This document shows, piece by piece, positions 1 through 64,000 of a stretch of DNA of 64,000 bases. This DNA is from Akkermansiaceae bacterium (GTDB lineage: Bacteria > Verrucomicrobiota > Verrucomicrobiia > Verrucomicrobiales > Akkermansiaceae). Below the pieces are notes generated by a model. It was not told the origin of the DNA. It saw only the letters and a program-made list of their open reading frames with translations, and ran no database searches. Each line of letters begins with the position of its first letter. The stretch's first letter is position 1. The stretch covers positions 1-64,000 of the forward strand of contig CAIVSK010000222.1 in assembly GCA_903908495.1 (NCBI GenBank), given 5' to 3'. The translations under genes were made by a program, and so were the position numbers.

Positions 1-195
1 CGACCTCCGCCCATGAGCATCCGGCCGAGTTTCTGTTGGCGACCGCTCCTGCTCAGTGGAATGCCGATGGCCCGGGACAGCCTGGATTGGGCGGCAGAGA
101 CACCCAAGAAACGCCGCCATGAAAAGCCACCCCTGTTCATGATGTCTGAATTGGTTCCCGACTTGAACTGCGAACAAAGCGGCCTATGCCCATAC
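1..195. other. Window edge, no confident gene
   Basis: An open frame enters from the left edge on the plus strand and stops at 120-122. It could be the last 39 residues of an upstream gene, but the piece is too short to recognise and its codon use is not convincing. The rest of the stretch up to the small minus-strand gene at 196 shows no RNA gene, repeat or clear terminator. Confidence 0.3.
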
Positions 196-456
196 CTACG
201 CCTGCTTCAGCAGCTTCTCGACCTTGGCCTTGGTCGTCGCTGTGTGCTTGCCATCGACCAACCTCGCGCCTTCAAGGACCATCTTCAACGCGGCCAGTGC
301 TGCTTCGGCGGCTGCGAACGATTTAGCCTCGTCGCCGTATACCTTGTCGGAGAAATACTTGGTGAAGGACGAGCCCTTACGATTGATGGCGAGACGCCAG
401 CCTTGGAAGGCGGCGGTTTCATAGGTCATGCGCGTCAGGTTCTTGATCGATTTCAT
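196..456 (-). CDS. Small AP2/integrase-like DNA-binding domain protein (copy 1)
   Basis: This 86-residue basic protein is nearly identical in length and sequence to the product at 46370-46630. The core runs from residue 19 to about 60: GWRLAINRKGS, then FTKYFSDKVYGDE, then an Ala-rich helix (SFAAAEAALAAL). The pattern of W-x-x-x-I-x-R-x-G, a Phe-x-Asp-x-x-Tyr-Gly turn and a following Ala-rich helix resembles bacterial AP2/ERF-like domains, which bind DNA through a three-stranded sheet packed on one helix. There is no signal peptide. The start is fixed by the paralogue, which begins with the same residues MKSIKNLTRMTYET. A matching promoter lies upstream. The function is unknown; a nucleoid or transcription role is an inference. 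Confidence 0.7.
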   Translation of the reverse strand: MKSIKNLTRMTYETAAFQGWRLAINRKGSSFTKYFSDKVYGDEAKSFAAAEAALAALKMVLEGARLVDGKHTATTKAKVEKLLKQA

Positions 457-506
457 GGGGGGATGAGTTTGAGGTGGGGTGGGGGTTGAGATCCTTGTCC
501 GCCACT

Positions 507-535
507 CGTCTAGCCGTTATCAGGGGACGTGCCAA
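507..535 (-). promoter_or_regulatory. Promoter of AP2-like copy 1
   Basis: Read on the minus strand, TTGGCA is followed after exactly 17 nt by TAGACG, 50 nt before the ATG at 456. The paralogue at 46370 has TTGGCA, 17 nt, TAGAGA in the equivalent place, and about 10 of the 17 spacer positions also match. Conservation between two loci 46 kb apart supports a sigma-70-like promoter. Confidence 0.55.
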
Positions 536-602
536 GTGCTTTCGTTGCGTCAACACCGGCAGATGATGGCACTTGACCCAGCAAGTGTCGTTGTCCAGGG
601 AT

Positions 603-2015
603 TTATTTTGAGTCGTAGTTCATTTGAATCGCGCCAGCTCGGAAATGTACTCCTGTCGGGCACCACGAAATCATTGGGTCGATATTGATTGCCCCCATTT
701 CAAGCTCTACTGCGTATTCCTTGAGTGGATCATTTGTTTGAAACGGCCCGGATAAAAGAATTGTTCCGTTAGATGCTGTGATTGTCTTTTCTGCAAGAAC
801 CACTCTATCACCGGTGATGGGATATGAGACCAATGAAAGGCTCACATGGCCTTGGCCGGTGCTTTGGTCCGAGCGCCAAGGAACGCCTCCCGTAACTATA
901 TTGCTTTCCACATCAACACTAAGACTGTTGATTTTTGAAATATTCTGAGTATCAAGGACTCGCTGAAGCTTCGATGAAGCCATCGTTCCATCGATACTCG
1001 TATATTGATGTGGCAACTGCATTAAAGGCCTGCCAGCAGGGCTGGCGTTGTCTTGTTGAGGACCAGACGAGCTTATCTTTGAAAATGAGATTAAGGCAGT
1101 TGTTAAGCCTGTTTTCTGAATCAATTTCGTAGCGCTTTCAGCGGACTTTGCTATCTGCGCCGTTAACGCAAACGGCACCGCTAGCACCTTCTGCCTCGGA
1201 GATTGTGCGACGCCATCAACGGATAGCTCAAGCCATTGTTCGGATCCTGAAGCGAGTGCGCCCAAAATGCCGCTGGCCGAGTAGCGGTAGGTGGCTGTGA
1301 CGGATGCGGCGGCAGCAGGGGCCGTCGCGTAGGTGGCAGTGATCGTGCCGCCGGTGTAATTGACCACAAAGGGCGCGGGCGGCGCAGCGATGCTGATCGT
1401 TGCGCCGGAGGTGTAGCCACTGCCCGCATTGGTGATGGTGATGGCGGTGACCGCGCCGCCTGAGACGGTGGCGGTGGCGGTGGCGCCCGAGCCATTGCCG
1501 GTGATCGTGACGGCGGGAGCGCTGGTGTACCCGGAACCGCCACTGGTCACGGTTTTGTCCACCACGAAGCCATACATGACAATGGCTGTAGCAGTGGCGA
1601 GTGAGCCGGGGTTGCCGGTGGTCTCGTTCCAATTGTAGGTGCCATCGGTCACGCTGGCGGTCCCGGCGATGACCGGGGTGCGGGAGAGCGCCTTTTGATA
1701 GGTGAGCGAGGTGCCGTCGGTGGTGGCGAGAGTTTCGGTGACGAGAGTGCTGCTGGTTCCCTCTGCACCGAACTGGAAGCTATAGACGCCATTGGCATCG
1801 ACGGTGACGCTGCCCATGGTTTCTGAATAGAGCTGGGTGCCGCTGGTGGCCGCATCGTAGATTTTAAGGCTCATCGCCTTGCTGCCGGGTTGCGGGACGC
1901 CAGCGGCATTGGTCAGGCGGCCTTGGTAGTTGATCGCAGAGGGCGCGGCGGCGGACGCAAGCTGGGCAGCGACGACCAGCAGGGCGAGCGGGAGCAGGTG
2001 GTGGAGTGTTTTCAT
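603..2015 (-). CDS. Secreted repeat protein with an N-terminal INYQGRL module
   Basis: The product is about 470 residues and begins with a clear signal peptide (MKTLHHLLPLALLVVAAQLASA). The ATG at 2015 is chosen because the frame is open further upstream only through the end of the preceding gene. After the signal comes a module starting INYQGRLTNAAG and containing KIYDAATSGTQLYSE. This module is common at the N-terminus of surface or fibre-like proteins of Verrucomicrobiota and relatives. Residues around 160-250 hold tandem Gly/Thr-rich units of the type GSGYTSAPAVTITGNGSG. The C-terminal 170 residues have no recognisable family. It starts 22 nt after the stop of the gene at 2038-2661, so the two are probably co-transcribed. 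The exact role is unknown; extracytoplasmic location is well supported. Confidence 0.7.
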   Translation of the reverse strand: MKTLHHLLPLALLVVAAQLASAAAPSAINYQGRLTNAAGVPQPGSKAMSLKIYDAATSGTQLYSETMGSVTVDANGVYSFQFGAEGTSSTLVTETLATTDGTSLTYQKALSRTPVIAGTASVTDGTYNWNETTGNPGSLATATAIVMYGFVVDKTVTSGGSGYTSAPAVTITGNGSGATATATVSGGAVTAITITNAGSGYTSGATISIAAPPAPFVVNYTGGTITATYATAPAAAASVTATYRYSASGILGALASGSEQWLELSVDGVAQSPRQKVLAVPFALTAQIAKSAESATKLIQKTGLTTALISFSKISSSGPQQDNASPAGRPLMQLPHQYTSIDGTMASSKLQRVLDTQNISKINSLSVDVESNIVTGGVPWRSDQSTGQGHVSLSLVSYPITGDRVVLAEKTITASNGTILLSGPFQTNDPLKEYAVELEMGAINIDPMISWCPTGVHFRAGAIQMNYDSK

Positions 2016-2037
2016 GGGATCAAACGGTTTGGAAAAA

Positions 2038-2661
2038 TCAGGGAATGAGAATCTGGACACGAAAGAAGAAGTTGGAAGGGTGGGTGTCGCTGTGGAGCGG
2101 ACCGGTCGGAATTCTGGTCTCGTCAAAGTCGAAGGGTTGCTGGGAGCCGTCGCCGGTCAAGGTCGCTTGCAGCGTCCAACTCTTTAGGTCACGGGAAGCC
2201 CAAATTTCATAGTTGCGGCCCGCCACGGTTTGAATGGGCATGTGGAAGATGCCGGCGGTAAAACTCCCTTGCGGTCGGAACACGGAGGCTGCGCTGTTCG
2301 GGTCAGTGCCCGCGAGATACTCCATCAAATTGGAAGCTCCGTCGTGATCCGGGTCGGCGTTGGGATCGAGCCCCAGGTGGCCGAAATGGAGCGTTTCCCA
2401 GGCATCTGGCAGGCCGTTGCCGTCGCTATCCGTAGCAGCCGGAGCCACCGGATAGAGCACCTCGATCAGGCCGGGGTGGAGGACGGTCGCAGCGCCCTGG
2501 GTGGGCAGGGTGGCGAAGGCCGCGCCGATGGATGAGTGGTTGCTAAGGGCGCCACCGGAGGACTTGCCGCCGCCGGAGTCGATTTCGGCAGGGGCCGGGG
2601 TGAGCGCTGCCAGAAGCACACAAAGGACGAGCGGCGTGGAAGTCGAATGACGAAAGTTCAT
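2038..2661 (-). CDS. Secreted protein with Asp-rich calcium-binding-like motifs
   Basis: This 207-residue protein has a signal peptide (residues 1 to about 25, ending APA). It contains two Asp-rich motifs, DSDGNGLPDAWE and DPDHDGASNLMEYLAG. They resemble thrombospondin type-3 or dockerin-like calcium loops, which in Verrucomicrobiota sit before a C-terminal beta domain. The last 90 residues (YEIWASRDLKSWTLQATL) match that beta domain, which also ends the larger secreted proteins in this window. It is the first gene of a two-gene unit with 603-2015. A perfect inverted repeat lies 3 nt before its ATG (2664-2690) and could affect transcription or ribosome access. No enzymatic function is apparent. 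Confidence 0.7.
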   Translation of the reverse strand: MNFRHSTSTPLVLCVLLAALTPAPAEIDSGGGKSSGGALSNHSSIGAAFATLPTQGAATVLHPGLIEVLYPVAPAATDSDGNGLPDAWETLHFGHLGLDPNADPDHDGASNLMEYLAGTDPNSAASVFRPQGSFTAGIFHMPIQTVAGRNYEIWASRDLKSWTLQATLTGDGSQQPFDFDETRIPTGPLHSDTHPSNFFFRVQILIP

Positions 2662-2663
2662 GG

Positions 2664-2690
2664 CAGGAAGGACGGGAATTGTCCTTCCTG
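2664..2690 (-). promoter_or_regulatory. Perfect 10-bp inverted repeat just before the start codon
   Basis: Arms CAGGAAGGAC and GTCCTTCCTG flank a 7-nt loop and end 2 nt before the ATG at 2661. In the mRNA this would form a stable hairpin abutting the start codon. The purine-rich part that could act as a Shine-Dalgarno sequence sits in the 5' arm. It could be a dimeric operator or a translational control element; the sequence alone does not decide. Confidence 0.5.
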
Positions 2691-3024
2691 GTGGACCGGA
2701 AATTGTTTCCCTGAACTCCTTCTGGAAATTTCAAATTCGAATGAACATGAATGTTTGGAACGGGTCAACAAAACATTGCACTCTCCGCAGTTTTTTGTAT
2801 AGTCTGAGCCGTGCAACCTGCTCAAGCAGCTGACTCTTGGCCGGAAGGCCGTGGCGGCTTTGAAGTCGACCGGGTGAATCGTCCTTGTAATTGTGTCACT
2901 GGATGCGTCGACGTTTTCCCATCCTCATTTCTTAGCCCCCAGGCCCATACAAAGCGTCACTGCGTCGCATGGTGCTCGGCTCTTGCACGCCCCATGCTCC
3001 CCGCGCTCAAGGGGCGGATTGACT
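2691..3024. other. Intergenic region without a gene
   Basis: No coding frame here is convincing. A plus-strand promoter-like pair, TTGCAC at 2776 and TATAGT at 2798 with 16 nt between, points into a stretch with no plus-strand gene. It may be fortuitous or may make an unrecognised small RNA. Convergence with the transposase end at 3025 gives no clear terminator. Confidence 0.35.
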
Positions 3025-4122
3025 TCAAACACCCACCCGCAAATCCCTGACACTCCACAGCAGTCCCTTCGCGCCACTGCCGCTACCCCTCATCACCCGC
3101 GCTCCATCCTTACGCCTGCTGCTGAAGCGCTCCCGTGCCCGTGCAAACGCCTCATTCACAAATACCTTGCTGCCGATCACCGACCCGTCCGTGAAATATC
3201 TCACCCGGCAATGCAACATCTTCGCAAATCCAAGATCCTTCAGGACTGTGCCGTTGTCTTTGCCTTCTAACATCTCGGCCGTATTTAGCGTGTTTCGGCC
3301 TGCACGATTTCCGGCTACAGCCACGTCGACTCGCCCCGGATTGCGTCCCAAGGCCAGGCCCATCAACCGCCGGTAGACGTGCGAGACATCCTGCCATTTT
3401 TCCGCCTCGAAGCCCACTCCCTGATCGCAAAAATACGCCCGCACCAACCCCTCACGCGCTTTCTTTCCGTTCCCTTTCCTCCCGCCGCCTACCGCTTCCC
3501 CATAACTGCTCCATCGATAATCCGCTGGGTCCTTGACCATCCCCGCACGCACCGGATTGAGGTCGATGTAGGCCGCCATCGTCCGCGCTGCCAGCCCGCT
3601 TTCCACGATCACGCTCTTAAAGCGTTCTTCCCACAAGGTTCCTGAACGCGAATGCACCCGGTTGAACCACCGCGTGAACCGAATCAGCAAACCCTTCATA
3701 TACTCACTCAAATCATGCATCCGGTAGGTGAACCGGACATGAATGGCCGCCGCCCGTGCAACACCCGCAGCATCGTCCTCGCCAACAGCGCACTTCCTCG
3801 CCTCCGCCAATTCCACCGCTACACCAGCCACCACCACCTCGGAATAAAGCCCACCAAGACGTTGCAGCAACTCCTCGTCACGTAACCCGCCAACCGCCAT
3901 CGGCGGGACTTCCAGCAATAGGTGAAAATGGTTGGACATCACACAATACGACAATACCCGGCATCCTGAGAAGTTCTCATACATCCGCATGAACATTCGG
4001 AACGCCTCGCATTCCCGCTGCTCAAACACAAACCGCCGATCCACCACCCGCGATATACAGTGGTATATCACAGGCTTCGTAACCGAGTCCTTCCAACCCG
4101 CCAGCCATCGTGACCTGCGCAT
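3025..4122 (-). CDS. REP-associated tyrosine transposase (IS200/Y1 family)
   Basis: This 365-residue single-strand transposase belongs to the Y1/HUH superfamily. The N-terminus has the usual YHCISRVVDRRFVF start, the HUH metal motif is in MSNHFHLLLEVP (residues ~63-74), and the catalytic Tyr is expected in AAYIDLNPVRAGMV. It is longer than IS200 enzymes; the extra C-terminal 150 residues are typical of the RAYT-like branch, which is usually single-copy and linked to short palindromic REP sequences. The gene appears intact, starting at the ATG at 4122 (MRRSRWLAG). REP-like hairpins are found at 62536-62611, and a 25-bp element upstream (4160-4184) recurs at 14959. No flanking terminal repeats or target duplication are visible, so it may be a domesticated housekeeping-type copy. 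Confidence 0.9.
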   Translation of the reverse strand: MRRSRWLAGWKDSVTKPVIYHCISRVVDRRFVFEQRECEAFRMFMRMYENFSGCRVLSYCVMSNHFHLLLEVPPMAVGGLRDEELLQRLGGLYSEVVVAGVAVELAEARKCAVGEDDAAGVARAAAIHVRFTYRMHDLSEYMKGLLIRFTRWFNRVHSRSGTLWEERFKSVIVESGLAARTMAAYIDLNPVRAGMVKDPADYRWSSYGEAVGGGRKGNGKKAREGLVRAYFCDQGVGFEAEKWQDVSHVYRRLMGLALGRNPGRVDVAVAGNRAGRNTLNTAEMLEGKDNGTVLKDLGFAKMLHCRVRYFTDGSVIGSKVFVNEAFARARERFSSRRKDGARVMRGSGSGAKGLLWSVRDLRVGV

Positions 4123-4159
4123 GTGACCACCCTACCACCGAAAACCGCACAATCCACAA

Positions 4160-4184
4160 GATTCTTTACTTTTTATCTGTCACC
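4160..4184. repeat. 25-bp element shared with 14959-14983
   Basis: The stretch beginning GATTCTTTAC and ending TATCTGTCACC occurs here and at 14959-14983 with a single mismatch. Here it lies about 38 bp upstream of the transposase start; there it abuts a recombinase fragment. It may be an end or promoter sequence carried by mobile DNA. Confidence 0.6.
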
Positions 4185-4264
4185 TTATACTTATACTTAA
4201 ACGATGGCAGGGCGGGGGGTCGGTTTCATGATCTATCAGGATGCTGGATGGAGGAGACTCGGAA

Positions 4265-7015
4265 TCACGGATTGGCTTGGGAAACGCCCACGCGGAAAAA
4301 CCTGGCTTTCTGCGGACCACGGGCGGAGTCAATCAATCCCGGATACGGCACCCGCACCGCCAGGATCTCTCCTGTGGCAGTGATGGGTTCCGGAGCCACC
4401 GCACTGGGCACCCAGCAGCCGTTTTCCAGGTCCGCGCTGAATTCCACTGTGTAGCTCAACCCGGCTGCCAGATAGTCTGTCCGGCGGCCGAACACCGCGT
4501 AATACATCCCGCCGTCCTCGATCATTTTCGGCGTACCTGGCGTGGTAACCGATGTTCCGTCATAGACGATGGACGCGCCCGACGAAACTCCCGGATTGGT
4601 GCCGAAGGCATATTCCAACAAATTGGAAAGACCGTCGCCGTCCGGGTCACCTGCGGGGGTTTTGACAGAGAGTGAAGGCCAGGTGGAATTGATCCAGAGG
4701 GAAAACGGATCGCTGGCGAAGGTCAGGGTGCCGGTGATTTGATCGAACATCCAGGTGTTGGTCCCAACGTTCTTGGACCAAACGCCGGATTGACTCGTGA
4801 AGGAGCCGAGCGAGCTGTTGACGGAAAGGGTGCCTCCATAATGCAATACAAGATTGGCTGCATCCACCAGCAACCAACTGATGCCGGAAGTGGTGTCGGC
4901 CCCCGACAGGTCGAGATAGATCTCGCCGTCAAGGGTGACCGATGGGGATCCGCCACCGGTTATCTTGTTAGAAACGCCGTTTGCTACCGGATAGAAGCGG
5001 GTGCTGCCGCCGGCGGCAAGAACCAGGGCACCGCCGGCCTCCACGGTGGTGTTACCGCGGTAGGTGTTGGAGCCGTAGAGCGTCAGGGTGCCCGCCCCGA
5101 GCTTTGTCAGACCGCCGTAGCCGGTGGCCGCGGCCATGAGGTTCGGGTGGATGCCGAGATTGCGGCCGTTGGAGTTGATGATAGCACCACCGCCGGCGAC
5201 ATAGGTGTTTTGGTTGCCGCCATAGAGCGTGATGAAGTCGGCGTTGTCGGCACCGATGGCGGTTAGTGTACCGCCATTGAAGGTCAGCCAGGCACTGTTG
5301 TTGGTTCCCACCTCGCGGTCGGCGACGCGCAGCGACGGAGTACGCAATTCGCCGCCATTGAGGTCCAGTTCGAAGGTCGCCCCGCTATGGACCGAGCCGT
5401 CCACGCCGTTGGTCGCCGTCACCGTCCCGCCCGCGATGACCAAACGACCCCAGTCGGCGCTGGCGGCGGAAGTGATGAAACGGCCCACGGTGACATCACC
5501 GCCGGCAATGGCCACCGTGGCGCGCCCTGCTGCCACGTCGCCCGCAAGAGTAACAGTGGCCACGTTCAGGGTCAGCGTGGGATGGACGGCGTACACTCCG
5601 TCATTGGCGCCGTTTCCCTGCACGGTGAGGGAGGTAGCGGTCAGACTGGTGCCGGAAAAGGTGGTGGAGGGAAAATTGATGCTGATGTTGCCCACGTTGA
5701 CCGACCCGGTGGTGATCGCATCCAGTGACACGGCGCCGCCCATCGAGGTGAAGAACGCGTTGTCGGGCCGGCCATTGTCCCACGTCGCTCCCGACCAGTT
5801 GGCATCGGTGCCGTTCCATAGCGCGGTGGCGGCACCATTGTTCCATGTGAGGTCGCGAGGCGCGTCGATCCACTGGGCATAGAGCGTGGTGGTGCCCGAA
5901 ATGGTGAAGGTATCGGCTGGATTGTAGGGCGTGCCGCTGCCGTCCGCCATGGTATTCCAGTGCGAGAGCGCATAGCCACCCGAACGTGCCAATCCGCCGG
6001 TATTGCCCAGGACCGTCACGGTGGCGCCGGAGAAATAACTATTGGTATCGGCCGGGGGGCTGCCCCCGGTGTAGCCGTTGCCGTTATAGATCAGCGCATA
6101 GCTGCTGTTGGCAAGCCAGCGGGCATACAGCTTCGTGTCGCTGGTGATGGCGAAGGTGTCGGCCGGGTTGTAGTTGGAGCCCGAGCCATCGGCGGCGGTG
6201 TTCCAGCCGAGGAGCGAGTTCCCCGTCTTGGTCAGACTGCCGACACCCAGCACGGTCACCGTCGCGCCGCTGGCATACGGGCCGTTGGAATCCACGGGCG
6301 CGCTGCCACCGTCGCTGCCGTTGCCGTCATAAGTCACCGTGGCATGGGCGGGCCGCGCGGTCAGGGTGAAATTGGAGATCTTCACCTGACCGATATTTCC
6401 GGCACCGGCCACACTCGTAAACCAACCGACATAGGCAAGTCCCTGTGAATTCGTCCAACCGGGGGCACCGGTGTTGAGCGTGACGGTAAGCGTCTTGGTT
6501 TGGCCGCCGCGCACCAGGCCGCGGTCACTGTTGCCGTCGCTGAGATCGGCGACAAAGTTGCCGGGCACCCAATTGCTTGGATTCTGGGTAAACCCGAGGG
6601 TGAACCATTCCACATTGCTCCATGCCGCCGCATCGATGGCCGCGGTGAGAGTATAGATTGCCCCGGCCACCGGCGTGAACGCCAGATAGTTGCTGCTACT
6701 GGGCATGGCGTAGCCGCTGCCGGTCTGGCCCCACCCGCCGGTCTCCGCGTTGAACGTCCAGCTGGAGGCTGAATAATTGCCGCCGCCCGGCGTCGGGTCC
6801 GTGCCCCGCACGCTCGGCGCGGTCCCGGCCAGCGACGAGGTGTAAGGACTGCCGCGACCTGTGCCCGGGGTGGTGAACGAATCCTGATAGATGGTGGTGT
6901 CGGCCAGGACGGTGGCTGAACCAGCCGCGAACAGGGCGGCCGCAAGGAATGCCCGGGACGGACGAATGAAGATTGTCATGAGGGACGGCATGCTCGGTAT
7001 GGACGGTTTTTTCAT
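4265..7015 (-). CDS. Large secreted protein with InlB-type and beta-strand repeats
   Basis: The product is about 916 residues. The start at 7015 (MKKPSIPSMPSLM) gives a signal peptide ending SATVLA. Residues ~40-225 form a jelly-roll-like region starting TTIYQDSF. Residues ~226-303 and ~304-383 are two tandem InlB/Listeria-Bacteroides repeats (VTYDGNG...GWNTAADGSG...LYARW). A pectin-lyase-like beta region follows, with an autotransporter-associated repeat (LTKLGAGTLTLYGSNTY, ~residue 650). The C-terminus has the calcium-like motif DPDGDGLSNLLEYAFG and the common terminal beta module. It is divergent from the AraC gene at 7181 with a shared regulatory site between them. It is probably a surface glycan-binding or adhesion protein of the carbohydrate region; no catalytic residues are recognised. 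Confidence 0.75.
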   Translation of the reverse strand: MKKPSIPSMPSLMTIFIRPSRAFLAAALFAAGSATVLADTTIYQDSFTTPGTGRGSPYTSSLAGTAPSVRGTDPTPGGGNYSASSWTFNAETGGWGQTGSGYAMPSSSNYLAFTPVAGAIYTLTAAIDAAAWSNVEWFTLGFTQNPSNWVPGNFVADLSDGNSDRGLVRGGQTKTLTVTLNTGAPGWTNSQGLAYVGWFTSVAGAGNIGQVKISNFTLTARPAHATVTYDGNGSDGGSAPVDSNGPYASGATVTVLGVGSLTKTGNSLLGWNTAADGSGSNYNPADTFAITSDTKLYARWLANSSYALIYNGNGYTGGSPPADTNSYFSGATVTVLGNTGGLARSGGYALSHWNTMADGSGTPYNPADTFTISGTTTLYAQWIDAPRDLTWNNGAATALWNGTDANWSGATWDNGRPDNAFFTSMGGAVSLDAITTGSVNVGNISINFPSTTFSGTSLTATSLTVQGNGANDGVYAVHPTLTLNVATVTLAGDVAAGRATVAIAGGDVTVGRFITSAASADWGRLVIAGGTVTATNGVDGSVHSGATFELDLNGGELRTPSLRVADREVGTNNSAWLTFNGGTLTAIGADNADFITLYGGNQNTYVAGGGAIINSNGRNLGIHPNLMAAATGYGGLTKLGAGTLTLYGSNTYRGNTTVEAGGALVLAAGGSTRFYPVANGVSNKITGGGSPSVTLDGEIYLDLSGADTTSGISWLLVDAANLVLHYGGTLSVNSSLGSFTSQSGVWSKNVGTNTWMFDQITGTLTFASDPFSLWINSTWPSLSVKTPAGDPDGDGLSNLLEYAFGTNPGVSSGASIVYDGTSVTTPGTPKMIEDGGMYYAVFGRRTDYLAAGLSYTVEFSADLENGCWVPSAVAPEPITATGEILAVRVPYPGLIDSARGPQKARFFRVGVSQANP

Positions 7016-7122
7016 GGGCGATTGGATGTCGGATTTGGAGCTGTAAGAATCATCCGGGTGCGGAGATATCCGGAAAACGCAACGCACGCCTGACAACCTG
7101 TCAGTAAGACAACGGGTTTACC

Positions 7123-7156
7123 ATGGACAAATCCTCAAAATTCTTGCACTTTTGCC
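7123..7156. promoter_or_regulatory. Putative AraC-regulator site A (divergent promoter region)
   Basis: This 34-bp stretch begins ATGGACAAATCC and contains TTCTTGCAC. It recurs as site B at 14736-14769, with identical 12-nt and 8-nt blocks, and more loosely at 24048-24081 (23 of 34 positions). Here it lies 107 nt upstream of the beta-repeat gene start at 7015 and 24 nt upstream of the araC-type start at 7181. This is a typical place for an autoregulated divergent operator. The assignment to the neighbouring regulator is an inference. Confidence 0.55.
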
Positions 7157-7180
7157 TTTGTCTTCAGGATTCACGCCGCC

Positions 7181-8059
7181 ATGAAATTGATCGACACCAC
7201 CGACGCGAGGGCGCACGCCCGCATGAGAACCCTTGTCAGCAACTCCAGCGCGGAACGCGAATGCCAGCTTGCCGGGAAATTCCGCATTCATCTGGTGGGC
7301 ATGTATTTTGCCGAGGTAGGATCGGAGTGGGGATCGGATCGAAAACAACAAAGTGACTACCTGCATCACATCGAAGTGGTCTTGTCAGGCCGGCGGCAGG
7401 TGGTCCATGAGCGGGTGGTCCATGCTCTCGAACCGGGACAGGTCTGGTTTCTGCCTGGCAACACTCCGGTGGAACGGCGCTGCAAGGAAGAGTGCGAGGT
7501 TTTGTTTTTCAAATTGAGCTGCGAATGGCTGCCGGGAGTGGATCCGCTGTTCGATTGGCCCGGCCGCGAACCGCGGAAAATCGGCGGCTTCGATCCGGCG
7601 GAGTGGCGCCGGTGGCTGGAGCCTGATAGAACCATCGGCGTGGCCGGCTTGTTAGAGCTGCGCGGGCACTTGCTGTCGTGGATGGCCGTGGCAGTGCCGG
7701 AGATCGACGAGGTGATCACGCGCCATTTGGAGACGCACACCCAGTTCACGGAGGTGTTCAAGTTCATCGAGCGCAACCTTGGAGCGGACTTGCGTCTAGG
7801 GCCGCTGGCCAAGACCTACGGCACCACCCTGGATGCATTTTCGATGGCGTTTTCCCGCAGCACCGGCATGAGTCCCAAAGATTACCTGACCCGCCGCCTC
7901 AATCAGGAGGCGTTGCAGTGGGTGATCAACTCCGATCTCAAGATGAAGGAAATCGCCGACAAGCTGCGCTTCAGCGACGAGTATTACTTCAGCCGGTTCT
8001 TCAAGAAGCTCAACGGCAGTGCGCCGGCGAGCTATCGCCGGCGGTGGTTGCGCGGATGA
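7181..8059 (+). CDS. AraC-family transcriptional regulator
   Basis: The protein has 292 residues. The N-terminal ~150 residues form a cupin-like sensor domain (HHIEVVLSGRRQVVHERVVHALEPGQVWFLPGN), the usual sugar-binding half of AraC proteins. Residues ~190-292 carry two helix-turn-helix motifs: LGPLAKTYGTTLDAFSMAF with STGMSPKDYLTRRL, then MKEIADKLRFSDEYYFSRFFKKLNGSAPASYRRRW, which is the AraC signature. It is transcribed away from the beta-repeat gene at 4265-7015 and faces the glycosidase at 8160. A decayed duplicate of its first ~65 bp lies at 14797. It likely activates the surrounding carbohydrate genes in response to a sugar; the inducer cannot be read from sequence. Confidence 0.92.
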   Translation: MKLIDTTDARAHARMRTLVSNSSAERECQLAGKFRIHLVGMYFAEVGSEWGSDRKQQSDYLHHIEVVLSGRRQVVHERVVHALEPGQVWFLPGNTPVERRCKEECEVLFFKLSCEWLPGVDPLFDWPGREPRKIGGFDPAEWRRWLEPDRTIGVAGLLELRGHLLSWMAVAVPEIDEVITRHLETHTQFTEVFKFIERNLGADLRLGPLAKTYGTTLDAFSMAFSRSTGMSPKDYLTRRLNQEALQWVINSDLKMKEIADKLRFSDEYYFSRFFKKLNGSAPASYRRRWLRG

Positions 8060-8159
8060 GCGAGTGGTTGAGGAGAATCCGGCGGCCCGGATCAAGGAAG
8101 GGTAACGTCGCGGTGGTTGGCTGGATAGAAACCGCCGTAAATCGAGATCCGCGGTCGCC

Positions 8160-10880
8160 TCAGGGCGCGTATATCTGGAACTCGTTGATGTTGATAGCCA
8201 TGGCGGCCTTGAGGACGTTGAGGCGCACGAAACGTGCCTTGACCGGCGGGAACTCGAGTTCCTTGCATGCCCCGATCGTCGTGCCGTGCGCGATTTCCTT
8301 CCATGCCTCGCCATCCTTCACTTCGATGGCAAACTCACGCGTCTCGGGCCATTCGATTTCGGAAACCATGGCACCGGCCATTTCCTTTACCGCGCCAAGG
8401 TCGATTTCCAGCCAACCCGAGCGCGCACCGTAGTCCGAAGCCCAGCGGGTTTTCAGATCGCCATCATTCGCGCGGGGCGCGTCGTAGCCGGGTTCATTGA
8501 ACTGGCTCGACGCCTTGATCGGTTTGCCTTGGCCGAGGGACACGCGCGGTTTGGCCGGTTCCCATGCCGGTTGTTTGCCAAGCCAGTTCACGATGTCGTT
8601 GGCGCGTGCCTCGGGCGTGACCTTGAGGCGTGTCAGATGGCCGCCCCGCAACGTGGCTTCGACCACGGTTTGTCCCGGCGCATGGAGTTTGAAATCGACA
8701 TCCCACCCGGCCGGCCACGCGGGGAAGAGATGGAGCTTGCCATTGGATCCCGGTTCCGGTGCGAGCAACATTTCCTGAACGCCGGTCATGCCGGAGCCGC
8801 CCCAGTTGTGATCAGGCAGCCAGTCGTGGCCGGGGCCGAAGAAGGCGGGAAAGCGGGCCTGCGGTGCGGTGTTGTTAGCCATTTTGTAGATCGCGCGCTC
8901 CTTCGCCTTATCCGGCGATGCCAGGGCCGCCATATTGACCAGATTTGCCATCCACGAATAGTCCTGCTTGCACAAGCGGGCGCGGTCCTCGGGGATGGAG
9001 TCCCAAGTGTCCCGGCCGAGCTGCAAGGTCTCCGGCTGGGTCACGCCGACCAAGCGATATGGCCAATAGGCATACATTTCGATGGGCTCCCACTTGTTGT
9101 ATTCGGCGGTCCAACTCTTCGCTGGCAACAAGGATTTCACTCCGCTGCGCCGGCCGACCGGCAACGGCGGCAACGTCCTTGAAACTGCTAGAATCCGTGT
9201 GCGCAGACTGGCGGGAAGATCCTTGAGCGCCAGCAATCCCGCGGTCACCCGCTGTAGGGCGCACACGGCGTCGATCGGGTTGGTGGCGTCGTGCGCGAGT
9301 TCCAAGCCATTGCCCGGATAGATCACCAGCTTGCCCTCGTCATCGTACTCCTTGCCGCTGCGCTTCTTTGTCTCGGCGCGATAAAAGCTGTCATAGAAGA
9401 GCACGGTTCCGGCGATCCACGCCAGGTCCTGGTCGAGCGGAATGCCCATGGTGTCGTGAGCCTGGAGGTTCATCCACGCGTTTTCAATGCCCATCGAAAA
9501 GTGATAGGTGAGGTGGGTGGCACCGCAGAGGCCGTCGGGCCTCGGGCCGACCGGGCAAAGCCCCCAGACATTGAGCGGCTCGGTATAGACCACGCCCTCC
9601 GCGCCGTGGATTTTGGCCCGTGCTGCGGCCGCCTTGGCGCGATCCCGATAGAAACGCGTGGTGGGTGCCAGCAGATCCGCATCGCCGGAAGCCACCGTCG
9701 GCCAACCGAGCCAGCGTTGGTTCTGCGACATGAAACAACAGCCCATCCAGCGGCGAAAATCCGGGGTAATCGGCTCGCCCTCGAAGGTGGGCAACTCGTC
9801 ATTGTTGTTGCCTTTGATGCGGCCGTTGTTGTCGGTGGTGAAGATGCCGCCGTTGAAAAGCAGCGGCAGTTCGCCATCGCGGTTGCAGGCGAGCATGTAG
9901 CGGAAAAGTTGATAGTTGCGGCCGATCAGGAAACCGGGATCCTGGGATTGTGGATTGTTGATTGAAGATTGTAGATTGATGTGGATGTGAGAGCGGCTCC
10001 AGAATTCGTTCCAGCGCTTCAACTCATCGGCTTTCGCCGCCTGGCGGGTCCTGGGGTCCAGCAATGCCTTGGCCTCGGCGGGCCACTGTTGTGGGTCGGC
10101 ATCCACTGCGCCTTCGAGGCGCATCGTGATGAGTTGCTGCGTGCGGGAGGGGGTGATTCCGGTCCATGCCTTGCCATTCCAGAATTGCCACCGCACTTGT
10201 GATTCTGAGGGCTGTGACATGCCGCCGTCCACACAGACGGCCGCGCCAAAAACGCGGCGCGCCGTGACATCCGGCAGCGACTCCGGGGCGATCCCCTGCC
10301 CTCTGGCCATGCCGGCGAGATCGATCGGATAGTCCGCATTGCGGTGAAACCAGAGGAATCCACTGGTCGACGTCTTGATCTGATCCGCGCTGAAAGTGGT
10401 CTTCGAGCCCATCATGTCGTTGCGGATGCCGTCTTTGGTCTTCTCACGCCAAGTGCCGAAGGCGACTTCGAGCGCGGCCGGTTTGGCGGTTTCGGATTCA
10501 AAGATGAGTGTTTCCCCAGCGAACCAGAGCGCCGCGCTGAAATCCCCCTGCCGGATCGTGATCGTTCCCGTGGCAGGATCAAGCTCTTGAACAAATCCCG
10601 CATCGCCGAGTTTCACGTCCTTTGGCGTGAGTCGAATGCTGCCGAGTTTGAGCAGGCGGCCGTTTTCGTCATACGCACCGTTGTGGGCCAGATAGAGCCA
10701 GATCGAGCCGTCTTGCACCCAGACATTCGCACCGGCACCACCACGCCCCGACAGCGGCATGGAATCCAGCGAGTCCTGTGAGGGTGATTTCCAATCGACC
10801 TTGTAGCCGACCGGCAAGTCCGCAGCCGGGAGCTGGGCGATGGACAGCGCCAACAGAATGAGCGAAACAGGTAGTTTCAT
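8160..10880 (-). CDS. Secreted GH95-like six-hairpin glycosidase with DUF5703 and F5/8C domains
   Basis: The product is about 906 residues. The ATG at 10880 gives a signal peptide (MKLPVSLILLALSIAQLPAA). Residues ~25-290 match the DUF5703 N-terminal domain (SLDSMPLSGRGGAGANVW, IWLYLAHNGAYDENG). The middle is an (alpha/alpha)6 barrel related to GH95 alpha-L-fucosidases, with YMLACNRDGELPLLFNGG and the HLTYHFSMGIENAWMN region. The last ~130 residues are a discoidin/F5/8C carbohydrate-binding domain (RANDGDLKTRWASDYG, GWLEIDLGAVKEM). Residues ~301-312 (NLQSSINNPQSQ) come from five tandem DNA heptamers at 9946-9980, inserted at the domain boundary. It probably removes deoxy-sugar side chains from a polysaccharide; substrate is inferred from the neighbouring fucosidase-like genes. 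Confidence 0.8.
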   Translation of the reverse strand: MKLPVSLILLALSIAQLPAADLPVGYKVDWKSPSQDSLDSMPLSGRGGAGANVWVQDGSIWLYLAHNGAYDENGRLLKLGSIRLTPKDVKLGDAGFVQELDPATGTITIRQGDFSAALWFAGETLIFESETAKPAALEVAFGTWREKTKDGIRNDMMGSKTTFSADQIKTSTSGFLWFHRNADYPIDLAGMARGQGIAPESLPDVTARRVFGAAVCVDGGMSQPSESQVRWQFWNGKAWTGITPSRTQQLITMRLEGAVDADPQQWPAEAKALLDPRTRQAAKADELKRWNEFWSRSHIHINLQSSINNPQSQDPGFLIGRNYQLFRYMLACNRDGELPLLFNGGIFTTDNNGRIKGNNNDELPTFEGEPITPDFRRWMGCCFMSQNQRWLGWPTVASGDADLLAPTTRFYRDRAKAAAARAKIHGAEGVVYTEPLNVWGLCPVGPRPDGLCGATHLTYHFSMGIENAWMNLQAHDTMGIPLDQDLAWIAGTVLFYDSFYRAETKKRSGKEYDDEGKLVIYPGNGLELAHDATNPIDAVCALQRVTAGLLALKDLPASLRTRILAVSRTLPPLPVGRRSGVKSLLPAKSWTAEYNKWEPIEMYAYWPYRLVGVTQPETLQLGRDTWDSIPEDRARLCKQDYSWMANLVNMAALASPDKAKERAIYKMANNTAPQARFPAFFGPGHDWLPDHNWGGSGMTGVQEMLLAPEPGSNGKLHLFPAWPAGWDVDFKLHAPGQTVVEATLRGGHLTRLKVTPEARANDIVNWLGKQPAWEPAKPRVSLGQGKPIKASSQFNEPGYDAPRANDGDLKTRWASDYGARSGWLEIDLGAVKEMAGAMVSEIEWPETREFAIEVKDGEAWKEIAHGTTIGACKELEFPPVKARFVRLNVLKAAMAININEFQIYAP
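9946..9980. repeat. Five tandem GATTGNN heptamers inside a coding sequence
   Basis: Consecutive units GATTGTG, GATTGTT, GATTGAA, GATTGTA and GATTGAT lie inside the glycosidase gene. They encode an Asn/Gln/Ser-rich loop without breaking the frame. Related heptamers occur at 32261-32288 and 62703-62758. Confidence 0.8.
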
Positions 10881-10963
10881 GGGGGGGTGTGAAAAAGTGA
10901 GAAATCGGGGATCGAATCGTTGCATGCGGGGTGGGGAGTTATTTATATCAGTCATTCAAAGGG

Positions 10964-11338
10964 CTAGGCAAGTGTATTGAACCGGCCTCCACGACGAAAG
11001 TGTGGTAGTTCATTACGCTGGAGGCGGCCGATGCGATCCGCGAACTGTTGCAGAGCCAGCCGCGTTCCTCCGCGTTCGATGCCGGCATAGAGAATGCCCA
11101 TCTCGCCCTTGAGCGAGGGCATCTCCCCAGCCCAGACCAGGGAGAAGCGCTCGTTGCAATAGAGCGGACGGTTGTCCCACCGCGTGCCGTTGCGGATCAC
11201 GATGGCGTCGCCTTCCGGACGATAGATCAAACCTTCGTGGATCTCCCCATCGGGCGCGGCGGAGGCAGCAACGACGGCGGCCAAACCGAACAAGATGGCA
11301 ATCCTTGCCGATGCGGATCGTGAAGGACGTTGGGTCAT
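10964..11338 (-). pseudogene. Truncated DUF4450-like secreted protein
   Basis: The frame encodes 124 residues: a signal peptide (IAILFGLAAVVAASAA), then EGLIYRPEGDAIVIRNG and NRPLYCNERFSLVWAGEMPSL. This looks like the start of DUF4450-type proteins from polysaccharide loci, which normally run to many hundreds of residues. Similarity stops near FADRIG, exactly where a 56-bp sequence begins that is also found at the 3' end of the MFS gene (15385-15440). The last ~25 residues are therefore translated repeat DNA, and the gene looks truncated by recombination. It lies upstream of, and in the same direction as, the GH95-like gene. The family call is moderate. Confidence 0.55.
10981..11036. repeat. 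56-bp direct repeat, copy 1
   Basis: It matches 15385-15440 at 52 of 56 positions in the same orientation. The repeat begins ACCGGCCTCCA and ends GGCGGCCGATGCGA; its ends are roughly complementary (GGCCTCCA and TGGAGGCGGCC). A third partial copy, CCGGCCTCCAC, lies at 14724-14734. The two full copies bound 4.4 kb of rearranged DNA. Confidence 0.85.
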
Positions 11339-11399
11339 TTCTTTTCTAACAACAAGCCGGTTTTTTCAGCGCTTTACGAACGCATCGGGCATCCGAGCG

Positions 11400-11415
11400 C
11401 TCCGGTCGGGACCGG
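11400..11415 (-). other. Palindromic hairpin downstream of the beta-repeat gene
   Basis: TCCGGT and ACCGGA flank a 4-nt loop, 44 nt after the stop of the gene at 11460-14618. There is no following U-run, so it may be a processing or Rho-assisted end rather than a standard intrinsic terminator. Confidence 0.3.
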
Positions 11416-11459
11416 AATCCGGGAGGTAATTGGCCTGGCGTTCGTTGCATTTGCTACGA

Positions 11460-14400
11460 CTATGGCTTCGTCACTGCGAGGCGGCCGAAGAGATTTGTGT
11501 TGGATCCTCGTGGCACGGTGACGACCACTTCATCGATGCCACCTCCGATGTCCGTGACCACCACACCGGTGCCACCCGGGATGGCGAGCGGCGTCCAGAT
11601 TGTTAAATCATCACTGTATTCGAACCTCTGGGTGGTGTTGGCGGTGGAAGCGGCGCGGCGGTGGAAGGTGAAGACGAGATCCGTGGCCGTTGTGGTGGTG
11701 GTGGGCAGGATGGCGGTGGACCCAAGCGACGGGTCGCCATTTTGCAGCACGTATTCCAACAAATTCGGGATGCCGTCGTGGTCGGGATCGGCACCGGGCA
11801 GTTTGTCCGCTGGAGCGGTGATGGACGGATAGAGGGCCATCCAGGTTTCGTAATCGGCAGCTGCGGTGGCGTAAGTCAGAGTGCCGGTAGCTTTGGTGAA
11901 GACCCATTTCGCACCGGTGACGGGGAGTTCCCAGACGCCGGGAGTGACTTGGGTGAATGAACCAAGGGTGGTGCTGGTCACGGCGGCAGGAGTCAGGACC
12001 GGGGCGGTGGTGAAGCTGGCGAGGTTGAACAGGGTCCAACTGTTACCAAGGGTCGTGTTTGCGGCGCTGAGATCGAGACTGACAGTGCCGAGGAAAGACA
12101 GCGTGGCGGTGGTGGAGCTGCCGGAAACCGCATTGGTGACACCGTTGGTGGTCGGGCTGAATTGCAGGCCGCTGGCGGCGGTCACTTGGAGTTGGCCGTC
12201 ATTGACCACGGTGTTGCCGTCGTAGCTGTTGCTGCCCGCGAGCACCATGGTTCCTGTGCCGGTCTTTACCAGACCGGAGCGGCCATACTGCTGGACCAGG
12301 TTGGCACTCACCTGGAGATCGGTGGCAGCCGACCCGTCGTCCACATAGAAGGTGTGGCTGGAACCCGCGTCCGGTCGGAGGACGAGCTGGCCGCTGATGG
12401 TGTTGGTGCTGTCGCCGGAACTGGAGAAGCTGAGCGAGCTGTCGCCGTTCCACTCCCACTGGCCAAACAGCGCAGCGCCATTGTTGAGACTCATGGCCGC
12501 ATGGGTGCCAAAGCCGAGGTGGGTGGTGCCCGAGGCGGTGATCGTGCCGCCGTCCACGGTGATCGAGCTGACCGGATTGTTGTAGAAGCCGAAGCCGGTG
12601 CCGTCACCGCCGGTGACGGCGACCGTGGCACCCGGACTGACGGTCAGTGAGCCATGGATCTGGGCATTTCCGCCGGTGGCTCCGGCGAGTTCCAGCGTGC
12701 CGCCGGTGACGGTGGTGCCGCCAGTGTAGGATTTGATGCCGGTGAAGACGAGCTTGCCACTGCCGGTTTTTTCAAGGCCGAGGAAGCCCGCGACATTGGC
12801 GGAGATGGTGGCCGTGCGGCCGGTGCCCACGCTGATGGTCGGGGTGGTGGACGCGTCGTCGAGAGTCAGGGTATTGGCACCGGCAAGCGTGTAGTCCGAG
12901 GTGTCGAAGGCGAGGTTGCCGATGATCCGGTTCGTGTTGAGGGTGACGGTGACGCCGGTGGCGGCGTTGAAGGTTGCGGTTTGATCGTAGCCCGCAGCGA
13001 CGATGCCGGCGTTCCAATTGGCGGTATCGCTCCAATTTCCGTCCACGGTGGAAATCCAGCTTCCATTCGCACCGAGAACCACCAGCGATCCGGTGCCGGT
13101 GAAATACGAGCCGTAGGTCGGATGACTCGCATTGTAGGTGCCTGGCGGCAGCGGGCCGCTGCCATCGATATCGAGACTGCCGATGATGTCATTGCCGGCG
13201 AAGTTCAGGTTGAAATTGGCGCCATTGGCGATGGTCACGGCGGAACCATCATCCAGGACCGGGTGGGTGAGGGAGAGTGTGCCGGCGGAAACGGTGGTGC
13301 CGCCGGTGTATGTGTTCATCCCGGAGAGAACCAACGTACCGTCGCCGCTTTTGCTGACGGTGGAGGGGGTTCCTCCGGTGCCGGGGCTTCCGTAGTAGGC
13401 CCCATTATGCAGTACCCCACCGACGTTCAGCGTGGCTCCGCTGGCAACACTGAAATCCACGTTGGTCGCACGCAGCGCGGTTTCAGCGTTCAGATTGGAC
13501 GTGCCCGTGGCCGTCACGTTGCCCGTCAGGAAGAAGTTCCCCCAGTCGCTGTTGCCGCCGCCCACCGCATCCACGGTGCCGCCGTTGAGAGTCAGGCCGT
13601 TGAGTTGGTTCGCAACGCAGTTGTCAGCGTGCAGCGTTGCGCCGCTGCCCACCGTGACACCACCGCCGCCGACATTGCTCAAGGTCCAGGCACCCGACGC
13701 CAATACCAGCACGCCTTGGTTGACGGTGGTTCCGCCGGTGTAGTTGTTCGACTGGGTGAGCGTCAGCGTGCCGGCGCCGGCCTTGGTCAAGGAGCCGCCG
13801 CCGTTGATCTGGGTGGCAATCGTCACCGCATACGCGGTGTTGAGCGCCATCCCGCCGCTTGAAAGCGTCGCCGCGCCACGGCTGCCTGAATTCCCGTCGT
13901 TGAAGACCTGGATGTAATCACTACTGTCTCCCGTAGCAACCAACGTCACTCCACCGCCCATGGTCAAGCCACCGCTCCCGTTCCACGTGGCGTTGCCGAC
14001 CTTGATGGACGGCGTGGTGGCCGTGCCGCCATAGAGTTCCACCTGCGTGGCGATGCCGGAAAAATCAATCCCGCCCGTGGCTGTCACGGTGCTGTTGTCG
14101 GCCCGGAACACGCACCACGCATCCACGGATTTGATTGTTCCGCTGACATTCATGGTCGCACCGTTGAGGTAGAGCATGCCGCGCTGAACCGTCACACTGC
14201 CGCTGACAGTGGCGGTCATGTTCTCGAGCCTCTGCCGCTGGTTGTATGCATCCGTGATACTGTCCACATTGCCACCCAAGGCAACGCCAGAAACCGAAAT
14301 GCTCTGTAGCGTCAAATTGCTGTTAGTAAGAATGAGTTCGTGCGCGTTTGATTCCCGTCCACCATCCTTGAAACTCAGACTGCCGCCGGTGATGGCTTCG

Positions 14401-14618
14401 GTCAGCGTGACCGTGCCTTGGAGGTTGTTGAAAATCGCGTTGTCGGGATTCGAGTTGCTCCAACTCGAGCCGGACCAATTCGTATTGGAGGTGCTCCAGT
14501 CGCCCGGGAGGGCGGCATTCCATGTCAGCTCAGCGGCGTGAGCGACGGCCGCACCGGCGAGGGTGAGTGCGAAAGCACAGGTCGCGAGCGGGAAGCGGGA
14601 GTGGAAACGGGGTTTCAT
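11460..14618 (-). CDS. Large secreted autotransporter-associated beta-strand repeat protein
   Basis: The protein has 1052 residues. Its signal peptide (residues 1-28) ends AVAHAA, followed by ELTWNAALPGDWSTSNTNW, the usual entry of this family. At least four autotransporter-associated repeats are seen: LTKAGAGTLTLTQSNNYTGG, VSKSGDGTLVLSGMNTYTGG, LEKTGSGKLVFTGIKSYTGG and LVKTGTGTMVLAGSNSYDGN. Each builds one turn of a right-handed beta-helix. The C-terminus has the calcium-like motif DPDHDGIPNLLEYVL and the shared terminal beta module. No outer-membrane barrel domain is present, so secretion is not by a classical type V route. Its upstream region carries site B, like the AraC-linked protein at 4265-7015. 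It is probably a surface glycan-interacting protein. Confidence 0.8.
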   Translation of the reverse strand: MKPRFHSRFPLATCAFALTLAGAAVAHAAELTWNAALPGDWSTSNTNWSGSSWSNSNPDNAIFNNLQGTVTLTEAITGGSLSFKDGGRESNAHELILTNSNLTLQSISVSGVALGGNVDSITDAYNQRQRLENMTATVSGSVTVQRGMLYLNGATMNVSGTIKSVDAWCVFRADNSTVTATGGIDFSGIATQVELYGGTATTPSIKVGNATWNGSGGLTMGGGVTLVATGDSSDYIQVFNDGNSGSRGAATLSSGGMALNTAYAVTIATQINGGGSLTKAGAGTLTLTQSNNYTGGTTVNQGVLVLASGAWTLSNVGGGGVTVGSGATLHADNCVANQLNGLTLNGGTVDAVGGGNSDWGNFFLTGNVTATGTSNLNAETALRATNVDFSVASGATLNVGGVLHNGAYYGSPGTGGTPSTVSKSGDGTLVLSGMNTYTGGTTVSAGTLSLTHPVLDDGSAVTIANGANFNLNFAGNDIIGSLDIDGSGPLPPGTYNASHPTYGSYFTGTGSLVVLGANGSWISTVDGNWSDTANWNAGIVAAGYDQTATFNAATGVTVTLNTNRIIGNLAFDTSDYTLAGANTLTLDDASTTPTISVGTGRTATISANVAGFLGLEKTGSGKLVFTGIKSYTGGTTVTGGTLELAGATGGNAQIHGSLTVSPGATVAVTGGDGTGFGFYNNPVSSITVDGGTITASGTTHLGFGTHAAMSLNNGAALFGQWEWNGDSSLSFSSSGDSTNTISGQLVLRPDAGSSHTFYVDDGSAATDLQVSANLVQQYGRSGLVKTGTGTMVLAGSNSYDGNTVVNDGQLQVTAASGLQFSPTTNGVTNAVSGSSTTATLSFLGTVSLDLSAANTTLGNSWTLFNLASFTTAPVLTPAAVTSTTLGSFTQVTPGVWELPVTGAKWVFTKATGTLTYATAAADYETWMALYPSITAPADKLPGADPDHDGIPNLLEYVLQNGDPSLGSTAILPTTTTTATDLVFTFHRRAASTANTTQRFEYSDDLTIWTPLAIPGGTGVVVTDIGGGIDEVVVTVPRGSNTNLFGRLAVTKP

Positions 14619-14735
14619 GACTTAGGTTGATGCTGGGTTGGGAATCAGGGATTGGGAGGCCAATGCGGGACGCGGCATTCCGCCGTTCACTTGCCAATGT
14701 CCGGAAATGCTATACTCAACTGCCCGGCCTCCACA

Positions 14736-14769
14736 ATGGACAAATCCCTAAGTTTCTTGCATTTTTCCA
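14736..14769. promoter_or_regulatory. Putative AraC-regulator site B
   Basis: This is a near-copy of site A (7123-7156): ATGGACAAATCC, then TTCTTGCA and TTTT in the same spacing. It is 117 nt upstream of the beta-repeat gene start at 14618, close to the 107 nt seen for site A. The other side carries a decayed araC start at 14797, so the whole divergent arrangement is duplicated, and the site has stayed more similar than its flanks. Confidence 0.55.
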
Positions 14770-14796
14770 ACAACCAGCAATTCTTGAATCCATCCC

Positions 14797-14862
14797 ATGA
14801 AGCCGCTGACACACCACTGACGCCAGAGCTCACGCCAGCATGCGCAATCTCACCAGCAGAAG
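14797..14862 (+). pseudogene. Decayed 5' end of a second araC-like regulator gene
   Basis: Compared with the araC start at 7181, the DNA here keeps ATGAA, then the segment equivalent to residues DARAHARMRTLVS with only a few mismatches in about 28 aligned bases. A 1-bp insertion puts that segment out of frame: the ATG frame stops after MKPLTHH. Similarity ends near 14862, and the rest of the gene is absent. It lies 27 nt after site B, matching the 24 nt between site A and the intact gene. Confidence 0.65.
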
Positions 14863-14869
14863 CCTGCCA

Positions 14870-14968
14870 CTGTCGGTGAAGCGACACTTGAACGCAACCG
14901 ACAGGCAGCAGGCGGCTCTTGTCGCCCTTGCCGTGGCGGATGAGCAGCGCGCGGGCGGGATTCTTCAC
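14870..14968 (-). pseudogene. Tyrosine-recombinase-like fragment
   Basis: The minus strand encodes KNPARALLIRHGKGDKSRLLPV, which resembles the beta-sheet segment of tyrosine recombinases and integron integrases (an IR-x-GKG-x-K-x-R-x-x-P pattern). The Arg-His-Arg-Tyr catalytic regions are not present. The piece ends where the araC remnant begins. It is a short relic at best, and a chance match is possible. Confidence 0.35.
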
Positions 14969-14983
14969 TTTTTATCTGTCACC
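14959..14983. repeat. 25-bp element shared with 4160-4184
   Basis: Same sequence as at 4160-4184 with one mismatch (TTCTTCAC for TTCTTTAC), in the same orientation. It abuts the recombinase-like fragment. Confidence 0.6.
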
Positions 14984-15075
14984 ATGTACTGACATCGCTA
15001 CGAGTGCCCGCCTATTCATGACTCGCGGCGAGGACATCCTGCGCATGACGCCCGGGAGTTCCACCCGCCCAAACC

Positions 15076-15246
15076 ATGAAAACGAAAACACTCCCGTGCC
15101 CCGAACGCTTGCGGCACGTGCCCCGCCAGTTTAGCTGGATCGATCAACGTATGGTTCGCAACCGCCAGTATCGAGCAGGCAGTAACTCAAACTTTAGCGA
15201 GGTGAAGCCTCAATCCAGGCAAGAGGTGAAGAGGACTTCGGCGTGA
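15076..15246 (+). pseudogene. Truncated 56-residue ORF resembling an IS-associated helper
   Basis: The frame starts MKTKTLPCPERLRHVPRQF and continues SWIDQRMVRNRQYR before losing resemblance and stopping at 15246. The opening resembles the N-terminus of hypothetical proteins often found next to transposases (PERLR-x-x-P-x-x-FSW-x-D-x-R-x-VR), recalled from general knowledge and not verified. If right, most of the gene is missing. Confidence 0.35.
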
Positions 15247-15316
15247 GCTCAGTCGAACGATTACACGGAAAGGAAGACCTCGATCTATCTACTCCTCGGC
15301 TCACCCTAAAGGCATC

Positions 15317-15380
15317 TGCCAAATAATTCATAACTCTTGCACTATCTGTGTAATCTGTGGTTCCTATTTTCCTTTCTAGG
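15317..15380 (-). repeat. Dispersed repeat, copy 1
   Basis: Read on the minus strand, this aligns with 62809-62881 over its length, with one ~10-nt gap. Shared blocks include CCTAGA, AGGAAA, AACC followed by a CAGATTACACAG-like core, and AGAGTTATG. It belongs to the widely seen ACCACAGATTACACAGAT type of intergenic sequence. Confidence 0.65.
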
Positions 15381-15384
15381 ATAA

Positions 15385-15440
15385 ACCGGCCTCCAGGACG
15401 AAAGTGTGGTGGTTCATTCCGCTGGTGGCGGCCGATGCGA
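15385..15440. repeat. 56-bp direct repeat, copy 2
   Basis: It matches 10981-11036 at 52 of 56 positions. It covers the last 27 bp of the MFS gene and the 29 bp beyond it, so the final residues MRSHRPPPAE of the transporter lie within it. Confidence 0.85.
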
Positions 15441-16877
15441 ACGCATTTCCTCCAGCCGTCCCCGGGACATCGGATAGAACCGGATCGCCAGCAATGATGC
15501 GAGACAGATCCCCGCGCCGATGACGAAGGTGACCATGCCCAGAAGCCAGATGGCCTGCGGTGCCTGGGTCACAGCCTGGCCGTTTTTAGGCACCTGATAG
15601 CCGATGCCGCTGAGGCACCACCCGCTGACGATCAGGCTGAAGGAAATGGCCATGCGCATCGCCAGGCTGAAGACCGATGAATAGCCGCCGTCCTTCACCT
15701 CGCCGGTTTGCAGGCGGCGCACTTCGCTGACGTCCGCCATCATCGCGGTGGAGATTGGCAGCATAATGCCGTTGCCCAGCCAGTAGCCGGCGTGAAAGAT
15801 GACAAACAGCACCAGCGCGAGCGGCAGGGTGGCACCGCCGATGGCAAGCGTGGCGTCCGGCTTGACCATGCCTGTTAGAAACAGCAGGGCCAGCATCAGA
15901 TTGCACAGGATGCTGATGGAGCCGCCGATGAGCACCGCGCCCTTTTTGTCGAAGCGTTTGGTGAGGCCCATGGACAGCAGGGCGCCGAGCGCCATGCCGA
16001 CCATGGTGCCGCCGTGGGCGATGGACTTCTGCCAGGCCGGGAATTTCATGAAGTCATCATACACGAACATCTGCAGCGAGCTGACGATGACCATGCCGGC
16101 GCAGACGACGAAGATGAAGACAAAGACCCAGCGCGGATTGGGATCGGCAAGGATCTCCCTCATGTCGCTGAGAAAATCCCTGAGCCAGCCGTGTTGCGAA
16201 TCGCGGGCGACGGCACGGGTGTCCTCATGCCAACGGAAAGTGAAGATCATGACTAACAGAACAAACACCGCAGTGGCGGCGGCGAAACACCCGCCCATGT
16301 AATGATAGTTCGCCTCCACGGTGGTGGCTTGCACGCCGCCCTTGTCCTTGAAGAAAACCGTCCATGCCATGGCGGGGCCGGCGAAGTTGGCGGCCATGTT
16401 GAAGATTTGGCGGATGCCCTGGAGCCGCGATCGGCCCTGATAGTCGCCGCACATTTCGAAACCGAGCGCCATGTAGGGGATGAAAAACAGGGTGAGGCCC
16501 GTGCGCAGCAGCAAATTCATCGCAACCAGATACCAGAAGATCGCCATCTGGCTGCCGCGGCATACGCCGGGAACCGTCCAGATCAGATAGGAACAAAGCG
16601 CCATCAGCAACCCGCCAAGCAACATATATGGATGACGGCGGCCCCACCGGCTGCGGGTGTTGTCGCTGACGTGGCCCATGACCGGCTCGGTGACCGCTTC
16701 CCAGAAGACCGAGAGTGACATCGCCAGCCCGGCCCAGGTGGGATCGAGGCCCAGCGATTTGGTATAGAACAGCATCGCGAAACCGAAAATGCCGTTCATC
16801 ACCAGCGAATTCGCGCACTCGCCCAGCGAGTAGGTGAGCATGCTGCCGGTTGTGCAGGTCTTGGGTTTTTGGCTCAT
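15414..16877 (-). CDS. MFS sugar:cation symporter (GPH/MelB type)
   Basis: The protein is about 487 residues with roughly twelve hydrophobic segments. The MelB-type signature DNTRSRWGRRHPYMLLGG sits in the first cytoplasmic loop, which places it in the glycoside-pentoside-hexuronide family of inner-membrane sugar symporters. The ATG at 16877 (MSQKPKT) lies 22 nt after the stop of the fucosidase-like gene. A longer frame to 16916 would overlap that gene and adds only polar residues. It is the last gene of the GH106-like/GH29-like operon, so it probably imports the released deoxy-sugar or oligosaccharide. Its 3' end overlaps a 56-bp repeat also found in the truncated DUF4450-like gene. Confidence 0.88.
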   Translation of the reverse strand: MSQKPKTCTTGSMLTYSLGECANSLVMNGIFGFAMLFYTKSLGLDPTWAGLAMSLSVFWEAVTEPVMGHVSDNTRSRWGRRHPYMLLGGLLMALCSYLIWTVPGVCRGSQMAIFWYLVAMNLLLRTGLTLFFIPYMALGFEMCGDYQGRSRLQGIRQIFNMAANFAGPAMAWTVFFKDKGGVQATTVEANYHYMGGCFAAATAVFVLLVMIFTFRWHEDTRAVARDSQHGWLRDFLSDMREILADPNPRWVFVFIFVVCAGMVIVSSLQMFVYDDFMKFPAWQKSIAHGGTMVGMALGALLSMGLTKRFDKKGAVLIGGSISILCNLMLALLFLTGMVKPDATLAIGGATLPLALVLFVIFHAGYWLGNGIMLPISTAMMADVSEVRRLQTGEVKDGGYSSVFSLAMRMAISFSLIVSGWCLSGIGYQVPKNGQAVTQAPQAIWLLGMVTFVIGAGICLASLLAIRFYPMSRGRLEEMRSHRPPPAE

Positions 16878-16899
16878 GGATGGGTGGTGGAGTTGTTGC

Positions 16900-18927
16900 T
16901 CACTCGAATTTTCCAATCACCCGGAATTCGTTCACCCGGAGCGGCGGGCCGGGCTTGGTGCGGGCGAGGCGGACGAAACGCGCGGTTGTTTCGTTAGATA
17001 GTTCGATGACCCATGGTCCGGCATTGCCGATGGAAAGCAGATCGTTTTCCGCGACGGTCATGGCGTCATCCTTGCCGTTGAGGGTGAACTCGACGCGCAG
17101 TTCCTTCGGGGCATCAGGCGCGGGATCGCCGCCACTGAGGGCGTTCTCGGCCTTCACGGCGAGGCCGCCGCAAACCACTGCCTGGCGAACCTTGGCAGTG
17201 ACATCGGCCATCTTGTCGCCCTTGCCGTAGGTGGCTTTCCTGATCTCCAGGGTGACTGGCCCGGCGGCCTGCGAGGTGGCCAGGATTTTACTCTTGGTGA
17301 AACCCGGATCCGACGAAACGGAAACCGCGACGTCCGCTCCCAATGAACCGAGCACCTCAATGCGGGCAAGCTTCGCGGGCTTGCCGAGATCGACCTGGCA
17401 CCAAGGCATCGTGTCCGCGGGCACCGGTGCGTTGCCGGGAGTGATGCCATCGGGACGCGATGACCATGCGGTGCCGGGATTGCCATCGACTGCGTGGAAG
17501 GCAAAAGCCGAGCCACCGGCGGCCGTGGGATCGGGAAACGACGATGCGCGGAAGGCTTTCCACAAGGCAATGTTCACCGGCGGCGAATCCGCGGCGGTTT
17601 TCAGCGCGATGACGGTGTCGAGCTTGTCCCAATTTTCTCCGGCTGGAAGCTGAAGGTGTACCCCGGCCTCGTCCTGTTGGATTGTGACCGCCCTCTTGCC
17701 GACTAACAAGACTGCCTTGTCAAAGCGCTTGCCATCTGCCGGCGGCGGCAGGGTGAGGGATTTCGCGCCGCCGGCCGGTGGCGTGAGGACATGCAGGTAT
17801 TCGATCGAGTCGTCGGTCGCGCGAGTGGCCACTCCCCATTTGAGGTCGGGCAGCTTGGTGCCCGCCGCGGTGGGCCACGAGGTGCTGGCAAACACATTTT
17901 TGGTAGATGCGGCGATGGGTTTGATATAACTTCCGAGCTGGGTCATCGTTTCATCGACGCCGGTTTCCCAGCCACCCCCGGCATAGTTGCCCGCGGCCCA
18001 CTGGGTGCCGCCGCCCTCGTGGTTGGCTCCGGCCTGGAGGACGGTATAGCGGAACATGTCATCGGGTTTGAAAACCACGGTGTTTTTTCCGGCCGGCACG
18101 GCAGACCACCAGGTGGTGGCGAAACAGGTGGCCACCGACATCCGGTAAGCCGGCCAGGCGTTGGCGTCGGTGTTGGCGAACTCACCCCAGTGGTGGTATT
18201 CCTTGCATCCCGTGTCCAGCGAGTAACTGGTGCCATACCAATTCTGGACCATGATCAGGTCGGGCTGGAGGTCCTTGACGGTGCGGCGCAGACGCGGGTA
18301 ATCGACGACCTTGTAGCTGTCTCCCGCGCCGCTGCCTTCGTCGGAATAGATGCCGATGAGATCCTTGCCATAGCGGGCGACGAGTTCTTGATAGAGTTCG
18401 TTGGTGAAATCATTCCACTTCTTGCGGTCGAAGTTCTCCCACTTCGGATCGGTGTTGTTGGGACCGCCCCAACCGGTCTTGAGCTGGTCCTTGGGCTGCA
18501 GGTCGTGACCGTCCCGCGGGTGGGTGTAGAACATGACCTTGATGCCCTTGGCCTTGCAGGCGGCAATCACATCGCCTAACAGATCACGCTTGCAGGCGTG
18601 GTCGGCCATGCCCCATTTCTTCATTGTCGCACTGGGAAACAACGGGTTGATATTGTAGTGCCAGGCGGTGAGGATGACATATTCCACGCCCCACCTGTCA
18701 AGGTCGTTGGCCAAGCCCTTGGCATCAAAGGAGGCGGCGAATTCATCGAAGGTGGCGGGTTGTTTGCCTTCCCGGTCCTTGGTGAACTGGGTACCGGGTC
18801 CTCCGCCCCAGACGAAGTGGACGAAAAACCCGTACTTGGATTTCTGATACTCCGCCATGCCGTTGGTCTGGGCATGGAGGACGGATGTGGCGAGCAGCAG
18901 GCTGGTGAGGAAATACGGGAGTTTCAT
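16900..18927 (-). CDS. Secreted GH29-like alpha-L-fucosidase with C-terminal F5/8C-like domain
   Basis: The product is about 675 residues with a signal peptide (MKLPYFLTSLLLATSVLHAQ). Residues ~25-450 form a (beta/alpha)8 barrel like GH29: KYGFFVHFVWGG, GVEYVILTAWHYNINPLFPS and FYTHPRDGHD. IGIYSDEGSGAGDS carries the Asp expected to be the nucleophile. The last ~200 residues, which the neighbouring paralogue lacks, resemble a discoidin/F5/8C module (FHAVDGNPGTAWSSRPDG, WCQVDLGKPAKLARIEVLG). Its ATG overlaps the stop of the upstream paralogue in an ATGA. The two enzymes are close relatives and probably arose by tandem duplication. The linkage preference is unknown. Confidence 0.8.
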   Translation of the reverse strand: MKLPYFLTSLLLATSVLHAQTNGMAEYQKSKYGFFVHFVWGGGPGTQFTKDREGKQPATFDEFAASFDAKGLANDLDRWGVEYVILTAWHYNINPLFPSATMKKWGMADHACKRDLLGDVIAACKAKGIKVMFYTHPRDGHDLQPKDQLKTGWGGPNNTDPKWENFDRKKWNDFTNELYQELVARYGKDLIGIYSDEGSGAGDSYKVVDYPRLRRTVKDLQPDLIMVQNWYGTSYSLDTGCKEYHHWGEFANTDANAWPAYRMSVATCFATTWWSAVPAGKNTVVFKPDDMFRYTVLQAGANHEGGGTQWAAGNYAGGGWETGVDETMTQLGSYIKPIAASTKNVFASTSWPTAAGTKLPDLKWGVATRATDDSIEYLHVLTPPAGGAKSLTLPPPADGKRFDKAVLLVGKRAVTIQQDEAGVHLQLPAGENWDKLDTVIALKTAADSPPVNIALWKAFRASSFPDPTAAGGSAFAFHAVDGNPGTAWSSRPDGITPGNAPVPADTMPWCQVDLGKPAKLARIEVLGSLGADVAVSVSSDPGFTKSKILATSQAAGPVTLEIRKATYGKGDKMADVTAKVRQAVVCGGLAVKAENALSGGDPAPDAPKELRVEFTLNGKDDAMTVAENDLLSIGNAGPWVIELSNETTARFVRLARTKPGPPLRVNEFRVIGKFE

Positions 18928-20312
18928 GGATTGGATTCGGATTGGCGTGGCGACGACCCCTTGGCTTCGAGGCGGATGACGGTGTTGAGCTTGTCCCATG
19001 ACTGGCCGTCCGGGAGTGTGACGAGATAGCCGGCCTTGTCGAAATCGAGTTTCACCGTGCGGCCACTGGTGAGCAGGGTGGCCGTGCCGAAGCGGACACC
19101 GTTGGCGGGCATGCCGATGCGTGCTTGTTGACCGGCGGGCGGATTAAGGATGTGGAGGTAGGTAATGGAGCCGTCCGGCGAGTCGGTTGCCACTCCCCAA
19201 TCCACAGCGCGGACGCCCCAGCCGATGTTCTTGAGAGCGGCTCCCTTTTGGGTCGGGAAGGCGTTACTGGAGACCGTGCCCTTGATCGACCGGGCGATGG
19301 GTTTCAGATAGCCAGCGAACTTCGCCATCGTCTCGCTCACACCGGTTTCCCAACCGCCGCCGGCGTAGGGTCCCGCGGCCCACGCGACACCACCGCCGAG
19401 CGTGTTCACGCCGGCTTGGAGGACGGTGTAGCGGAACATGTCCTCGGCGGAGTAGGTCACGGTGTTAGCTCCGGCGGGTTTCGCCGCCCACCAGGTGGTG
19501 GCAAAGCACGCCCCCACCGGAACACGCAAACCGGGCCAGGCTCCGCCGTCGCGGTTCTCGAACTCGCGCCAATGATGATATTCCATCATGCCCAGATCGG
19601 CGGAATACGGGGACCCATAGTCGTTCTGCATCATCAGGAGATGCGGGTGCCGGCCTTGGATCGTCTTGCGCAGGCGCGGATAGTCCACCACCCGTTGGCT
19701 GTCGCCCGCCGAACTGCCTTCGTCGAGGTAAAGGCCCTGGATGTCCATCCCGTAGCGGTTCACGAGTTCAGCGTAGAGTTCGTTGGTGAAATCATTCCAT
19801 TTCTGATAGTCGAACTGGTTCCAATCCGGATCGCCGCCCTTGCCGTCCAGGCCCCAGCCGGTTTTCACGCGTTCCTCGGCGAGCAGGTCATGGCCGTCAC
19901 GGGGGTGGGTGTACAGCCATACCGCGATTCCCCTGGCCTTGAGCGCCTTGATCACCTCGCCGATCAGGTCGCGATTGCAGGCATGGCCGGGCAGGCCCCA
20001 CTTCCTCATGGTTGCACTGGGAAAGAGCGGGTTGATGTTGGCATGCCAGGCGGTGAAAATCACATACTCCACCTGCCAGGCGGCCATGTCGTTGGCGAAG
20101 CCCTCGACATCGAAGGCATCGGCGAGCGCGTCGAAGCTGTCGGACGTGTTGCCATTGCGGTCGATGGTGAGTCCGCCGCCCTTGCCGGCCCAGACGTAAT
20201 GGACGAAGAAGCCACATTTGGATTGCAGGAAATCCGAAGTGATCCCGGCAGCGGGTGAAGGGGCCGTGGACAACCACAGCGAGGCAAGGAAGGCGGTGAG
20301 TCGTCTTATCAT
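18924..20312 (-). CDS. Secreted GH29-like alpha-L-fucosidase, single domain
   Basis: This 462-residue protein has a short signal peptide (MIRRLTAFLASLWLSTAPSPAAG). The barrel matches the downstream paralogue almost throughout: KCGFFVHYVWAGKGG, VEYVIFTAWHANINPLFPS, LYTHPRDGHD and IQGLYLDEGSSAGDS with the likely nucleophile Asp. It stops after the barrel and a small beta domain (VTLPDGQSWDKLNTVIRLEAK), lacking the F5/8C tail. It is joined to both neighbours by ATGA overlaps (20309-20312 and 18924-18927), so the operon is tightly coupled in translation. Some enzymes of this branch are only distantly fucosidase-like, so activity on fucose is probable but not certain. Confidence 0.8.
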   Translation of the reverse strand: MIRRLTAFLASLWLSTAPSPAAGITSDFLQSKCGFFVHYVWAGKGGGLTIDRNGNTSDSFDALADAFDVEGFANDMAAWQVEYVIFTAWHANINPLFPSATMRKWGLPGHACNRDLIGEVIKALKARGIAVWLYTHPRDGHDLLAEERVKTGWGLDGKGGDPDWNQFDYQKWNDFTNELYAELVNRYGMDIQGLYLDEGSSAGDSQRVVDYPRLRKTIQGRHPHLLMMQNDYGSPYSADLGMMEYHHWREFENRDGGAWPGLRVPVGACFATTWWAAKPAGANTVTYSAEDMFRYTVLQAGVNTLGGGVAWAAGPYAGGGWETGVSETMAKFAGYLKPIARSIKGTVSSNAFPTQKGAALKNIGWGVRAVDWGVATDSPDGSITYLHILNPPAGQQARIGMPANGVRFGTATLLTSGRTVKLDFDKAGYLVTLPDGQSWDKLNTVIRLEAKGSSPRQSESNP

Positions 20313-23300
20313 GGGGTGGTGATTAAAGCAACAGGGCCGAACAGGCCCGAGCGGGTTTGGCTATCGAAAGCATAAGGCGTGGGGATGCCAACGCTGTAGT
20401 GGTTGGCCAGCGTGTTGGCGATGGTGATCGAAAGTTGGTTTTTCCCGGGTTTGAGGAAGGGGGTGATTTCACACTTCCAGGGTGGAGCGATCAGGGTGGC
20501 GGCGACGTGGCCATTCACCCTGACTTCCGCAGTGGCACTGAGCTGGCCGAGGGCGAGGGCGAGCTGGGAGTTGCAATCTGCAACTTCAAAGCTGCGCGAA
20601 TAGGTGGCGGCACCGGAGTACGTGGCCAGACCCTGCTGGCACCAATCGCCGAGCGGGATGGTGCCGCAGCCGCACTCGAAACACACCGGCTCGGGCAGGG
20701 CGTCGCCGGCGCGCGAGTCCGCCGGGGCCGCGACCACGAGGGCCAGCACGCACGGAGCCACCGCTCGGGTCGTTAGATAGGCGTTGTAGCGGTGGCTTCC
20801 GTCAGGTGTGATTTCTACCAAGTCGAGTGACTGGGTGGCACCGTCGATCCACAGGCATGCCGGACCACGGGCAAGGAAGCGGACGATACGCATCCCGGGC
20901 GGACCGGTGAAGCGGAAACGGATGCCGCGGCGGCCGGCAGGCGCGGGCAAGGCAGGGCGAGGCAGCGACAAATTGTGGAAGCCGCGGAGCATTAGAGGCG
21001 ACGGCGCCTGTTCCGCGGTGAAGCGGAAAAACGCGCGGGTGCGCTGGCCGGCCGGTTGGACCAGCTTGATGACGAGGCGATTCTCGCCGGAATGGAGCGC
21101 GACGTCGTGCTCGCGGGGTTCACATTCATAGTGAGGGATGCTCCATGGTTCGTAGCGACCAGGCGGGAGCGCGTTTTTTTGATAGAACAGATCGTTGCCA
21201 TTGAGCCATGCCTGATAGGCACAGCGCGCACCCATATGCATCGGCACCACCCGCTCCTTCTCCGCAGCGATCACCGCGCGCACATACCAGGCCGATCCGG
21301 GCACCTCACAGTAAAAATCGAGGAATTCCTCCGGCACACGACCTTTGAGTCCGTGCGGGCCGCCCAGCCAGTCCGTTAGAAACGGATCGTGCTCGATGCC
21401 CCAGCGGAGGGAGATCGGATAGGGCTGCCAGGCGGGATGATCCGCCGGTTCCGGGCCGCCGCGCACCAGCCAGTCCTCGATGGCGGTCAGATCGCCACCG
21501 GGCGGGATCGGGCCGATGGATTCCAGGCGCGGGCCAAAGGAATAAGTGGTCTCCAGCCAGGCGGAATCGTCGAAACCCGGGGCGTGCCAATCGTCGGCAG
21601 CATCAAACGCATCCGCATAGCGGAAGCGCCGCGCCTGCGGGCCTAACATATTCAACATGGGAGGCTGGCTGAAGTCCCCGAACCGGTTGTCCAGCGTGGG
21701 CACCACTTGGAATTCCCACGGCCCGTCGAGGGTGGCAAGGACGCTGGCTTCATGACAGGGCGGCAAGGCCGGATGCATGGCCGGTCGGTCCTGACGCCGC
21801 AGGACTAGCAATTTTGCCTCGCGCGCACCGAAGGCAAGCGGGCTGTCGGTAGCGGCGGGTTGGATTTCGCCGGTCCAGGCGTTCCACAGTTCGGCACGGC
21901 CGGCGGCGCGGAACGTCACCTCGGCAACCACCGGATGGAGTGCCGGATTGAACAGATAGAACACCTCGGCTGCCTCATCCGCAAGCTGGCGATGCAGCAC
22001 CTGCAATGGAACCGACGACACCACATCGCAGTGGATCGATCGGCGGATGGCCTCCAGAACTTTTGCCCAGCCCATGGGGAAGAAAAACGCCCGCCCGCCA
22101 CCGGGGTGGTTTTTCTCCAAGGATGCATCGTCCACCGAATCGCCGAAAACCTCAACGATCAGGGACTTCAGAAGCGGATCGCAGCGGCCAGCCCGATCGC
22201 TGGCGCGCGGCAGGCAGCCATAGGCAATCACCACCCCACCTGCCAGAACGAAATCGCGGGCTTTCTCCAGGGTGGAGAACCGCAAGACCGCCATCGCAGG
22301 AAGTATCAACACACGATAGGTGCCGCCCGCCACATGCAGGCCGCCATCGGCGGAGCTCGTCCGTTCGAGCGACTCGAAGTCGAGGAAATCGAAGTCGCAG
22401 TTCCGGTCGAAAAGATATTTGCCTAACTGAAATGCGGATGCTTCGGGTTGCGGATGGTCGGCTTCAGCGCCGTCGAGGTCATCGTTGGCGACGTGCGCGA
22501 CGAGCCCGCCGCACGCGGGATTGGCGGGTTCGGCATCGAGCGCGGTGATCGGATAGACGATGGCCACATCGCAGCGGTGAACCCCCCGTGAAAGCAGCCA
22601 TGACAAGCGGGTGAAGTAATCGTTGAGGGATTTGGCATGTTGCCAATACGGCTGGCGGAAGTGGAAATCCGGCGGTGCCCATTCCCACCAGCCGCCGAAC
22701 GTCGAGTAATACAGACCGTGAAGGTTCACCACGGTGGCGCCACAGGAGAAGTCCTCGTGGATGGCGGCGACGACTTCGGCGGGCGTGGTCCCCCAACCAC
22801 TTGAGTGGAATGCCTCCACCCAGACCCGCGGCCGTTGATAGAGATGGGCGATGGAACTATTGACCTTGAGCCCTTTGAAAGCGCGCGCGCCATGCAACCT
22901 CGGATCATCGCAGCCCGGTGCCGAATACCAGCGCATGGCCCGGAAATAGTCGCCATAATGGGCGCGACCTTCGGCGATCCGTCCGCGGCCGCAGTTGTCG
23001 TGACCGAAAAGCGTGCCGCGCGATTCATGCCAGCGGAAAACCGGCTCGAAATAGCAACTCTCCAGCCGCCGGCTCACCACATCGGCGTAATCCAGCCGGA
23101 TCTTTTCGGTCAGATTGCCGAAATCATGCCAGAGGGCGGGCAGCAGCGGCGCAAGATCGTAACCTTTCAGTTGCGCGAACGAGTCTAGCAAAAAGGTGGA
23201 CCAAAACGGCATGCGGCATCCGAAGTCGAGTTCGTCCTGGAAGAACAGGTTGAGGGTTTTGCCCACCTCGCCGGGGCATTCGCGCTCAAAGGGGGCATAG

Positions 23301-24049
23301 AGCTTGTCGATGGCGAGCCGGCCGGAATCCGGATGAAGCGGATCGAAGGCGTTGATCCGGGCGAAAACCAAAGTCACCCACCATCCGCCCGATGGAGCCA
23401 GCCAACTCAGTTCCCCGTCACACACCCTGTCAGTCAGCGGTAGCAAGCCCTCGGTTTGCGGCAGGCCGTCCACTATCGGATAGGCCCAGGCCCCGATGAC
23501 GCGGGTATTCGGTTCGGCCGTGAGTCGGACGCATCCGTTGTCTGCCGCCCGGTTCGCGACGCAGCTCATTTGCCCGCCCTGCATGTCCGGCGTTTCCTGG
23601 CCGATGGCTTTGAGGATCGGTGCCACCAAGGTGTAATCCTGAAAACCGACGGTCATGCCGCGCTCGCGACATGCTGTTAGAAACCAGCGGAACAACTCCC
23701 ACCACTCCGCAGAGAAGAGCGGCGGATCGCCGAGATCGCTGGAGCCGTCCGGGTGGTGGGGATAGCTGATGATAGTCTGGCGGATGCCCTTGTCGCGCAG
23801 TTGGTCGAGTTGCCAGGCGAGGCGGCCGCGTTCAAGCGTCTCGCCCGCCCACCAAAAGAATGGCACCGGACCATAGGCCGCGGGTGGCGACCGGAAGATC
23901 GCCTGCAGATCTTTCACTCCGGACTCCTCGGGACGGCGGTTCGAGATCGCTTGGGAATGCAGAGTGAGGGGCATGATTAGATAGATGAAACCGAGGGCAA
24001 CGAGCGCTGCGCAGCGGCAAGCATGCCACAACCCCCGAATGAATCCCAT
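20309..24049 (-). CDS. GH106-like glycoside hydrolase (alpha-L-rhamnosidase-like)
   Basis: The protein has 1246 residues with a hydrophobic leader (ALVALGFIYLIMPLTLHSQA). The catalytic part opens IFRSPPAAYGPVPFFWWAGETLERGRLAWQLDQLRDKGI, the arrangement seen in GH106 and related rhamnosidase-like families. A long alpha/beta barrel follows (FFQDELDFGC, VFRWHESRGTLFGHDN). The C-terminal 500 residues hold jelly-roll modules; the last (SRSFEVADCNSQLALALGQLSATAEVRVNGHVA, LKPGKNQLSITIANTLAN) is a galactose-binding-like domain typical of GH2/GH106. It is the first gene of the four-gene unit. Site C overlaps its start; an alternative ATG at 23974 would lie downstream of the site but would lose the leader. 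Exact specificity is inferred. Confidence 0.7.
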   Translation of the reverse strand: MGFIRGLWHACRCAALVALGFIYLIMPLTLHSQAISNRRPEESGVKDLQAIFRSPPAAYGPVPFFWWAGETLERGRLAWQLDQLRDKGIRQTIISYPHHPDGSSDLGDPPLFSAEWWELFRWFLTACRERGMTVGFQDYTLVAPILKAIGQETPDMQGGQMSCVANRAADNGCVRLTAEPNTRVIGAWAYPIVDGLPQTEGLLPLTDRVCDGELSWLAPSGGWWVTLVFARINAFDPLHPDSGRLAIDKLYAPFERECPGEVGKTLNLFFQDELDFGCRMPFWSTFLLDSFAQLKGYDLAPLLPALWHDFGNLTEKIRLDYADVVSRRLESCYFEPVFRWHESRGTLFGHDNCGRGRIAEGRAHYGDYFRAMRWYSAPGCDDPRLHGARAFKGLKVNSSIAHLYQRPRVWVEAFHSSGWGTTPAEVVAAIHEDFSCGATVVNLHGLYYSTFGGWWEWAPPDFHFRQPYWQHAKSLNDYFTRLSWLLSRGVHRCDVAIVYPITALDAEPANPACGGLVAHVANDDLDGAEADHPQPEASAFQLGKYLFDRNCDFDFLDFESLERTSSADGGLHVAGGTYRVLILPAMAVLRFSTLEKARDFVLAGGVVIAYGCLPRASDRAGRCDPLLKSLIVEVFGDSVDDASLEKNHPGGGRAFFFPMGWAKVLEAIRRSIHCDVVSSVPLQVLHRQLADEAAEVFYLFNPALHPVVAEVTFRAAGRAELWNAWTGEIQPAATDSPLAFGAREAKLLVLRRQDRPAMHPALPPCHEASVLATLDGPWEFQVVPTLDNRFGDFSQPPMLNMLGPQARRFRYADAFDAADDWHAPGFDDSAWLETTYSFGPRLESIGPIPPGGDLTAIEDWLVRGGPEPADHPAWQPYPISLRWGIEHDPFLTDWLGGPHGLKGRVPEEFLDFYCEVPGSAWYVRAVIAAEKERVVPMHMGARCAYQAWLNGNDLFYQKNALPPGRYEPWSIPHYECEPREHDVALHSGENRLVIKLVQPAGQRTRAFFRFTAEQAPSPLMLRGFHNLSLPRPALPAPAGRRGIRFRFTGPPGMRIVRFLARGPACLWIDGATQSLDLVEITPDGSHRYNAYLTTRAVAPCVLALVVAAPADSRAGDALPEPVCFECGCGTIPLGDWCQQGLATYSGAATYSRSFEVADCNSQLALALGQLSATAEVRVNGHVAATLIAPPWKCEITPFLKPGKNQLSITIANTLANHYSVGIPTPYAFDSQTRSGLFGPVALITTP

Positions 24050-24098
24050 GGATTATTCCCCCATTTTCTTAGACTTTTCCGATAAATTGATCGGAAAA
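24048..24098. promoter_or_regulatory. Site C plus perfect inverted repeat upstream of the GH operon
   Basis: Positions 24048-24081 match site A at 23 of 34 positions (ATGGA, TCC, TTTTCTT, ACTTTT). Overlapping it, 24075-24098 is a perfect inverted repeat with arms TTTTCCGAT and ATCGGAAAA around 6 nt. Lying at the start of the GH106-like operon, it is a plausible operator. Site C sits closer to the start codon than sites A and B do to theirs, which weakens a simple analogy. Confidence 0.45.
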
Positions 24099-24264
24099 CC
24101 CAGCGGATCTCCCACTCATGGCGGATTTCCGGCTTGATGCCCGACGGCGCGAGGTAATGTGCGTTGTCGGCAGCTTCCTCCGCGAGCTTGTCCGCGATCT
24201 CCTCGGTGACCCTCCTGCTAAACGAACGGTATAGGCCGGCCCGCCGGATTGGGCGGGCTGCGCC
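24099..24264. other. Intergenic, hairpin and possible gene debris
   Basis: The minus strand reads VTEEIADKLAEEAADNAHYLAP in an open stretch with no start or family, possibly debris of a lost gene. GCCCGCC and GGCGGGC (24239-24258) form a hairpin 7 nt beyond the methyltransferase stop without a U-run; it may be a REP-like palindrome. Confidence 0.3.
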
Positions 24265-25500
24265 CTACACAGTGGCTCCAGCGTCCCCCCGCACCAGGGT
24301 CATTACGCACTCCAAGTGGCGGGTGTGCGGGAATAAATCGAATGGCTGGACGTCGCTGAGGGTGTAGCCGGCGGCGCTGAGTTGCTTGAGATCGCGCACC
24401 TGGGTGGCCGGATCGCACGAGACATAGACCACGCGTGCCGGTCCGAACTTGACCAATTGCTCCAGAAACTCCGGCGTGCAGCCCTTGCGCGGCGGATCGA
24501 TCACCACCGCCGTCTGCGCCGCGGGGAAATCCACCTCGTCAAACACCGCCTCCGCCGCTGCCGTTAGAAACCGCACGTTGCCGATGCCGTTGGCCCTGGC
24601 GTTCTTGCGCGCCCATTCGCATGAGGTCTCGGACACCTCCACACCCGCGACCTGGTGGAAATGCCCGGCCAAGGTCAGCGCGAAGAGGCCCGATCCGCAA
24701 TAGGCATCCACCAAATACCGCGCCCCGCCGGCCGCCGCCTGGGTGGCGACGTGGCCGGTGAAGGCCGGCAGAATGAACGGATTGTTTTGGAAAAAATCCC
24801 CTGCTAGAAATCGCAGCGCCAGCCCGCCGACGTGTTCGCACACGGTGGCATTGGCATCGGTCTCGACGCGCCCCTCGGACGCGCGCAACAGGATGGTGGC
24901 CCCCCGTTTAAAGCTGTTGGCGCGGGCCTGCAAACCGGCACGAATCTCCGGCAATGCGGCATTGATCACGTCCATCGCAATCGGGCATTGCGGCACATCG
25001 ATGAGCTGCGAACGCCGGCCGAACGCCAGAAAACCGATCGGACCGAGGTCCCCATCCTTGGCCTTTTCAAAATGCGGGGTGATTTTCGACCGGTAATTCC
25101 AGATTTGCTCCGACGACAAGCACGGGTTCACCGGAAACGTGATGCCGGCCATGTGCTGCATCAATTCGCCCACCTGCCGCGCTTTCCACGCCAGTTGGCT
25201 GGCGTAATCCAAGTGCTGGTACTGGCAGCCACCACATTCGCCGAACAACGGGCAGCGCGGAGCCACCCGCTCCGGCGAGGCAACCAGCACTTCAACCAGA
25301 TCGGCATTCGAGCAATTCTTGTCATTGCGGAACACCCGCGCCCGCACCCGCTCGCCGGGCAGCGTGAACGGCACAAACACCACCCAGCCGTCGATCCGCC
25401 CCACCCCGGCCCCCAGGTTCGTCAGGGCATCGATGGTGATCTCGATCTCCTCGTGGTAAGCAAAGGGCGTTGCAACAAACTTTTTCGGCGGGCGCGGCAT
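24265..25500 (-). CDS. rlmD: 23S rRNA (uracil-5-)-methyltransferase, RlmD/RumA type
   Basis: The protein is about 411 residues. The N-terminal TRAM RNA-binding domain spans residues ~10-70 (LTNLGAGVGRIDGWVVFVP). An iron-sulfur motif CPLFGECGGC with a later Cys (VPQCPIAM) follows. The SAM-binding Rossmann part has FFQNNPFILP, VDAYCGSGLF and VIDPPRKGC. The catalytic Cys lies in YVSCDPATQ, followed by the closing PFDLFPHTRHLECV. The ATG at 25500 is chosen because the longer frame to 25695 has an atypical Cys/Gly-rich leader. It methylates a uridine of 23S rRNA at C5; which position (747 or 1939) cannot be decided here. It is divergent from the DUF2141 gene. Confidence 0.9.
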   Translation of the reverse strand: MPRPPKKFVATPFAYHEEIEITIDALTNLGAGVGRIDGWVVFVPFTLPGERVRARVFRNDKNCSNADLVEVLVASPERVAPRCPLFGECGGCQYQHLDYASQLAWKARQVGELMQHMAGITFPVNPCLSSEQIWNYRSKITPHFEKAKDGDLGPIGFLAFGRRSQLIDVPQCPIAMDVINAALPEIRAGLQARANSFKRGATILLRASEGRVETDANATVCEHVGGLALRFLAGDFFQNNPFILPAFTGHVATQAAAGGARYLVDAYCGSGLFALTLAGHFHQVAGVEVSETSCEWARKNARANGIGNVRFLTAAAEAVFDEVDFPAAQTAVVIDPPRKGCTPEFLEQLVKFGPARVVYVSCDPATQVRDLKQLSAAGYTLSDVQPFDLFPHTRHLECVMTLVRGDAGATV

Positions 25501-25707
25501 GGCAGGCCGCCAGCATGCCCTGATCCCGCGCGCCGGGCAATCGCTTTTCCCGCCCCGGGACACCGATACCCACACTGCCCCCGATCGATTGGCCGCCAGA
25601 ACGTCCGAATTTTGCCGGAATTCCTCAAAAATGCCGGTGTCGGTGGGTGAGCCATTTTGCGCCGCCTCCCTTGCAATCCGGCCGATTCGCGGCACTGTCC
25701 CGCCGCC

Positions 25708-26139
25708 ATGATGAAATTACTGCCCTGCCTCGCCTGCCTCGCCCTGACCGGGCTCAGCGCCACCCCGGCCACCGCCATCGACGTGACCGTCACCGTCAAA
25801 GGCATCCGCAATGACAAGGGCAAGATCGCCGCGCTCGCCTTTTCCAGCAAACCCGGCTTCCCCGATGACGTGGCCCGGGCCATCGCCAAAACAGTCGTGG
25901 ATGCCCGCCAGGGAAGCGTCACACTCACCCTCAAAGACCTCCCCCCCGGCCCCATCGCCATCACCGTGCTGCACGATGAAGACTCCAACGGCAAACTCAA
26001 ACGCAACCTCTTCGGCATCCCGCTCGAAGGCGTCGGAATGTCCCGCAATCCGTTCGACAAACACTTCCCGACCTTCGCCGACGCGACGCTGGACATGCGC
26101 CAATCGAATAAAATCGATATCATGGTCAAATATTGGTGA
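25708..26139 (+). CDS. Secreted DUF2141 family protein
   Basis: The product is 143 residues with a signal peptide ending ATPATA (MMKLLPCLACLALTGLSATPATA). The mature part matches the DUF2141 family of small beta-sandwich periplasmic proteins: DVTVTVKGIRNDKGKIAALAF, LPPGPIAITVLHDEDSNGKL and GIPLEGVGMSRNP. Function in this family is unknown. The start at 25708 places the signal peptide correctly; upstream codons in the frame are unrelated. The next gene, a lipoprotein, follows after 127 bp. Confidence 0.85.
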   Translation: MMKLLPCLACLALTGLSATPATAIDVTVTVKGIRNDKGKIAALAFSSKPGFPDDVARAIAKTVVDARQGSVTLTLKDLPPGPIAITVLHDEDSNGKLKRNLFGIPLEGVGMSRNPFDKHFPTFADATLDMRQSNKIDIMVKYW

Positions 26140-26266
26140 CGCCATCCAGCGGTCACCCGCCAAACAAAACTTCCGGGGAATATCCTTGACGGATCGGGCG
26201 CCGCGTGGCATTCGCGATGGCGTGGGTGAGTTACCCACCTAACCAACAACCCCGACCCCACAAACC

Positions 26267-26653
26267 ATGAAAATCAAACTCTGGATTCCCCTGCTCGCGC
26301 TGCCGCTGGCGTTTGCCTCCTGCGATCGCCAAAAGCCCCAGGATGAAGCCAATCAGCCGAATGCGGAAGCCCAAAAACAGGCCGAAACCGCCAAGCAGGC
26401 TGCCGCCGCGGCCGCCGAAAAGGCCAAACTCGCTGATGACACCGCCGCCAAACTGGCCGCCGATGCCAAGGCCAAAGCCGCCGAGGAAGCCGCAAAGAAG
26501 GCCGCCCCGCCTCCCGCCCCCGTGCTAACCCCGCCGCCGGCCCCCACCCCGCCGCCCACCCCGACCCCGACCCCGACCCCGGCCCCAGCACCCGCCCCTG
26601 AACCGGCCCCCGCCCCCGCTCCGGCAGCTCCGGCAGCGGGCACCCCGCCGTAA
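26267..26653 (+). CDS. Ala/Pro-rich lipoprotein
   Basis: This 128-residue protein has a lipoprotein signal (MKIKLWIPLLALPLAFASC, lipobox FASC, modified Cys at residue 19). Residues ~25-78 are Ala/Lys/Glu-rich heptads (KQAETAKQAAAAAAEKAKLA), probably one coiled-coil or helical rod. Residues ~80-128 are a Pro-Ala/Thr-Pro tail likely to be extended and to span or contact peptidoglycan. The layout recalls structural outer-membrane lipoproteins, but no family is recognised. A strong hairpin terminator follows at 26708. Confidence 0.7.
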   Translation: MKIKLWIPLLALPLAFASCDRQKPQDEANQPNAEAQKQAETAKQAAAAAAEKAKLADDTAAKLAADAKAKAAEEAAKKAAPPPAPVLTPPPAPTPPPTPTPTPTPAPAPAPEPAPAPAPAAPAAGTPP

Positions 26654-26707
26654 GCCGACGGGCTGCACCCGGCAGGTCGCCACAAGCACCCGTCGCGGCA
26701 TCGATTT

Positions 26708-26742
26708 CAGCCGGGATCCCGTTCGTGGATGCCGGCTGTTTT
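26708..26742 (+). terminator. Rho-independent terminator after the lipoprotein gene
   Basis: CAGCCGG and CCGGCTG form a stem that extends inward through ATCC and GGAT past one mismatch, with a 7-nt loop, followed by TTTT. It lies 54 nt after the lipoprotein stop. Confidence 0.65.
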
Positions 26743-26744
26743 GC

Positions 26745-26772
26745 TTGAACTTTTCCCGGCGATTCGTATCGT
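26745..26772 (+). promoter_or_regulatory. Likely promoter of hydG-hydE
   Basis: TTGAAC and TATCGT are separated by 16 nt, directly after the terminator and about 58 nt before the hydG start at 26831. A Shine-Dalgarno-like AAAGGA precedes that ATG. Confidence 0.45.
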
Positions 26773-26830
26773 TTCATCGGCCCCTCAGCGTCAGGCGGCC
26801 ACCGTCGGCCCCCATGGAAAGGAATCCATC

Positions 26831-28240
26831 ATGAAAATCGACACCACCGAGTTGACTTCATTCATCCCCGCGGACGACATATTCCGCTGGCTGGTAAAAA
26901 CCAGAAACCCGCCGCCCGCAAGAGTGCGCGAGGTGATCCGGAAATCGTTGGACAAAAACCGCCTCGAGCCCGAGGAAATGGCCGTGCTCATCAACACCGA
27001 GGACCCGGACTTGGTGGAGGAAATTTTTGCGGGCGCACGCGACCTCAAACAACTCATCTATGGCAACCGCATCGTGCTTTTTGCCCCGCTCTATATCGGC
27101 AACGAATGCATCAACAACTGCCAGTACTGCGGCTTCCGCTCCACCAACACCGAGGTCTCCCGCAAAACCCTCAGCGTCCCCGAACTCGACCGCGAGGTCG
27201 AAGCCCTCGTCAAACGCGGACACAAACGCCTCATCCTCGTCTTCGGCGAACATCCACGCTACGACGCCCGCTTCATCCATGACACCGTCTGCGAGGTCTA
27301 CCGCCAAAAACACGCCAACGGCGAAATCCGCCGCGTCAACATCAACGCCGCCCCCCTCGATGTCGACGGCTTCAAAACAGTCAAAGCCGCAGGTATCGGC
27401 ACCTATCAGGTTTTCCAGGAAACTTATCATCAGCCGACCTATCAGGCAATGCACCTCGCCGGACCGAAGCGCGACTTCCTGTGGCGCCTCCACGCCCTCG
27501 ACCGCGCCCAGCAGGCCGGCATCGACGACGTGGGCATCGGCGCGCTGATGGGATTGTACGACTGGCGCTTCGAGACGATGGGCTTGCTCTATCACACCAT
27601 CCACCTGGAACAGACGTTCAACGTCGGCCCGCACACCATCAGCTTCCCGCGCATCGAACCGGCCATCGGCACCGCCATGTGCAACCACCCGCCCCACGCG
27701 GTGAGCGATTACGACTTCAAGCGGTTGGTGGCCATCCTGCGCCTGTCCGTGCCCTATACCGGCATGATCCTCACCTGCCGCGAATCCATCCAACTGCGCA
27801 ATGAAATCATCCAGTTCGGCGTCTCCCAGATCGATGCCGGCTCGAATATCGGCGTCGGTGCCTATTCGCAGGAGGACGGCGAGTCTTATAAGAAAAGCCA
27901 GTTCGTGCTCAACGACGGCCGCTCGCTCGACCAGGTCATCCGCGAGTTGTGCGACGCGGATTTCCTGCCGAGCTTCTGCACCGCGTGCTACCGCCTCGGC
28001 CGCACCGGCGAGCACTTCATGGAGTTCGCCATCCCCGGCTTCGTCAAGCGCTTCTGCACCCCCAACGCCGTGCTCACCTTTCTCGAATACATGGATGACT
28101 ACTCATCGCCGGAAACCATCCAGGCCGGCATGCGCCAGATCGAGCGCGAACTGCAACGCATGCCTAACGACGAGCGCAAGGCAAAACTGATCGAGCGCAT
28201 GGCCGAGATCCGCGCCGGCAAACGCGATCTGTTCTTCTGA
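26831..28240 (+). CDS. hydG: [FeFe]-hydrogenase maturase HydG (radical SAM)
   Basis: The protein has 469 residues, the normal HydG length. HydG cleaves tyrosine to supply the CO and CN ligands of the hydrogenase H-cluster. The radical-SAM cluster motif is CINNCQYCG (residues ~95-103, CX3CX2C). The C-terminal second-cluster motif is CTACYRLGRTGEHFM with the third Cys 22 residues later (FVKRFCTPNAVLT), as required for HydG and absent from the related ThiH. The start at 26831 has a good ribosome site. hydE follows after 6 nt. No hydF or hydrogenase gene is in this window, so its partner proteins must be elsewhere or absent. Confidence 0.92.
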   Translation: MKIDTTELTSFIPADDIFRWLVKTRNPPPARVREVIRKSLDKNRLEPEEMAVLINTEDPDLVEEIFAGARDLKQLIYGNRIVLFAPLYIGNECINNCQYCGFRSTNTEVSRKTLSVPELDREVEALVKRGHKRLILVFGEHPRYDARFIHDTVCEVYRQKHANGEIRRVNINAAPLDVDGFKTVKAAGIGTYQVFQETYHQPTYQAMHLAGPKRDFLWRLHALDRAQQAGIDDVGIGALMGLYDWRFETMGLLYHTIHLEQTFNVGPHTISFPRIEPAIGTAMCNHPPHAVSDYDFKRLVAILRLSVPYTGMILTCRESIQLRNEIIQFGVSQIDAGSNIGVGAYSQEDGESYKKSQFVLNDGRSLDQVIRELCDADFLPSFCTACYRLGRTGEHFMEFAIPGFVKRFCTPNAVLTFLEYMDDYSSPETIQAGMRQIERELQRMPNDERKAKLIERMAEIRAGKRDLFF

Positions 28241-28246
28241 CCGCAA

Positions 28247-29344
28247 ATGACACAAGCGATCCTAGCCAAAGCCGGCCGTGATGAGGCGTTGACGCCCGCG
28301 GAAATCGGGTCGTTGCTGGCCATCGGCGATGCGGCCGGGTTGCAGGACTTGTACGACTGCGCCTACCGCGTCAAGGCACGGCATGTCGGCAGGGTCGTCT
28401 ATTTCCGCGGGCTCATCGAGGCCTCCAATATCTGCATCAAGGACTGCCATTACTGCGGCATCCGCAAGAGCAACCATAACGTGACGCGGTTCCAGATGGA
28501 TGAAGGTGAAATCCTGCGCGAGGCGCTGTGGGCGTTCGAACATGAGTATGGCTCGGTGGTCATCCAAGCGGGCGAGCGCCAGGACTCGGCACATATCAAC
28601 TTGATAGAACAAGTGCTGCGCCGCATCACCGCGGCCACCGCAGGCGGGCTGGGCATCACCCTATCGTTAGGCGAGCAGACCGCCACCACCTACCGCCGCT
28701 GGCGCGAGGCCGGCGCCCATCGGTACCTGCTGCGCATCGAGACCACCAACCCACAACTCTACCGCTCCCTCCACCCGCCGGATCACGACTTTCAAACCCG
28801 CGTCGACTGCCTCGCGCACCTCAGGAACTCCGGCTATCAAGTCGGTACCGGCGTGATGATCGGCCTGCCCGGCCAGACCCTTGACGACTTGGTCAATGAT
28901 ATCCTTTTCATGCAGGCGATGGACGTGGACATGGTCGGCATGGGACCCTATATCCCACATCACGACACGCCATTGGGCCGACCGCTCTCGCCCATCACGC
29001 CTTCCCATCAACTGGCGGCACTGACGCTGGGACTCAAAATGATCGCCGTGACCCGCATCGTGCTCAGGGACGTCAACATCGCCGCCGCCACCTCGCTCCA
29101 GACCTTGAGCCCCACAGGGCGCGAGATGGGCCTGCGCTGCGGTGCCAACGTCATCATGCCCAACCTGACCGCCGCGGAATTCCGCTGCAATTACACACTC
29201 TACGACAACAAGCCCTGCACCCATGAATCCGCAGCCGCCTGCCGCGAGTGCCTGGCCCGGCGGATCGATCGCCTCGGCGAAACCATCGGCTTCAGCCAGC
29301 AGGGCACCCCCAGGCACTACCTCAAGCGCAACGAAAAACGCTAG
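28247..29344 (+). CDS. hydE: [FeFe]-hydrogenase maturase HydE (radical SAM)
   Basis: This 365-residue radical-SAM protein has the cluster motif CIKDCHYCGIRKSN (CX3CX2C). It shows the HydE hallmarks YRYLLRIETTN-like (HRYLLRIETTNPQLY), GTGVMIGLPGQTLDDL and MGPYIPHHDTPLG. A C-terminal CX7CX2C pattern (CTHESAAACREC) matches the optional second cluster of some HydE proteins. It acts with HydG and HydF to build the diiron part of the H-cluster. It starts 6 nt after hydG, so the two are one operon. The gene ends 220 bp before the convergent L,D-transpeptidase. Confidence 0.92.
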   Translation: MTQAILAKAGRDEALTPAEIGSLLAIGDAAGLQDLYDCAYRVKARHVGRVVYFRGLIEASNICIKDCHYCGIRKSNHNVTRFQMDEGEILREALWAFEHEYGSVVIQAGERQDSAHINLIEQVLRRITAATAGGLGITLSLGEQTATTYRRWREAGAHRYLLRIETTNPQLYRSLHPPDHDFQTRVDCLAHLRNSGYQVGTGVMIGLPGQTLDDLVNDILFMQAMDVDMVGMGPYIPHHDTPLGRPLSPITPSHQLAALTLGLKMIAVTRIVLRDVNIAAATSLQTLSPTGREMGLRCGANVIMPNLTAAEFRCNYTLYDNKPCTHESAAACRECLARRIDRLGETIGFSQQGTPRHYLKRNEKR

Positions 29345-29563
29345 CGGAGGGGGACACTGATACCCCCCCTGCCCGTGCCAACGCGCAACGGCAAGCCGCC
29401 AGGAGGGACGATCTCCGAATCGCCCAAGATCATACAGGGTCAATTGGAAGCGGTTAGCCACCATGCATTGGCTCACCATGGGCCACGGCGGATCGGGAGC
29501 CCCCCCCAGCGCGCAACTCCGATTTCCCGGCGCACCAATATCTCCGCGCACGGCCCATTCGCC

Positions 29564-30190
29564 TCAATCGCCGGGCGTTTCCCCGACCGACGGCATGAGC
29601 CCGTCCAGTTCCGGCCAGGACGGGCCATCGCCGGCGATGATTCTCACCGGCGTGCCGATTTTGGCCGCACCATACAATTTTTCCGCAAACTCGATCGGCA
29701 AGCGGATGCAGCCGTGGGATGCGGTGAAGCCCGGGTGGGGGATTACGCCGCCGTGCATTCCCACTCCCGAGGACGTCAGGCGCATCCAATGCGGCATTGG
29801 CGCCGGAACGTAAACCTCTCCCGCCGGCACCCGCGTGGCGGGCGTCGCGTCGCCGTTGGTCACATTCCCCGCCGCGTCCTCCAACCACCCGAAACTGCCG
29901 GAACGCTTCAAATCCAACTTCTCAGAGATTTTAAAATTGCCTTGGGGCGTCTCATGGCCCGGTTTGCCCGTGCAAATACACGACCAGCCGATGGACCGCC
30001 CACCGCGCTGGTAGGTGGCCCGCTGCCGGGCCAGATCGAGCGTCACCGCCAGTTCGCCCGGCCCGCCATCGTCGGCCCATTCATACAAAATTTGCCGCGC
30101 CTGCGGCACTTCGCGGCGCGGGCTTACAGCGCACGCCGATAAGCCGATGACCAGCCCGGCTCCCATCATCCGTTGCAAAACGGATCGCAT
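29564..30190 (-). CDS. L,D-transpeptidase (YkuD) lipoprotein
   Basis: The product is 208 residues. The ATG at 30190 gives MRSVLQRMMGAGLVIGLSAC, a lipoprotein signal with lipobox LSAC. The YkuD catalytic domain carries ICTGKPGHETPQGNF, VGMHGGVIPHPGF and the active-site motif SHGCIRLPIEFAEKL with the nucleophile Cys. Such enzymes make 3-3 peptidoglycan cross-links or anchor lipoproteins. An open frame continues upstream to 30826, but that part is only antisense to accB. It diverges from accB with ~195 bp between starts. Confidence 0.88.
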   Translation of the reverse strand: MRSVLQRMMGAGLVIGLSACAVSPRREVPQARQILYEWADDGGPGELAVTLDLARQRATYQRGGRSIGWSCICTGKPGHETPQGNFKISEKLDLKRSGSFGWLEDAAGNVTNGDATPATRVPAGEVYVPAPMPHWMRLTSSGVGMHGGVIPHPGFTASHGCIRLPIEFAEKLYGAAKIGTPVRIIAGDGPSWPELDGLMPSVGETPGD

Positions 30191-30385
30191 CCAACCATCC
30201 CACATGCGGCAATAAACTCGCTGTGCCGCTCCGTTGCAAACCCGCATTTGCCGAACCCTGCTCCAGCCAAGCTGCTGGCTGTCGTCGGTTCCGGCTTGAC
30301 CGCGACGGCCAGCCCGGCTACTCTTCGCGCCTTGACGCGGCCTAGTGAGCCGCCTCTGCCTCCCACCCCCCAACCCCTTTCCATC

Positions 30386-30856
30386 GTGGACATCCAGGAA
30401 ATCCGCAGCATCGTCGAACTCATGAATGAGCACGGCCTCACCCTTCTTGACCTCAGTCAAAAGGACTTTCATCTCAAACTCAAGAAAGGGCCGGATCTGG
30501 ACGATCTGCGCGGCTTGCTGGCCAGCCTGCCAACGGTCGCCGCCGCTGCGGCTCCCGCGCCAGCGGCCATCGCCCACGAGGCGCTCGCCGCCGCCGCGCC
30601 GAGCGCCCCCCCCGCGCTCGAAGGCACCGAGATCACCTCGCCGATGGTTGGCACGTTTTACTCCAAGACTTCGCCCGACGCACCGCCTTTGGTCAACGTC
30701 GGCGACGCCATTGCGGTGGGGCAAACCCTCTGCATCATCGAAGCGATGAAGGTGATGAACGAAATCAAGGCGGAGTGTTCCGGCACGCTGCTTGCGGTGG
30801 TGGCCGAAGACGGCTCGCCGGTGCAATTCGGCGACGTCCTGTTCCGCGTCAAATAG
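30386..30856 (+). CDS. accB: Biotin carboxyl carrier protein of acetyl-CoA carboxylase
   Basis: A GTG start at 30386 (VDIQEIRSIVELMNEHGL) gives 156 residues, the usual AccB length; a longer frame exists but is unrelated to the family. The N-terminal helical part is followed by an Ala/Pro linker (~residues 55-75). The biotinyl domain holds TEITSPMVGTFYSKTSPDAPP and the biotinylated Lys in IEAMKVMNEI. It carries biotin between biotin carboxylase and carboxyltransferase in malonyl-CoA synthesis. accC follows after 49 bp in the usual order. Confidence 0.93.
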   Translation: MDIQEIRSIVELMNEHGLTLLDLSQKDFHLKLKKGPDLDDLRGLLASLPTVAAAAAPAPAAIAHEALAAAAPSAPPALEGTEITSPMVGTFYSKTSPDAPPLVNVGDAIAVGQTLCIIEAMKVMNEIKAECSGTLLAVVAEDGSPVQFGDVLFRVK

Positions 30857-30905
30857 TCCGCAGCCTCACCTCTGGATCCAGCCAACCCCCTCCTCCCATC
30901 CCTGC

Positions 30906-32258
30906 ATGTTCAAACGCGTCCTGGTCGCCAATCGTGGCGAAATCGCCCTCCGCGTCGTGCGCGCCTGCCGTGAACTCGGCATCGAGTCCATCGCGGTCTA
31001 TTCCGAGGCCGACGTCGATTCAATGCATGTCCAACTCGCCGATGAGGCAGTGTGCATCGGCTCGGCCCCGAGCAAGAAATCCTATCTGATGCCCGATCGC
31101 ATCATCGCAGCGGCGGAAATCACCGGTGCCGAGGCGATTCACCCCGGCTACGGGTTTCTCTCGGAAAACGCCCGCTTCGCCCAAATCTGCGCCGCGTCCG
31201 GATTCACCTTCATCGGCCCCTCCGCCGAAATCATCGCCATGATGGGCGACAAGGCCACCGCCCGCGCCACCGCCCTGGCCCATGGCGTGCCGGTCACCCC
31301 AGGCTCGGCCATCATGCGCGATCCGGAAACCGCCCTCGCCGAAGCCAGAAAAATCGGCTTTCCGATCATGATCAAGGCCACCGCCGGCGGTGGTGGCCGT
31401 GGCATGCGGCCGTGTTTCAAGGAGGCGGATTTCATCAACCTGTTTTATGCCGCGTCCAACGAGGCGCTGGTGGCCTTTGGCAACGGCGAGTGTTACCTCG
31501 AAAAACTCGTCATTAATCCGCACCATGTGGAGTTCCAGGTGTTTGGCGATTCGCACGGCAATTTCGTCCACCTGTGGGAACGCGATTGCTCGCTGCAGCG
31601 GCGCAACCAGAAAATCATCGAGGAATGCCCATCGCCCCTGCTCACCCCCGAGTTGCGGGCCCGCATGGGCGACGCGTCGGTCAAGCTCATCAGCGCCATC
31701 AATTATCAGAATGCCGGCACCATCGAGTATCTCGTCGATGCCGCCACGCAAGAGTTCTATTTCATGGAAATGAATACCCGGATTCAGGTCGAGCATCCGA
31801 TCACCGAGGAAGTCATGGGTTGTGAACTCATCAAGGAGCAAATCAGCGTCGCCGCCGGCGAACCGCTGTCGCGGCACGTTTACAAGTCCTCTCCCCGCGG
31901 CCATGCCATCGAGTGCCGCATCAACGCCGAGGACCCATATAACAACTTCGCCCCCAGCCCGGGCACCATCGAGTTATGGTACGCCCCCGGTGGTAAAGGC
32001 GTGCGCGTCGATACCCACGTCTATTCCGGCTACACCGTCCCCTCTCACTACGATTCATTGATTGCCAAGCTCATCGTCACCGGTTCCACCCGCGAGATTG
32101 CCGTGGCCCGCATGAAGCGCGCGCTGGGCGAGTTCATGATCCGCGGCATCAAGACCACCATCCCCTTCCAACAGGAAATCATCGCCCATCCGGACTTCGC
32201 CGCCGGCACCTATGACATCGGCTGGGTCGCGCGCTTCCTCGAAGAGCGGAAGTTGTAG
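30906..32258 (+). CDS. accC: Biotin carboxylase of acetyl-CoA carboxylase
   Basis: The protein has 450 residues, canonical for AccC. It starts MFKRVLVANRGEIALRVVRAC and has an ATP-grasp fold with HPGYGFLSENA, the glycine-rich loop KATAGGGGRGMR, EKLVINPHHVEFQVFGD, the catalytic region MEMNTRIQVEHPITEEV, and GHAIECRINAEDP. It carboxylates the biotin on AccB using bicarbonate and ATP. Three nt after the stop, tandem GTTATTG heptamers begin. thiE follows but is probably transcribed with it only by read-through. Confidence 0.95.
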   Translation: MFKRVLVANRGEIALRVVRACRELGIESIAVYSEADVDSMHVQLADEAVCIGSAPSKKSYLMPDRIIAAAEITGAEAIHPGYGFLSENARFAQICAASGFTFIGPSAEIIAMMGDKATARATALAHGVPVTPGSAIMRDPETALAEARKIGFPIMIKATAGGGGRGMRPCFKEADFINLFYAASNEALVAFGNGECYLEKLVINPHHVEFQVFGDSHGNFVHLWERDCSLQRRNQKIIEECPSPLLTPELRARMGDASVKLISAINYQNAGTIEYLVDAATQEFYFMEMNTRIQVEHPITEEVMGCELIKEQISVAAGEPLSRHVYKSSPRGHAIECRINAEDPYNNFAPSPGTIELWYAPGGKGVRVDTHVYSGYTVPSHYDSLIAKLIVTGSTREIAVARMKRALGEFMIRGIKTTIPFQQEIIAHPDFAAGTYDIGWVARFLEERKL

Positions 32259-32260
32259 GG

Positions 32261-32288
32261 GTTATTGGTTATTGGTTATTGGTTGAAG
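32261..32288. repeat. Tandem GTTATTG heptamers
   Basis: Three exact GTTATTG units and a diverged fourth (GTTGAAG) lie between accC and thiE. A shorter copy lies at 41752 right after pyrB. Confidence 0.8.
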
Positions 32289-32292
32289 AAAA

Positions 32293-32916
32293 ATGACTGA
32301 CTCCAGACTATATTGCATATTGGACCTCGGGTACGTCAACGCTGCCGAGGCGGAACAGGCGGTGGCTGCGCTGCTGGCCGGCGGCGCGGACTTGCTCCAA
32401 CTCCGCGCGAAAAACCAGTCGCTCGACCTCATCGAAGCCGTCGCCCGGCGCGTCCTGCCATTGTGCCGGGCCGCCGGCGTGCCCTTCATTCTCAATGACC
32501 ACGCCGGCCTTGCCGCCACACTGGGCGCCGACGGCGTCCACCTCGGCCAGGACGACGGATCGCTCAGCGCGGCGCGCGCCCTAACGGGTGAGACCATGTT
32601 CATCGGCCGCTCCACCCATTCTCTGGGGCAAGCCCGCGCCGCGTTGGCGGAAGGGTTTGATTATATCGGCTTTGGCCCGCTGTTTCCCACGCCCACCAAG
32701 GCGGGGCGACCGGCCATCGGCCTCGCTGATATTGCTGCGATGGAGCACGACGTCGGCTCCCACATCCCCGCGTTTTGCATCGGCGGCATTCACCCCGGTA
32801 ATCTCGCGCCGGTGCTGGCCGCCGGTGCCCGCCGCATCGTGATGGTTTCCGCGTTGCTACAAGCCGCTGACGTCCAAGCCGCCACCCGCGGCGTGGCGAA
32901 TGCCTTGCAGTCATGA
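32293..32916 (+). CDS. thiE: Thiamine-phosphate synthase
   Basis: This 207-residue TIM-barrel enzyme joins hydroxymethylpyrimidine diphosphate and thiazole phosphate. Family motifs are LLQLRAKNQS, FILNDHAGLAATLGADGVHLGQDD, FIGRSTHS, FDYIGFGPLFPTPTK and FCIGGIHPGNL. The start at 32293 is just after the heptamer repeats. No thiamine riboswitch-like fold is apparent upstream, and no other thiamine gene is in the window. Confidence 0.92.
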   Translation: MTDSRLYCILDLGYVNAAEAEQAVAALLAGGADLLQLRAKNQSLDLIEAVARRVLPLCRAAGVPFILNDHAGLAATLGADGVHLGQDDGSLSAARALTGETMFIGRSTHSLGQARAALAEGFDYIGFGPLFPTPTKAGRPAIGLADIAAMEHDVGSHIPAFCIGGIHPGNLAPVLAAGARRIVMVSALLQAADVQAATRGVANALQS

Positions 32917-33255
32917 ACTTCGTGCGGGAGCCAAAAGCGGCTGAGGGCATTGAAATCAAGGATTCTGATGTTTGGTATCCCATCGTGGCGGGAGTTGGAC
33001 ACGTGATACCAAATCGCAGCGCCAGGCTCCGGGCAGGATGCCCGGGCCACGGTGGCGCAGGCATCCAGCCCGCCGCCATTCTTCAGGATGGTATCTCCTC
33101 AAACCTGGTCGAGGTCAGGTGTTCTGAGACTGGGCCTATTTTCACACGGGACCAGTGTCCCCCGGCTCCGCTGGTGGCTGCCACCAGGCAAAAAAACCGC
33201 TTTTTACGCCACATACGCGCTTGTGCAAGGGGCGGGGGGCGGGTATTGCCCCCGC
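32917..33255. other. Intergenic with short hairpins
   Basis: No gene is seen. Perfect short hairpins occur at 33029-33045 (CCGGGCA and TGCCCGG) and 33171-33187 (CTGGTGG and CCACCAG). Neither is followed by a T-run in the thiE direction, so a standard terminator is not supported. Confidence 0.4.
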
Positions 33256-33681
33256 ATGTCAATTGAGACCTCACTCGTATTATTCAAGCCGGATGCCGTG
33301 ACCAAGCGCTTGGTCGGGCCGGTGCTCGCCCGCTTTCAAGCGGCTGGTTTTTCCCTTCGCGGCATCAAGATGATGCAGCTTGATGCCGCGATCCTGCAGG
33401 ACCACTACGCGCACATCGCGGCCCTGCCATTTTTTCCGGCGATCGTCGAATTCATGAGCAGCACCCCGGTGGTGGCAGTCGCCTTGGAGGGCGACAACGC
33501 GATTGCGGCGATCCGTGATTTGCTAGGTCCGACTGATTCCAAGGCGGCGGCGCCCGGCACCATTCGCGGCGATTTTGGCGAAGACAAGATGGTCAACGTC
33601 TGCCACGCCTCGGATTCCGTGGAATCCGCCGCGGCGGAATTGCAGCGCTTTTTCAAGGCGGGCGAGCTGTTCGCCTACTAG
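33256..33681 (+). CDS. ndk: Nucleoside diphosphate kinase
   Basis: The protein has 141 residues, the family length. It equilibrates nucleoside di- and triphosphates through a phospho-histidine. Motifs are SLVLFKPDAVTKRLVG, MSSTPVVAVALEGDNAI and RGDFGEDKMVNVCHASDS, the last with the catalytic His. The ATG at 33256 matches the family start. It converges with the minus-strand gene at 33705. Confidence 0.95.
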   Translation: MSIETSLVLFKPDAVTKRLVGPVLARFQAAGFSLRGIKMMQLDAAILQDHYAHIAALPFFPAIVEFMSSTPVVAVALEGDNAIAAIRDLLGPTDSKAAAPGTIRGDFGEDKMVNVCHASDSVESAAAELQRFFKAGELFAY

Positions 33682-33704
33682 GCCGGGCCGACGGGTCGGG
33701 GTTT

Positions 33705-34952
33705 TCAGTGGCTGAAACGGCGGAGCACGTCGGCGGGCACCGCGTTGCTGGAAACCCAGGTTTTGACGGCGGCGGCGTCGCGTTTGGCCCATTCGCCAAG
33801 CATGCTGTAATAGAGACGGCGGCGTTGGTCCGGATCGGTGACGCTTTGGATCCATGCGGCCGATTGCTCGGGCGCACGGTTGTCACAGCTCCACACAAAC
33901 TCCTCCACCACCTTGTCGTAGTTGGGAATGCCGACCAACGAGGACGCCCAGGTGGCGGTCTTGGCGATGTCGTCGGAGGACATGACCGGAATGATGCCGC
34001 GCGCGGCTTCGGCCTGGGCCGTCGGCTGGAGTTTTTGCAGCCACTGGGTCGCCGCCGTCGGGTCGTTTTTGGCCAAGGCTTGGCCAACACTGCGTGCGGC
34101 ACCGGTCTGGCTCTCGGCGTCAGTGGAGGAGGCCAACCACGTGGCCGCCTGCGCTGGATCCTTGGCCGCGAGGCGGTCCGCGACAGAGGCCACGAAGCCG
34201 GCACGCAGCGCGGGATCTTGGATGGAAGCCGGAAACGCCATGGCGGCATCCGTCCCCTGCATCATCAGCGCCCGGGTGATCGAATCCACCGCCATGCCGC
34301 GCTCGCGGCTCGAGGGCATCGCCTGGGCCAACTCGGAGGCGTGCCCAATGTCATAGGCTGCAATGCCGCGAATGACCGACACGAGATAGGGGTTGGGACC
34401 ATCGCCGGTGTGGTGGTCGAGGGCCCAGTGCTCGGCGGCCGCCGCGTCCTTGCCCGCCCATGAGGCAAGGATGGTCGAGGTGTCGCGTCCGTTGTTGGGC
34501 TGGTTCTCAGTGTAGGTGAGGGCCGCCAGCGGATCGGCCTTGGCCCAAGTCCGCAAGATCAGGTCGTACTCGCCACGTGAATCGCCGTAGTGATCGATGC
34601 TGCGGTATTGCTCGGCCACTGCGGCAAAGTCTCCCGGCGCGAGACGGCCGAGCAGCTCCATGAGGGCCGCCTGCCGCTCTAACGGATCAGCGATGAGCGC
34701 GATGGCGGCCAGTCGCTTGGGCGCTGGCTCATTCGAGTGGGCCCTGGCGGATTTGCCTTCCCGTCGGTCGCGCAGCGCGGCACTCCGGTCGTCGCTGCCG
34801 GTTCCCGTGTCGCCATGACTCGAGTCGGCGCGTGCGGCGGCATCGGCATCGCCGCCGAATGGATTGGCCAGCGGGCCGTGGGTCAGCAACGCCAGCGCCG
34901 CTCCGGCGGCAAAGACCGCGGCGTGGGTGAGGATAAAATTGCGGGATTTCAT
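33705..34952 (-). CDS. Secreted helical-repeat protein of unknown function
   Basis: The product is about 415 residues. An N-terminal hydrophobic segment (FILTHAAVFAAGAALALLTHGPLA) serves as signal or membrane anchor. From residue ~110 the protein is a series of ~35-residue helical units of the type WA-x-x-DP-x-A-A-x-x-W (RTWAKADPLAALTYTE, ASWAGKDAAAAEHWAL, DRLAAKDPAQAATWLAS, GQALAKNDPTAATQWLQ). These resemble TPR/Sel1-like solenoids seen in many Verrucomicrobiota proteins. A protein-binding role is likely; the partner is unknown. Confidence 0.65.
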   Translation of the reverse strand: MKSRNFILTHAAVFAAGAALALLTHGPLANPFGGDADAAARADSSHGDTGTGSDDRSAALRDRREGKSARAHSNEPAPKRLAAIALIADPLERQAALMELLGRLAPGDFAAVAEQYRSIDHYGDSRGEYDLILRTWAKADPLAALTYTENQPNNGRDTSTILASWAGKDAAAAEHWALDHHTGDGPNPYLVSVIRGIAAYDIGHASELAQAMPSSRERGMAVDSITRALMMQGTDAAMAFPASIQDPALRAGFVASVADRLAAKDPAQAATWLASSTDAESQTGAARSVGQALAKNDPTAATQWLQKLQPTAQAEAARGIIPVMSSDDIAKTATWASSLVGIPNYDKVVEEFVWSCDNRAPEQSAAWIQSVTDPDQRRRLYYSMLGEWAKRDAAAVKTWVSSNAVPADVLRRFSH

Positions 34953-35036
34953 GTGGGCATTCCGAGCTGTGGGAGCTGGCAATACGGGGGTGAACCCCGC
35001 AATTTGTCAGGAAAGCGTGGCCTCCGTCATTCTGCT

Positions 35037-35073
35037 GGGTGTCAAGCAAGGTTTGATAGTTTGTCTGACACCC
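35037..35073. promoter_or_regulatory. Inverted repeat upstream of the helical-repeat gene
   Basis: Arms GGGTGTCA and TGACACCC are separated by 21 nt, centred about 100 nt upstream of the ATG at 34952. The minus strand of the left arm reads TTGACACCC, which contains a TTGACA-like -35 element. A repressor or dimeric activator site is possible. Confidence 0.35.
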
Positions 35074-35203
35074 AATCATGATGGAACGGCGGACGATCCG
35101 CCGAGGCCCATGGTGAGGCAATGGGTGAGGACATGGCACCGGCTATGGACCGGCCATGGTCATGGGCGGTTCGAAGACCGCCCTTCCTTGGGGCTCGCGT
35201 CGC
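35074..35203. other. Intergenic with a perfect hairpin
   Basis: GGGCGGT and ACCGCCC with a 6-nt loop (35164-35183) lie 20 nt after the stop of the minus-strand gene at 35204. No U-run follows on that strand, so terminator activity is uncertain. Confidence 0.35.
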
Positions 35204-35770
35204 TCACTTGATGGTGAACACCCGGCCACGACCGCTTTCCCAAGCAGATCGGACACTGCCGTAGAGAGCGCCGAGCTCGTCGGCGGAGAGCACGCGGTAT
35301 TCAATCGAGCGGGCGTGGGTGGTCTCCGGGTACTTTTTGATGACCATTTTGTGGAGATCGGTGCCTGCACGCTGGCCGGCGTAATCGACCAATTCCTTGG
35401 CGCGGGCGGTGAGGTTGGCGGCGGCGTTGTTGTTGACGCCCTCGGTCAGGGGGCTGGCGAAATAGAAGCGGGCCAGGCCCTGGCCATTGGTGTCGACGGT
35501 GACTTCATCGACGATGAGGCCAGACTCTGGAATGGCGTAGCTGTGGCGGCTGATGGCGGTGAGGTGATCGAGAGCGACCATGTACTGACCGCCCGGCAGA
35601 TTGGCGACCCAGAAGCGGTGGTTGCCGTCGGTTTCCTGGCTGGTGGTTTTCTGGGTGGAACTGGCGGCCGGGGTGGCAGCTCCGCCGGAGGCACCTGGGG
35701 TGGTTTGGGCGCGCACGCTAGAGGCGGCGAGGAACAGGCAAGCGACGACGGGAATGAGCATGGCTTTCAT
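35204..35770 (-). CDS. Secreted protein of unknown function
   Basis: The product is 188 residues with a signal peptide (MKAMLIPVVACLFLAASSVRAQ). A low-complexity Thr/Ala/Ser linker follows, then a folded region from about residue 48 (HRFWVANLPGGQYMVALDHLTAISRHSY, VDEVTVDTNGQGLARFYF). It ends in a mixed helical part (ELVDYAGQRAGTDLHKMVIKKYPETTHARSIEY). No family is recognised. It is monocistronic as far as can be seen and diverges from the Nudix gene at 35877. Confidence 0.65.
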   Translation of the reverse strand: MKAMLIPVVACLFLAASSVRAQTTPGASGGAATPAASSTQKTTSQETDGNHRFWVANLPGGQYMVALDHLTAISRHSYAIPESGLIVDEVTVDTNGQGLARFYFASPLTEGVNNNAAANLTARAKELVDYAGQRAGTDLHKMVIKKYPETTHARSIEYRVLSADELGALYGSVRSAWESGRGRVFTIK

Positions 35771-35876
35771 GATGGGAGTGAGCATATCAGCGGAATCAGA
35801 CTCTGGCCAGCGCGATCCTCGCGGAATCTGGAAAGTCGGGAGTTGTCAGGCGGGGCGGGCTGATCTAGGTTAGGGC

Positions 35877-36341
35877 ATGGTTCGCTTTCGTCCAAATGTT
35901 GCTGCGCTTCTGGTCAAACCCGAAGGCCAGTTGCTCATTTGTGAGCGCTGGATGGTGCCGGGTGCCTGGCAGTTTCCGCAAGGCGGCATCGATCTTGGGG
36001 AAACGCCCGAGCAGGCGTTGTTTCGCGAGGTGCGCGAGGAGGTGGGCCTGGAACCGCAGCATTACGAGGTCCTGGGCCAGCGCTCCGGTTACCGGTATCT
36101 CTACCCCCCCCAGGTGCGCTCGAAAAAACTCCTCAAACACGGCAATCATGGCCAGGAGCAGGTGTATTTCCTGTGCCGTCTGCTAGCCGGCGCGCCGGCC
36201 GTCAATGTCAACCAGCCAGCCCGCGAGTTTTCCGCCTACCGGTGGATCGAGCCGCTCGAATTCGATCTCGATTGGTTGCCCGAGTTCAAACGCGAGGTGT
36301 ACCGGCAGGTGATGTGGGATTTTTTCCAAGTGGCGCTGTGA
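35877..36341 (+). CDS. Nudix hydrolase, RppH-like RNA pyrophosphohydrolase
   Basis: The protein has 154 residues. The Nudix box GGIDLGETPEQALFREVREE-x-GL is complete, within GAWQFPQGGID, the sequence around the active site in RppH and diadenosine-polyphosphate hydrolases. C-terminal aromatic residues (FSAYRWIEPLEF, DLDWLPEFKREVYRQV) also match RppH. It probably removes pyrophosphate from the 5' end of mRNA; a role on dinucleoside polyphosphates is the alternative. Convergent with the metallophosphoesterase. Confidence 0.88.
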   Translation: MVRFRPNVAALLVKPEGQLLICERWMVPGAWQFPQGGIDLGETPEQALFREVREEVGLEPQHYEVLGQRSGYRYLYPPQVRSKKLLKHGNHGQEQVYFLCRLLAGAPAVNVNQPAREFSAYRWIEPLEFDLDWLPEFKREVYRQVMWDFFQVAL

Positions 36342-36350
36342 TCCGGCCTC

Positions 36351-37175
36351 TCACAGTTGCCAGGCGTTGAGCACCTTGCCGAGGCGGCAAGCGGCGGGGG
36401 TCTCAGCGACCACGCCGCGGCGCAGCCAGCCAGCCTGCCATTCCACCCAATGGGCGCGGCCCGGATTCATAAACGAACCGGTATTGATGAGTAGGCGTCC
36501 GCCTTTGCGCCAGCAGCCGCTGCGATGGAAATGGCCGACGATCAACACCTCCGCCTGCGGGAAATAGCGTTTGCAGAACTCCAGCCCCGTGGCCCCCTGA
36601 TGCCACCAAGCTTGCAGGATGCGCAGCGCCCGTTGCGGCGGATAGCCCGCGTCCCAAACCCGCTGCCACAGCTGCCGCCCGAACGGCTCGTCGTCCGATG
36701 GCAGGGCTCGCGCCATGGCGCGGGCCAAGAGCAGCCGCGCCGCCGCATCCGTGGCTGCGCCCGGGAATTCGCGCCACAAGTCGAGCACCCGCTGGCGGCC
36801 TGCCAGCACCTCGCGCTTCCACGGCGATCCATCGACCAGCACCGCATCGCCGTGGGTGACGATGATGCGGCCGCCTGCCAGCTCCACCCAGCCGGGGCCC
36901 GGCCAGCCGGGATCATGATTGCCGGAGAGGAAAACCGCCGTGCTGCCTTCTTCCGCGCACAGGCATTGCAGTTCCTCCAGCATTTCCGCCGAGCGCGCGG
37001 CCGCCGAGCGGGTCAGCTCTTCGGTGGTGTCGCCATTGAAGATGATGGTGGCGGCACCCGCCACCAAGGGGCGCAACGCGGCGACCCGGGCGATGCGCGA
37101 CACCCTGTGGGCGAGATGCAAATCAGAAATGATCCGCACCGGTTCGCTGAGTGCGGGTGCCGTGATCGGGTTCAT
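36351..37175 (-). CDS. Calcineurin-like metallophosphoesterase
   Basis: The 274-residue protein has the binuclear metal motifs in order: ISDLHL, FNGDTTE, LSGNHDPG, IIVTHGDA and VGHFHRSG. This matches LpxH-like/YbbF-type phosphoesterases. The region between the third and fourth motifs, and a helical insert (residues ~130-200), differ from true UDP-diacylglucosamine hydrolases, so the substrate is not assigned. It overlaps the stop of the upstream RNA methyltransferase in an ATGA (37172-37175), so the two are co-translated. Confidence 0.8.
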   Translation of the reverse strand: MNPITAPALSEPVRIISDLHLAHRVSRIARVAALRPLVAGAATIIFNGDTTEELTRSAAARSAEMLEELQCLCAEEGSTAVFLSGNHDPGWPGPGWVELAGGRIIVTHGDAVLVDGSPWKREVLAGRQRVLDLWREFPGAATDAAARLLLARAMARALPSDDEPFGRQLWQRVWDAGYPPQRALRILQAWWHQGATGLEFCKRYFPQAEVLIVGHFHRSGCWRKGGRLLINTGSFMNPGRAHWVEWQAGWLRRGVVAETPAACRLGKVLNAWQL

Positions 37176-37804
37176 GGCGCCACTCTGCGTTGCCGCACCG
37201 CTTCAAACAAGCACACCCCGGCCGCCACCGAGACATTGAGGCACTCGACCTTGCCGGCCATCGGAATGGAGGCCAGAAAATCACAGTTTTCCTCGGTGAG
37301 GCGGCGCATGCCATTTTCCTCGGCCCCCAGCACCAGGGCCAGCGGGCCGTTTAGATCGGTTTCATAAACCGACTTGGTGGCGCGGTCGGAGGTGCCCACC
37401 AGCCACAAGCCGGCGGCTTTGAGTTTTTCCATGGTGCGGGCCAGGTTGGTCACCTGGGCGAACGGGACATGATCGGCCGCGCCGACCGACACGCGGCGCA
37501 CGGTTTCGGTGATGCCCACGGCTTTGTCTTTGGTGGTGACCACCGCGTGAACCCCTGCGGCATCCGCCGTGCGCAGGATCGCGCCGAGGTTGTGCGGGTC
37601 CTGCACGCAATCCAGCACCAACACAAACGGCACCGCTTGCGCCGCCACGATCGCCATCAGGTCGTCCTCATCCAGCGCCGGGGTGATCTTTTCGATTGCC
37701 TGGACGTGGCGGTTTTCGCGCGCCACGCGTTCGTGCGGGGCGGGGCGACCCTGCGGAGCGGGACGACCCTGCGGAGAAGAATTTCCATGCGGACGGGGTT
37801 TCAT
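37172..37804 (-). CDS. TrmH/RlmB family 2'-O-ribose RNA methyltransferase
   Basis: The product is 210 residues (start ATG 37804). Residues 1-25 are a Gly/Pro/Arg-rich tail with PQGRPAPQGRPAP, coded by a tandem DNA repeat and probably RNA-contacting. The SPOUT domain has VLVLDCVQDPHNLGAILRTADAAGVHAVVT, LVLGAEENGMRRLTEENCD and IPMAGKVECLNVSVAAGVCLFEAVRQR, the three knot motifs of the TrmH family. RlmB (23S rRNA G2251) is the likeliest role, although the usual N-terminal RNA-binding domain is reduced. The metallophosphoesterase follows with an ATGA overlap. Confidence 0.88.
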   Translation of the reverse strand: MKPRPHGNSSPQGRPAPQGRPAPHERVARENRHVQAIEKITPALDEDDLMAIVAAQAVPFVLVLDCVQDPHNLGAILRTADAAGVHAVVTTKDKAVGITETVRRVSVGAADHVPFAQVTNLARTMEKLKAAGLWLVGTSDRATKSVYETDLNGPLALVLGAEENGMRRLTEENCDFLASIPMAGKVECLNVSVAAGVCLFEAVRQRRVAP

Positions 37805-38229
37805 CGGCGCAATCGGTAGCGCCGCGCGACTTACAAGTCCAGCCCAATGCGGCACTCGGGCGCATCCCGTGTCGCCCAACGACACTTGCCAAAGTGGCGG
37901 GTCAATCCGGCTTGAGCCCAACCCGTTCGTACTGCCCGCCCAGGGCAATTTCCGCTGCAATTTCTGTCAAGCACATATATTGCCAGACATTATGTTGCTC
38001 GCCAGTCATTACGTCATTGAAGCTGCTGCCGCCCCAAGCCAGTGGCTAGGCCCGGAGCGTATTGGGACGGGCCGCCTGCCGGTCTGACCGCCTGGCCTGC
38101 CGGCCACCGTGGGCCGCGCCAACCGGGCTTGGTGGCGGCTTGGTGGCGGCTTGGTGGGAATGCAAGATTGGCAAGATTGGCGAGATTGGGGGTTGAGTTG
38201 GCGGCTGAATTGCACGATAAAGCGCGCGG
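37805..38229. other. Divergent promoter region with tandem repeats
   Basis: This 425-bp region separates the methyltransferase and purD. It contains the AT-rich stretch around 37975-38015, where promoters for both sides are expected. It also has 2.8 copies of the 11-mer CTTGGTGGCGG (38128-38158) and three copies of the 9-mer GCAAGATTG (38162-38188). No small gene or riboswitch is recognised. Confidence 0.5.
38128..38188. repeat. Tandem 11-mers and 9-mers before purD
   Basis: CTTGGTGGCGG is repeated 2.8 times, then GCAAGATTG three times (the last unit GCGAGATTG). They lie 40-100 nt upstream of purD and may be simple slippage repeats. Confidence 0.75.
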
Positions 38230-39483
38230 ATGAGAATATTGGTCGTAGGCAAAGGTGGGCGCGAACACGCGCTGGTGAGGGCACTGGCGGACTCCCCGGA
38301 GCCGCCGGTCATTTTTTGTTTTCCCGGCAGCGACGCGATTTTCGAGTTGGCCGAGCCGGTGGCGGCGGATGGAGTGGAGTCGCTGGTGGCTTGGATGCAA
38401 GCGCACGCGATCGATCTATGCGTGGCTGGGGAGGAGAGTTATCTCGTGAAGGGCGAAGGGCTTGCCAATCTTTGCGCGAAGGCCGGCATTCCCTGTTGGG
38501 GGCCGCCCAAGGAGTCGGCACAACTGGAAGCCAGCAAGGAATTTGCCAAGAACTTCCTGCTGCGCCACGCCATTCCGACGGCCCGCGCCACCGCCTGTGA
38601 CAGCTTGGACGAGGCCATCGCCGCCATCGCCGGCGAGTTCCCCACGGTCCTTAAGTTTGACGGCCTGGCCGCGGGCAAGGGTGTCGCGGTGTGCCCGGAT
38701 GCGGCGAGCGCGGGTGAGTTTCTTGACGAGGTGCTGACCCAGCGACGCTTCGGCGCGGGGCGGGTGCTGGTGGAACAATGCCTCACAGGGCCGGAAGTGT
38801 CGGTGTTTGCCGCCATTGTGGACGACACCTATCTGATTTTCACGCCGGCGCGCGACTACAAGCGCATCGGCGATGGCGACTGCGGCCCGAACACAGGCGG
38901 CATGGGCGCGGTGGCCAGCCGCCAACTCGTCTCCGCAGACGTCCTCGCCCGGATCGAAGCGGAGATCGTGCGGCCCACCGTCGCCGGGTTGCGCCGCGAG
39001 GGCCTGCCGTACCGGGGGTTCCTATATTTTGGCATCATGCTCACCCCCAGCGGGCCGCAGGTGATCGAATACAACTGCCGCTTCGGCGATCCCGAATGCC
39101 AGGCGGTCATGCCGCTGGTGCGGGGCGATTTGGCCGGCTTTTGCCTGGCCGGTGCCCAGGGCCAACTGCGCGGCGACCTGCTGCATTTCGATGAGGGCTG
39201 GAGCGTCTGCGTCATCCTCGCCTCGGCCGGCTATCCGGAGTCGTCGCGCAGCGGTGACCGCATCGACGGTCTCGACGCCACCGGTGACGCCCGCGTCTAT
39301 CATGCCGGCACCCGCCGGAGCAGCGACGGCCACTGGGAAACCAACGGTGGCCGCGTGCTCGCCGTGGTGGCCGGTGCCACCACCCGCGCCGCAGCCGTCG
39401 CGCAAGCCCACGCCGCCGCCGACTGCATCCACTTCGACGGGCTGCAACGCCGCAGCGACATCGGCATCCTTCATTTCACTTAA
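38230..39483 (+). CDS. purD: Phosphoribosylamine-glycine ligase
   Basis: This 417-residue ATP-grasp enzyme makes glycinamide ribonucleotide, step 2 of purine synthesis. Motifs are MRILVVGKGGREHALVRAL, PTVLKFDGLAAGKGVAVC, GPNTGGMGAVA and EYNCRFGDPECQAVMPLV. The ATG at 38230 matches the family start. It is followed after 11 bp by pyrR, so purine and pyrimidine genes share an operon here. Confidence 0.95.
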   Translation: MRILVVGKGGREHALVRALADSPEPPVIFCFPGSDAIFELAEPVAADGVESLVAWMQAHAIDLCVAGEESYLVKGEGLANLCAKAGIPCWGPPKESAQLEASKEFAKNFLLRHAIPTARATACDSLDEAIAAIAGEFPTVLKFDGLAAGKGVAVCPDAASAGEFLDEVLTQRRFGAGRVLVEQCLTGPEVSVFAAIVDDTYLIFTPARDYKRIGDGDCGPNTGGMGAVASRQLVSADVLARIEAEIVRPTVAGLRREGLPYRGFLYFGIMLTPSGPQVIEYNCRFGDPECQAVMPLVRGDLAGFCLAGAQGQLRGDLLHFDEGWSVCVILASAGYPESSRSGDRIDGLDATGDARVYHAGTRRSSDGHWETNGGRVLAVVAGATTRAAAVAQAHAAADCIHFDGLQRRSDIGILHFT

Positions 39484-39494
39484 CACCAAGTTTT

Positions 39495-40025
39495 ATGCCC
39501 CTGACCCTCAGCGCAGAAGACATGGCCGCCGGCGTGGACCGCCTGGCCGAGGCCATTCGCGAAAAAACCGCCGGTGCGCCCATCGCGCTCATCGGGATCC
39601 GCCGCCGCGGCGACGAGGTGGCCGAACGCGTACTCACCCGCCTCGCCGAAGATGACCGCGAACTGAATTTTGGCATCCTCGATATTTCCCTCTACCGTGA
39701 CGATTTCGAGCACCTGCACGAAAACCCGAAGCTGTTGGAGTCGGACATTCCGTTTCCGATCGAAGGTGCCCATATCATTCTGGTGGATGACGTGATGTTC
39801 ACCGGTCGCACCATCCGCGCCGCTCTCGACGCGCTCTCCGACTATGGCCGCCCGGCCAAGGTGGAAGTGGCTGTGCTCATCGACCGCGGCCACCGCGAGT
39901 TGCCGATCCAGCCCGATTATGTCGGCATCACCCTCAGCACCCAGCGCCATGACCACGTGCTGGTTTCCCTCGAACGAACCGACGGCGTGGACCAAGTCCG
40001 CGTCTGTGCGAACGCCCCCCCATGA
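39495..40025 (+). CDS. pyrR: PyrR-like uracil phosphoribosyltransferase/regulator
   Basis: The product is 176 residues. It has IGIRRRGDEVAERV, DISLYRDDFEHL and the PRPP-binding motif ILVDDVMFTGRTIRAALDA, plus VEVAVLIDRGHRELPIQPDYVG, all typical of PyrR. In some bacteria PyrR binds pyr mRNA to control attenuation, in others it is mainly an enzyme. No attenuator-like tandem stem-loops are obvious upstream of this operon, so regulation is uncertain. Its stop overlaps the next start in an ATGA. Confidence 0.9.
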   Translation: MPLTLSAEDMAAGVDRLAEAIREKTAGAPIALIGIRRRGDEVAERVLTRLAEDDRELNFGILDISLYRDDFEHLHENPKLLESDIPFPIEGAHIILVDDVMFTGRTIRAALDALSDYGRPAKVEVAVLIDRGHRELPIQPDYVGITLSTQRHDHVLVSLERTDGVDQVRVCANAPP

Positions 40026-40834
40026 ACCCTCTCCCGCAGCGCAAAAAATCCGCGGAGGAAATCGCCCTACTCCGGGAAAGTTTCGGCATGCCCCCGGCCC
40101 CGTTCACCGCCGAGACGGAGCAGGCAAGAGCCTATCCGGTGGCGACGGTTTCTAGCAAAATTGCCGCGGACCCGCCGGTGGACGCCATGGTGCCGGTGGA
40201 CGATGCCCCGCCGCTGGTTCATGCCCGGCCGCAGTTTCGCACGTTCAAACGCTCCGAGCGCAGCCCCCAGCCGGAAACCGGGGCGCTGCCGCATGCCCAC
40301 GCGGCAACTGCCGAAGCGGCAATTGCGCCGCAGGTGGCAGCCATGCCAAGTGCGGGGCGCCGGCGTCGGCCGCTGCGCTTGCAGAGGAGCGCCGAGCAGG
40401 CGGCCGCACCCGCGCCCTCGGCGCCAGCGGCCGAGAGCAAACTGCCGGTCCAGCGCCATAGCGTGGCGGAATTAGCGGATGCCCGCCGCCGCGATGCGCT
40501 CGCCGTGATATCGCAGGGGGCCTATGAGGTACCCGGTGCCGCCCATCCGGCCCTCCTTGCCATCGGCTACGGACTGGCCATCGGCGGTGCCGCCGCGCCA
40601 ACCTTGCTGAACGGGCTGTCCAGACTCACCGATTCCTACACGCTGGGCCTGGCATACGGCGGCGGTTATCATCTTCTCACTGCCGCCACGCTGGCCGCGC
40701 TGCCCGTCGCCGGGTTCATTTATTGCTGCAAAACCCTGTCGCGCCACCACGCCGCTTTCATCGCCATCATCGTGTTTTTCGCCCTCGTCTTCGCCGTCCT
40801 TCACTACATCCCCCAACTCCGGCATGCCACATAA
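40022..40834 (+). CDS. Predicted membrane protein embedded in the pyr operon
   Basis: The 270-residue protein is not a known family. Residues 1 to ~170 are polar, Ala/Pro-rich and probably disordered (PQPETGALPHAHAATAEA, RRRRPLRLQRSAEQ). Residues ~180-265 hold three hydrophobic helices (LLAIGYGLAIGGAAAPTLL, LLTAATLAALPVAGFIYCC, AAFIAIIVFFALVFAVLHY). It overlaps pyrR by 4 bp (ATGA) and pyrB by 11 bp, which ties its synthesis to the pathway enzymes. Its role is unknown; a membrane tether for the tail is one possibility. Confidence 0.7.
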   Translation: MNPLPQRKKSAEEIALLRESFGMPPAPFTAETEQARAYPVATVSSKIAADPPVDAMVPVDDAPPLVHARPQFRTFKRSERSPQPETGALPHAHAATAEAAIAPQVAAMPSAGRRRRPLRLQRSAEQAAAPAPSAPAAESKLPVQRHSVAELADARRRDALAVISQGAYEVPGAAHPALLAIGYGLAIGGAAAPTLLNGLSRLTDSYTLGLAYGGGYHLLTAATLAALPVAGFIYCCKTLSRHHAAFIAIIVFFALVFAVLHYIPQLRHAT

Positions 40835-41750
40835 AGATTTGTTAGATATTGTATCCCTCGAGCGCGGGGAAATCGAGCATCTCCTCGATCAAGCCGTACC
40901 ATTCAAGGATCTGTTCACCCGCTCGGTGAAGAAAGTGCCAGCGCTCAAGGGCAAGAGCGTGCTCATGTTGTTTTACGAGGCGAGCACCCGCACTCATTCG
41001 TCGTTCGAGGTCGCCGCCAAACGCCTCTCCGCGGACGTCACCAACTTCGACGTGGCCCACTCGTCCATCACCAAGGGCGAGTCGGTTAGGGAAACCATCG
41101 AGACCTTGCAGGCGATGCGCTCGGATTTCATCATCGTGCGCCACGGCCGTGCCGGGCTGCCCGGCACCATTGCCCGGCTCACCCGCGCCTCGGTGATCAA
41201 CGCGGGCGACGGTGCCCACGCCCATCCCACCCAAGCATTGTTAGACGCGTTCACCATCAAGGAGAAATTCCCGGATCCGAGTGGCAAACGGGTGCTCATC
41301 GTCGGCGACATCCTGCACTCGCGCGTGGCCCGCTCCACCAGCACCATCCTCAAGAAAATCGGCGTTGAGGTCGCCTATCTCGGGCCCGGTTCGCTGGTGC
41401 CGCGAGTCGGTCCGGAGAACATCCGCCGCTTCACCGACTACCAGGCGGCGATGGCGTGGGCACCGGACGTGGTCTATCTATTGCGGGTGCACATGGAGCG
41501 ACAGGACGTGCAATATTTCCCCAGCCTGCGCGAATACCACAGGCTCTACGGCGTGACCGACGCGCGTCTCGCCGAGATCCGCGCACGCGGTCTCTATATC
41601 ATGCATCCGGGCCCGGTCAACCGCGGCGTCGAACTCTGCGACGCGGTGATGGATTACGAGCGCTCGCTCATCAACGACCAGGTCGAGAACGGCATCGCCG
41701 TGCGCATGGCCGTGCTCTACTGGCTCAAGCCGGGGGCGGTGATGGGGTAG
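40824..41750 (+). CDS. pyrB: Aspartate carbamoyltransferase, catalytic subunit
   Basis: The protein has 308 residues, the normal length. It forms carbamoyl-aspartate from carbamoyl phosphate and aspartate. The carbamoyl-phosphate motif is YEASTRTHSSFE, followed by GDGAHAHPTQALLDAFTI and the closing IMHPGPVNRGVELCD. Its first 11 bp lie inside the upstream membrane-protein gene. A regulatory PyrI subunit is not in the window. A GTTATTG heptamer pair starts 1 nt after the stop. Confidence 0.95.
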   Translation: MPHKDLLDIVSLERGEIEHLLDQAVPFKDLFTRSVKKVPALKGKSVLMLFYEASTRTHSSFEVAAKRLSADVTNFDVAHSSITKGESVRETIETLQAMRSDFIIVRHGRAGLPGTIARLTRASVINAGDGAHAHPTQALLDAFTIKEKFPDPSGKRVLIVGDILHSRVARSTSTILKKIGVEVAYLGPGSLVPRVGPENIRRFTDYQAAMAWAPDVVYLLRVHMERQDVQYFPSLREYHRLYGVTDARLAEIRARGLYIMHPGPVNRGVELCDAVMDYERSLINDQVENGIAVRMAVLYWLKPGAVMG

Positions 41751-41751
41751 T

Positions 41752-41765
41752 GTTATTGGTTATTT
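41752..41765. repeat. Two heptamers after pyrB
   Basis: GTTATTG followed by GTTATTT, the same unit as after accC (32261). It begins directly after the pyrB stop codon. Confidence 0.6.
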
Positions 41766-41838
41766 CGTTGCGTCAAATCCCTCGCTGATTTTATCACCCA
41801 TCCCTCTTCGCGCCTCAGCGGTCAAAACATCTTCCATC

Positions 41839-43119
41839 ATGACAGTCCTCATCCAAAACACCTGTATCGCCTCCGAAAACTCACCGGCTCTAACCAGTGG
41901 TGACGTGCTTGTCGAGAATGGGACCATCACAGCCATCGGGTTAGATCTAGCAATTCCGGCGGGTGCCCGCGTCATCGACGCCCGCGGCCGCATTTTGATG
42001 CCAGGCATGTTCGACGCGCACGTGCACTTCCGCGAACCCGGGTTCGAGACCAAGGAAACCATTGCCACCGGCAGCGAGGCGGCCATCAACGGCGGCGTCA
42101 CAGGAGTGGTGATGATGCCTAACACGAGCCCCGCGCTCGATAGTCCCACGGTGGTGGCCAGCGTGTTGGAGACGGCGCGGCGCAACGCGCGCATTCCTGT
42201 GCTCACGTCCGGTTGCATCACCAAGGGCCGCGAGGGCAAGGAGCTTGCGGCGCTGGACGGCATGCGGGCGCTGGGCGTACGGATGCTAACCGATGATGGC
42301 GACACCACGGCAGACCCCGCGCTGCTGTGGCGGGCGATGCAATACGCCGGAGAGTTCGGCATGTTTTTTGCCAGCCACTGTGAGGTGGCCGAGTTGGCCG
42401 GGCCGCGTGCGCTCAACGACGGGGTGACGAGTTATCGCCTCGGCATCAAGGGGTCGCCGGCCTGTGCCGAGGAAATCATCATTGACCGCGATATCCGTCT
42501 GGCCCACGCCACCGGTGCCCACATTCATATCCAACACGTTTCCAGCAAGCTCGGCATGGAAACCATCCGCTGGTGGAAAAGCCGCGGCGACGTGCGGGTC
42601 ACCGCCGAGGTGAGCCCGCACCACCTGTTGTTCAACGAGGAGCACATTGGCGACTTCGACACCCACTACAAGATGAACCCGCCGTTGCGCACCCGCGCCG
42701 ACAACGAGGCACTGGTGCAAGGGCTCATCGAGGGCGTGTTCGATCTCATCGCCACCGATCACGCGCCGCACACGCCGTTTGAGAAATCCCAGGATTTCAT
42801 CAGCGCGCCCAATGGCATCACCGGGCTGGATACCGCGCTGGTATCGCTCTATCACCACTTCGTGACGAGCGGGGTTTTCGGTTGGGATTTGCTGGTCAAG
42901 CGCTACTCGGCCGAGCCGCGCCGCCTGATGGGCCTGCCGGTTGCAAGCATCGCCGTCGGCGAGGCGGCGGACATGGTGCTGTTCGATCCGGATGGCGAGA
43001 GCACATTCACCGCAGAGTTCATGCGCTCCAAGTCGCGCAACACGCCGTTTCTCGATCAGACGCTGCGTGGCAGGGTGGAACTGGTGCTGCTGGGGAGGGA
43101 GATATTGTTAGACAGGTGA
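41839..43119 (+). CDS. pyrC: Dihydroorotase (class I, catalytic)
   Basis: The 426-residue amidohydrolase closes the dihydroorotate ring. The metal site is complete: DAHVHFREPGFETKE, the later His in FFASHCEVAEL and HIQHVSSKLG, and the catalytic Asp in ATDHAPHTPFEK. NTSPALDS and GLDTALVSLYHHF also fit type I enzymes. All ligands suggest an active enzyme, not the inactive partner sometimes found with PyrB. It follows pyrB after 88 bp. Confidence 0.94.
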   Translation: MTVLIQNTCIASENSPALTSGDVLVENGTITAIGLDLAIPAGARVIDARGRILMPGMFDAHVHFREPGFETKETIATGSEAAINGGVTGVVMMPNTSPALDSPTVVASVLETARRNARIPVLTSGCITKGREGKELAALDGMRALGVRMLTDDGDTTADPALLWRAMQYAGEFGMFFASHCEVAELAGPRALNDGVTSYRLGIKGSPACAEEIIIDRDIRLAHATGAHIHIQHVSSKLGMETIRWWKSRGDVRVTAEVSPHHLLFNEEHIGDFDTHYKMNPPLRTRADNEALVQGLIEGVFDLIATDHAPHTPFEKSQDFISAPNGITGLDTALVSLYHHFVTSGVFGWDLLVKRYSAEPRRLMGLPVASIAVGEAADMVLFDPDGESTFTAEFMRSKSRNTPFLDQTLRGRVELVLLGREILLDR

Positions 43120-43150
43120 CACCGGCGCTGCACGGATTTGCCCACGTTGC

Positions 43151-43882
43151 TCACGGCAGCTTCCATGCGGCCCGGTATTTCGCGTATTCTGCCTTGGGAA
43201 GCAGGACATAGACGGGCCTGCGGGAGGGATCGAGATTGGCGATGAGTTCGCGCAATTTCGGTTCGGCCATGGTGGTGCAACCGGCGGTGGGCTTGCCGCC
43301 ATCGGCGCGCCAAATGTGGAAAAAGATGGATGAGCCGGCTGCAGCGACCACCTTGGGTGGCGCGTTGTGGGCGATGAACAATTGCAGCGCGTGGGCCGGA
43401 TCATCTTGCTTCATCTGTTGCTTTTTCTCCCACGCGGTGGCCGGATCGTGGTCGAGCCGCACATTTTTGTTATAGTCGGGCGAGGCCGGATCCTCGATCC
43501 ACAAATCGCGCGAGGTGACGTGATGATAGGCCAATAGCGGTGGCTTGCGCATGCTGGCGGCGGCACCCCACACGTCGCCAAGGTGAAACACCCCGGCTGG
43601 CGCGCGCAAATCGCCCTCGCGTTTGGTCGTGGCAGCGGGTGGCAGCGGGTGCATCCCGAGCCCCCAAACCAAGCCGCTCTTGCCGAGGCGGGCCGGCCAG
43701 GCGTCGCCGAGGCGTTGCCACGTGCCACCGTGTTTCTCGTAGAAACTCAGCTTGGCATGCGAGCTGTCCCAGTCGTCGGCCAGCCCGACGACACACTGGG
43801 TCGAGTCGGCGGGCAACTCGAAGCCGCGCGCTGCGGTGGTTCCCGCCAGCAGAGCGATAAGAAATGTTAGAAGGCTTCCCAT
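43151..43882 (-). CDS. Secreted YkuD-type L,D-transpeptidase-like protein
   Basis: The product is 243 residues with a signal peptide (MGSLLTFLIALLAGTTAARG). The catalytic half includes GDLRAPAGVFHLGDVWG, FFHIWRADGGKPTAGCTTM with the expected nucleophile Cys, and a Pro-rich end. The spacing is that of the longer YkuD branch found in Gram-negative bacteria with AGCTTM instead of HGCIRL. It may edit peptidoglycan or act as a carboxypeptidase. It lies downstream of the cyanophycin-synthetase-like gene in the same direction, 64 bp apart. Confidence 0.82.
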   Translation of the reverse strand: MGSLLTFLIALLAGTTAARGFELPADSTQCVVGLADDWDSSHAKLSFYEKHGGTWQRLGDAWPARLGKSGLVWGLGMHPLPPAATTKREGDLRAPAGVFHLGDVWGAAASMRKPPLLAYHHVTSRDLWIEDPASPDYNKNVRLDHDPATAWEKKQQMKQDDPAHALQLFIAHNAPPKVVAAAGSSIFFHIWRADGGKPTAGCTTMAEPKLRELIANLDPSRRPVYVLLPKAEYAKYRAAWKLP

Positions 43883-43946
43883 GCTGTCGTAAGGTCAAAT
43901 TCTTGCGTCCTGCGTCTTCAAGTCTTGGGTTTGAGGCGAAGCCTCG

Positions 43947-46112
43947 CTAGAACATGCCGGCGAGGTCTTGCAGGCCGCCGCTGATGATGACCTCGGCCAA
44001 GCCGCAGGCCCAGACCGTGGCGACGGCGGCGAGCAGGTTTTCGAGGCGTCCGTCGCGGTGGCCGGCGGGCGGCATAGCGACCTCGGCGAGGGTGCAGAGT
44101 TGGTGTTCGGCGCGGCCGTCGGCAAGTTGGATGGCGCCGTCGCGGACCAGCACGGCGCGACCGCCGAGGGCACGATGGGTCATGACGACGGCCCGCGCGG
44201 GTTCGCGGGTGAAGAAAATCACCTTGCCTTTGCAATGTTCCGCCATCGAGGCGACCAGTTCGTCGTCGGCATTGAGGATGGCGGTGCCGTGCGGCAGGAT
44301 GGAATTGACCACACAGCGCTTCACCTTGGCCAACTGCTGCGCGAGGGCCTCGCTGAGGGGTGGATGGCTGTCGCTGCCGGCGATGTTGAGCACCACGCCC
44401 AAGCTGCACTGGTCAAAGCCGAGGCCCTCGGTGAGAATAATCTCCGCGCTGGCCTCGCAGAGCGCGATTTCAGTCCACGGATGCAGCAGTGCGCCTTGGG
44501 TGCCCTCGTTGCAGTCGCCGCGGAGGTAGAGGGAGTGGCGCTGGCCGAATTGCACGCCGGCGCTGGAACTCACGGCCAGGAACTTGCCGGAGGTCTGCAA
44601 GAGGTGTGCGATGATGCGGATGGTGGAGGTTTTGCCGTGGCTGCCGGTCACGGCGAGGAGCGGAATGCGGCCGTCCTCACCGGGCGGAAACAGCAGGTCG
44701 ATGATGGCTTCACCCACCGGCCGGCCCTCACCCACGGCGGGTTCCAAATGGATATGCAGGCCGGGACTGGCGTTGATTTCAACGACCGCGCCGCCTTGCT
44801 CCTCGAGCGGCCGGCTGATGTCGCGGCAGACGACATCCACGCCACAGATATCGAGGCCGGCCGCTTGGGCGGCGATGACGACGTGCTCGCGGACGCTGGG
44901 ATGGACTTCGTCGGTGACGTCGACGGCGGGGTTGGCGAAGCGCGACACGAGCACCCGCTCGCCCTGGCGGGGCACGGTGGTGGTGTCGTGGCCCTGGCGT
45001 TGCAGGTCGGTCATGACCGTCGGATCCCAGTCGATGGTATCGATTTTCGCCCACGGTGCGGTGTCATGGGAGCCGCGGCGCGGATCGGAGTTCAACTGTG
45101 ACTCGACGAGTTGATGGACGGAGTGGACGCCATTGCCGACGATGATGGCGGGTTCGCCGCGGCTGGCGGCGACCATTTTGGAGCCGACCACGAGCAAGCG
45201 GTGGTCCACGCCGGGGATGAAGCGTTCCGTGATCACGCCGCTGCCATACTTGGCGGCGTGCGGGAAGACCTCGGCGATTTGTTCGCGCGTCTTCATGTCC
45301 AGAAACACGCCGCGGCCGTGATTGGCGTCGAGTGGTTTGATCACCACCGGCAGGCCCAGGTCCTGGGCGGCTTCCCAGGCATCGTCGATATCCGTCACGA
45401 TGCGGCCGGTGGGGACGGGCACGCCGACCCGGCTCAAGGTGGCGCGAGTCAAATCCTTGTCCTTGGCGATGTGTTCGGCGATGGCACCGGTGCGGTCGGT
45501 TTCGGCGGTCCAAATGCGCCGCTGTTTGAAGCCGTGACCGAATTGGATCAAGCTACGGCCGGGCTGCAAGCGCCGCCACGGGATGCCACGCTGCTTGGCG
45601 GCGTCCACCATGGCCTTGGTGCTCGGCCCGAGCGCGTGGCAGTCCACCACGTCGCGCAGGTCCTCGAGTTCCGCGGCGAGGTCGAGCGGCCCGGCTCGGT
45701 AGGCGGCGAGCAGGAGTGTGCGGGCGCTGCGCAGGCAGGCTTCCGCCACTGATTCGTCGAGGAAACCCACAACGACCCTGTAAAGGCCGTCGGCTGCGGG
45801 CGGGCGGGTGATGCTGAAAGTCGCGGGATGGCCCACCAGCGCCAGCAACTCGATGGTGACGCGCTCCAACAGGTGGGCCGGGGAGGTGCCGCCGTCGAGG
45901 TGGGCGGCAAAGCCGCCGGGGGCACCCTCGCCGCAGCAGTGGTTGGTGAGGCCCGGCAACCAAGCGGTGAGGCGGCTGCAGAATTCGGGAAATTCCGTGG
46001 AAGTGGTCTGCTTGAGGTTGCCGGGATCGACCCAAGCTTCCAGCACCGGATGGTTGGTCCAGAGGTTCGGACCACGCAAAACGTGGATTTTCCTGATGTC
46101 GAAAGCGGGCAT
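43947..46112 (-). CDS. Cyanophycin-synthetase-like protein with shortened C-terminus
   Basis: The product is about 721 residues; CphA1 proteins are usually about 870-900. The ATG at 46112 (MPAFDIRKIHVLRGPNLW) fits the family. The N domain is followed by a complete-looking ATP-grasp G domain (PTGRIVTDIDDAWE, VVIKPLDANHGRGV, GGAVVEINASPGLHIHLEP). The Mur-ligase-like M domain has an intact P-loop (VTGSHGKTST, residue ~490) and LTEGLGFDQCSLGVVLNI. The usual ETARGGILR stretch is degenerate (CEASAEIILTEG), and the protein stops soon after GRLENLLAAVATVWAC, without the Mur-ligase C-terminal subdomain. It may be a CphA2-like or altered peptide ligase. No cyanophycinase is nearby. Confidence 0.75.
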   Translation of the reverse strand: MPAFDIRKIHVLRGPNLWTNHPVLEAWVDPGNLKQTTSTEFPEFCSRLTAWLPGLTNHCCGEGAPGGFAAHLDGGTSPAHLLERVTIELLALVGHPATFSITRPPAADGLYRVVVGFLDESVAEACLRSARTLLLAAYRAGPLDLAAELEDLRDVVDCHALGPSTKAMVDAAKQRGIPWRRLQPGRSLIQFGHGFKQRRIWTAETDRTGAIAEHIAKDKDLTRATLSRVGVPVPTGRIVTDIDDAWEAAQDLGLPVVIKPLDANHGRGVFLDMKTREQIAEVFPHAAKYGSGVITERFIPGVDHRLLVVGSKMVAASRGEPAIIVGNGVHSVHQLVESQLNSDPRRGSHDTAPWAKIDTIDWDPTVMTDLQRQGHDTTTVPRQGERVLVSRFANPAVDVTDEVHPSVREHVVIAAQAAGLDICGVDVVCRDISRPLEEQGGAVVEINASPGLHIHLEPAVGEGRPVGEAIIDLLFPPGEDGRIPLLAVTGSHGKTSTIRIIAHLLQTSGKFLAVSSSAGVQFGQRHSLYLRGDCNEGTQGALLHPWTEIALCEASAEIILTEGLGFDQCSLGVVLNIAGSDSHPPLSEALAQQLAKVKRCVVNSILPHGTAILNADDELVASMAEHCKGKVIFFTREPARAVVMTHRALGGRAVLVRDGAIQLADGRAEHQLCTLAEVAMPPAGHRDGRLENLLAAVATVWACGLAEVIISGGLQDLAGMF

Positions 46113-46283
46113 GAGCGGTCGCGCACTGGGCGGAGGCAAATACTGCGGCGGCGCTGCCGATGTATCAAATCATTTTTGGGTGTGAAGGCATGAGCGAGAC
46201 CGAACGGCACGGGGGAATGCCGCACCGGAGGGCGATCCGGGACTCGTGGCTATTTTCCATCGGCATGTGGGCACCCAAAATGC

Positions 46284-46312
46284 TTGGCATGCCGCCCGAA
46301 AACCGCTAGAGA
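46284..46312 (+). promoter_or_regulatory. Promoter of AP2-like copy 2
   Basis: TTGGCA, a 17-nt spacer and TAGAGA lie 57 nt before the ATG at 46370. The same arrangement precedes copy 1 on the minus strand at 507-535. Confidence 0.55.
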
Positions 46313-46369
46313 CATCGGGCGGGCAGTAAAGAGAACTCGAAGCCGCCCCCCGCATCCCCCCCCACTCCC

Positions 46370-46630
46370 ATGAAATCGATCAAGAACCTGACGCGCATGA
46401 CCTATGAAACCTCCGCCTTCCAAGGCTGGCGGCTTGCCATCACCCGCAAGGGCTCGGCATTCACCAGGTATTTTCCGGACAAAAAATACGGCGGTGAAAA
46501 TGAATCATTTGCCGCAGCCGAGGCTGCTTTGGCTGGGTTGAAGATGCTCCTGGAAGGTGCGAGACTGGCCGATGGCAAGCACACGGCGACGACCACCCGC
46601 AAGGTGGAGAAGCTGCTGAAGCAGGCCTGA
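46370..46630 (+). CDS. Small AP2/integrase-like DNA-binding domain protein (copy 2)
   Basis: This 86-residue protein is a close paralogue of 196-456. It shares MKSIKNLTRMTYET, FQGWRLAITRKGS, and the ending KVEKLLKQA; most changes are conservative. Here the diagnostic turn reads FPDKKYGGENESFAAAEAAL, nearer to the canonical phage/bacterial AP2-like pattern (F-x-DxxYGG) than copy 1. It stands alone, between the cyanophycin-synthetase-like gene (divergent) and the convergent DUF1080 gene. A DNA-binding role is inferred from the fold pattern only. Confidence 0.7.
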   Translation: MKSIKNLTRMTYETSAFQGWRLAITRKGSAFTRYFPDKKYGGENESFAAAEAALAGLKMLLEGARLADGKHTATTTRKVEKLLKQA

Positions 46631-46656
46631 CAAGGCTCAATGATCCGCAGGCCGGT

Positions 46657-47313
46657 TCAATCGAGTTTGCGGAGGCGGAAGTTGCGGATTGCGGACCCGG
46701 TGTGCCACGTGGAGATGCCGAGCGGGACGCATGGTTCGACCTCATTGCGGATGGAGATTTTTCGTCCTGCGAGTTCCTGCTCGATGACCTGTTCGTTGTT
46801 GATCCAAGCGGTGATGTGGGTTTTGGTGACTCGGAGGCGGATTTTATACCAAGTTTTCTCTTTGAACTCCCTGACGGTGGCGGTCTGATTCTCAGAGGCG
46901 TCCAGGTCGTCGATGCTGGACAGCCCGACCAGGCCGCCGCCCCAGCCGCCGCAGATCAGCGTGCAAGGATCCTTGTTCACCGGAAACGTGAGCCCGCAGA
47001 AAAAATCATGACCCTCGTTGCGCATCGCCTCCAATTCAATCTCGTAGTTCATGCGGGCGGGTGGTTCTCCGTCGCGGACGATGCCGGCGGCCGGCTCTCC
47101 CGGGCCGATGCGCAGTTCGCCGTTGGTGACGGTGACGGTCCCTTTGGTGCCAAAGTTGGCGGTTTTCCAGCCCTTGAGTGTTTTGCCGTCGAAGAGTGCC
47201 TCCCATGCGGGTGGGGCCTCGGGTTTGACTGCGGCTGGATCCTTGTCGCCAGCCACGGCGATTTGGGTCACGGTCAGCGCGGCAAACAGGGCAAGCATGG
47301 ATTTCCAGTTCAT
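46657..47313 (-). CDS. Secreted DUF1080 protein (3-keto-disaccharide hydrolase-like)
   Basis: The 218-residue protein has a signal peptide (MNWKSMLALFAALTVTQIAVAG) and a single concanavalin-like DUF1080 domain: WEALFDGKTLKGWKTANFG, GELRIGPGEPAAGIVR, YEIELEAMRNEGHDFFCGLTFPV, and ITAWINNEQVIEQELAGRKISIR. Members act on keto-sugars or bind glycans in planctomycetes and verrucomicrobia. The domain is complete. It converges with the AP2-like gene and diverges from the small Cys/His protein gene. Confidence 0.85.
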   Translation of the reverse strand: MNWKSMLALFAALTVTQIAVAGDKDPAAVKPEAPPAWEALFDGKTLKGWKTANFGTKGTVTVTNGELRIGPGEPAAGIVRDGEPPARMNYEIELEAMRNEGHDFFCGLTFPVNKDPCTLICGGWGGGLVGLSSIDDLDASENQTATVREFKEKTWYKIRLRVTKTHITAWINNEQVIEQELAGRKISIRNEVEPCVPLGISTWHTGSAIRNFRLRKLD

Positions 47314-47400
47314 CGGCAGAAACTACGGGGCCGGGAGGACGCATGTTGCGGGCTCATCGGGAAAAGTATCGGGACAGACCCTTCCACGCCAGACTGGGTA

Positions 47401-47685
47401 TTGCCATTCTCCGGGGTTGGGCAGCCTTGCCCGCATTGCGGCAAACCCAGCAAGCCCTTACCCGACGAGGAAATAGGCATCCTCCGTCGCGATTCCTGCA
47501 ACCACGAGGGCTTGATCAGAGTATGTTACCCGGAGTATAACATGTTTGGCAACACCCTGACCGGCTGCGGCATCCATGCGCGCCACGTCCGCGGGGTGAA
47601 GTTCGGCAACGTGCGGACCACCTTGCTCAAGCCGGACGCCCGCCCGATCACGGTATCGATCGATGTCAAAGAATTGGCACAATGA
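47401..47685 (+). CDS. Possible small Cys/His-rich protein coupled to the GH36 gene
   Basis: A frame without ATG or GTG gives ~94 residues from a TTG at 47401. It contains a zinc-ribbon-like CPHCGKPSKPLPDEE, then RRDSCNHEGLIRVCYPEYNMFGNTLTGCGIHARHV, and ends KPDARPITVSIDVKELAQ. Its TGA overlaps the ATG of the GH36 gene (ATGA at 47682). Codon third positions are GC-rich. The lack of a standard start is a concern: it may be the remnant of a longer gene. No family is recognised. Confidence 0.4.
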   Translation: MPFSGVGQPCPHCGKPSKPLPDEEIGILRRDSCNHEGLIRVCYPEYNMFGNTLTGCGIHARHVRGVKFGNVRTTLLKPDARPITVSIDVKELAQ

Positions 47686-50207
47686 AACCTACCCTTGTCA
47701 TTTTGCTGGCTGCCGCCATCACGGCGCATGCCTCGAACCCGGCCGATGGGCCGGCACAGGCGGTCGTGCAGCAGTGGCTCGCCGCTCACTTGTTAGAACG
47801 CCCGCTGCCGGCGGCGGCGGCCGGCACGCCCGCGGCTGCCAGGCCGGTGCCGGAACCCGGGTTGGACGTTTATGCAAACCACGATCCGGTGATGCTCAAT
47901 TCCCGCGGCGGCGAGCCATTGAGAATCGGCGAACGCAGCTTCACCCACGGTCTCTATTGTCATGCTACCAGCAGCGTCGAGGTGCGTCTGCCGGCTGCGG
48001 GCAAGCGGTTTACTGCGGTGGTCGGTCTTGATCACAATGATGACACCGCGCGTGGCAAGGGCAGCGTGGTGTTTGCGGTGGCTCTATCAGACAGGACCGC
48101 CTTTCGCTCCGGTGTCATGCGCTACGGCATCCCGGCTCAGGACGTGAGCGTCGAACTCGGCGGGGCGTCGACATTCACCCTGAAGGTCGACGATGCCGGC
48201 GACGGCATCAGCTGGGATCAATCGGACTGGGGCGACGCCCGGGTCGAACTCGAGGACGGCCGCCAGTTATGGCTCGGCGACATGCCGCTGCGCGATCACC
48301 GGAGCGCCGCGGGATTCACTCCGCTGGCGCGGACCAGCGCGCTGCCATTCTCATTCGAAGCTGGCGGAAAGACGTCCGACGAATTGTTAGCCGGGTGGCC
48401 CCGGACATCCGCCGTCCGTCAACTCGATGGCGCGCGCAGCGAACACACGGTGACATGGACCGAGCCCAAGACCGGCTTGGAGGTCCGTTGCATGGCGGTG
48501 GCTTACGCGGATTTTCCGGCCATCGAATGGACGGTGTATTTTCGCAACACTGGCACCGGGCCCACTGCGATTCTGCAAAACATCCAGGGGCTGGATCTTG
48601 CCATGAGATCCGCCAGCCCGGTGGTGCTGGACTCATGGAAGGGTGATACCTGCTCGCCGGAACTCTACGAACCTCACTCGGAAACCCTCGAACCGGGCAG
48701 CCAACGGCATTTCGCGCCTGCCGACGGACGTGGCAGCAATGGTGCATTTCCCTATTACAACCTGCGCCTGCCAACGGGCGGCATTTTGCTGGCCGTCGGT
48801 TGGCCCGGCCAATGGGCCAGCACCTTTCTGCGGGGCACCGATGGCGGCCTGCGCCTCATCGCCGGCCAGGAACTCACCCACCTGAAACTGCTTCCCGGCG
48901 AGCAGATCCGCACACCCCTGACGGCGCTGGTATTCTGGGACGGCACCGACACGGTGGCCGCGCACAACCTGTGGCGCCGGTGGATGTGGGCACATAACGT
49001 GCCGCGCGACGCCGACGGCCACTTGCCGCCATCCATCCTCTTCGGCAACACCTCGGGTGAGTTCAATGAAATGACCCAAGCCACCGAACAAAACCAGATC
49101 CAATTCATCGACCGCTACGTCGAGGAGCGCGTACCGATCGATTGCTGGTGGATGGATGCGGGCTGGTACCCATGTGGCGGCGAGTGGCCCAATACCGGCA
49201 CCTGGGAACCGGACCTGACGCGCTTTCCGCATGGCCTGCGCGCCATCTCCGACCATGCCCTGGCCAAGGGCATCAAAACCCTGGTCTGGTTCGAACCCGA
49301 ACGCGTCGGCGGCGGCTGGCTCGCCCAACATCACCCCGAGTGGCTGCTTGGGCCCTTGCTCGACCTGGGCAAACCCGCGGCCTGGCACTGGCTCGTTGAT
49401 CACGTCGACGGTCAAATCACCAGCCAGGGGATCCATATCTATCGGCAGGATTTCAACATGAGCCCGCTGGCCTGCTGGCGCGGCAATGATGTGCCGGAGC
49501 GCCAGGGAATCACCGAAAACCTCCACGTGCAGGGCTACCTGGCCTACTGGGATGAATTGCGCCGGCGCCACCCCGGTTTGATCATCGACAGTTGTGCATC
49601 GGGTGGCCGTCGCAATGATTTGGAATCCATGCGCCGGGCAGTTCCACTGCATCCGACCGACTACAACTATGCCGATCTAACGGTCAAGCAGGCGTTCCAC
49701 CACAGTCTCTATCAGTGGATTCCCTACTTCGGGTCCAACACCGTGCCGATGGACAGCCCGGATGCTTATGCCATCCGCAGCGGCCAGAGTCTCGGCACCG
49801 CCTTCGGCTATGACATGCGCCGCAAGGACTTCGACTACGAGCGCCTCCGCCAGCTTTCCTCACAGCTCAAGCAGGTTGTTGAATTCTACCGCGGCGACTT
49901 CTATCCGCTCACGCCCGGCAACCGCGCCGCCAGTGAATGGATTGCCTGGCAGTTTCACCTAGTCGGGCGCAACGCTGGCATGGTGCAGGCGTTCCGGCGG
50001 GAGGCGAACGAAACCCCGGATCGCACGTTCCGCCTGAGCGGGCTCGATCCGGCCGCGCAATACCGCGTGCACAATCTGGATGAGGCGGAATCAACGGTCA
50101 TCGCCGGCCGCGACCTGATCGATCACGGCCTGAGCATCCACCTCGCCAAGCGCCCCGCCGCCGCCGTCGTTTGCTACGAACCGCTCGCCGCCGCAACGAC
50201 CCGGTGA
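47682..50207 (+). CDS. Secreted GH36-type alpha-galactosidase with NPCBM domain
   Basis: The protein has 841 residues with a signal peptide (MKPTLVILLAAAITAHA). An N-terminal NPCBM carbohydrate-binding module covers residues ~60-210 (FTHGLYCHATSSVEVRLPAAGKRF, VGLDHNDDTARGKGSVVF). The GH36 part follows: WWMDAGWYPCGGEWPNTGTW, KTLVWFEPERVGGGW, the nucleophile Asp in IYRQDFNMSPLACW and the acid/base Asp in IDSCASGGRRNDLESM. A C-terminal beta domain closes it. It releases alpha-galactose from oligosaccharides or polysaccharides. Its start overlaps the stop of the small Cys/His frame upstream. No other galactose-utilisation gene is adjacent. Confidence 0.88.
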   Translation: MKPTLVILLAAAITAHASNPADGPAQAVVQQWLAAHLLERPLPAAAAGTPAAARPVPEPGLDVYANHDPVMLNSRGGEPLRIGERSFTHGLYCHATSSVEVRLPAAGKRFTAVVGLDHNDDTARGKGSVVFAVALSDRTAFRSGVMRYGIPAQDVSVELGGASTFTLKVDDAGDGISWDQSDWGDARVELEDGRQLWLGDMPLRDHRSAAGFTPLARTSALPFSFEAGGKTSDELLAGWPRTSAVRQLDGARSEHTVTWTEPKTGLEVRCMAVAYADFPAIEWTVYFRNTGTGPTAILQNIQGLDLAMRSASPVVLDSWKGDTCSPELYEPHSETLEPGSQRHFAPADGRGSNGAFPYYNLRLPTGGILLAVGWPGQWASTFLRGTDGGLRLIAGQELTHLKLLPGEQIRTPLTALVFWDGTDTVAAHNLWRRWMWAHNVPRDADGHLPPSILFGNTSGEFNEMTQATEQNQIQFIDRYVEERVPIDCWWMDAGWYPCGGEWPNTGTWEPDLTRFPHGLRAISDHALAKGIKTLVWFEPERVGGGWLAQHHPEWLLGPLLDLGKPAAWHWLVDHVDGQITSQGIHIYRQDFNMSPLACWRGNDVPERQGITENLHVQGYLAYWDELRRRHPGLIIDSCASGGRRNDLESMRRAVPLHPTDYNYADLTVKQAFHHSLYQWIPYFGSNTVPMDSPDAYAIRSGQSLGTAFGYDMRRKDFDYERLRQLSSQLKQVVEFYRGDFYPLTPGNRAASEWIAWQFHLVGRNAGMVQAFRREANETPDRTFRLSGLDPAAQYRVHNLDEAESTVIAGRDLIDHGLSIHLAKRPAAAVVCYEPLAAATTR

Positions 50208-50303
50208 ACCCCTGTGGCGGGTTGCGAGAGTCGGCCTCCCGACGACTCCCCCCCCTGCCATCGTTGGAGCGGGCGAGCGCATGGCCGGCCAGCAGTGCCT
50301 CGT

Positions 50304-51761
50304 TCATACCAATAGATGCAGCAGGAGCTTCGGATCGCTTGCGGTGCGGATGGCGGTTTCCCGGTCGATGAGTCGGTCGCGGACCAGATTGGCGAGCGAG
50401 CGTTCGAGGGTGATCATGCCGTCGTCACCGCCTGTTAGCATGGCGTTGCGCATGAAGTGGTCATGGCCTTCGCGGATGCCGTTGGCGACCGCCGGGGTGA
50501 CCAGCAGCTTTTCTACCGCGGGAACCAATCCGCCGGCACGGGAGGGGACGAGGCGTTGCGACAACACGGCCCGCAGCGACAATGCCAACTGGGTGCGGAT
50601 GTGCGTCTGCTGGTGACCCGGAAACACATCGACGATGCGGTTGACCGCCGTCGAGGCGCTGCCGGAATGCATCGTGGAGAGGACGAGGTGCCCGGTCTCA
50701 GCAGCAGTTAGAGCGGCGGCGATCGTGGCGTGGTCGCGCATCTCACCGAGCAGAATGACGTCCGGACTTTCGCGCAGGGCAGCGCGCAGGCCGGTGGCGA
50801 AGCTCTCGACATTGTTGCCCACCTCGCGCTGGTGGATCATGCATTGGATCTCGCGGTGCTCGTATTCGATCGGATCCTCGATGGTGATGATGTGCCGCGG
50901 GCGGGTGCGGTTGAGGAAGTCGACGAGCGCCGCCAGAGTGGTTGATTTCCCCGATCCGGCAACACCGGTCACCAGCACCAGGCCGTTGGGAAACGTGGCG
51001 AGCTGATGCAGGTCATCGGGAAGGGAAAGTTCGGAGAGTTGCGGCGCTCGGCGGCGGATCGGGCGCAGCGCGGCGGCCACGCCATCCAAATGCCGGAAGA
51101 CATTGACGCGGATCCGGCGCGGGCCGTCCGGCATTTCCCAGCGGACGGCGAAATCGACGCTGCCGGATTGCTCGAGTTCGCGGCGGGCTCCTTCGTCGGG
51201 CAGCAGCGCGAGAATTTGCTGGTGGCCCGGTGCTCCCGCATCGAGCGGGCTGATCAGTCCATTGCGGCGGATGCGGGGTGGTTTGCCCGACGACAGGAAG
51301 AGATCCGAGGCGTTTTGCAAAAGCGCTTGGCCGAGCAGAGCCACCAAATCCGGATCCGCTCGGGCCTGTGAGGGCGGGTTTCCGGCGTCATCCGGGGCAA
51401 TGGGTTTGGATGACGGTTGGATGAAACTTGCCACCGCACGGGTCAAAGGATCCTCTGCAGCGGGCGCATCCCGCGCGGCGGCCCCCAGCGGGTGGATCTC
51501 GATCCGCCACTCCGGCGTGCCTTGGTGGATCCGGTAGCCGAATTCCACGCCATCCGCCGCCCGCAAGCGGCCCTCCAGCCGCTCGTTTTCGCCGATCATT
51601 TCGCGGGAAATTCGCCGCAGCATGTCCTCACCCAGCGCGGGCATCGAGAGCTCGATCGTCTCACCCAGCCTCAGCAGGTAAGGCGGCCGATCCGCAACCA
51701 GCACCAGCCTCTCGGCGTCCCGTTCCACCATCAGTTTGAAAAATGTGTCGATAATTGCCAT
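50304..51761 (-). CDS. pilT: PilT-family type IV pilus retraction ATPase with extra N-terminal domain
   Basis: The product is about 485 residues; canonical PilT is ~345. Residues 1-140 form an additional domain (IIDTFFKLMVERDAERLVLVADRPPYLLRLGE) that looks like a diverged copy of the PilT N-terminal fold. The usual PilT part starts near residue 160 (DLVALLGQALLQNASDLFLSSGKPPRIRRNG). It has Walker A GVAGSGKSTT, the Asp box IEDPIEYEH, Walker B DVILLGEMRD and the His box TGHLVLSTMHSGS. It starts 4 nt after the stop of the broken PAS/REC gene, so the two formed an operon. It is a retraction or secretion-motor ATPase; pilin genes are not in the window. Confidence 0.85.
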   Translation of the reverse strand: MAIIDTFFKLMVERDAERLVLVADRPPYLLRLGETIELSMPALGEDMLRRISREMIGENERLEGRLRAADGVEFGYRIHQGTPEWRIEIHPLGAAARDAPAAEDPLTRAVASFIQPSSKPIAPDDAGNPPSQARADPDLVALLGQALLQNASDLFLSSGKPPRIRRNGLISPLDAGAPGHQQILALLPDEGARRELEQSGSVDFAVRWEMPDGPRRIRVNVFRHLDGVAAALRPIRRRAPQLSELSLPDDLHQLATFPNGLVLVTGVAGSGKSTTLAALVDFLNRTRPRHIITIEDPIEYEHREIQCMIHQREVGNNVESFATGLRAALRESPDVILLGEMRDHATIAAALTAAETGHLVLSTMHSGSASTAVNRIVDVFPGHQQTHIRTQLALSLRAVLSQRLVPSRAGGLVPAVEKLLVTPAVANGIREGHDHFMRNAMLTGGDDGMITLERSLANLVRDRLIDRETAIRTASDPKLLLHLLV

Positions 51762-51765
51762 GATT

Positions 51766-52378
51766 TCACCTGTGCACCCATTTATTAGCGTTCTCCGGCG
51801 GCGATTCGGGCAGAATGGCAGCAAGCTCGCCTCGTTTGAACGGCTTGGAGAGGAATTCGTCCATCCCGGCGGCGAGGTATTGATCGCGGTCGCCGGGCAT
51901 CACGTTTGCGGTCACGGTGATGATCGGGACATGACTTCCGGACTTCGCCTCGATTCCGCGGATTTTCATGGTGGCTTCCACACCGTTCATCCCAGGCATC
52001 ACCACGTCCATGAGGATCGCAAAATATTTCCCGGCAACAAAGGCATCGACCGCAGCGCCTCCGTCGGCGGCAAATTCGGCGCGGTAGCCGCGGCTCCGGA
52101 GTGCCCGTGGTACGGCCCACTGCTCCAAGGGGGCCGGGTCGCCGCTGGGCAGGAAGACCGGCCAGTGAAGCGCCACCGATCACCAGGTCGAACAACGAGG
52201 CACCGAGGGCCTCTTGATTCCGGCAACAGAAGGTCGATTCCGCCGCCGAATTCCAGAGAACGATTTTGCCATCCCGTTCAATGGCCATGATCGGCTCGGC
52301 CACGGTATCGAGCAGCGCTTGATAGCCCGCGTCGGCATTCTGAAAAAGCTCGGTCACGGAGCTGCGCATGACGGCCAA
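51766..52378 (-). pseudogene. Broken PAS / response-regulator hybrid gene
   Basis: Two frames together form a damaged signalling gene. The first, from ATG 52378, has a PAS-like start (FQNADAGYQALLDTVAEPIMAIERDGKIVLWNSAAE). The second ends in the C-terminal two-thirds of a receiver domain: GYRAEFAADGGAAVDAFVAG, phospho-acceptor Asp in ILMDVVMPGMNG, then ITVTANVMPGD and FLSKPFKRGEL. The receiver lacks its first strand and acidic pair, the PAS domain is cut short, and the frames change near 52170. A hybrid histidine kinase that lost its kinase part and shifted frame is the simplest reading. Confidence 0.7.
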
Positions 52379-52516
52379 CGGTACAGCAAATGTAGCGGCG
52401 ATCCAGCAAATATCCGGAAAACAACCGAAAAATCGCGCCGATTTTCACGGGAAAATCCCCGATCTGGTTTTGCCGATTGTCATTGCTGGAGGCATCGGCC
52501 CGGTGTAGTCCGGTGC

Positions 52517-52663
52517 ATGCATTGGCTCATCCTTGGCCTCGTTCTGGTCCAATCCGCGTGGGTGCTGTGCGACAATATTATTGCCCTCAACTTGATGCTC
52601 GATCGGGCCTCTGGTTCCCGACCGGACGCTCAAGCCCGCCCCGCAGATTTTCTCACTGGGTGA
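52517..52663 (+). CDS. Possible small membrane protein
   Basis: A 48-residue frame starts MHWLILGLVLVQSAWVLCDN, with one hydrophobic segment, and ends ARPADFLTG. It overlaps the end of the convergent giant gene by 11 bp. There is no clear ribosome site and no homology is recognised. It is reported only because the hydrophobic start and GC-rich codons are compatible with a small protein. Confidence 0.25.
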   Translation: MHWLILGLVLVQSAWVLCDNIIALNLMLDRASGSRPDAQARPADFLTG

Positions 52664-55600
52664 CCTTGACCCGCAGGAAGCCGGTGGCGGGCAATCCATT
52701 CGAGCCGGCCAGGCTGAAGGTGCGGTATTCGTAGCCGCTGGGCGGTGTCGCGTTAGGGGCGGGCGGAGCCACCAAGCTAACGGGTGTCACCGTGCCCGTG
52801 AAGGAACCCAGGGTGGTGCTGCCCTCCAGGGTGTAGGTGACGCCGTCCTGGCTGGCACTGGGCGAGGGGCTGCCGGTGAAGGCCGGCGTGCCGCTGCGCA
52901 CGGCGATGGTCAGGAGCAATTCCTTAAGGGTATCGCCATTGCTGTCCGCCAGGATGGCATAGATTGCCGGCCGGCTGCTGCCGCTGTTAGGAGTGCCGCC
53001 CAATGCGAACTCCACCAGATTGGAGCTGCCATCGTGATCGGGATCGGAAGCAGGACCCCGGTCTGCCGGAGCGATGGATGGGAAGCCGGCGATCCAGGTA
53101 TCGTAGGCGGAAGCGCTGATGATCACCAGCAGTTTGCCGTTGCCGGTGATCACTCCCGGATGCGTGGTGGCGTCGTAAACGCCGGCTGGCAGGGAAACGC
53201 CCCCGATCTTGAGCCCGCCCACCTGGTCGGTCAGACCATGCGTTAGATTGAGCACGGCACCGGTGGCGATGGTCACAGCGGACGTGTTGGAGAGATAGGC
53301 GGTGGACAGCGACAAGGTGCCGGCGTTGACGGTCGTGGGACCGGCATAGGTATTGGCTCCGGTAAGCGTCAGCGTGCCTGCACCCTGTTTGGTGAGGCCG
53401 CCGTCACCGCCGAGGGCCTGGGCGATGGTGATCGTCTGGCCATTGCTGTCGATGAAGGCACCGCCACTATCGACCGTCACCAGGTCGTGTTGGCTCATGA
53501 AGTCGAGGCTGGCCCCGGTGTGGGCGCGCAGGATGCCACCGTTGAAGTGGAACTCGGTATAGTTCATGGCGTTGAAGTCGCGCTGCACGACGCGTTTGGC
53601 GATGATGGTGCCGCCATTCAGATAGGCCACCGAGTGGCTGGTGCCGGTGCCTTCGGCACTGAGGTAGAGGCCGCCGCCGTTGATGTTGAGGGTGCCTGTG
53701 CCGGAAACCGTGAGAGTTCCGCTGCCATTTTCACCGACGTTGAACCCGGCACCCGCATCGGTCTGGTTGACCGTGCCGCCGCTGATGTTGAAGTAACCCG
53801 TGGCACCCTGGCGCCGGCCGATGGTGATATAGCTGGTGGAGTTATAGGTGCCGCCGGTCACGTTCACGGTGCCGGTGGTGCCGGCGTTCTTGCCGATGAA
53901 GTCAACGCCGGTGGTGGACACCGTGGCGTTGTCCTGGATGTTGAGGGTACCGATGGAGGCACCGACGTCGCCGACGTTGAAGTCGGTGGGAGTGGTAAGA
54001 CTGCCGCTGCCTTTCACCGTGAGGGTGCCGACCCCGTCATTTCCGATGGAGAACCAACCGCCGCTATGAACCAGGCTGGCGTTATCCTGAATGGTTAGGT
54101 TGCCGACGGCCGTGCCGTTGAGTGCAATCTGAATGTTGCTGTTGGCGGTATAAACCGTGGTGCCGCCGAGGGTCACGTTAGTCGTGGAATTGGCCCCCTG
54201 AGCCAGCAAGGTCGTCCCGCCGACCGTCAGGTTGCTGTTCTGGACGATCATGTTGGCACTGGCGTTGGTGGCGCTGCCGGTTGAGATGTTTCCAGGAATC
54301 GAAGCGGTTTGGCCCGGGCCGGTGAATGCCAAGGTGCCCGCTTGGATATCGGCCGCGCCGAGGGTGACTGCGGCATTGGTGAACTCCAGCGTGCCGGCTC
54401 CGGCTTTCTTGAAGGTGACGCCGATGGTACCGGCAACCACGCCGCCGAGGGTCAGGTTGTTGGCATTCGAGATGCCGCTGCCCGCGGCGCTGATGGTCAG
54501 GCCGCGGTCGATGATGATGTTAGAGCCGGAATATTCGAGCGTGCCGCCGTTAAGCACGAGGTTGGCCGCCGCCGCGGAGGCCGCACCCAGCGGGCTGGCC
54601 ACGCCGCCGTTGGCCAGGGTATCGACCGTGGTGGTGCCGCCTGCAAGTGTGGTCACGCCGATGTAATCGTTGTTCGCGGTGCTAATGGCTAGAGATGCGG
54701 ATCCCGTCTTCACGATGCCGGTGGATCCGCTGATTTTTCCGCTGCCGCCCAACGAGTATGGCAGAGTGGAGTTGTTGAATGCCACTGTGGCCGGCGAGAC
54801 GGGCAGATTCAGGATCAGCGCGGTGGGTCCGGGCGCGCTGTCGTCAAACGTCACTGGCAGCGGGTTCTGATAGATCGAAGGGGCAAGCGTGCTTTTGTCT
54901 AACCAGTTCTGGGTGCTGGTATCCCAGTTGCCATCCACGGTCCCCTGCCAAAGAGGGAAGGAAACGACCGAGACGTTCAACGAGACCAGGCCGCTGCCAT
55001 CGTCGATGAGAGTGGCGATCACGCCGAGGGGCAGACTGCCGAGAACGAAGCTGCCAGTCCCGGACCTCGCCGCGTAGCTGACCAGCGGGATGGTCCCCGA
55101 GGCGATCTGGGCGTCGGTGATATTGAGGGTGACGGCTCCGTTGAGCGTGAGTGTGCCGGTCACATCAAGCGGAGCGATCGTCGGATTGCCAGGGGAATTG
55201 CCGAGATCAATGTCCAAAGTCGTCGCTGCCGACGTGCCAAAGGTGACATTGGGGACGGCCAGCGTCGCGGTGTCCACGCTCTGGGTTAGGCCGATGCCCG
55301 CTCCGTTGGCGACGGTGAAATTGCCGATGCCGGTGGAATTTGTGGTAACTGCCAGCTTGCCGGCGTTTACGGTATGGTTGCCGGTGTAGGTGTTCGCGCC
55401 GGTCAAGGTGAGCGTGCCAACCCCGGTCTTGATCACGCCGCCGGTCCCGGCGAGCACCTGCGAGGCAGTTAGATCGAAGCCTGCGGTATTCACCAGCAAG
55501 CCACCGGCATTGATGTTCGCACTAGCGAGCGTGGCGAGGAAAACGCTGCTGCTGCTGCTCGCGACGATCTGGGTGCCGTTAAAGTTGACGTTTGCGGTGC

Positions 55601-56915
55601 CGGCCCCGCCTGTGATCTGGGAGGTTTTCACCGTGCCGCCGTTCATATTGAGGGTGCCGGTGGTGCCGCTTTGCACCCCCAGCACAAACCTGGAACTGCG
55701 GTACTCAGCGGCCCCGGAAATCGTTAGTACACCAGTGCAGTTGTTCTGCTCGCCGATCCAGGTGATACCGCGGTCAGCGACCGTGCTGGGACCAACCACC
55801 ACCAGTCCGCCGCTCATGTTCATCGTCCCGGCACCGCTGCTTGCGACGATGAAGTTGCTGTCACCGGTCTTGGTCCAGGTACCGCCAGTCATGGTCACCG
55901 TGCCGCTCGCTCCAACGCCGGTGTTAGTACCATCCTTGCGCCCGATCACCGACCAACTGCCCACCGTGAGCGAACCGCTGGAAAAATGCATCGTGCCGGT
56001 GGCCCCGGTGTTGTTGCCGACCCAGAACTCGCCATTGACGGTGAGGTTGGTACCGCCGAGATTGAGAGTACCGTTAGATGAGTGGACACTGCCGGTGGTC
56101 AAGTTCTCACCGACGCGGAAAACACCTGCGGTGGTGAACGTGCCACCGGTCAGGTTCGCGGTGCCGGTCCCGCCGTCGGTGGTTAGACTGTTGATGGTCA
56201 CGCCGCCACCGATCGTAACGGCGGTGCTGGCACCCGATTTGGTGACGGCGCCGCCGGACATGCTGAAGATACCGGTGCTGCTGGCCCCGTTTCCGACTTC
56301 GATTTCATTGACCACCGTGAGGGTGCCGGAATCCATCTTCACCGTGCCGGTGCCGCCGAGGTTGCCGACCAGCAACTGGGTGCCGACGGCAAGCGTGCCG
56401 GTGGTGTGAATGTTGAGTGCTCCGGTCGCAACGCCGAGAGAACCTCCGACACAAACCCGATACGGGATCGTCAGATTCCCGCTGCCCTGGCCGAATCCAG
56501 TCAGACTGCCTCCGCTGGCTGCGGTGTTGGCCAGGTTATAGGTGCCATTGCCGCCGGTGGTCCGGCCGAGCACCAGGTCATTGCCTGCGCTCACGGAGGC
56601 ATTTCCCGCCACATGGTTCACCCGACCGGCGAGGGTATTGCCGACGAGGATGGTGGTCGGAATCGGGTTAATGTCTGCTGAGATCGTCGGGACATTGGCC
56701 GGAATGCTATTGATGAGGACGGTTCCGGAACCGCCGGTTGTGCCTGTCCAGTTGGCAAAATTGTTCCAATCGGTACTGGTGCCGCCGGTCCAAGAGGCCA
56801 GGGCGGAATTCGAGCCAAGAATGGCGGTGCCGACGAGCAGGCCGCCAAACCAGCGGGCATGGTTCAAAGCAGTGGCCGTTAGGGAAGCACGGGTGTGGGA
56901 CATTGGGGTCTTCAT
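52653..56915 (-). CDS. Giant secreted beta-strand repeat protein (tandem copy 1)
   Basis: The protein has 1420 residues with an N-terminal hydrophobic segment (WFGGLLVGTAILGSNSALA). Most of the length is a right-handed beta-helix built of ~30-residue Gly/Thr-rich units such as GTGTVKMDSGTLTVVNE, GTMHFSSGSLTVGSW and GTVNVTGGTYNSTSY. Autotransporter-associated repeats (IKTGVGTLTLTGANTYTGN, LTKQGAGTLTLTGANTYAGP) recur. The C-terminus has DPDHDGSSNLVEFALGG and a terminal module (LLLTIAVRSGTPAFTGSPSP, ending FLRVKVTQ) nearly identical to that of the next gene. It is probably displayed on the surface or released; substrate or partner unknown. Confidence 0.8.
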   Translation of the reverse strand: MKTPMSHTRASLTATALNHARWFGGLLVGTAILGSNSALASWTGGTSTDWNNFANWTGTTGGSGTVLINSIPANVPTISADINPIPTTILVGNTLAGRVNHVAGNASVSAGNDLVLGRTTGGNGTYNLANTAASGGSLTGFGQGSGNLTIPYRVCVGGSLGVATGALNIHTTGTLAVGTQLLVGNLGGTGTVKMDSGTLTVVNEIEVGNGASSTGIFSMSGGAVTKSGASTAVTIGGGVTINSLTTDGGTGTANLTGGTFTTAGVFRVGENLTTGSVHSSNGTLNLGGTNLTVNGEFWVGNNTGATGTMHFSSGSLTVGSWSVIGRKDGTNTGVGASGTVTMTGGTWTKTGDSNFIVASSGAGTMNMSGGLVVVGPSTVADRGITWIGEQNNCTGVLTISGAAEYRSSRFVLGVQSGTTGTLNMNGGTVKTSQITGGAGTANVNFNGTQIVASSSSSVFLATLASANINAGGLLVNTAGFDLTASQVLAGTGGVIKTGVGTLTLTGANTYTGNHTVNAGKLAVTTNSTGIGNFTVANGAGIGLTQSVDTATLAVPNVTFGTSAATTLDIDLGNSPGNPTIAPLDVTGTLTLNGAVTLNITDAQIASGTIPLVSYAARSGTGSFVLGSLPLGVIATLIDDGSGLVSLNVSVVSFPLWQGTVDGNWDTSTQNWLDKSTLAPSIYQNPLPVTFDDSAPGPTALILNLPVSPATVAFNNSTLPYSLGGSGKISGSTGIVKTGSASLAISTANNDYIGVTTLAGGTTTVDTLANGGVASPLGAASAAAANLVLNGGTLEYSGSNIIIDRGLTISAAGSGISNANNLTLGGVVAGTIGVTFKKAGAGTLEFTNAAVTLGAADIQAGTLAFTGPGQTASIPGNISTGSATNASANMIVQNSNLTVGGTTLLAQGANSTTNVTLGGTTVYTANSNIQIALNGTAVGNLTIQDNASLVHSGGWFSIGNDGVGTLTVKGSGSLTTPTDFNVGDVGASIGTLNIQDNATVSTTGVDFIGKNAGTTGTVNVTGGTYNSTSYITIGRRQGATGYFNISGGTVNQTDAGAGFNVGENGSGTLTVSGTGTLNINGGGLYLSAEGTGTSHSVAYLNGGTIIAKRVVQRDFNAMNYTEFHFNGGILRAHTGASLDFMSQHDLVTVDSGGAFIDSNGQTITIAQALGGDGGLTKQGAGTLTLTGANTYAGPTTVNAGTLSLSTAYLSNTSAVTIATGAVLNLTHGLTDQVGGLKIGGVSLPAGVYDATTHPGVITGNGKLLVIISASAYDTWIAGFPSIAPADRGPASDPDHDGSSNLVEFALGGTPNSGSSRPAIYAILADSNGDTLKELLLTIAVRSGTPAFTGSPSPSASQDGVTYTLEGSTTLGSFTGTVTPVSLVAPPAPNATPPSGYEYRTFSLAGSNGLPATGFLRVKVTQ

Positions 56916-57131
56916 GGGGGTTTGAAATTTGTGGGAGAAACCGGAATTGCGGTTTCAATAAGTCTTGCCGCGCTGCGGCGGGCCGGGAGTAAGGCGCATC
57001 ATGCGGGCCTGAACTCAAGAGTCTGACGACGGGTTGCCACTTGGCGATGGCGGCAGGTCGTTCTTGCTAGATAAATGCGGTGTACGCCAAATCGAATCCG
57101 TAGCCGGACGGAATTCCACGAATTTTGCCAG

Positions 57132-57160
57132 AAAACCCCGGTCGCTTTCACGACCGGGGC
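57132..57160 (-). terminator. Rho-independent terminator after tandem copy 2
   Basis: On the minus strand CCCCGGTCG and CGACCGGGG form a perfect 9-bp stem with a 6-nt loop, followed by TTTT. It starts 22 nt after the stop of the gene at 57182-62155, so the two giant genes are probably transcribed separately. Confidence 0.85.
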
Positions 57161-57181
57161 GTTGATGTTTCTATGGACGGC

Positions 57182-60100
57182 TCAGTTCGAGACCTTCACG
57201 CGGAGGAAGCCCGCATTCGACAGGCCGTTCGAGCCGTTGAGGCTGAAGGTCCGGTACTCGTAACCGGCTGGCGGAGTGGCATTCGGCGCGGGCGGCGCTA
57301 CCGTGGTGACCGGAGTCACTGCGGTTGTGAAGCTGCCCAGCGTCGTGCTGCCCTCGATGGTGTAGGTGAAGCCTTCCTGGGTGGAGGTAGGCGACGGGCT
57401 GCCGGTGAACGCCGGAGTGCCGCTGCGCACCGCGATGGTCAGAAGCAGTTCAGGGAGCGAGTCACCGTCAGCGCTGCTATCGGCCGTCAAGCTGAACGTC
57501 TTGGCGTTGTTGCTGGCACTGGTCGGGTCTCCGCCGAGGGCGAACTCGATAGCGTTGGACTGGCCATCACCATCCGGGTCAGCCCCTGGGGCACCGTTGG
57601 TGAGCGGGTTCAAACCGTGGCTGACGGCCCAGTTGCTATAGGCGGTCGGAATGTACTCAAGCGTGATGTTGGTGGGATTGTAAGCCACGCGGAAGCCGGC
57701 CGGCACATTCTGTTCGATGAAGGTACCGGTGTGCGTCGCATAGGTTGCAATCACGTAGGACATTGCCGTCGGCGGTGCCAGCAGGCTGAAGTCGAGCACC
57801 GCGCCCGGGCTGATGGCCAGATCGCCACCGAGCAACAGGGCGTCCGCAGCAGCTCCGGAGACCTCGCAAACGTAGGTGCCGCCGATGGAGGAACCGTTGC
57901 CGAGAGTGTCGTCAGCGCTGAAGGTGCCGACACCCGCTGCTCCCGGAGCAATCGTACTTCCGGCTGGAACGACCAACTCACCACCCACCGAACCGGTGCC
58001 ACCGAGCGTACCGGCAGCCACCGTGGTGGTGCCGAGGTAGCTGTTGGCTCCGTTGAGCTCGAGGGTTCCCAATCCCTGTTTGGTGAGGTTGCCACCGCCG
58101 TCGCTGAGCACTTGTCCGATCGCGATGGTCTGTCCATTGCTATCGATGAAGGCACCACCGACATTCACGTTTACCGTGTCGAGTCCGCCCATGAAGGCGA
58201 GGTTGGCACCGGGGCCGGCTTTCAGCACGCCGCCGTTGAAGCTGAATTCGCTGGTGCCGCCGCCGTCAGCGATTTTCTTGGCGACGAACGTTCCTCCATC
58301 CAGGTGGACTGTCCCCTTGCCGGTCGAGCTGTTAGACACCAGCACGCCATTCGAACCGACCGAGGAAACGGTAGCGGTGCCCTCGATGTTGAGGGTACCG
58401 GTGCCTTCCTCGCCGACGATCAAGGCGTTGCCCGTCCCGGTTTGATTGAAGACCCCCGTTCCCGAAACGGTGACAACACCGGTGGAACCATTGTTCCGGC
58501 CGATGGCGAGCCATCCGGCGGCATTGGTGACGCCACCGCTCTGCAGCCAGGTTCCCGTACCGCTCATGCCGACCTGGAACAGGCCGCCGTTGTTGGTGAA
58601 GGTTCCTCCCGTTTGGATGACCGTTCCGAACCGGTCGCCATTTCTACCGACATAGATGGAGCCTGCTGCCGTGATGGTTCCGTTATCTTGCAGGGTCACG
58701 GTCACTGGAGCATCGCCGTTTTCATTGACGGAGAAATCATCGGTGCCAGTGAATGATCCGCTGTCTTTGACGAGCATATTACCGCTGCCGTTCATGCCGA
58801 TCGAGCAATAGGAATGCACAGCGACACTGGCGGAATTCTCGATGACCAAATGGCCGACCGATCCGCCATCCTGACCGACCAGAAGCCGGTAGTTGGAGGT
58901 ATAGGCCGAAGTGCCCTTGACGTCGAGCGTTCCAGTGGTCCCGCCGCCTTGGCCGACGTTGGTATCACCAGCGCTCATGATGGAGGCCCCGGTCAGGGTC
59001 TCGAAGCCAGTGGCTCCGGCGCTCTCGCCGATCTTGTTGGCTCCGGCGATGTTGTAGGTGGAGGTGTTCAGCGTCAGCACCGAGGTGGCGAGGTAACCAT
59101 TCACTCCGTTGCTGTAGCCGAGCGAGAGATTGCCTGTGGTTAGCGTCGAGTTGGTGAGCGTACAGGTGGACGTCAAACCGCTTGTTCCGTTGCCCCGTGC
59201 GATGGCAAGGTAATTGCCGCTGCTATTGAGCGTGGTGTGGTCGAACAGCAGATTCGCGCCTGTGGCCGAGGTGGTTCCGACCCAGATATCAACAGCCACC
59301 GTGTTGGTTTGGGTGCCGCCGCCGCTCAGAACCAAGGTGCCGTTATCGACGGTGAAGCCCGGGTTGGCATTGTAGCCAAGCACGTTGGCACCCGGATTGC
59401 TCAGGGTAAGCGTGCCCGCACCGATTTTCCTGAACTGACCGGACGTTGCGTTAATGGCACCACTCATCGTGAGCGCACCCTGGACGTCGAACGCACTGTT
59501 GAGTCCGGCGATGGTGAAGCCGCGGTCGGTGGTCTCACCCGAGCCGGTGTAGCTGAGTTGGCCACCGTTGAACACAAGGTTGGCGGGGCTTGCGGACGCG
59601 GCGCCGAGTGCGCTCGGAGTGCCGGCATTCGTCAGGCTCGACACGCTCAAGATGCCTCCTGTGAGAGTGGTCACGCCGGTGTAGTCGTTCGCCGTGCTGA
59701 TGGCCAGGGTGGACGAACCCGTCTTGGTCAGGCCGGTGGAGCCGGTGATTTTTCCGGTGCCAGATAGGCTATAAGGAACGAGCGAGTTGTTGAAGGTCAC
59801 ATCGCTCGGGGCAACCGTGCCATTCAACACCACTGCGCCGGCGGTGGCACCGATCACCGCATCATCAAACAGTACAGGTGCCGGATTGGCGTAAACGGAC
59901 TCAAGCGTGGTCACTTGGTCGATCCAGTTGGCGGTGGTGGCGTCCCAATTGGCGTCCACTGTGGCATTCCAAACCGGCAGCGAGACACTCGTGATGTTCA
60001 GATAGACCAAGCCCTGGCCCGCACCGTAATAGTTCGGATTGTCGATCAGGGTGGCGACCACGCCGTTGGGCAGGCCGCCGAGTACGAAATTGCCGGAACC

Positions 60101-62155
60101 ACTGCGGGTGGCGGCGTTATAGCCAACCAGCGGCATGATGGCGGCTTGGAACTGGCTGCCGGTCACGTGCAGGGCAACGTTGCCGTTGACCGCGAAATTG
60201 CCGGAGACATTGAGGATCGGGACCGAAGGATTGGTGCCGGAGACATTGCCCTCGTTGAGATTGAGGGTGGTTCCGGCGGCACTCGTGCCGAGGGTGACAT
60301 CGGTGCTCACCAGCTGCTCGCCGGAATACTGGGCGGCAACACCCAGGGCGCTGCCATCGGCGATGGAAATGTTGCCGGTTCCGGTGGAACCCGCCTTGAG
60401 GACCAGCTCGCCCGCATTGACCGTGTTGTTGCCGGCATAGCTGTTATAAGAACTCAGGGTCAGCTTGCCTGCTCCGGATTTGATCACCCCACCCGTGCCG
60501 GTGAGAATCTGCGTCACAGCGAGGGTGTGCCCGGCGCTGTCGACCTTCAGACCGCCAGCATCGATGGTGGCACCCGTGCCACCCATGCCCGTGATGAAGT
60601 TCGCCTCGTCGATTTTCGCGATGATCTGGGTGCCGTTGAAGTGAATATTCTTGGTGCCGCCGCCGCCGACGATCTCATTGACCCGCAGCGTGCCGCCATT
60701 GAGATTCACATTGCCGGTGGAGCCACCGTTGCGGGCGAGTTGGAAATAGGTGGCGCGGAATTCACCGCTGCCGCTGAGAGTGTAGTTGCAGAGGTTGTTC
60801 TCGGCCATCCAGGTATCGCCGCCCTGGACGTCCACCAGACCAGCACTTTGCGTCATCGTTCCAGGGCCGCTGGCACCAATGATGAAGTTGCCGCCGCCGT
60901 TGGTCTTGGTCCAAGTGCCACCGGTCATGTTGACGGTGGCGGTGCCGCCGTCGCGACCGATCGCATTCCAGTTGCCGACCGTGAGGCTGGCGCTGCCGCT
61001 GAGATTGAAAGTGCCGTTACTGCTGCCGCCCTGGCCGACCCAGAACTCGCTGCTGACGGAGATCGAGCCGCCACTGAAGTTGAGCACCCCGTTGGAATTG
61101 TCCCCGACGAGGAAATTGCCGCCGCCGGTCTTGTTCCACGTGCCGCCGCTCATGTCGACAATGCTGTTGCCGCCGCCGCGTGCGATTGAAACCCAGCTGT
61201 TGGAGTTGATCGTGCCAGCACTGAAGATAATATGAGCGTGGGTGTTGGTGCCCTGGCCGATCTGAAACTCGTTGCCGGTCTGCAACACCGAGGCGCTGTT
61301 GGTGATGGTGATGGTGGCGGTGCCGGAGTTTTCACCAACAATGAAGAGGTCGTTGTTGTTGATATAGCTGCCACCGGAGAGGTTGAGCGTGCCGGTGGAT
61401 CCCGACTGCCCGATGTAGGTGCGGCCGCCGTTGTTGGTCAGCGTGCCGCCCGCCATGTTCAAGGTGCCATTGGCGCCGGACCCGCCTTCGTCCTTGCCGA
61501 TGAAATTCCAACCGCCGGTGGAGATCGATCCCGCATCGACGTTCATCACACCGACTGCGCCCGTCGAGGAACCCACGGCGAGGTCGTTGCCAATCGTCAG
61601 TGAGCCGGTGGTGTTCATGTTGAACGTGCCATGGCCGCCGCCGCCGCCGTTCTGGCCACCCACGTAGAGGCGCGAGCCATTGCAGGTGAAGCTGCCGGAG
61701 CCTTGGCCCATTCCCGTCAAAGTGCCACCGGTCGCGCCGGTATTCGCCAGATTGAAGACGCCCGTGGCGCCATCGCGGCCCACAAACGCCCAGTTGCCGC
61801 CGCCTGTCGACGCGTTGCCCGAAATGAAATTCAAAGTCCCGTTGTTGGCTGAGCCGCCTTGCCCGACCCGGAAGTCACGGGGATTGGGCACGTTCGCCGT
61901 GATCGTGGCGATATTGGCAGGGGTGGAATTGACCACCGCGTCATCGTAATTGTCGCCGATCGGCGCACCATTCGGATTGCTGGGCACCCGGCCCAGGCTC
62001 CAGTTGCTGGCGGTGTTCCAGTCGGTGCTGGTGGCACCCGTCCACAAATTGTCCACCGCCAAGGCGGTTCCTCCGAAACAGACGACGATGGCAGTGACGA
62101 GAGAGGCCCCGTAGGTTTGATTGCGGAACTTGGCGGTATTGAATTTGGATTTCAT
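57182..62155 (-). CDS. Giant secreted beta-strand repeat protein (tandem copy 2)
   Basis: This is the largest gene in the window, 1657 residues. A signal peptide (SLVTAIVVCFGGTALA) is followed by NLWTGATSTDWNTASNW, the family entry. The beta-helix has dozens of short units such as GTLNMAGGTLTNNG, GTLNLSGGSYINN and GTFNLSGSASLTVG. Autotransporter-associated units include IKSGAGKLTLSSYNSYAGN and LTKQGLGTLELNGANSYLG. The C-terminus has DPDGDGQSNAIEFALGG and then the terminal module shared with copy 1 (GTPAFTGSPSP, ending FLRVKVSN). The pair arose by duplication and then diverged in repeat number. A terminator follows at 57132-57160. Confidence 0.8.
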   Translation of the reverse strand: MKSKFNTAKFRNQTYGASLVTAIVVCFGGTALAVDNLWTGATSTDWNTASNWSLGRVPSNPNGAPIGDNYDDAVVNSTPANIATITANVPNPRDFRVGQGGSANNGTLNFISGNASTGGGNWAFVGRDGATGVFNLANTGATGGTLTGMGQGSGSFTCNGSRLYVGGQNGGGGGHGTFNMNTTGSLTIGNDLAVGSSTGAVGVMNVDAGSISTGGWNFIGKDEGGSGANGTLNMAGGTLTNNGGRTYIGQSGSTGTLNLSGGSYINNNDLFIVGENSGTATITITNSASVLQTGNEFQIGQGTNTHAHIIFSAGTINSNSWVSIARGGGNSIVDMSGGTWNKTGGGNFLVGDNSNGVLNFSGGSISVSSEFWVGQGGSSNGTFNLSGSASLTVGNWNAIGRDGGTATVNMTGGTWTKTNGGGNFIIGASGPGTMTQSAGLVDVQGGDTWMAENNLCNYTLSGSGEFRATYFQLARNGGSTGNVNLNGGTLRVNEIVGGGGTKNIHFNGTQIIAKIDEANFITGMGGTGATIDAGGLKVDSAGHTLAVTQILTGTGGVIKSGAGKLTLSSYNSYAGNNTVNAGELVLKAGSTGTGNISIADGSALGVAAQYSGEQLVSTDVTLGTSAAGTTLNLNEGNVSGTNPSVPILNVSGNFAVNGNVALHVTGSQFQAAIMPLVGYNAATRSGSGNFVLGGLPNGVVATLIDNPNYYGAGQGLVYLNITSVSLPVWNATVDANWDATTANWIDQVTTLESVYANPAPVLFDDAVIGATAGAVVLNGTVAPSDVTFNNSLVPYSLSGTGKITGSTGLTKTGSSTLAISTANDYTGVTTLTGGILSVSSLTNAGTPSALGAASASPANLVFNGGQLSYTGSGETTDRGFTIAGLNSAFDVQGALTMSGAINATSGQFRKIGAGTLTLSNPGANVLGYNANPGFTVDNGTLVLSGGGTQTNTVAVDIWVGTTSATGANLLFDHTTLNSSGNYLAIARGNGTSGLTSTCTLTNSTLTTGNLSLGYSNGVNGYLATSVLTLNTSTYNIAGANKIGESAGATGFETLTGASIMSAGDTNVGQGGGTTGTLDVKGTSAYTSNYRLLVGQDGGSVGHLVIENSASVAVHSYCSIGMNGSGNMLVKDSGSFTGTDDFSVNENGDAPVTVTLQDNGTITAAGSIYVGRNGDRFGTVIQTGGTFTNNGGLFQVGMSGTGTWLQSGGVTNAAGWLAIGRNNGSTGVVTVSGTGVFNQTGTGNALIVGEEGTGTLNIEGTATVSSVGSNGVLVSNSSTGKGTVHLDGGTFVAKKIADGGGTSEFSFNGGVLKAGPGANLAFMGGLDTVNVNVGGAFIDSNGQTIAIGQVLSDGGGNLTKQGLGTLELNGANSYLGTTTVAAGTLGGTGSVGGELVVPAGSTIAPGAAGVGTFSADDTLGNGSSIGGTYVCEVSGAAADALLLGGDLAISPGAVLDFSLLAPPTAMSYVIATYATHTGTFIEQNVPAGFRVAYNPTNITLEYIPTAYSNWAVSHGLNPLTNGAPGADPDGDGQSNAIEFALGGDPTSASNNAKTFSLTADSSADGDSLPELLLTIAVRSGTPAFTGSPSPTSTQEGFTYTIEGSTTLGSFTTAVTPVTTVAPPAPNATPPAGYEYRTFSLNGSNGLSNAGFLRVKVSN

Positions 62156-62330
62156 AATTGGTTTTCAGGCGACTGCTGGTATTTGTTTGTTGGGTGATGG
62201 CCGTTGAGGGAGCCGGTGGCCGGACCGGGGAGCGGGGAAAATGGAGTTTGCGGGGTGAAAATGGACTGAAACGGCTAAAACGAGCGCCGCGTTGAGGGCG
62301 TCCAGGATCCCGTTGATCTAATAAAAGCCG

Positions 62331-62357
62331 ACAAGCCGGCCTAGCGGGCAGGCTTGT
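62331..62357. other. Imperfect hairpin
   Basis: ACAAGCC and GGCTTGT flank an inner GCC/GGC pair with one mismatch on each side and a 5-nt loop. It lies ~175 nt upstream of the giant gene start at 62155; no U-run follows. Confidence 0.4.
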
Positions 62358-62535
62358 AGTTCCGTCGCGCGCTTGCTTGCAAGGTATTTATTTGGATTGC
62401 GGCGATTAATTCCGCTGCCCTGGTCGCCCGGCTACGGCGCTGAGGCGCGCAGCGACGATGCGCTGGATCCGGGCGGCGCGACACGGCTTGCCGAGACGCC
62501 CAATGGTGTCCACTTAGCGCTCTCTGATCGGAAAT

Positions 62536-62611
62536 CAGGCGTCCCGCCTGTGAGGTAAGACAGCGCGTCCCGCCTGTCTGCGCATGCAACGACAGGCTGG
62601 AAGCCCGTCGT
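62536..62611. repeat. REP-like cluster of three hairpins
   Basis: In order: CAGGCG-TCC-CGCCTG (62536-62550, perfect); a related palindrome with the same TCC centre and outer GACA/TGTC (62559-62578); and ACGAC...GTCGT with inner GGC/GCC (62589-62611). Short GC-rich palindromes in a row are the form of REP/BIME elements, and a REP-associated transposase is present at 3025-4122. Confidence 0.6.
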
Positions 62612-62702
62612 CCATGACAGGCAAGATGCCCCATACGGTTCAAATAGCATCTCAAAGCCCCCTTCCTCGTCTGGTTGTCGAGGTGCCACGCTTATCTGAA
62701 TT

Positions 62703-62760
62703 GATAGATGATAGATGATAGATGATAGATGATTCTTGATTCTTGATTCTTGATTCTTGA
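62703..62760. repeat. Tandem heptamers GATAGAT x4 and GATTCTT x4
   Basis: Two perfect heptamer arrays lie back to back: four GATAGAT units then four GATTCTT units. They share the GAT start and the unit length of the repeats at 9946. Confidence 0.9.
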
Positions 62761-62808
62761 AGTGAGCTTGCATGCTGCGGATGCTCGGTTTCAAGCTCAG
62801 ATCATCAA

Positions 62809-62881
62809 CCTAGATAGGAAAGTAGAAACCGCGGATTGCACGGAATGCACGGATAAAGAAAGAGTTATGGATTTTTTGGCA
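62809..62881 (+). repeat. Dispersed repeat, copy 2
   Basis: It aligns with the minus strand of 15317-15380. Shared blocks include CCTAGA, AGGAAA, a GATTGCACGGA-like core and AGAGTTATG. It has an extra ~10 nt in the middle. Confidence 0.65.
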
Positions 62882-63019
62882 CTCACCTCTTGAGGCAGCC
62901 TGAGATTTGATAGATCAAGGTCATCTTTCCCGTGTATCATCTATCATCAATCCAAATCGAAAACGTTCGCGATATCTGGGAATTCGCCTCGTTAGGGGCT
63001 CATCGAAGCTAGGATCTGC

Positions 63020-63493
63020 CTACTTCAGCGCCTTCTGGGCGTCCTGAACTTTCTTTTTGAACTCGGCGATGGCCTTTTTGTCGCTTTGGAGTTCCTTGCG
63101 GCTGGCCTCGACAATGATTGAGGACATGTCCGGATTGAACACGACGAAGGTGACCGCGGCCCCGGTGACGAACGTCTGCTTGACGCGTTGCTGGAGGGCT
63201 GGCGTGAACGAGCTGGCGTCGGCCTTGCCGATGGTTTCCGCACGGGCGAACACTTTGACAACGCCAGCACCGATCGCCTTGGTGCCGTTTTCCAAGGCGG
63301 CGGCGCAGTAGGGGCAGGAGTCGTCCATGCCTTTGACGACGAGCACCACAAGCTTCTTACCGTCGGCCTTGGATTGGGCATCCTTCAATTCCGACAGCGG
63401 CGCGAAGCCCCGCGGGGCATCATCCTTGGCGCAGAGCGGAAGGATCAGACAGGAGGCAAGGCTCAGCAGGGCGGCGATCGATTTCATTTTCAT
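63020..63493 (-). CDS. Secreted thioredoxin-like protein
   Basis: The product is 157 residues with a signal peptide (MKMKSIAALLSLASCLILPLCA). The mature part has the thioredoxin-fold beginning KKLVVLVVKGMDDSCPYCAAAL, with a CPYC redox motif (the motif of glutaredoxins) preceded by Ser-Asp. It continues AVTFVVFNPDMSSIIVEASRKEL and a Lys-rich C-terminal helix. It is probably a periplasmic disulfide or reductase-type protein; the exact partner is unknown. The repeat-rich spacer lies downstream. Confidence 0.75.
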   Translation of the reverse strand: MKMKSIAALLSLASCLILPLCAKDDAPRGFAPLSELKDAQSKADGKKLVVLVVKGMDDSCPYCAAALENGTKAIGAGVVKVFARAETIGKADASSFTPALQQRVKQTFVTGAAVTFVVFNPDMSSIIVEASRKELQSDKKAIAEFKKKVQDAQKALK

Positions 63494-63734
63494 GGTCGTG
63501 TTTTATTCGGGCTTGGTTGCTAGATATTGGCTGTTGAGGGCGGTGGCCATGGTGAGGCCTGGGGTGCTGGGAAAATCGGGGATGTGCTTGGTTCAAGGGT
63601 TCGTCCCTTGCCTTCGAGAGTAGCCATCCGCTCTCAAGTTCCAAGCTATCATTTGGATATTTTTGAGAGAAACCACACCGCAAGTGAAGTTGGAAGCGCT
63701 CTGGATTTTTCGCCTTTCAAGGATAATCCAAACC

Positions 63735-63780
63735 CTTTGCGCGACTTTGCGCGACTTTGCGCGACTTTGCGTCCTTTGCG
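63735..63780. repeat. Tandem 10-mers CTTTGCGCGA
   Basis: Three exact CTTTGCGCGA units are followed by CTTTGCGTCC and TTTGCGGC. This is the CTTTGCG-type tandem sequence often seen in spacers of environmental bacteria; here it lies between the thioredoxin-like gene and the TraB/GumN gene. Confidence 0.8.
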
Positions 63781-63825
63781 GCTCTGCGGTAAATCTCCAA
63801 GTTAGTCGGGACGACTCTAGGGTGG

Positions 63826-64000
63826 CTATCTGGACGCGGGCGTACGAGTGACCTTGGGGTGGTCGATGCCGTACATTTGTTGGGGGTTGTAGCCTTCCTT
63901 GCGGAGGAGGGCCAGCAGTCCGTCCGGGCCGGGAAAGTGGCCGGCACCGACGAAGACGGTGGTGGTGTGTTTGCCCTCGATGGCGCGGGTGATGGGTTTG
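63826..64000 (-). CDS. TraB/GumN family protein, C-terminal end only
   Basis: Only the last 57 codons are in the window; the 5' part lies beyond 64000. The visible sequence TTVFVGAGHFPGPDGLLALLRKEGY matches the conserved C-terminal motif of TraB/PrgY/GumN proteins (a GAGH followed by G-x-x-LL-x-x-L-x-x-x-GY), which includes a metal-binding His. Members are thought to be metalloprotease-like. The frame ends KVTRTPASR and stops at 63826. Confidence 0.75.
   Translation of the reverse strand, partial: KPITRAIEGKHTTTVFVGAGHFPGPDGLLALLRKEGYNPQQMYGIDHPKVTRTPASR

Follow-up and report, generated by a model that had tools for sequence, protein, structure and literature searches.

The window analysed here, 64,000 nucleotides of DNA from a lake bacterium of the Akkermansiaceae, contains a fucose/rhamnose-glycan cluster in which one 36-base site stands in front of three gene sets, and it raises the question of which protein reads this site and how the same site came to precede all three. 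A first-pass annotation had described two of the sites as parts of a duplicated AraC divergon, one copy intact and one decayed, and had proposed that the surviving regulator controls both targets. This proposal is mostly supported as the best reading, because the site tracks the presence of the regulator, occurs in three copies only in the cluster and has AraC-type geometry, the regulation itself being deduced from sequence. We consider it probable that the regulator encoded at 7181 uses the shared site as its operator, that sites A and B stem from duplication of a divergon in which the araC copy at B was destroyed, and that one regulator would thus serve three units (Table 1).

Table 1. Positions of the predicted operators, promoter elements and genes in the window
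Feature	Position	Strand	Remark
Operator site A, ATGGACAAATCCTCAAAATTCTTGCACTTTTGCCTT	7123..7158	+	between PATR gene P0003 (-) and araC (+); profile E 1.5e-6
Operator site B, ATGGACAAATCCCTAAGTTTCTTGCATTTTTCCAAC	14736..14771	+	profile E 7.7e-8
Operator site C, ATGGATTATTCCCCCATTTTCTTAGACTTTTCCGAT	24048..24083	+	upstream of GH106-led operon; profile E 1e-4
P0003, secreted PATR beta-repeat protein with Flg_new repeats	4265..7015	-	predicted target of site A; start 107 nt from site
P0002, secreted PATR beta-repeat protein	11460..14618	-	predicted target of site B; start 117 nt from site
DUF5703 + F5/8 type C enzyme	8160..10955	-	downstream of P0002
GH106 alpha-L-rhamnosidase	20309..23974	-	first gene of operon downstream of site C
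GH29	18924-20312	-	site C operon
GH29	16900-18999	-	site C operon
GPH/MFS sugar transporter	15414-16916	-	site C operon
AraC-family regulator, intact	7181..8059	+	predicted N-terminal cupin and C-terminal double HTH
5' stub of second araC	14797..14861	+	frameshift after ~4 codons, remainder gone
-10-like hexamer of P0003, CAGGTT (weak)	7095..7100	-	22 nt beyond site A
-10-like hexamer of P0002, TAGCAT	14707..14712	-	23 nt beyond site B
-10-like hexamer of GH106 operon, CATGCT	24020..24025	-	22 nt beyond site C

The two blocks said to be common to sites A and B, ATGGACAAATCC-N6-TTCTTGCA, are present in the same spacing exactly at 7123 and 14736. With up to 3 mismatches the pattern occurs twice in the 64 kb of the window, against 0.01 expected by chance, and with up to 2 mismatches sites A and B are its only occurrences in the 6.2-Mb genome. 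A matrix built from araC-adjacent sites, on which unrelated window sequence scores about half or less, picked out a further site at 24048, shortly ahead of the GH106 gene. Scanning the 6.2-Mb genome with a profile of 16 sites, site C among them, yields sites A, B and C and no others, all in one cluster, the next match having E = 3.2. Site B fits the family profile of all sites better than any other site does, even if the profile is built without it. Both targets of the first-pass annotation do have the site, but the predicted regulon is larger, site C having gone unnoticed there.

Sites A and B precede divergent genes for secreted beta-repeat (PATR) proteins at the start distances claimed earlier. 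The two PATR proteins are paralogues (34-36% identity in two blocks), and local alignment of the DNA between site and PATR start found no significant similarity between A and B. The DUF5703 enzyme is likely a glycoside hydrolase. Downstream of site C, the genes for GH106, two fucosidase-family GH29 enzymes and the MFS transporter run leftward as one operon (15414..23974), consecutive genes overlapping. The open frame of GH106 begins at 24049, and its likelier start, judged from the position of the -10 element, is the ATG at 23974, 73 nt from site C. Orthologues of site C were found at loci L106 and L053.

The protein encoded at 7181 has the two-domain build of the AraC family. Its C-terminal two-HTH domain matches PF12833 (HTH_18; 2.1e-16, 60.4 bits against a cut-off of 33.6), and its structural model matches the DNA-binding domains of AdpA and AraC. 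The N-terminal part is predicted to be a cupin-like sensor/dimer domain (predicted beta strands 35-136), and the model, of moderate confidence (pLDDT 78), also matches full-length AraC-family structures, cupins and the AraC dimerisation domain. Like the targets of RhaS and RhaR, the predicted targets include methyl-pentose genes, and the HTH part of the protein matches the NCBIfam models of both, but the scores lie far below the curated cut-offs. Orthology to known sugar regulators was rejected on these equivalog cut-offs (AraC 34.2/208, RhaS 33.6/288 and RhaR 29.7/363 bits).

The operator consists of half-sites TGnAnnnnTCC arranged as a direct repeat with an offset of 21 (p = 0.0025; 0.024 after scanning offsets 15-24), placing about two helical turns between half-sites, as in operators of AraC/XylS proteins. 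Towards the leftward gene, the 17 sites tested are all followed by a -10-like hexamer at a constant distance of 22-24 nt (mean score 1.76, against a best of 0.70 in 500 shuffles), which puts the site edge at about -35 and gives the site a class II layout, next to or overlapping the predicted -35. In E. coli, the araI1-I2 half-sites at araBAD are likewise direct repeats about 21 bp apart next to the -35. E. coli AraC also shares the cupin-like N-terminal domain, the double-HTH C-terminal domain and the divergent araC gene, whereas the window system has a different motif and three targets, including surface beta-repeat proteins, and nothing in it points to arabinose, DNA looping or a distant O2 site. 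The same operator plan is found at PmtlE of Pseudomonas fluorescens, where a dimer of the AraC/XylS regulator MtlR occupies at least 37 bp just upstream of the -35, in two 15-bp blocks at -72/-58 and -50/-36 with a 22-bp register (PMC4514859). MtlR is a mannitol regulator of a transport and catabolic operon and its site was shown experimentally, whereas the window site is a prediction.

The conserved block might instead be an element of the araC transcript or promoter alone (leader, ribosome-binding or promoter sequence), with no part in control of the leftward genes. The site does lie 22-25 nt before araC in the window, and half-sites TTGCATTTT adjoin araC in G002, G024 and L066. This explanation is nonetheless barely credible: full sites at C, L106, L107, L117, L122, L131 and others lack an araC stub and keep the same orientation to a GH or PATR gene, the -10 spacing is fixed in the 17 sites, and the full site of G024 is about 250-285 nt away from araC, close to the PATR gene. 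Isolated half-sites (TTGCATTTT or TTGTATTTT) separate from the full site were seen directly before araC at L052:5004-5039, L055 (~7650) and L066 (~310), and could serve autoregulation.

The pairing of site and regulator recurs in relatives. GTDB genomes yielded fifteen relatives of the regulator, and these genomes are labelled as Verrucomicrobiota-type MAGs except for one 'uncultured bacterium' and one 'Lentisphaeria'. Identity to the regulator is 51-92% across 13 other Verrucomicrobiota-type genomes, most of which have the site beside araC (at 55-92% identity). Most of the genomes compared are draft MAGs, and sequences from relatives do not count as independent samples. In the set of the 59 closest genomes, every match at E <= 0.001 comes from a genome that has an orthologous araC. 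G020 (59% complete) has a marginal site (E = 0.0011) before its GH106 operon, and G002 has the regulator and a half-site next to araC but no full site.

The search of relatives for the site upstream of PATR and GH orthologues, whose failure the first-pass annotation had named as grounds for rejection, did find such sites. Out-of-sample sites precede GH106 in G029, G020, G059, G060, G061, G062 and G064, GH29 and DUF5703 in G064, and PATR genes in G061 and G064; the G029 and G020 sites, neither of them in the profile, stand before a GH106 orthologue and a GH106-GH29-MFS operon, respectively. At L067 and L068 (55% identity) a PATR gene is missing and the site stands immediately between GH106 and araC, an arrangement suggesting that GH106 is the old target and that the PATR genes were added later. 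The distant relative G064 has about eight sites (L113, L119, L123, L129, L131, L133, L134) before two GH106 genes, GH29, DUF5703, PATR and other genes, and these may represent a larger regulon of the same regulator.

Another protein, an AraC paralogue or a global activator, might own the site, the nearness of araC being incidental. The genome does encode further AraC-type proteins (8 matches at E <= 0.001, the 7181 regulator included), and the sites are defined by profile rather than by binding. The paralogues, however, match the 7181 regulator mainly in the HTH part (24-33% identity), and across genomes full sites accompany the 7181-type regulator and adjoin its gene, making ownership by another regulator very improbable. 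Co-evolution of the sites within genomes was considered as a further signal and rejected: G018 is striking (both sites read ATAGACGAATCC...TTCATG), but a permutation test across 7 genomes fell short of significance (891/5040 permutations as good), and sites sharing a genome are in general no more alike than sites from different genomes.

The origin of sites A and B is recorded in the DNA beside site B. As described earlier, an ATG at 14797 opens DNA that aligns with the first ~65 bp of araC (7181) with a 1-bp insertion (score 49; mean 22 and maximum 36 in 500 shuffles). The +1 frame of the stub reads TTDARAHASMRNLTS, compared with TTDARAHARMRTLVS in araC, and an independent protein search marked an araC remnant at 14810-14923 (weak match, E 0.19). 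The rest of the second regulator is indeed absent, blastn from 14861 to the MFS gene at 15414 having found no further araC. Similarity between A and B continues past the motif, contrary to the other ground for rejection, and the duplication is visible in both arms of the divergon, as PATR paralogues and araC stub, and in the operator between them. No araC stubs were found at the GH106, GH29 and DUF5703 sites, so that operators there carry no trace of divergon duplication.

The statement that the site has stayed more similar than its flanks does not hold for A and B alone (site 27/36, stub 43/64, p = 0.28), and this comparison was set aside as proof of constraint in favour of the relatives and a drift simulation. 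It does hold for B against relatives: against G029 the site is 33/36 and the stub 46/64 identical (p = 0.016), and against L058 the site is likewise above the stub (46/64; p = 0.04). The divergence of stub B from the genes of G029 and L058 is thus 28%; over the stub bases, A, G029 and L058 are only 6-13% apart among themselves. On a profile built without it, site B scores 52.8, against 55.4 for the consensus and higher than any other site; in drift simulated from the best possible site, 20% random change keeps a B-like score in at most 0.3% of cases. These figures favour, without proving, the action of selection on site B.

Site B might alternatively be a functionless leftover of the divergon, resembling A because the duplication is recent. 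The A/B site similarity, not significantly above that of the stub, would fit, as would a decayed third site copy in a Lake Pavin MAG (18.8 bits). We judge this improbable, since site B is the best-scoring of all sites despite the 28% divergence of its stub from relatives, its PATR gene has an open frame of full length (1052 aa) and, at the spacing typical of the family, a promoter-like -10, and the DNA between site and gene has no detectable similarity to A.

The position of stub B bears on which copy is older. Intact araC stands immediately before the convergent MFS gene in G018, G002 and G024, and the same holds for G029 (1.3 kb away) if two contigs are joined over a 113-bp identical overlap, which suggests that stub B marks the older araC position. 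The distinction between an intact copy A and a decayed copy B stands with this refinement: it is the stub, and not the intact copy, that occupies the place next to MFS where relatives have araC, the intact gene of the window lying on the far side of DUF5703-P0002 from MFS. The second regulator may never have been a full gene, the duplication having taken only PATR, operator and the first araC bases, with no decay. Three stubs (42, about 65 and 168 bp) ending abruptly in unrelated DNA, and the 89% identity of the 168-bp stub to its parent, speak for such a partial copy, which is possible but rather unlikely: a full araC stands exactly at the place of stub B in the three genomes named above, and in G029 through the contig overlap, so that a full ancestral gene at B is the simpler reading. 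This argument is limited to stub B, and the Lake Pavin stubs may have arisen by partial duplication.

Under the preferred reading, with a full divergon duplicated, the regulator would probably bind as a dimer to two TGnAnnnnTCC half-sites spaced 21 bp, the PATR- or GH-proximal half-site abutting the -35 position, and would activate leftward transcription, rather than repress it, in response to a presumed fucose- or rhamnose-containing glycan product. The three leftward units would be P0003 under site A, P0002 with probably DUF5703 under site B, and GH106-GH29-GH29-MFS under site C. A duplicated PATR<-operator->araC divergon would be the source of sites A and B: the araC beside site B would have been destroyed by a frameshift followed by deletion or truncation, with operator B and the adjoining PATR gene kept, so that a single regulator may now serve both sites, B being presumed functional.

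Exchange between the two units has also left traces. In G029, araC and the beginning of the PATR gene are similar to unit A (81% over 1.6 kb), and the PATR gene is a hybrid (L051:11197-14451), like P0003 in its N-terminal and middle parts but 89% identical to the end of P0002 over its last 350 bp; L058 6908-9835 has the same mix. This resemblance to both units indicates that recombination between them has occurred. A further G029 contig (L057:1-401; G029:C16) carries araC codons 212-292 after 155 bp of unrelated DNA, with 113 identical bases overlapping the other araC contig; it could represent a second araC, truncated at its 5' end and adjoining MFS, or else variation between strains.

The Lake Pavin MAG (G059) contains one intact araC (92%) and two cases of site plus truncated araC. 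The first stub (168 bp, 89% identical to the MAG's own intact araC) has an intact-looking site; the second (L144:8573-8680; G059:C262:48573) is 42 bp long with the weaker 18.8-bit site, and its leftward gene is a GH29 with the middle deleted, followed by another GH106-like gene. The different lengths and contexts of the stubs imply that the pattern arose more than once. Divergon duplication with loss of the regulator copy may, tentatively and with somewhat less than even weight, be a recurrent route to new surface-protein targets in this Verrucomicrobiota regulon; if so, every duplication would supply a ready-made operator, and araC stubs of varied length would be marks of past events.

GH29 and GH106 genes have been reported in Akkermansiaceae and freshwater Verrucomicrobia (PMC8857213, PMC5615132), and both families are shared with the window cluster. 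Neither paper gives a regulator or operator; the words AraC and autotransporter are absent from both, and PATR from PMC8857213. A search of a literature library joining the AraC family, Verrucomicrobia and autotransporters returned no paper, and one on fucosidase, rhamnosidase and AraC returned gut papers only. Regulon expansion and merger through duplication and loss of transcription factors and sites have been described (PMC5343134, PMC4052901). The process here is of the same kind, but the intermediate (an operator with the stub of a lost regulator) is still visible, several times, whereas comparative regulon studies usually infer it from end states only. The system is an AraC-family local regulon with an unusually legible history of duplication and merger; it offers a testable operator and regulon for fucose/rhamnose-glycan clusters of uncultured freshwater Verrucomicrobiota, and ties secreted PATR beta-repeat proteins to glycan use through shared, predicted regulation.

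Phage records gave no match. A small open frame beside the stub (15076-15243) was considered as a transposon gene that broke araC, and rejected on finding only short, weak genome matches; its last 20-25 codons recur weakly elsewhere in the genome (C41, C374) and might be an interspersed repeat. Just left of P0003 lies an IS200-like transposase gene (Y1_Tnp; 3025-4122), a possible agent of local rearrangement.
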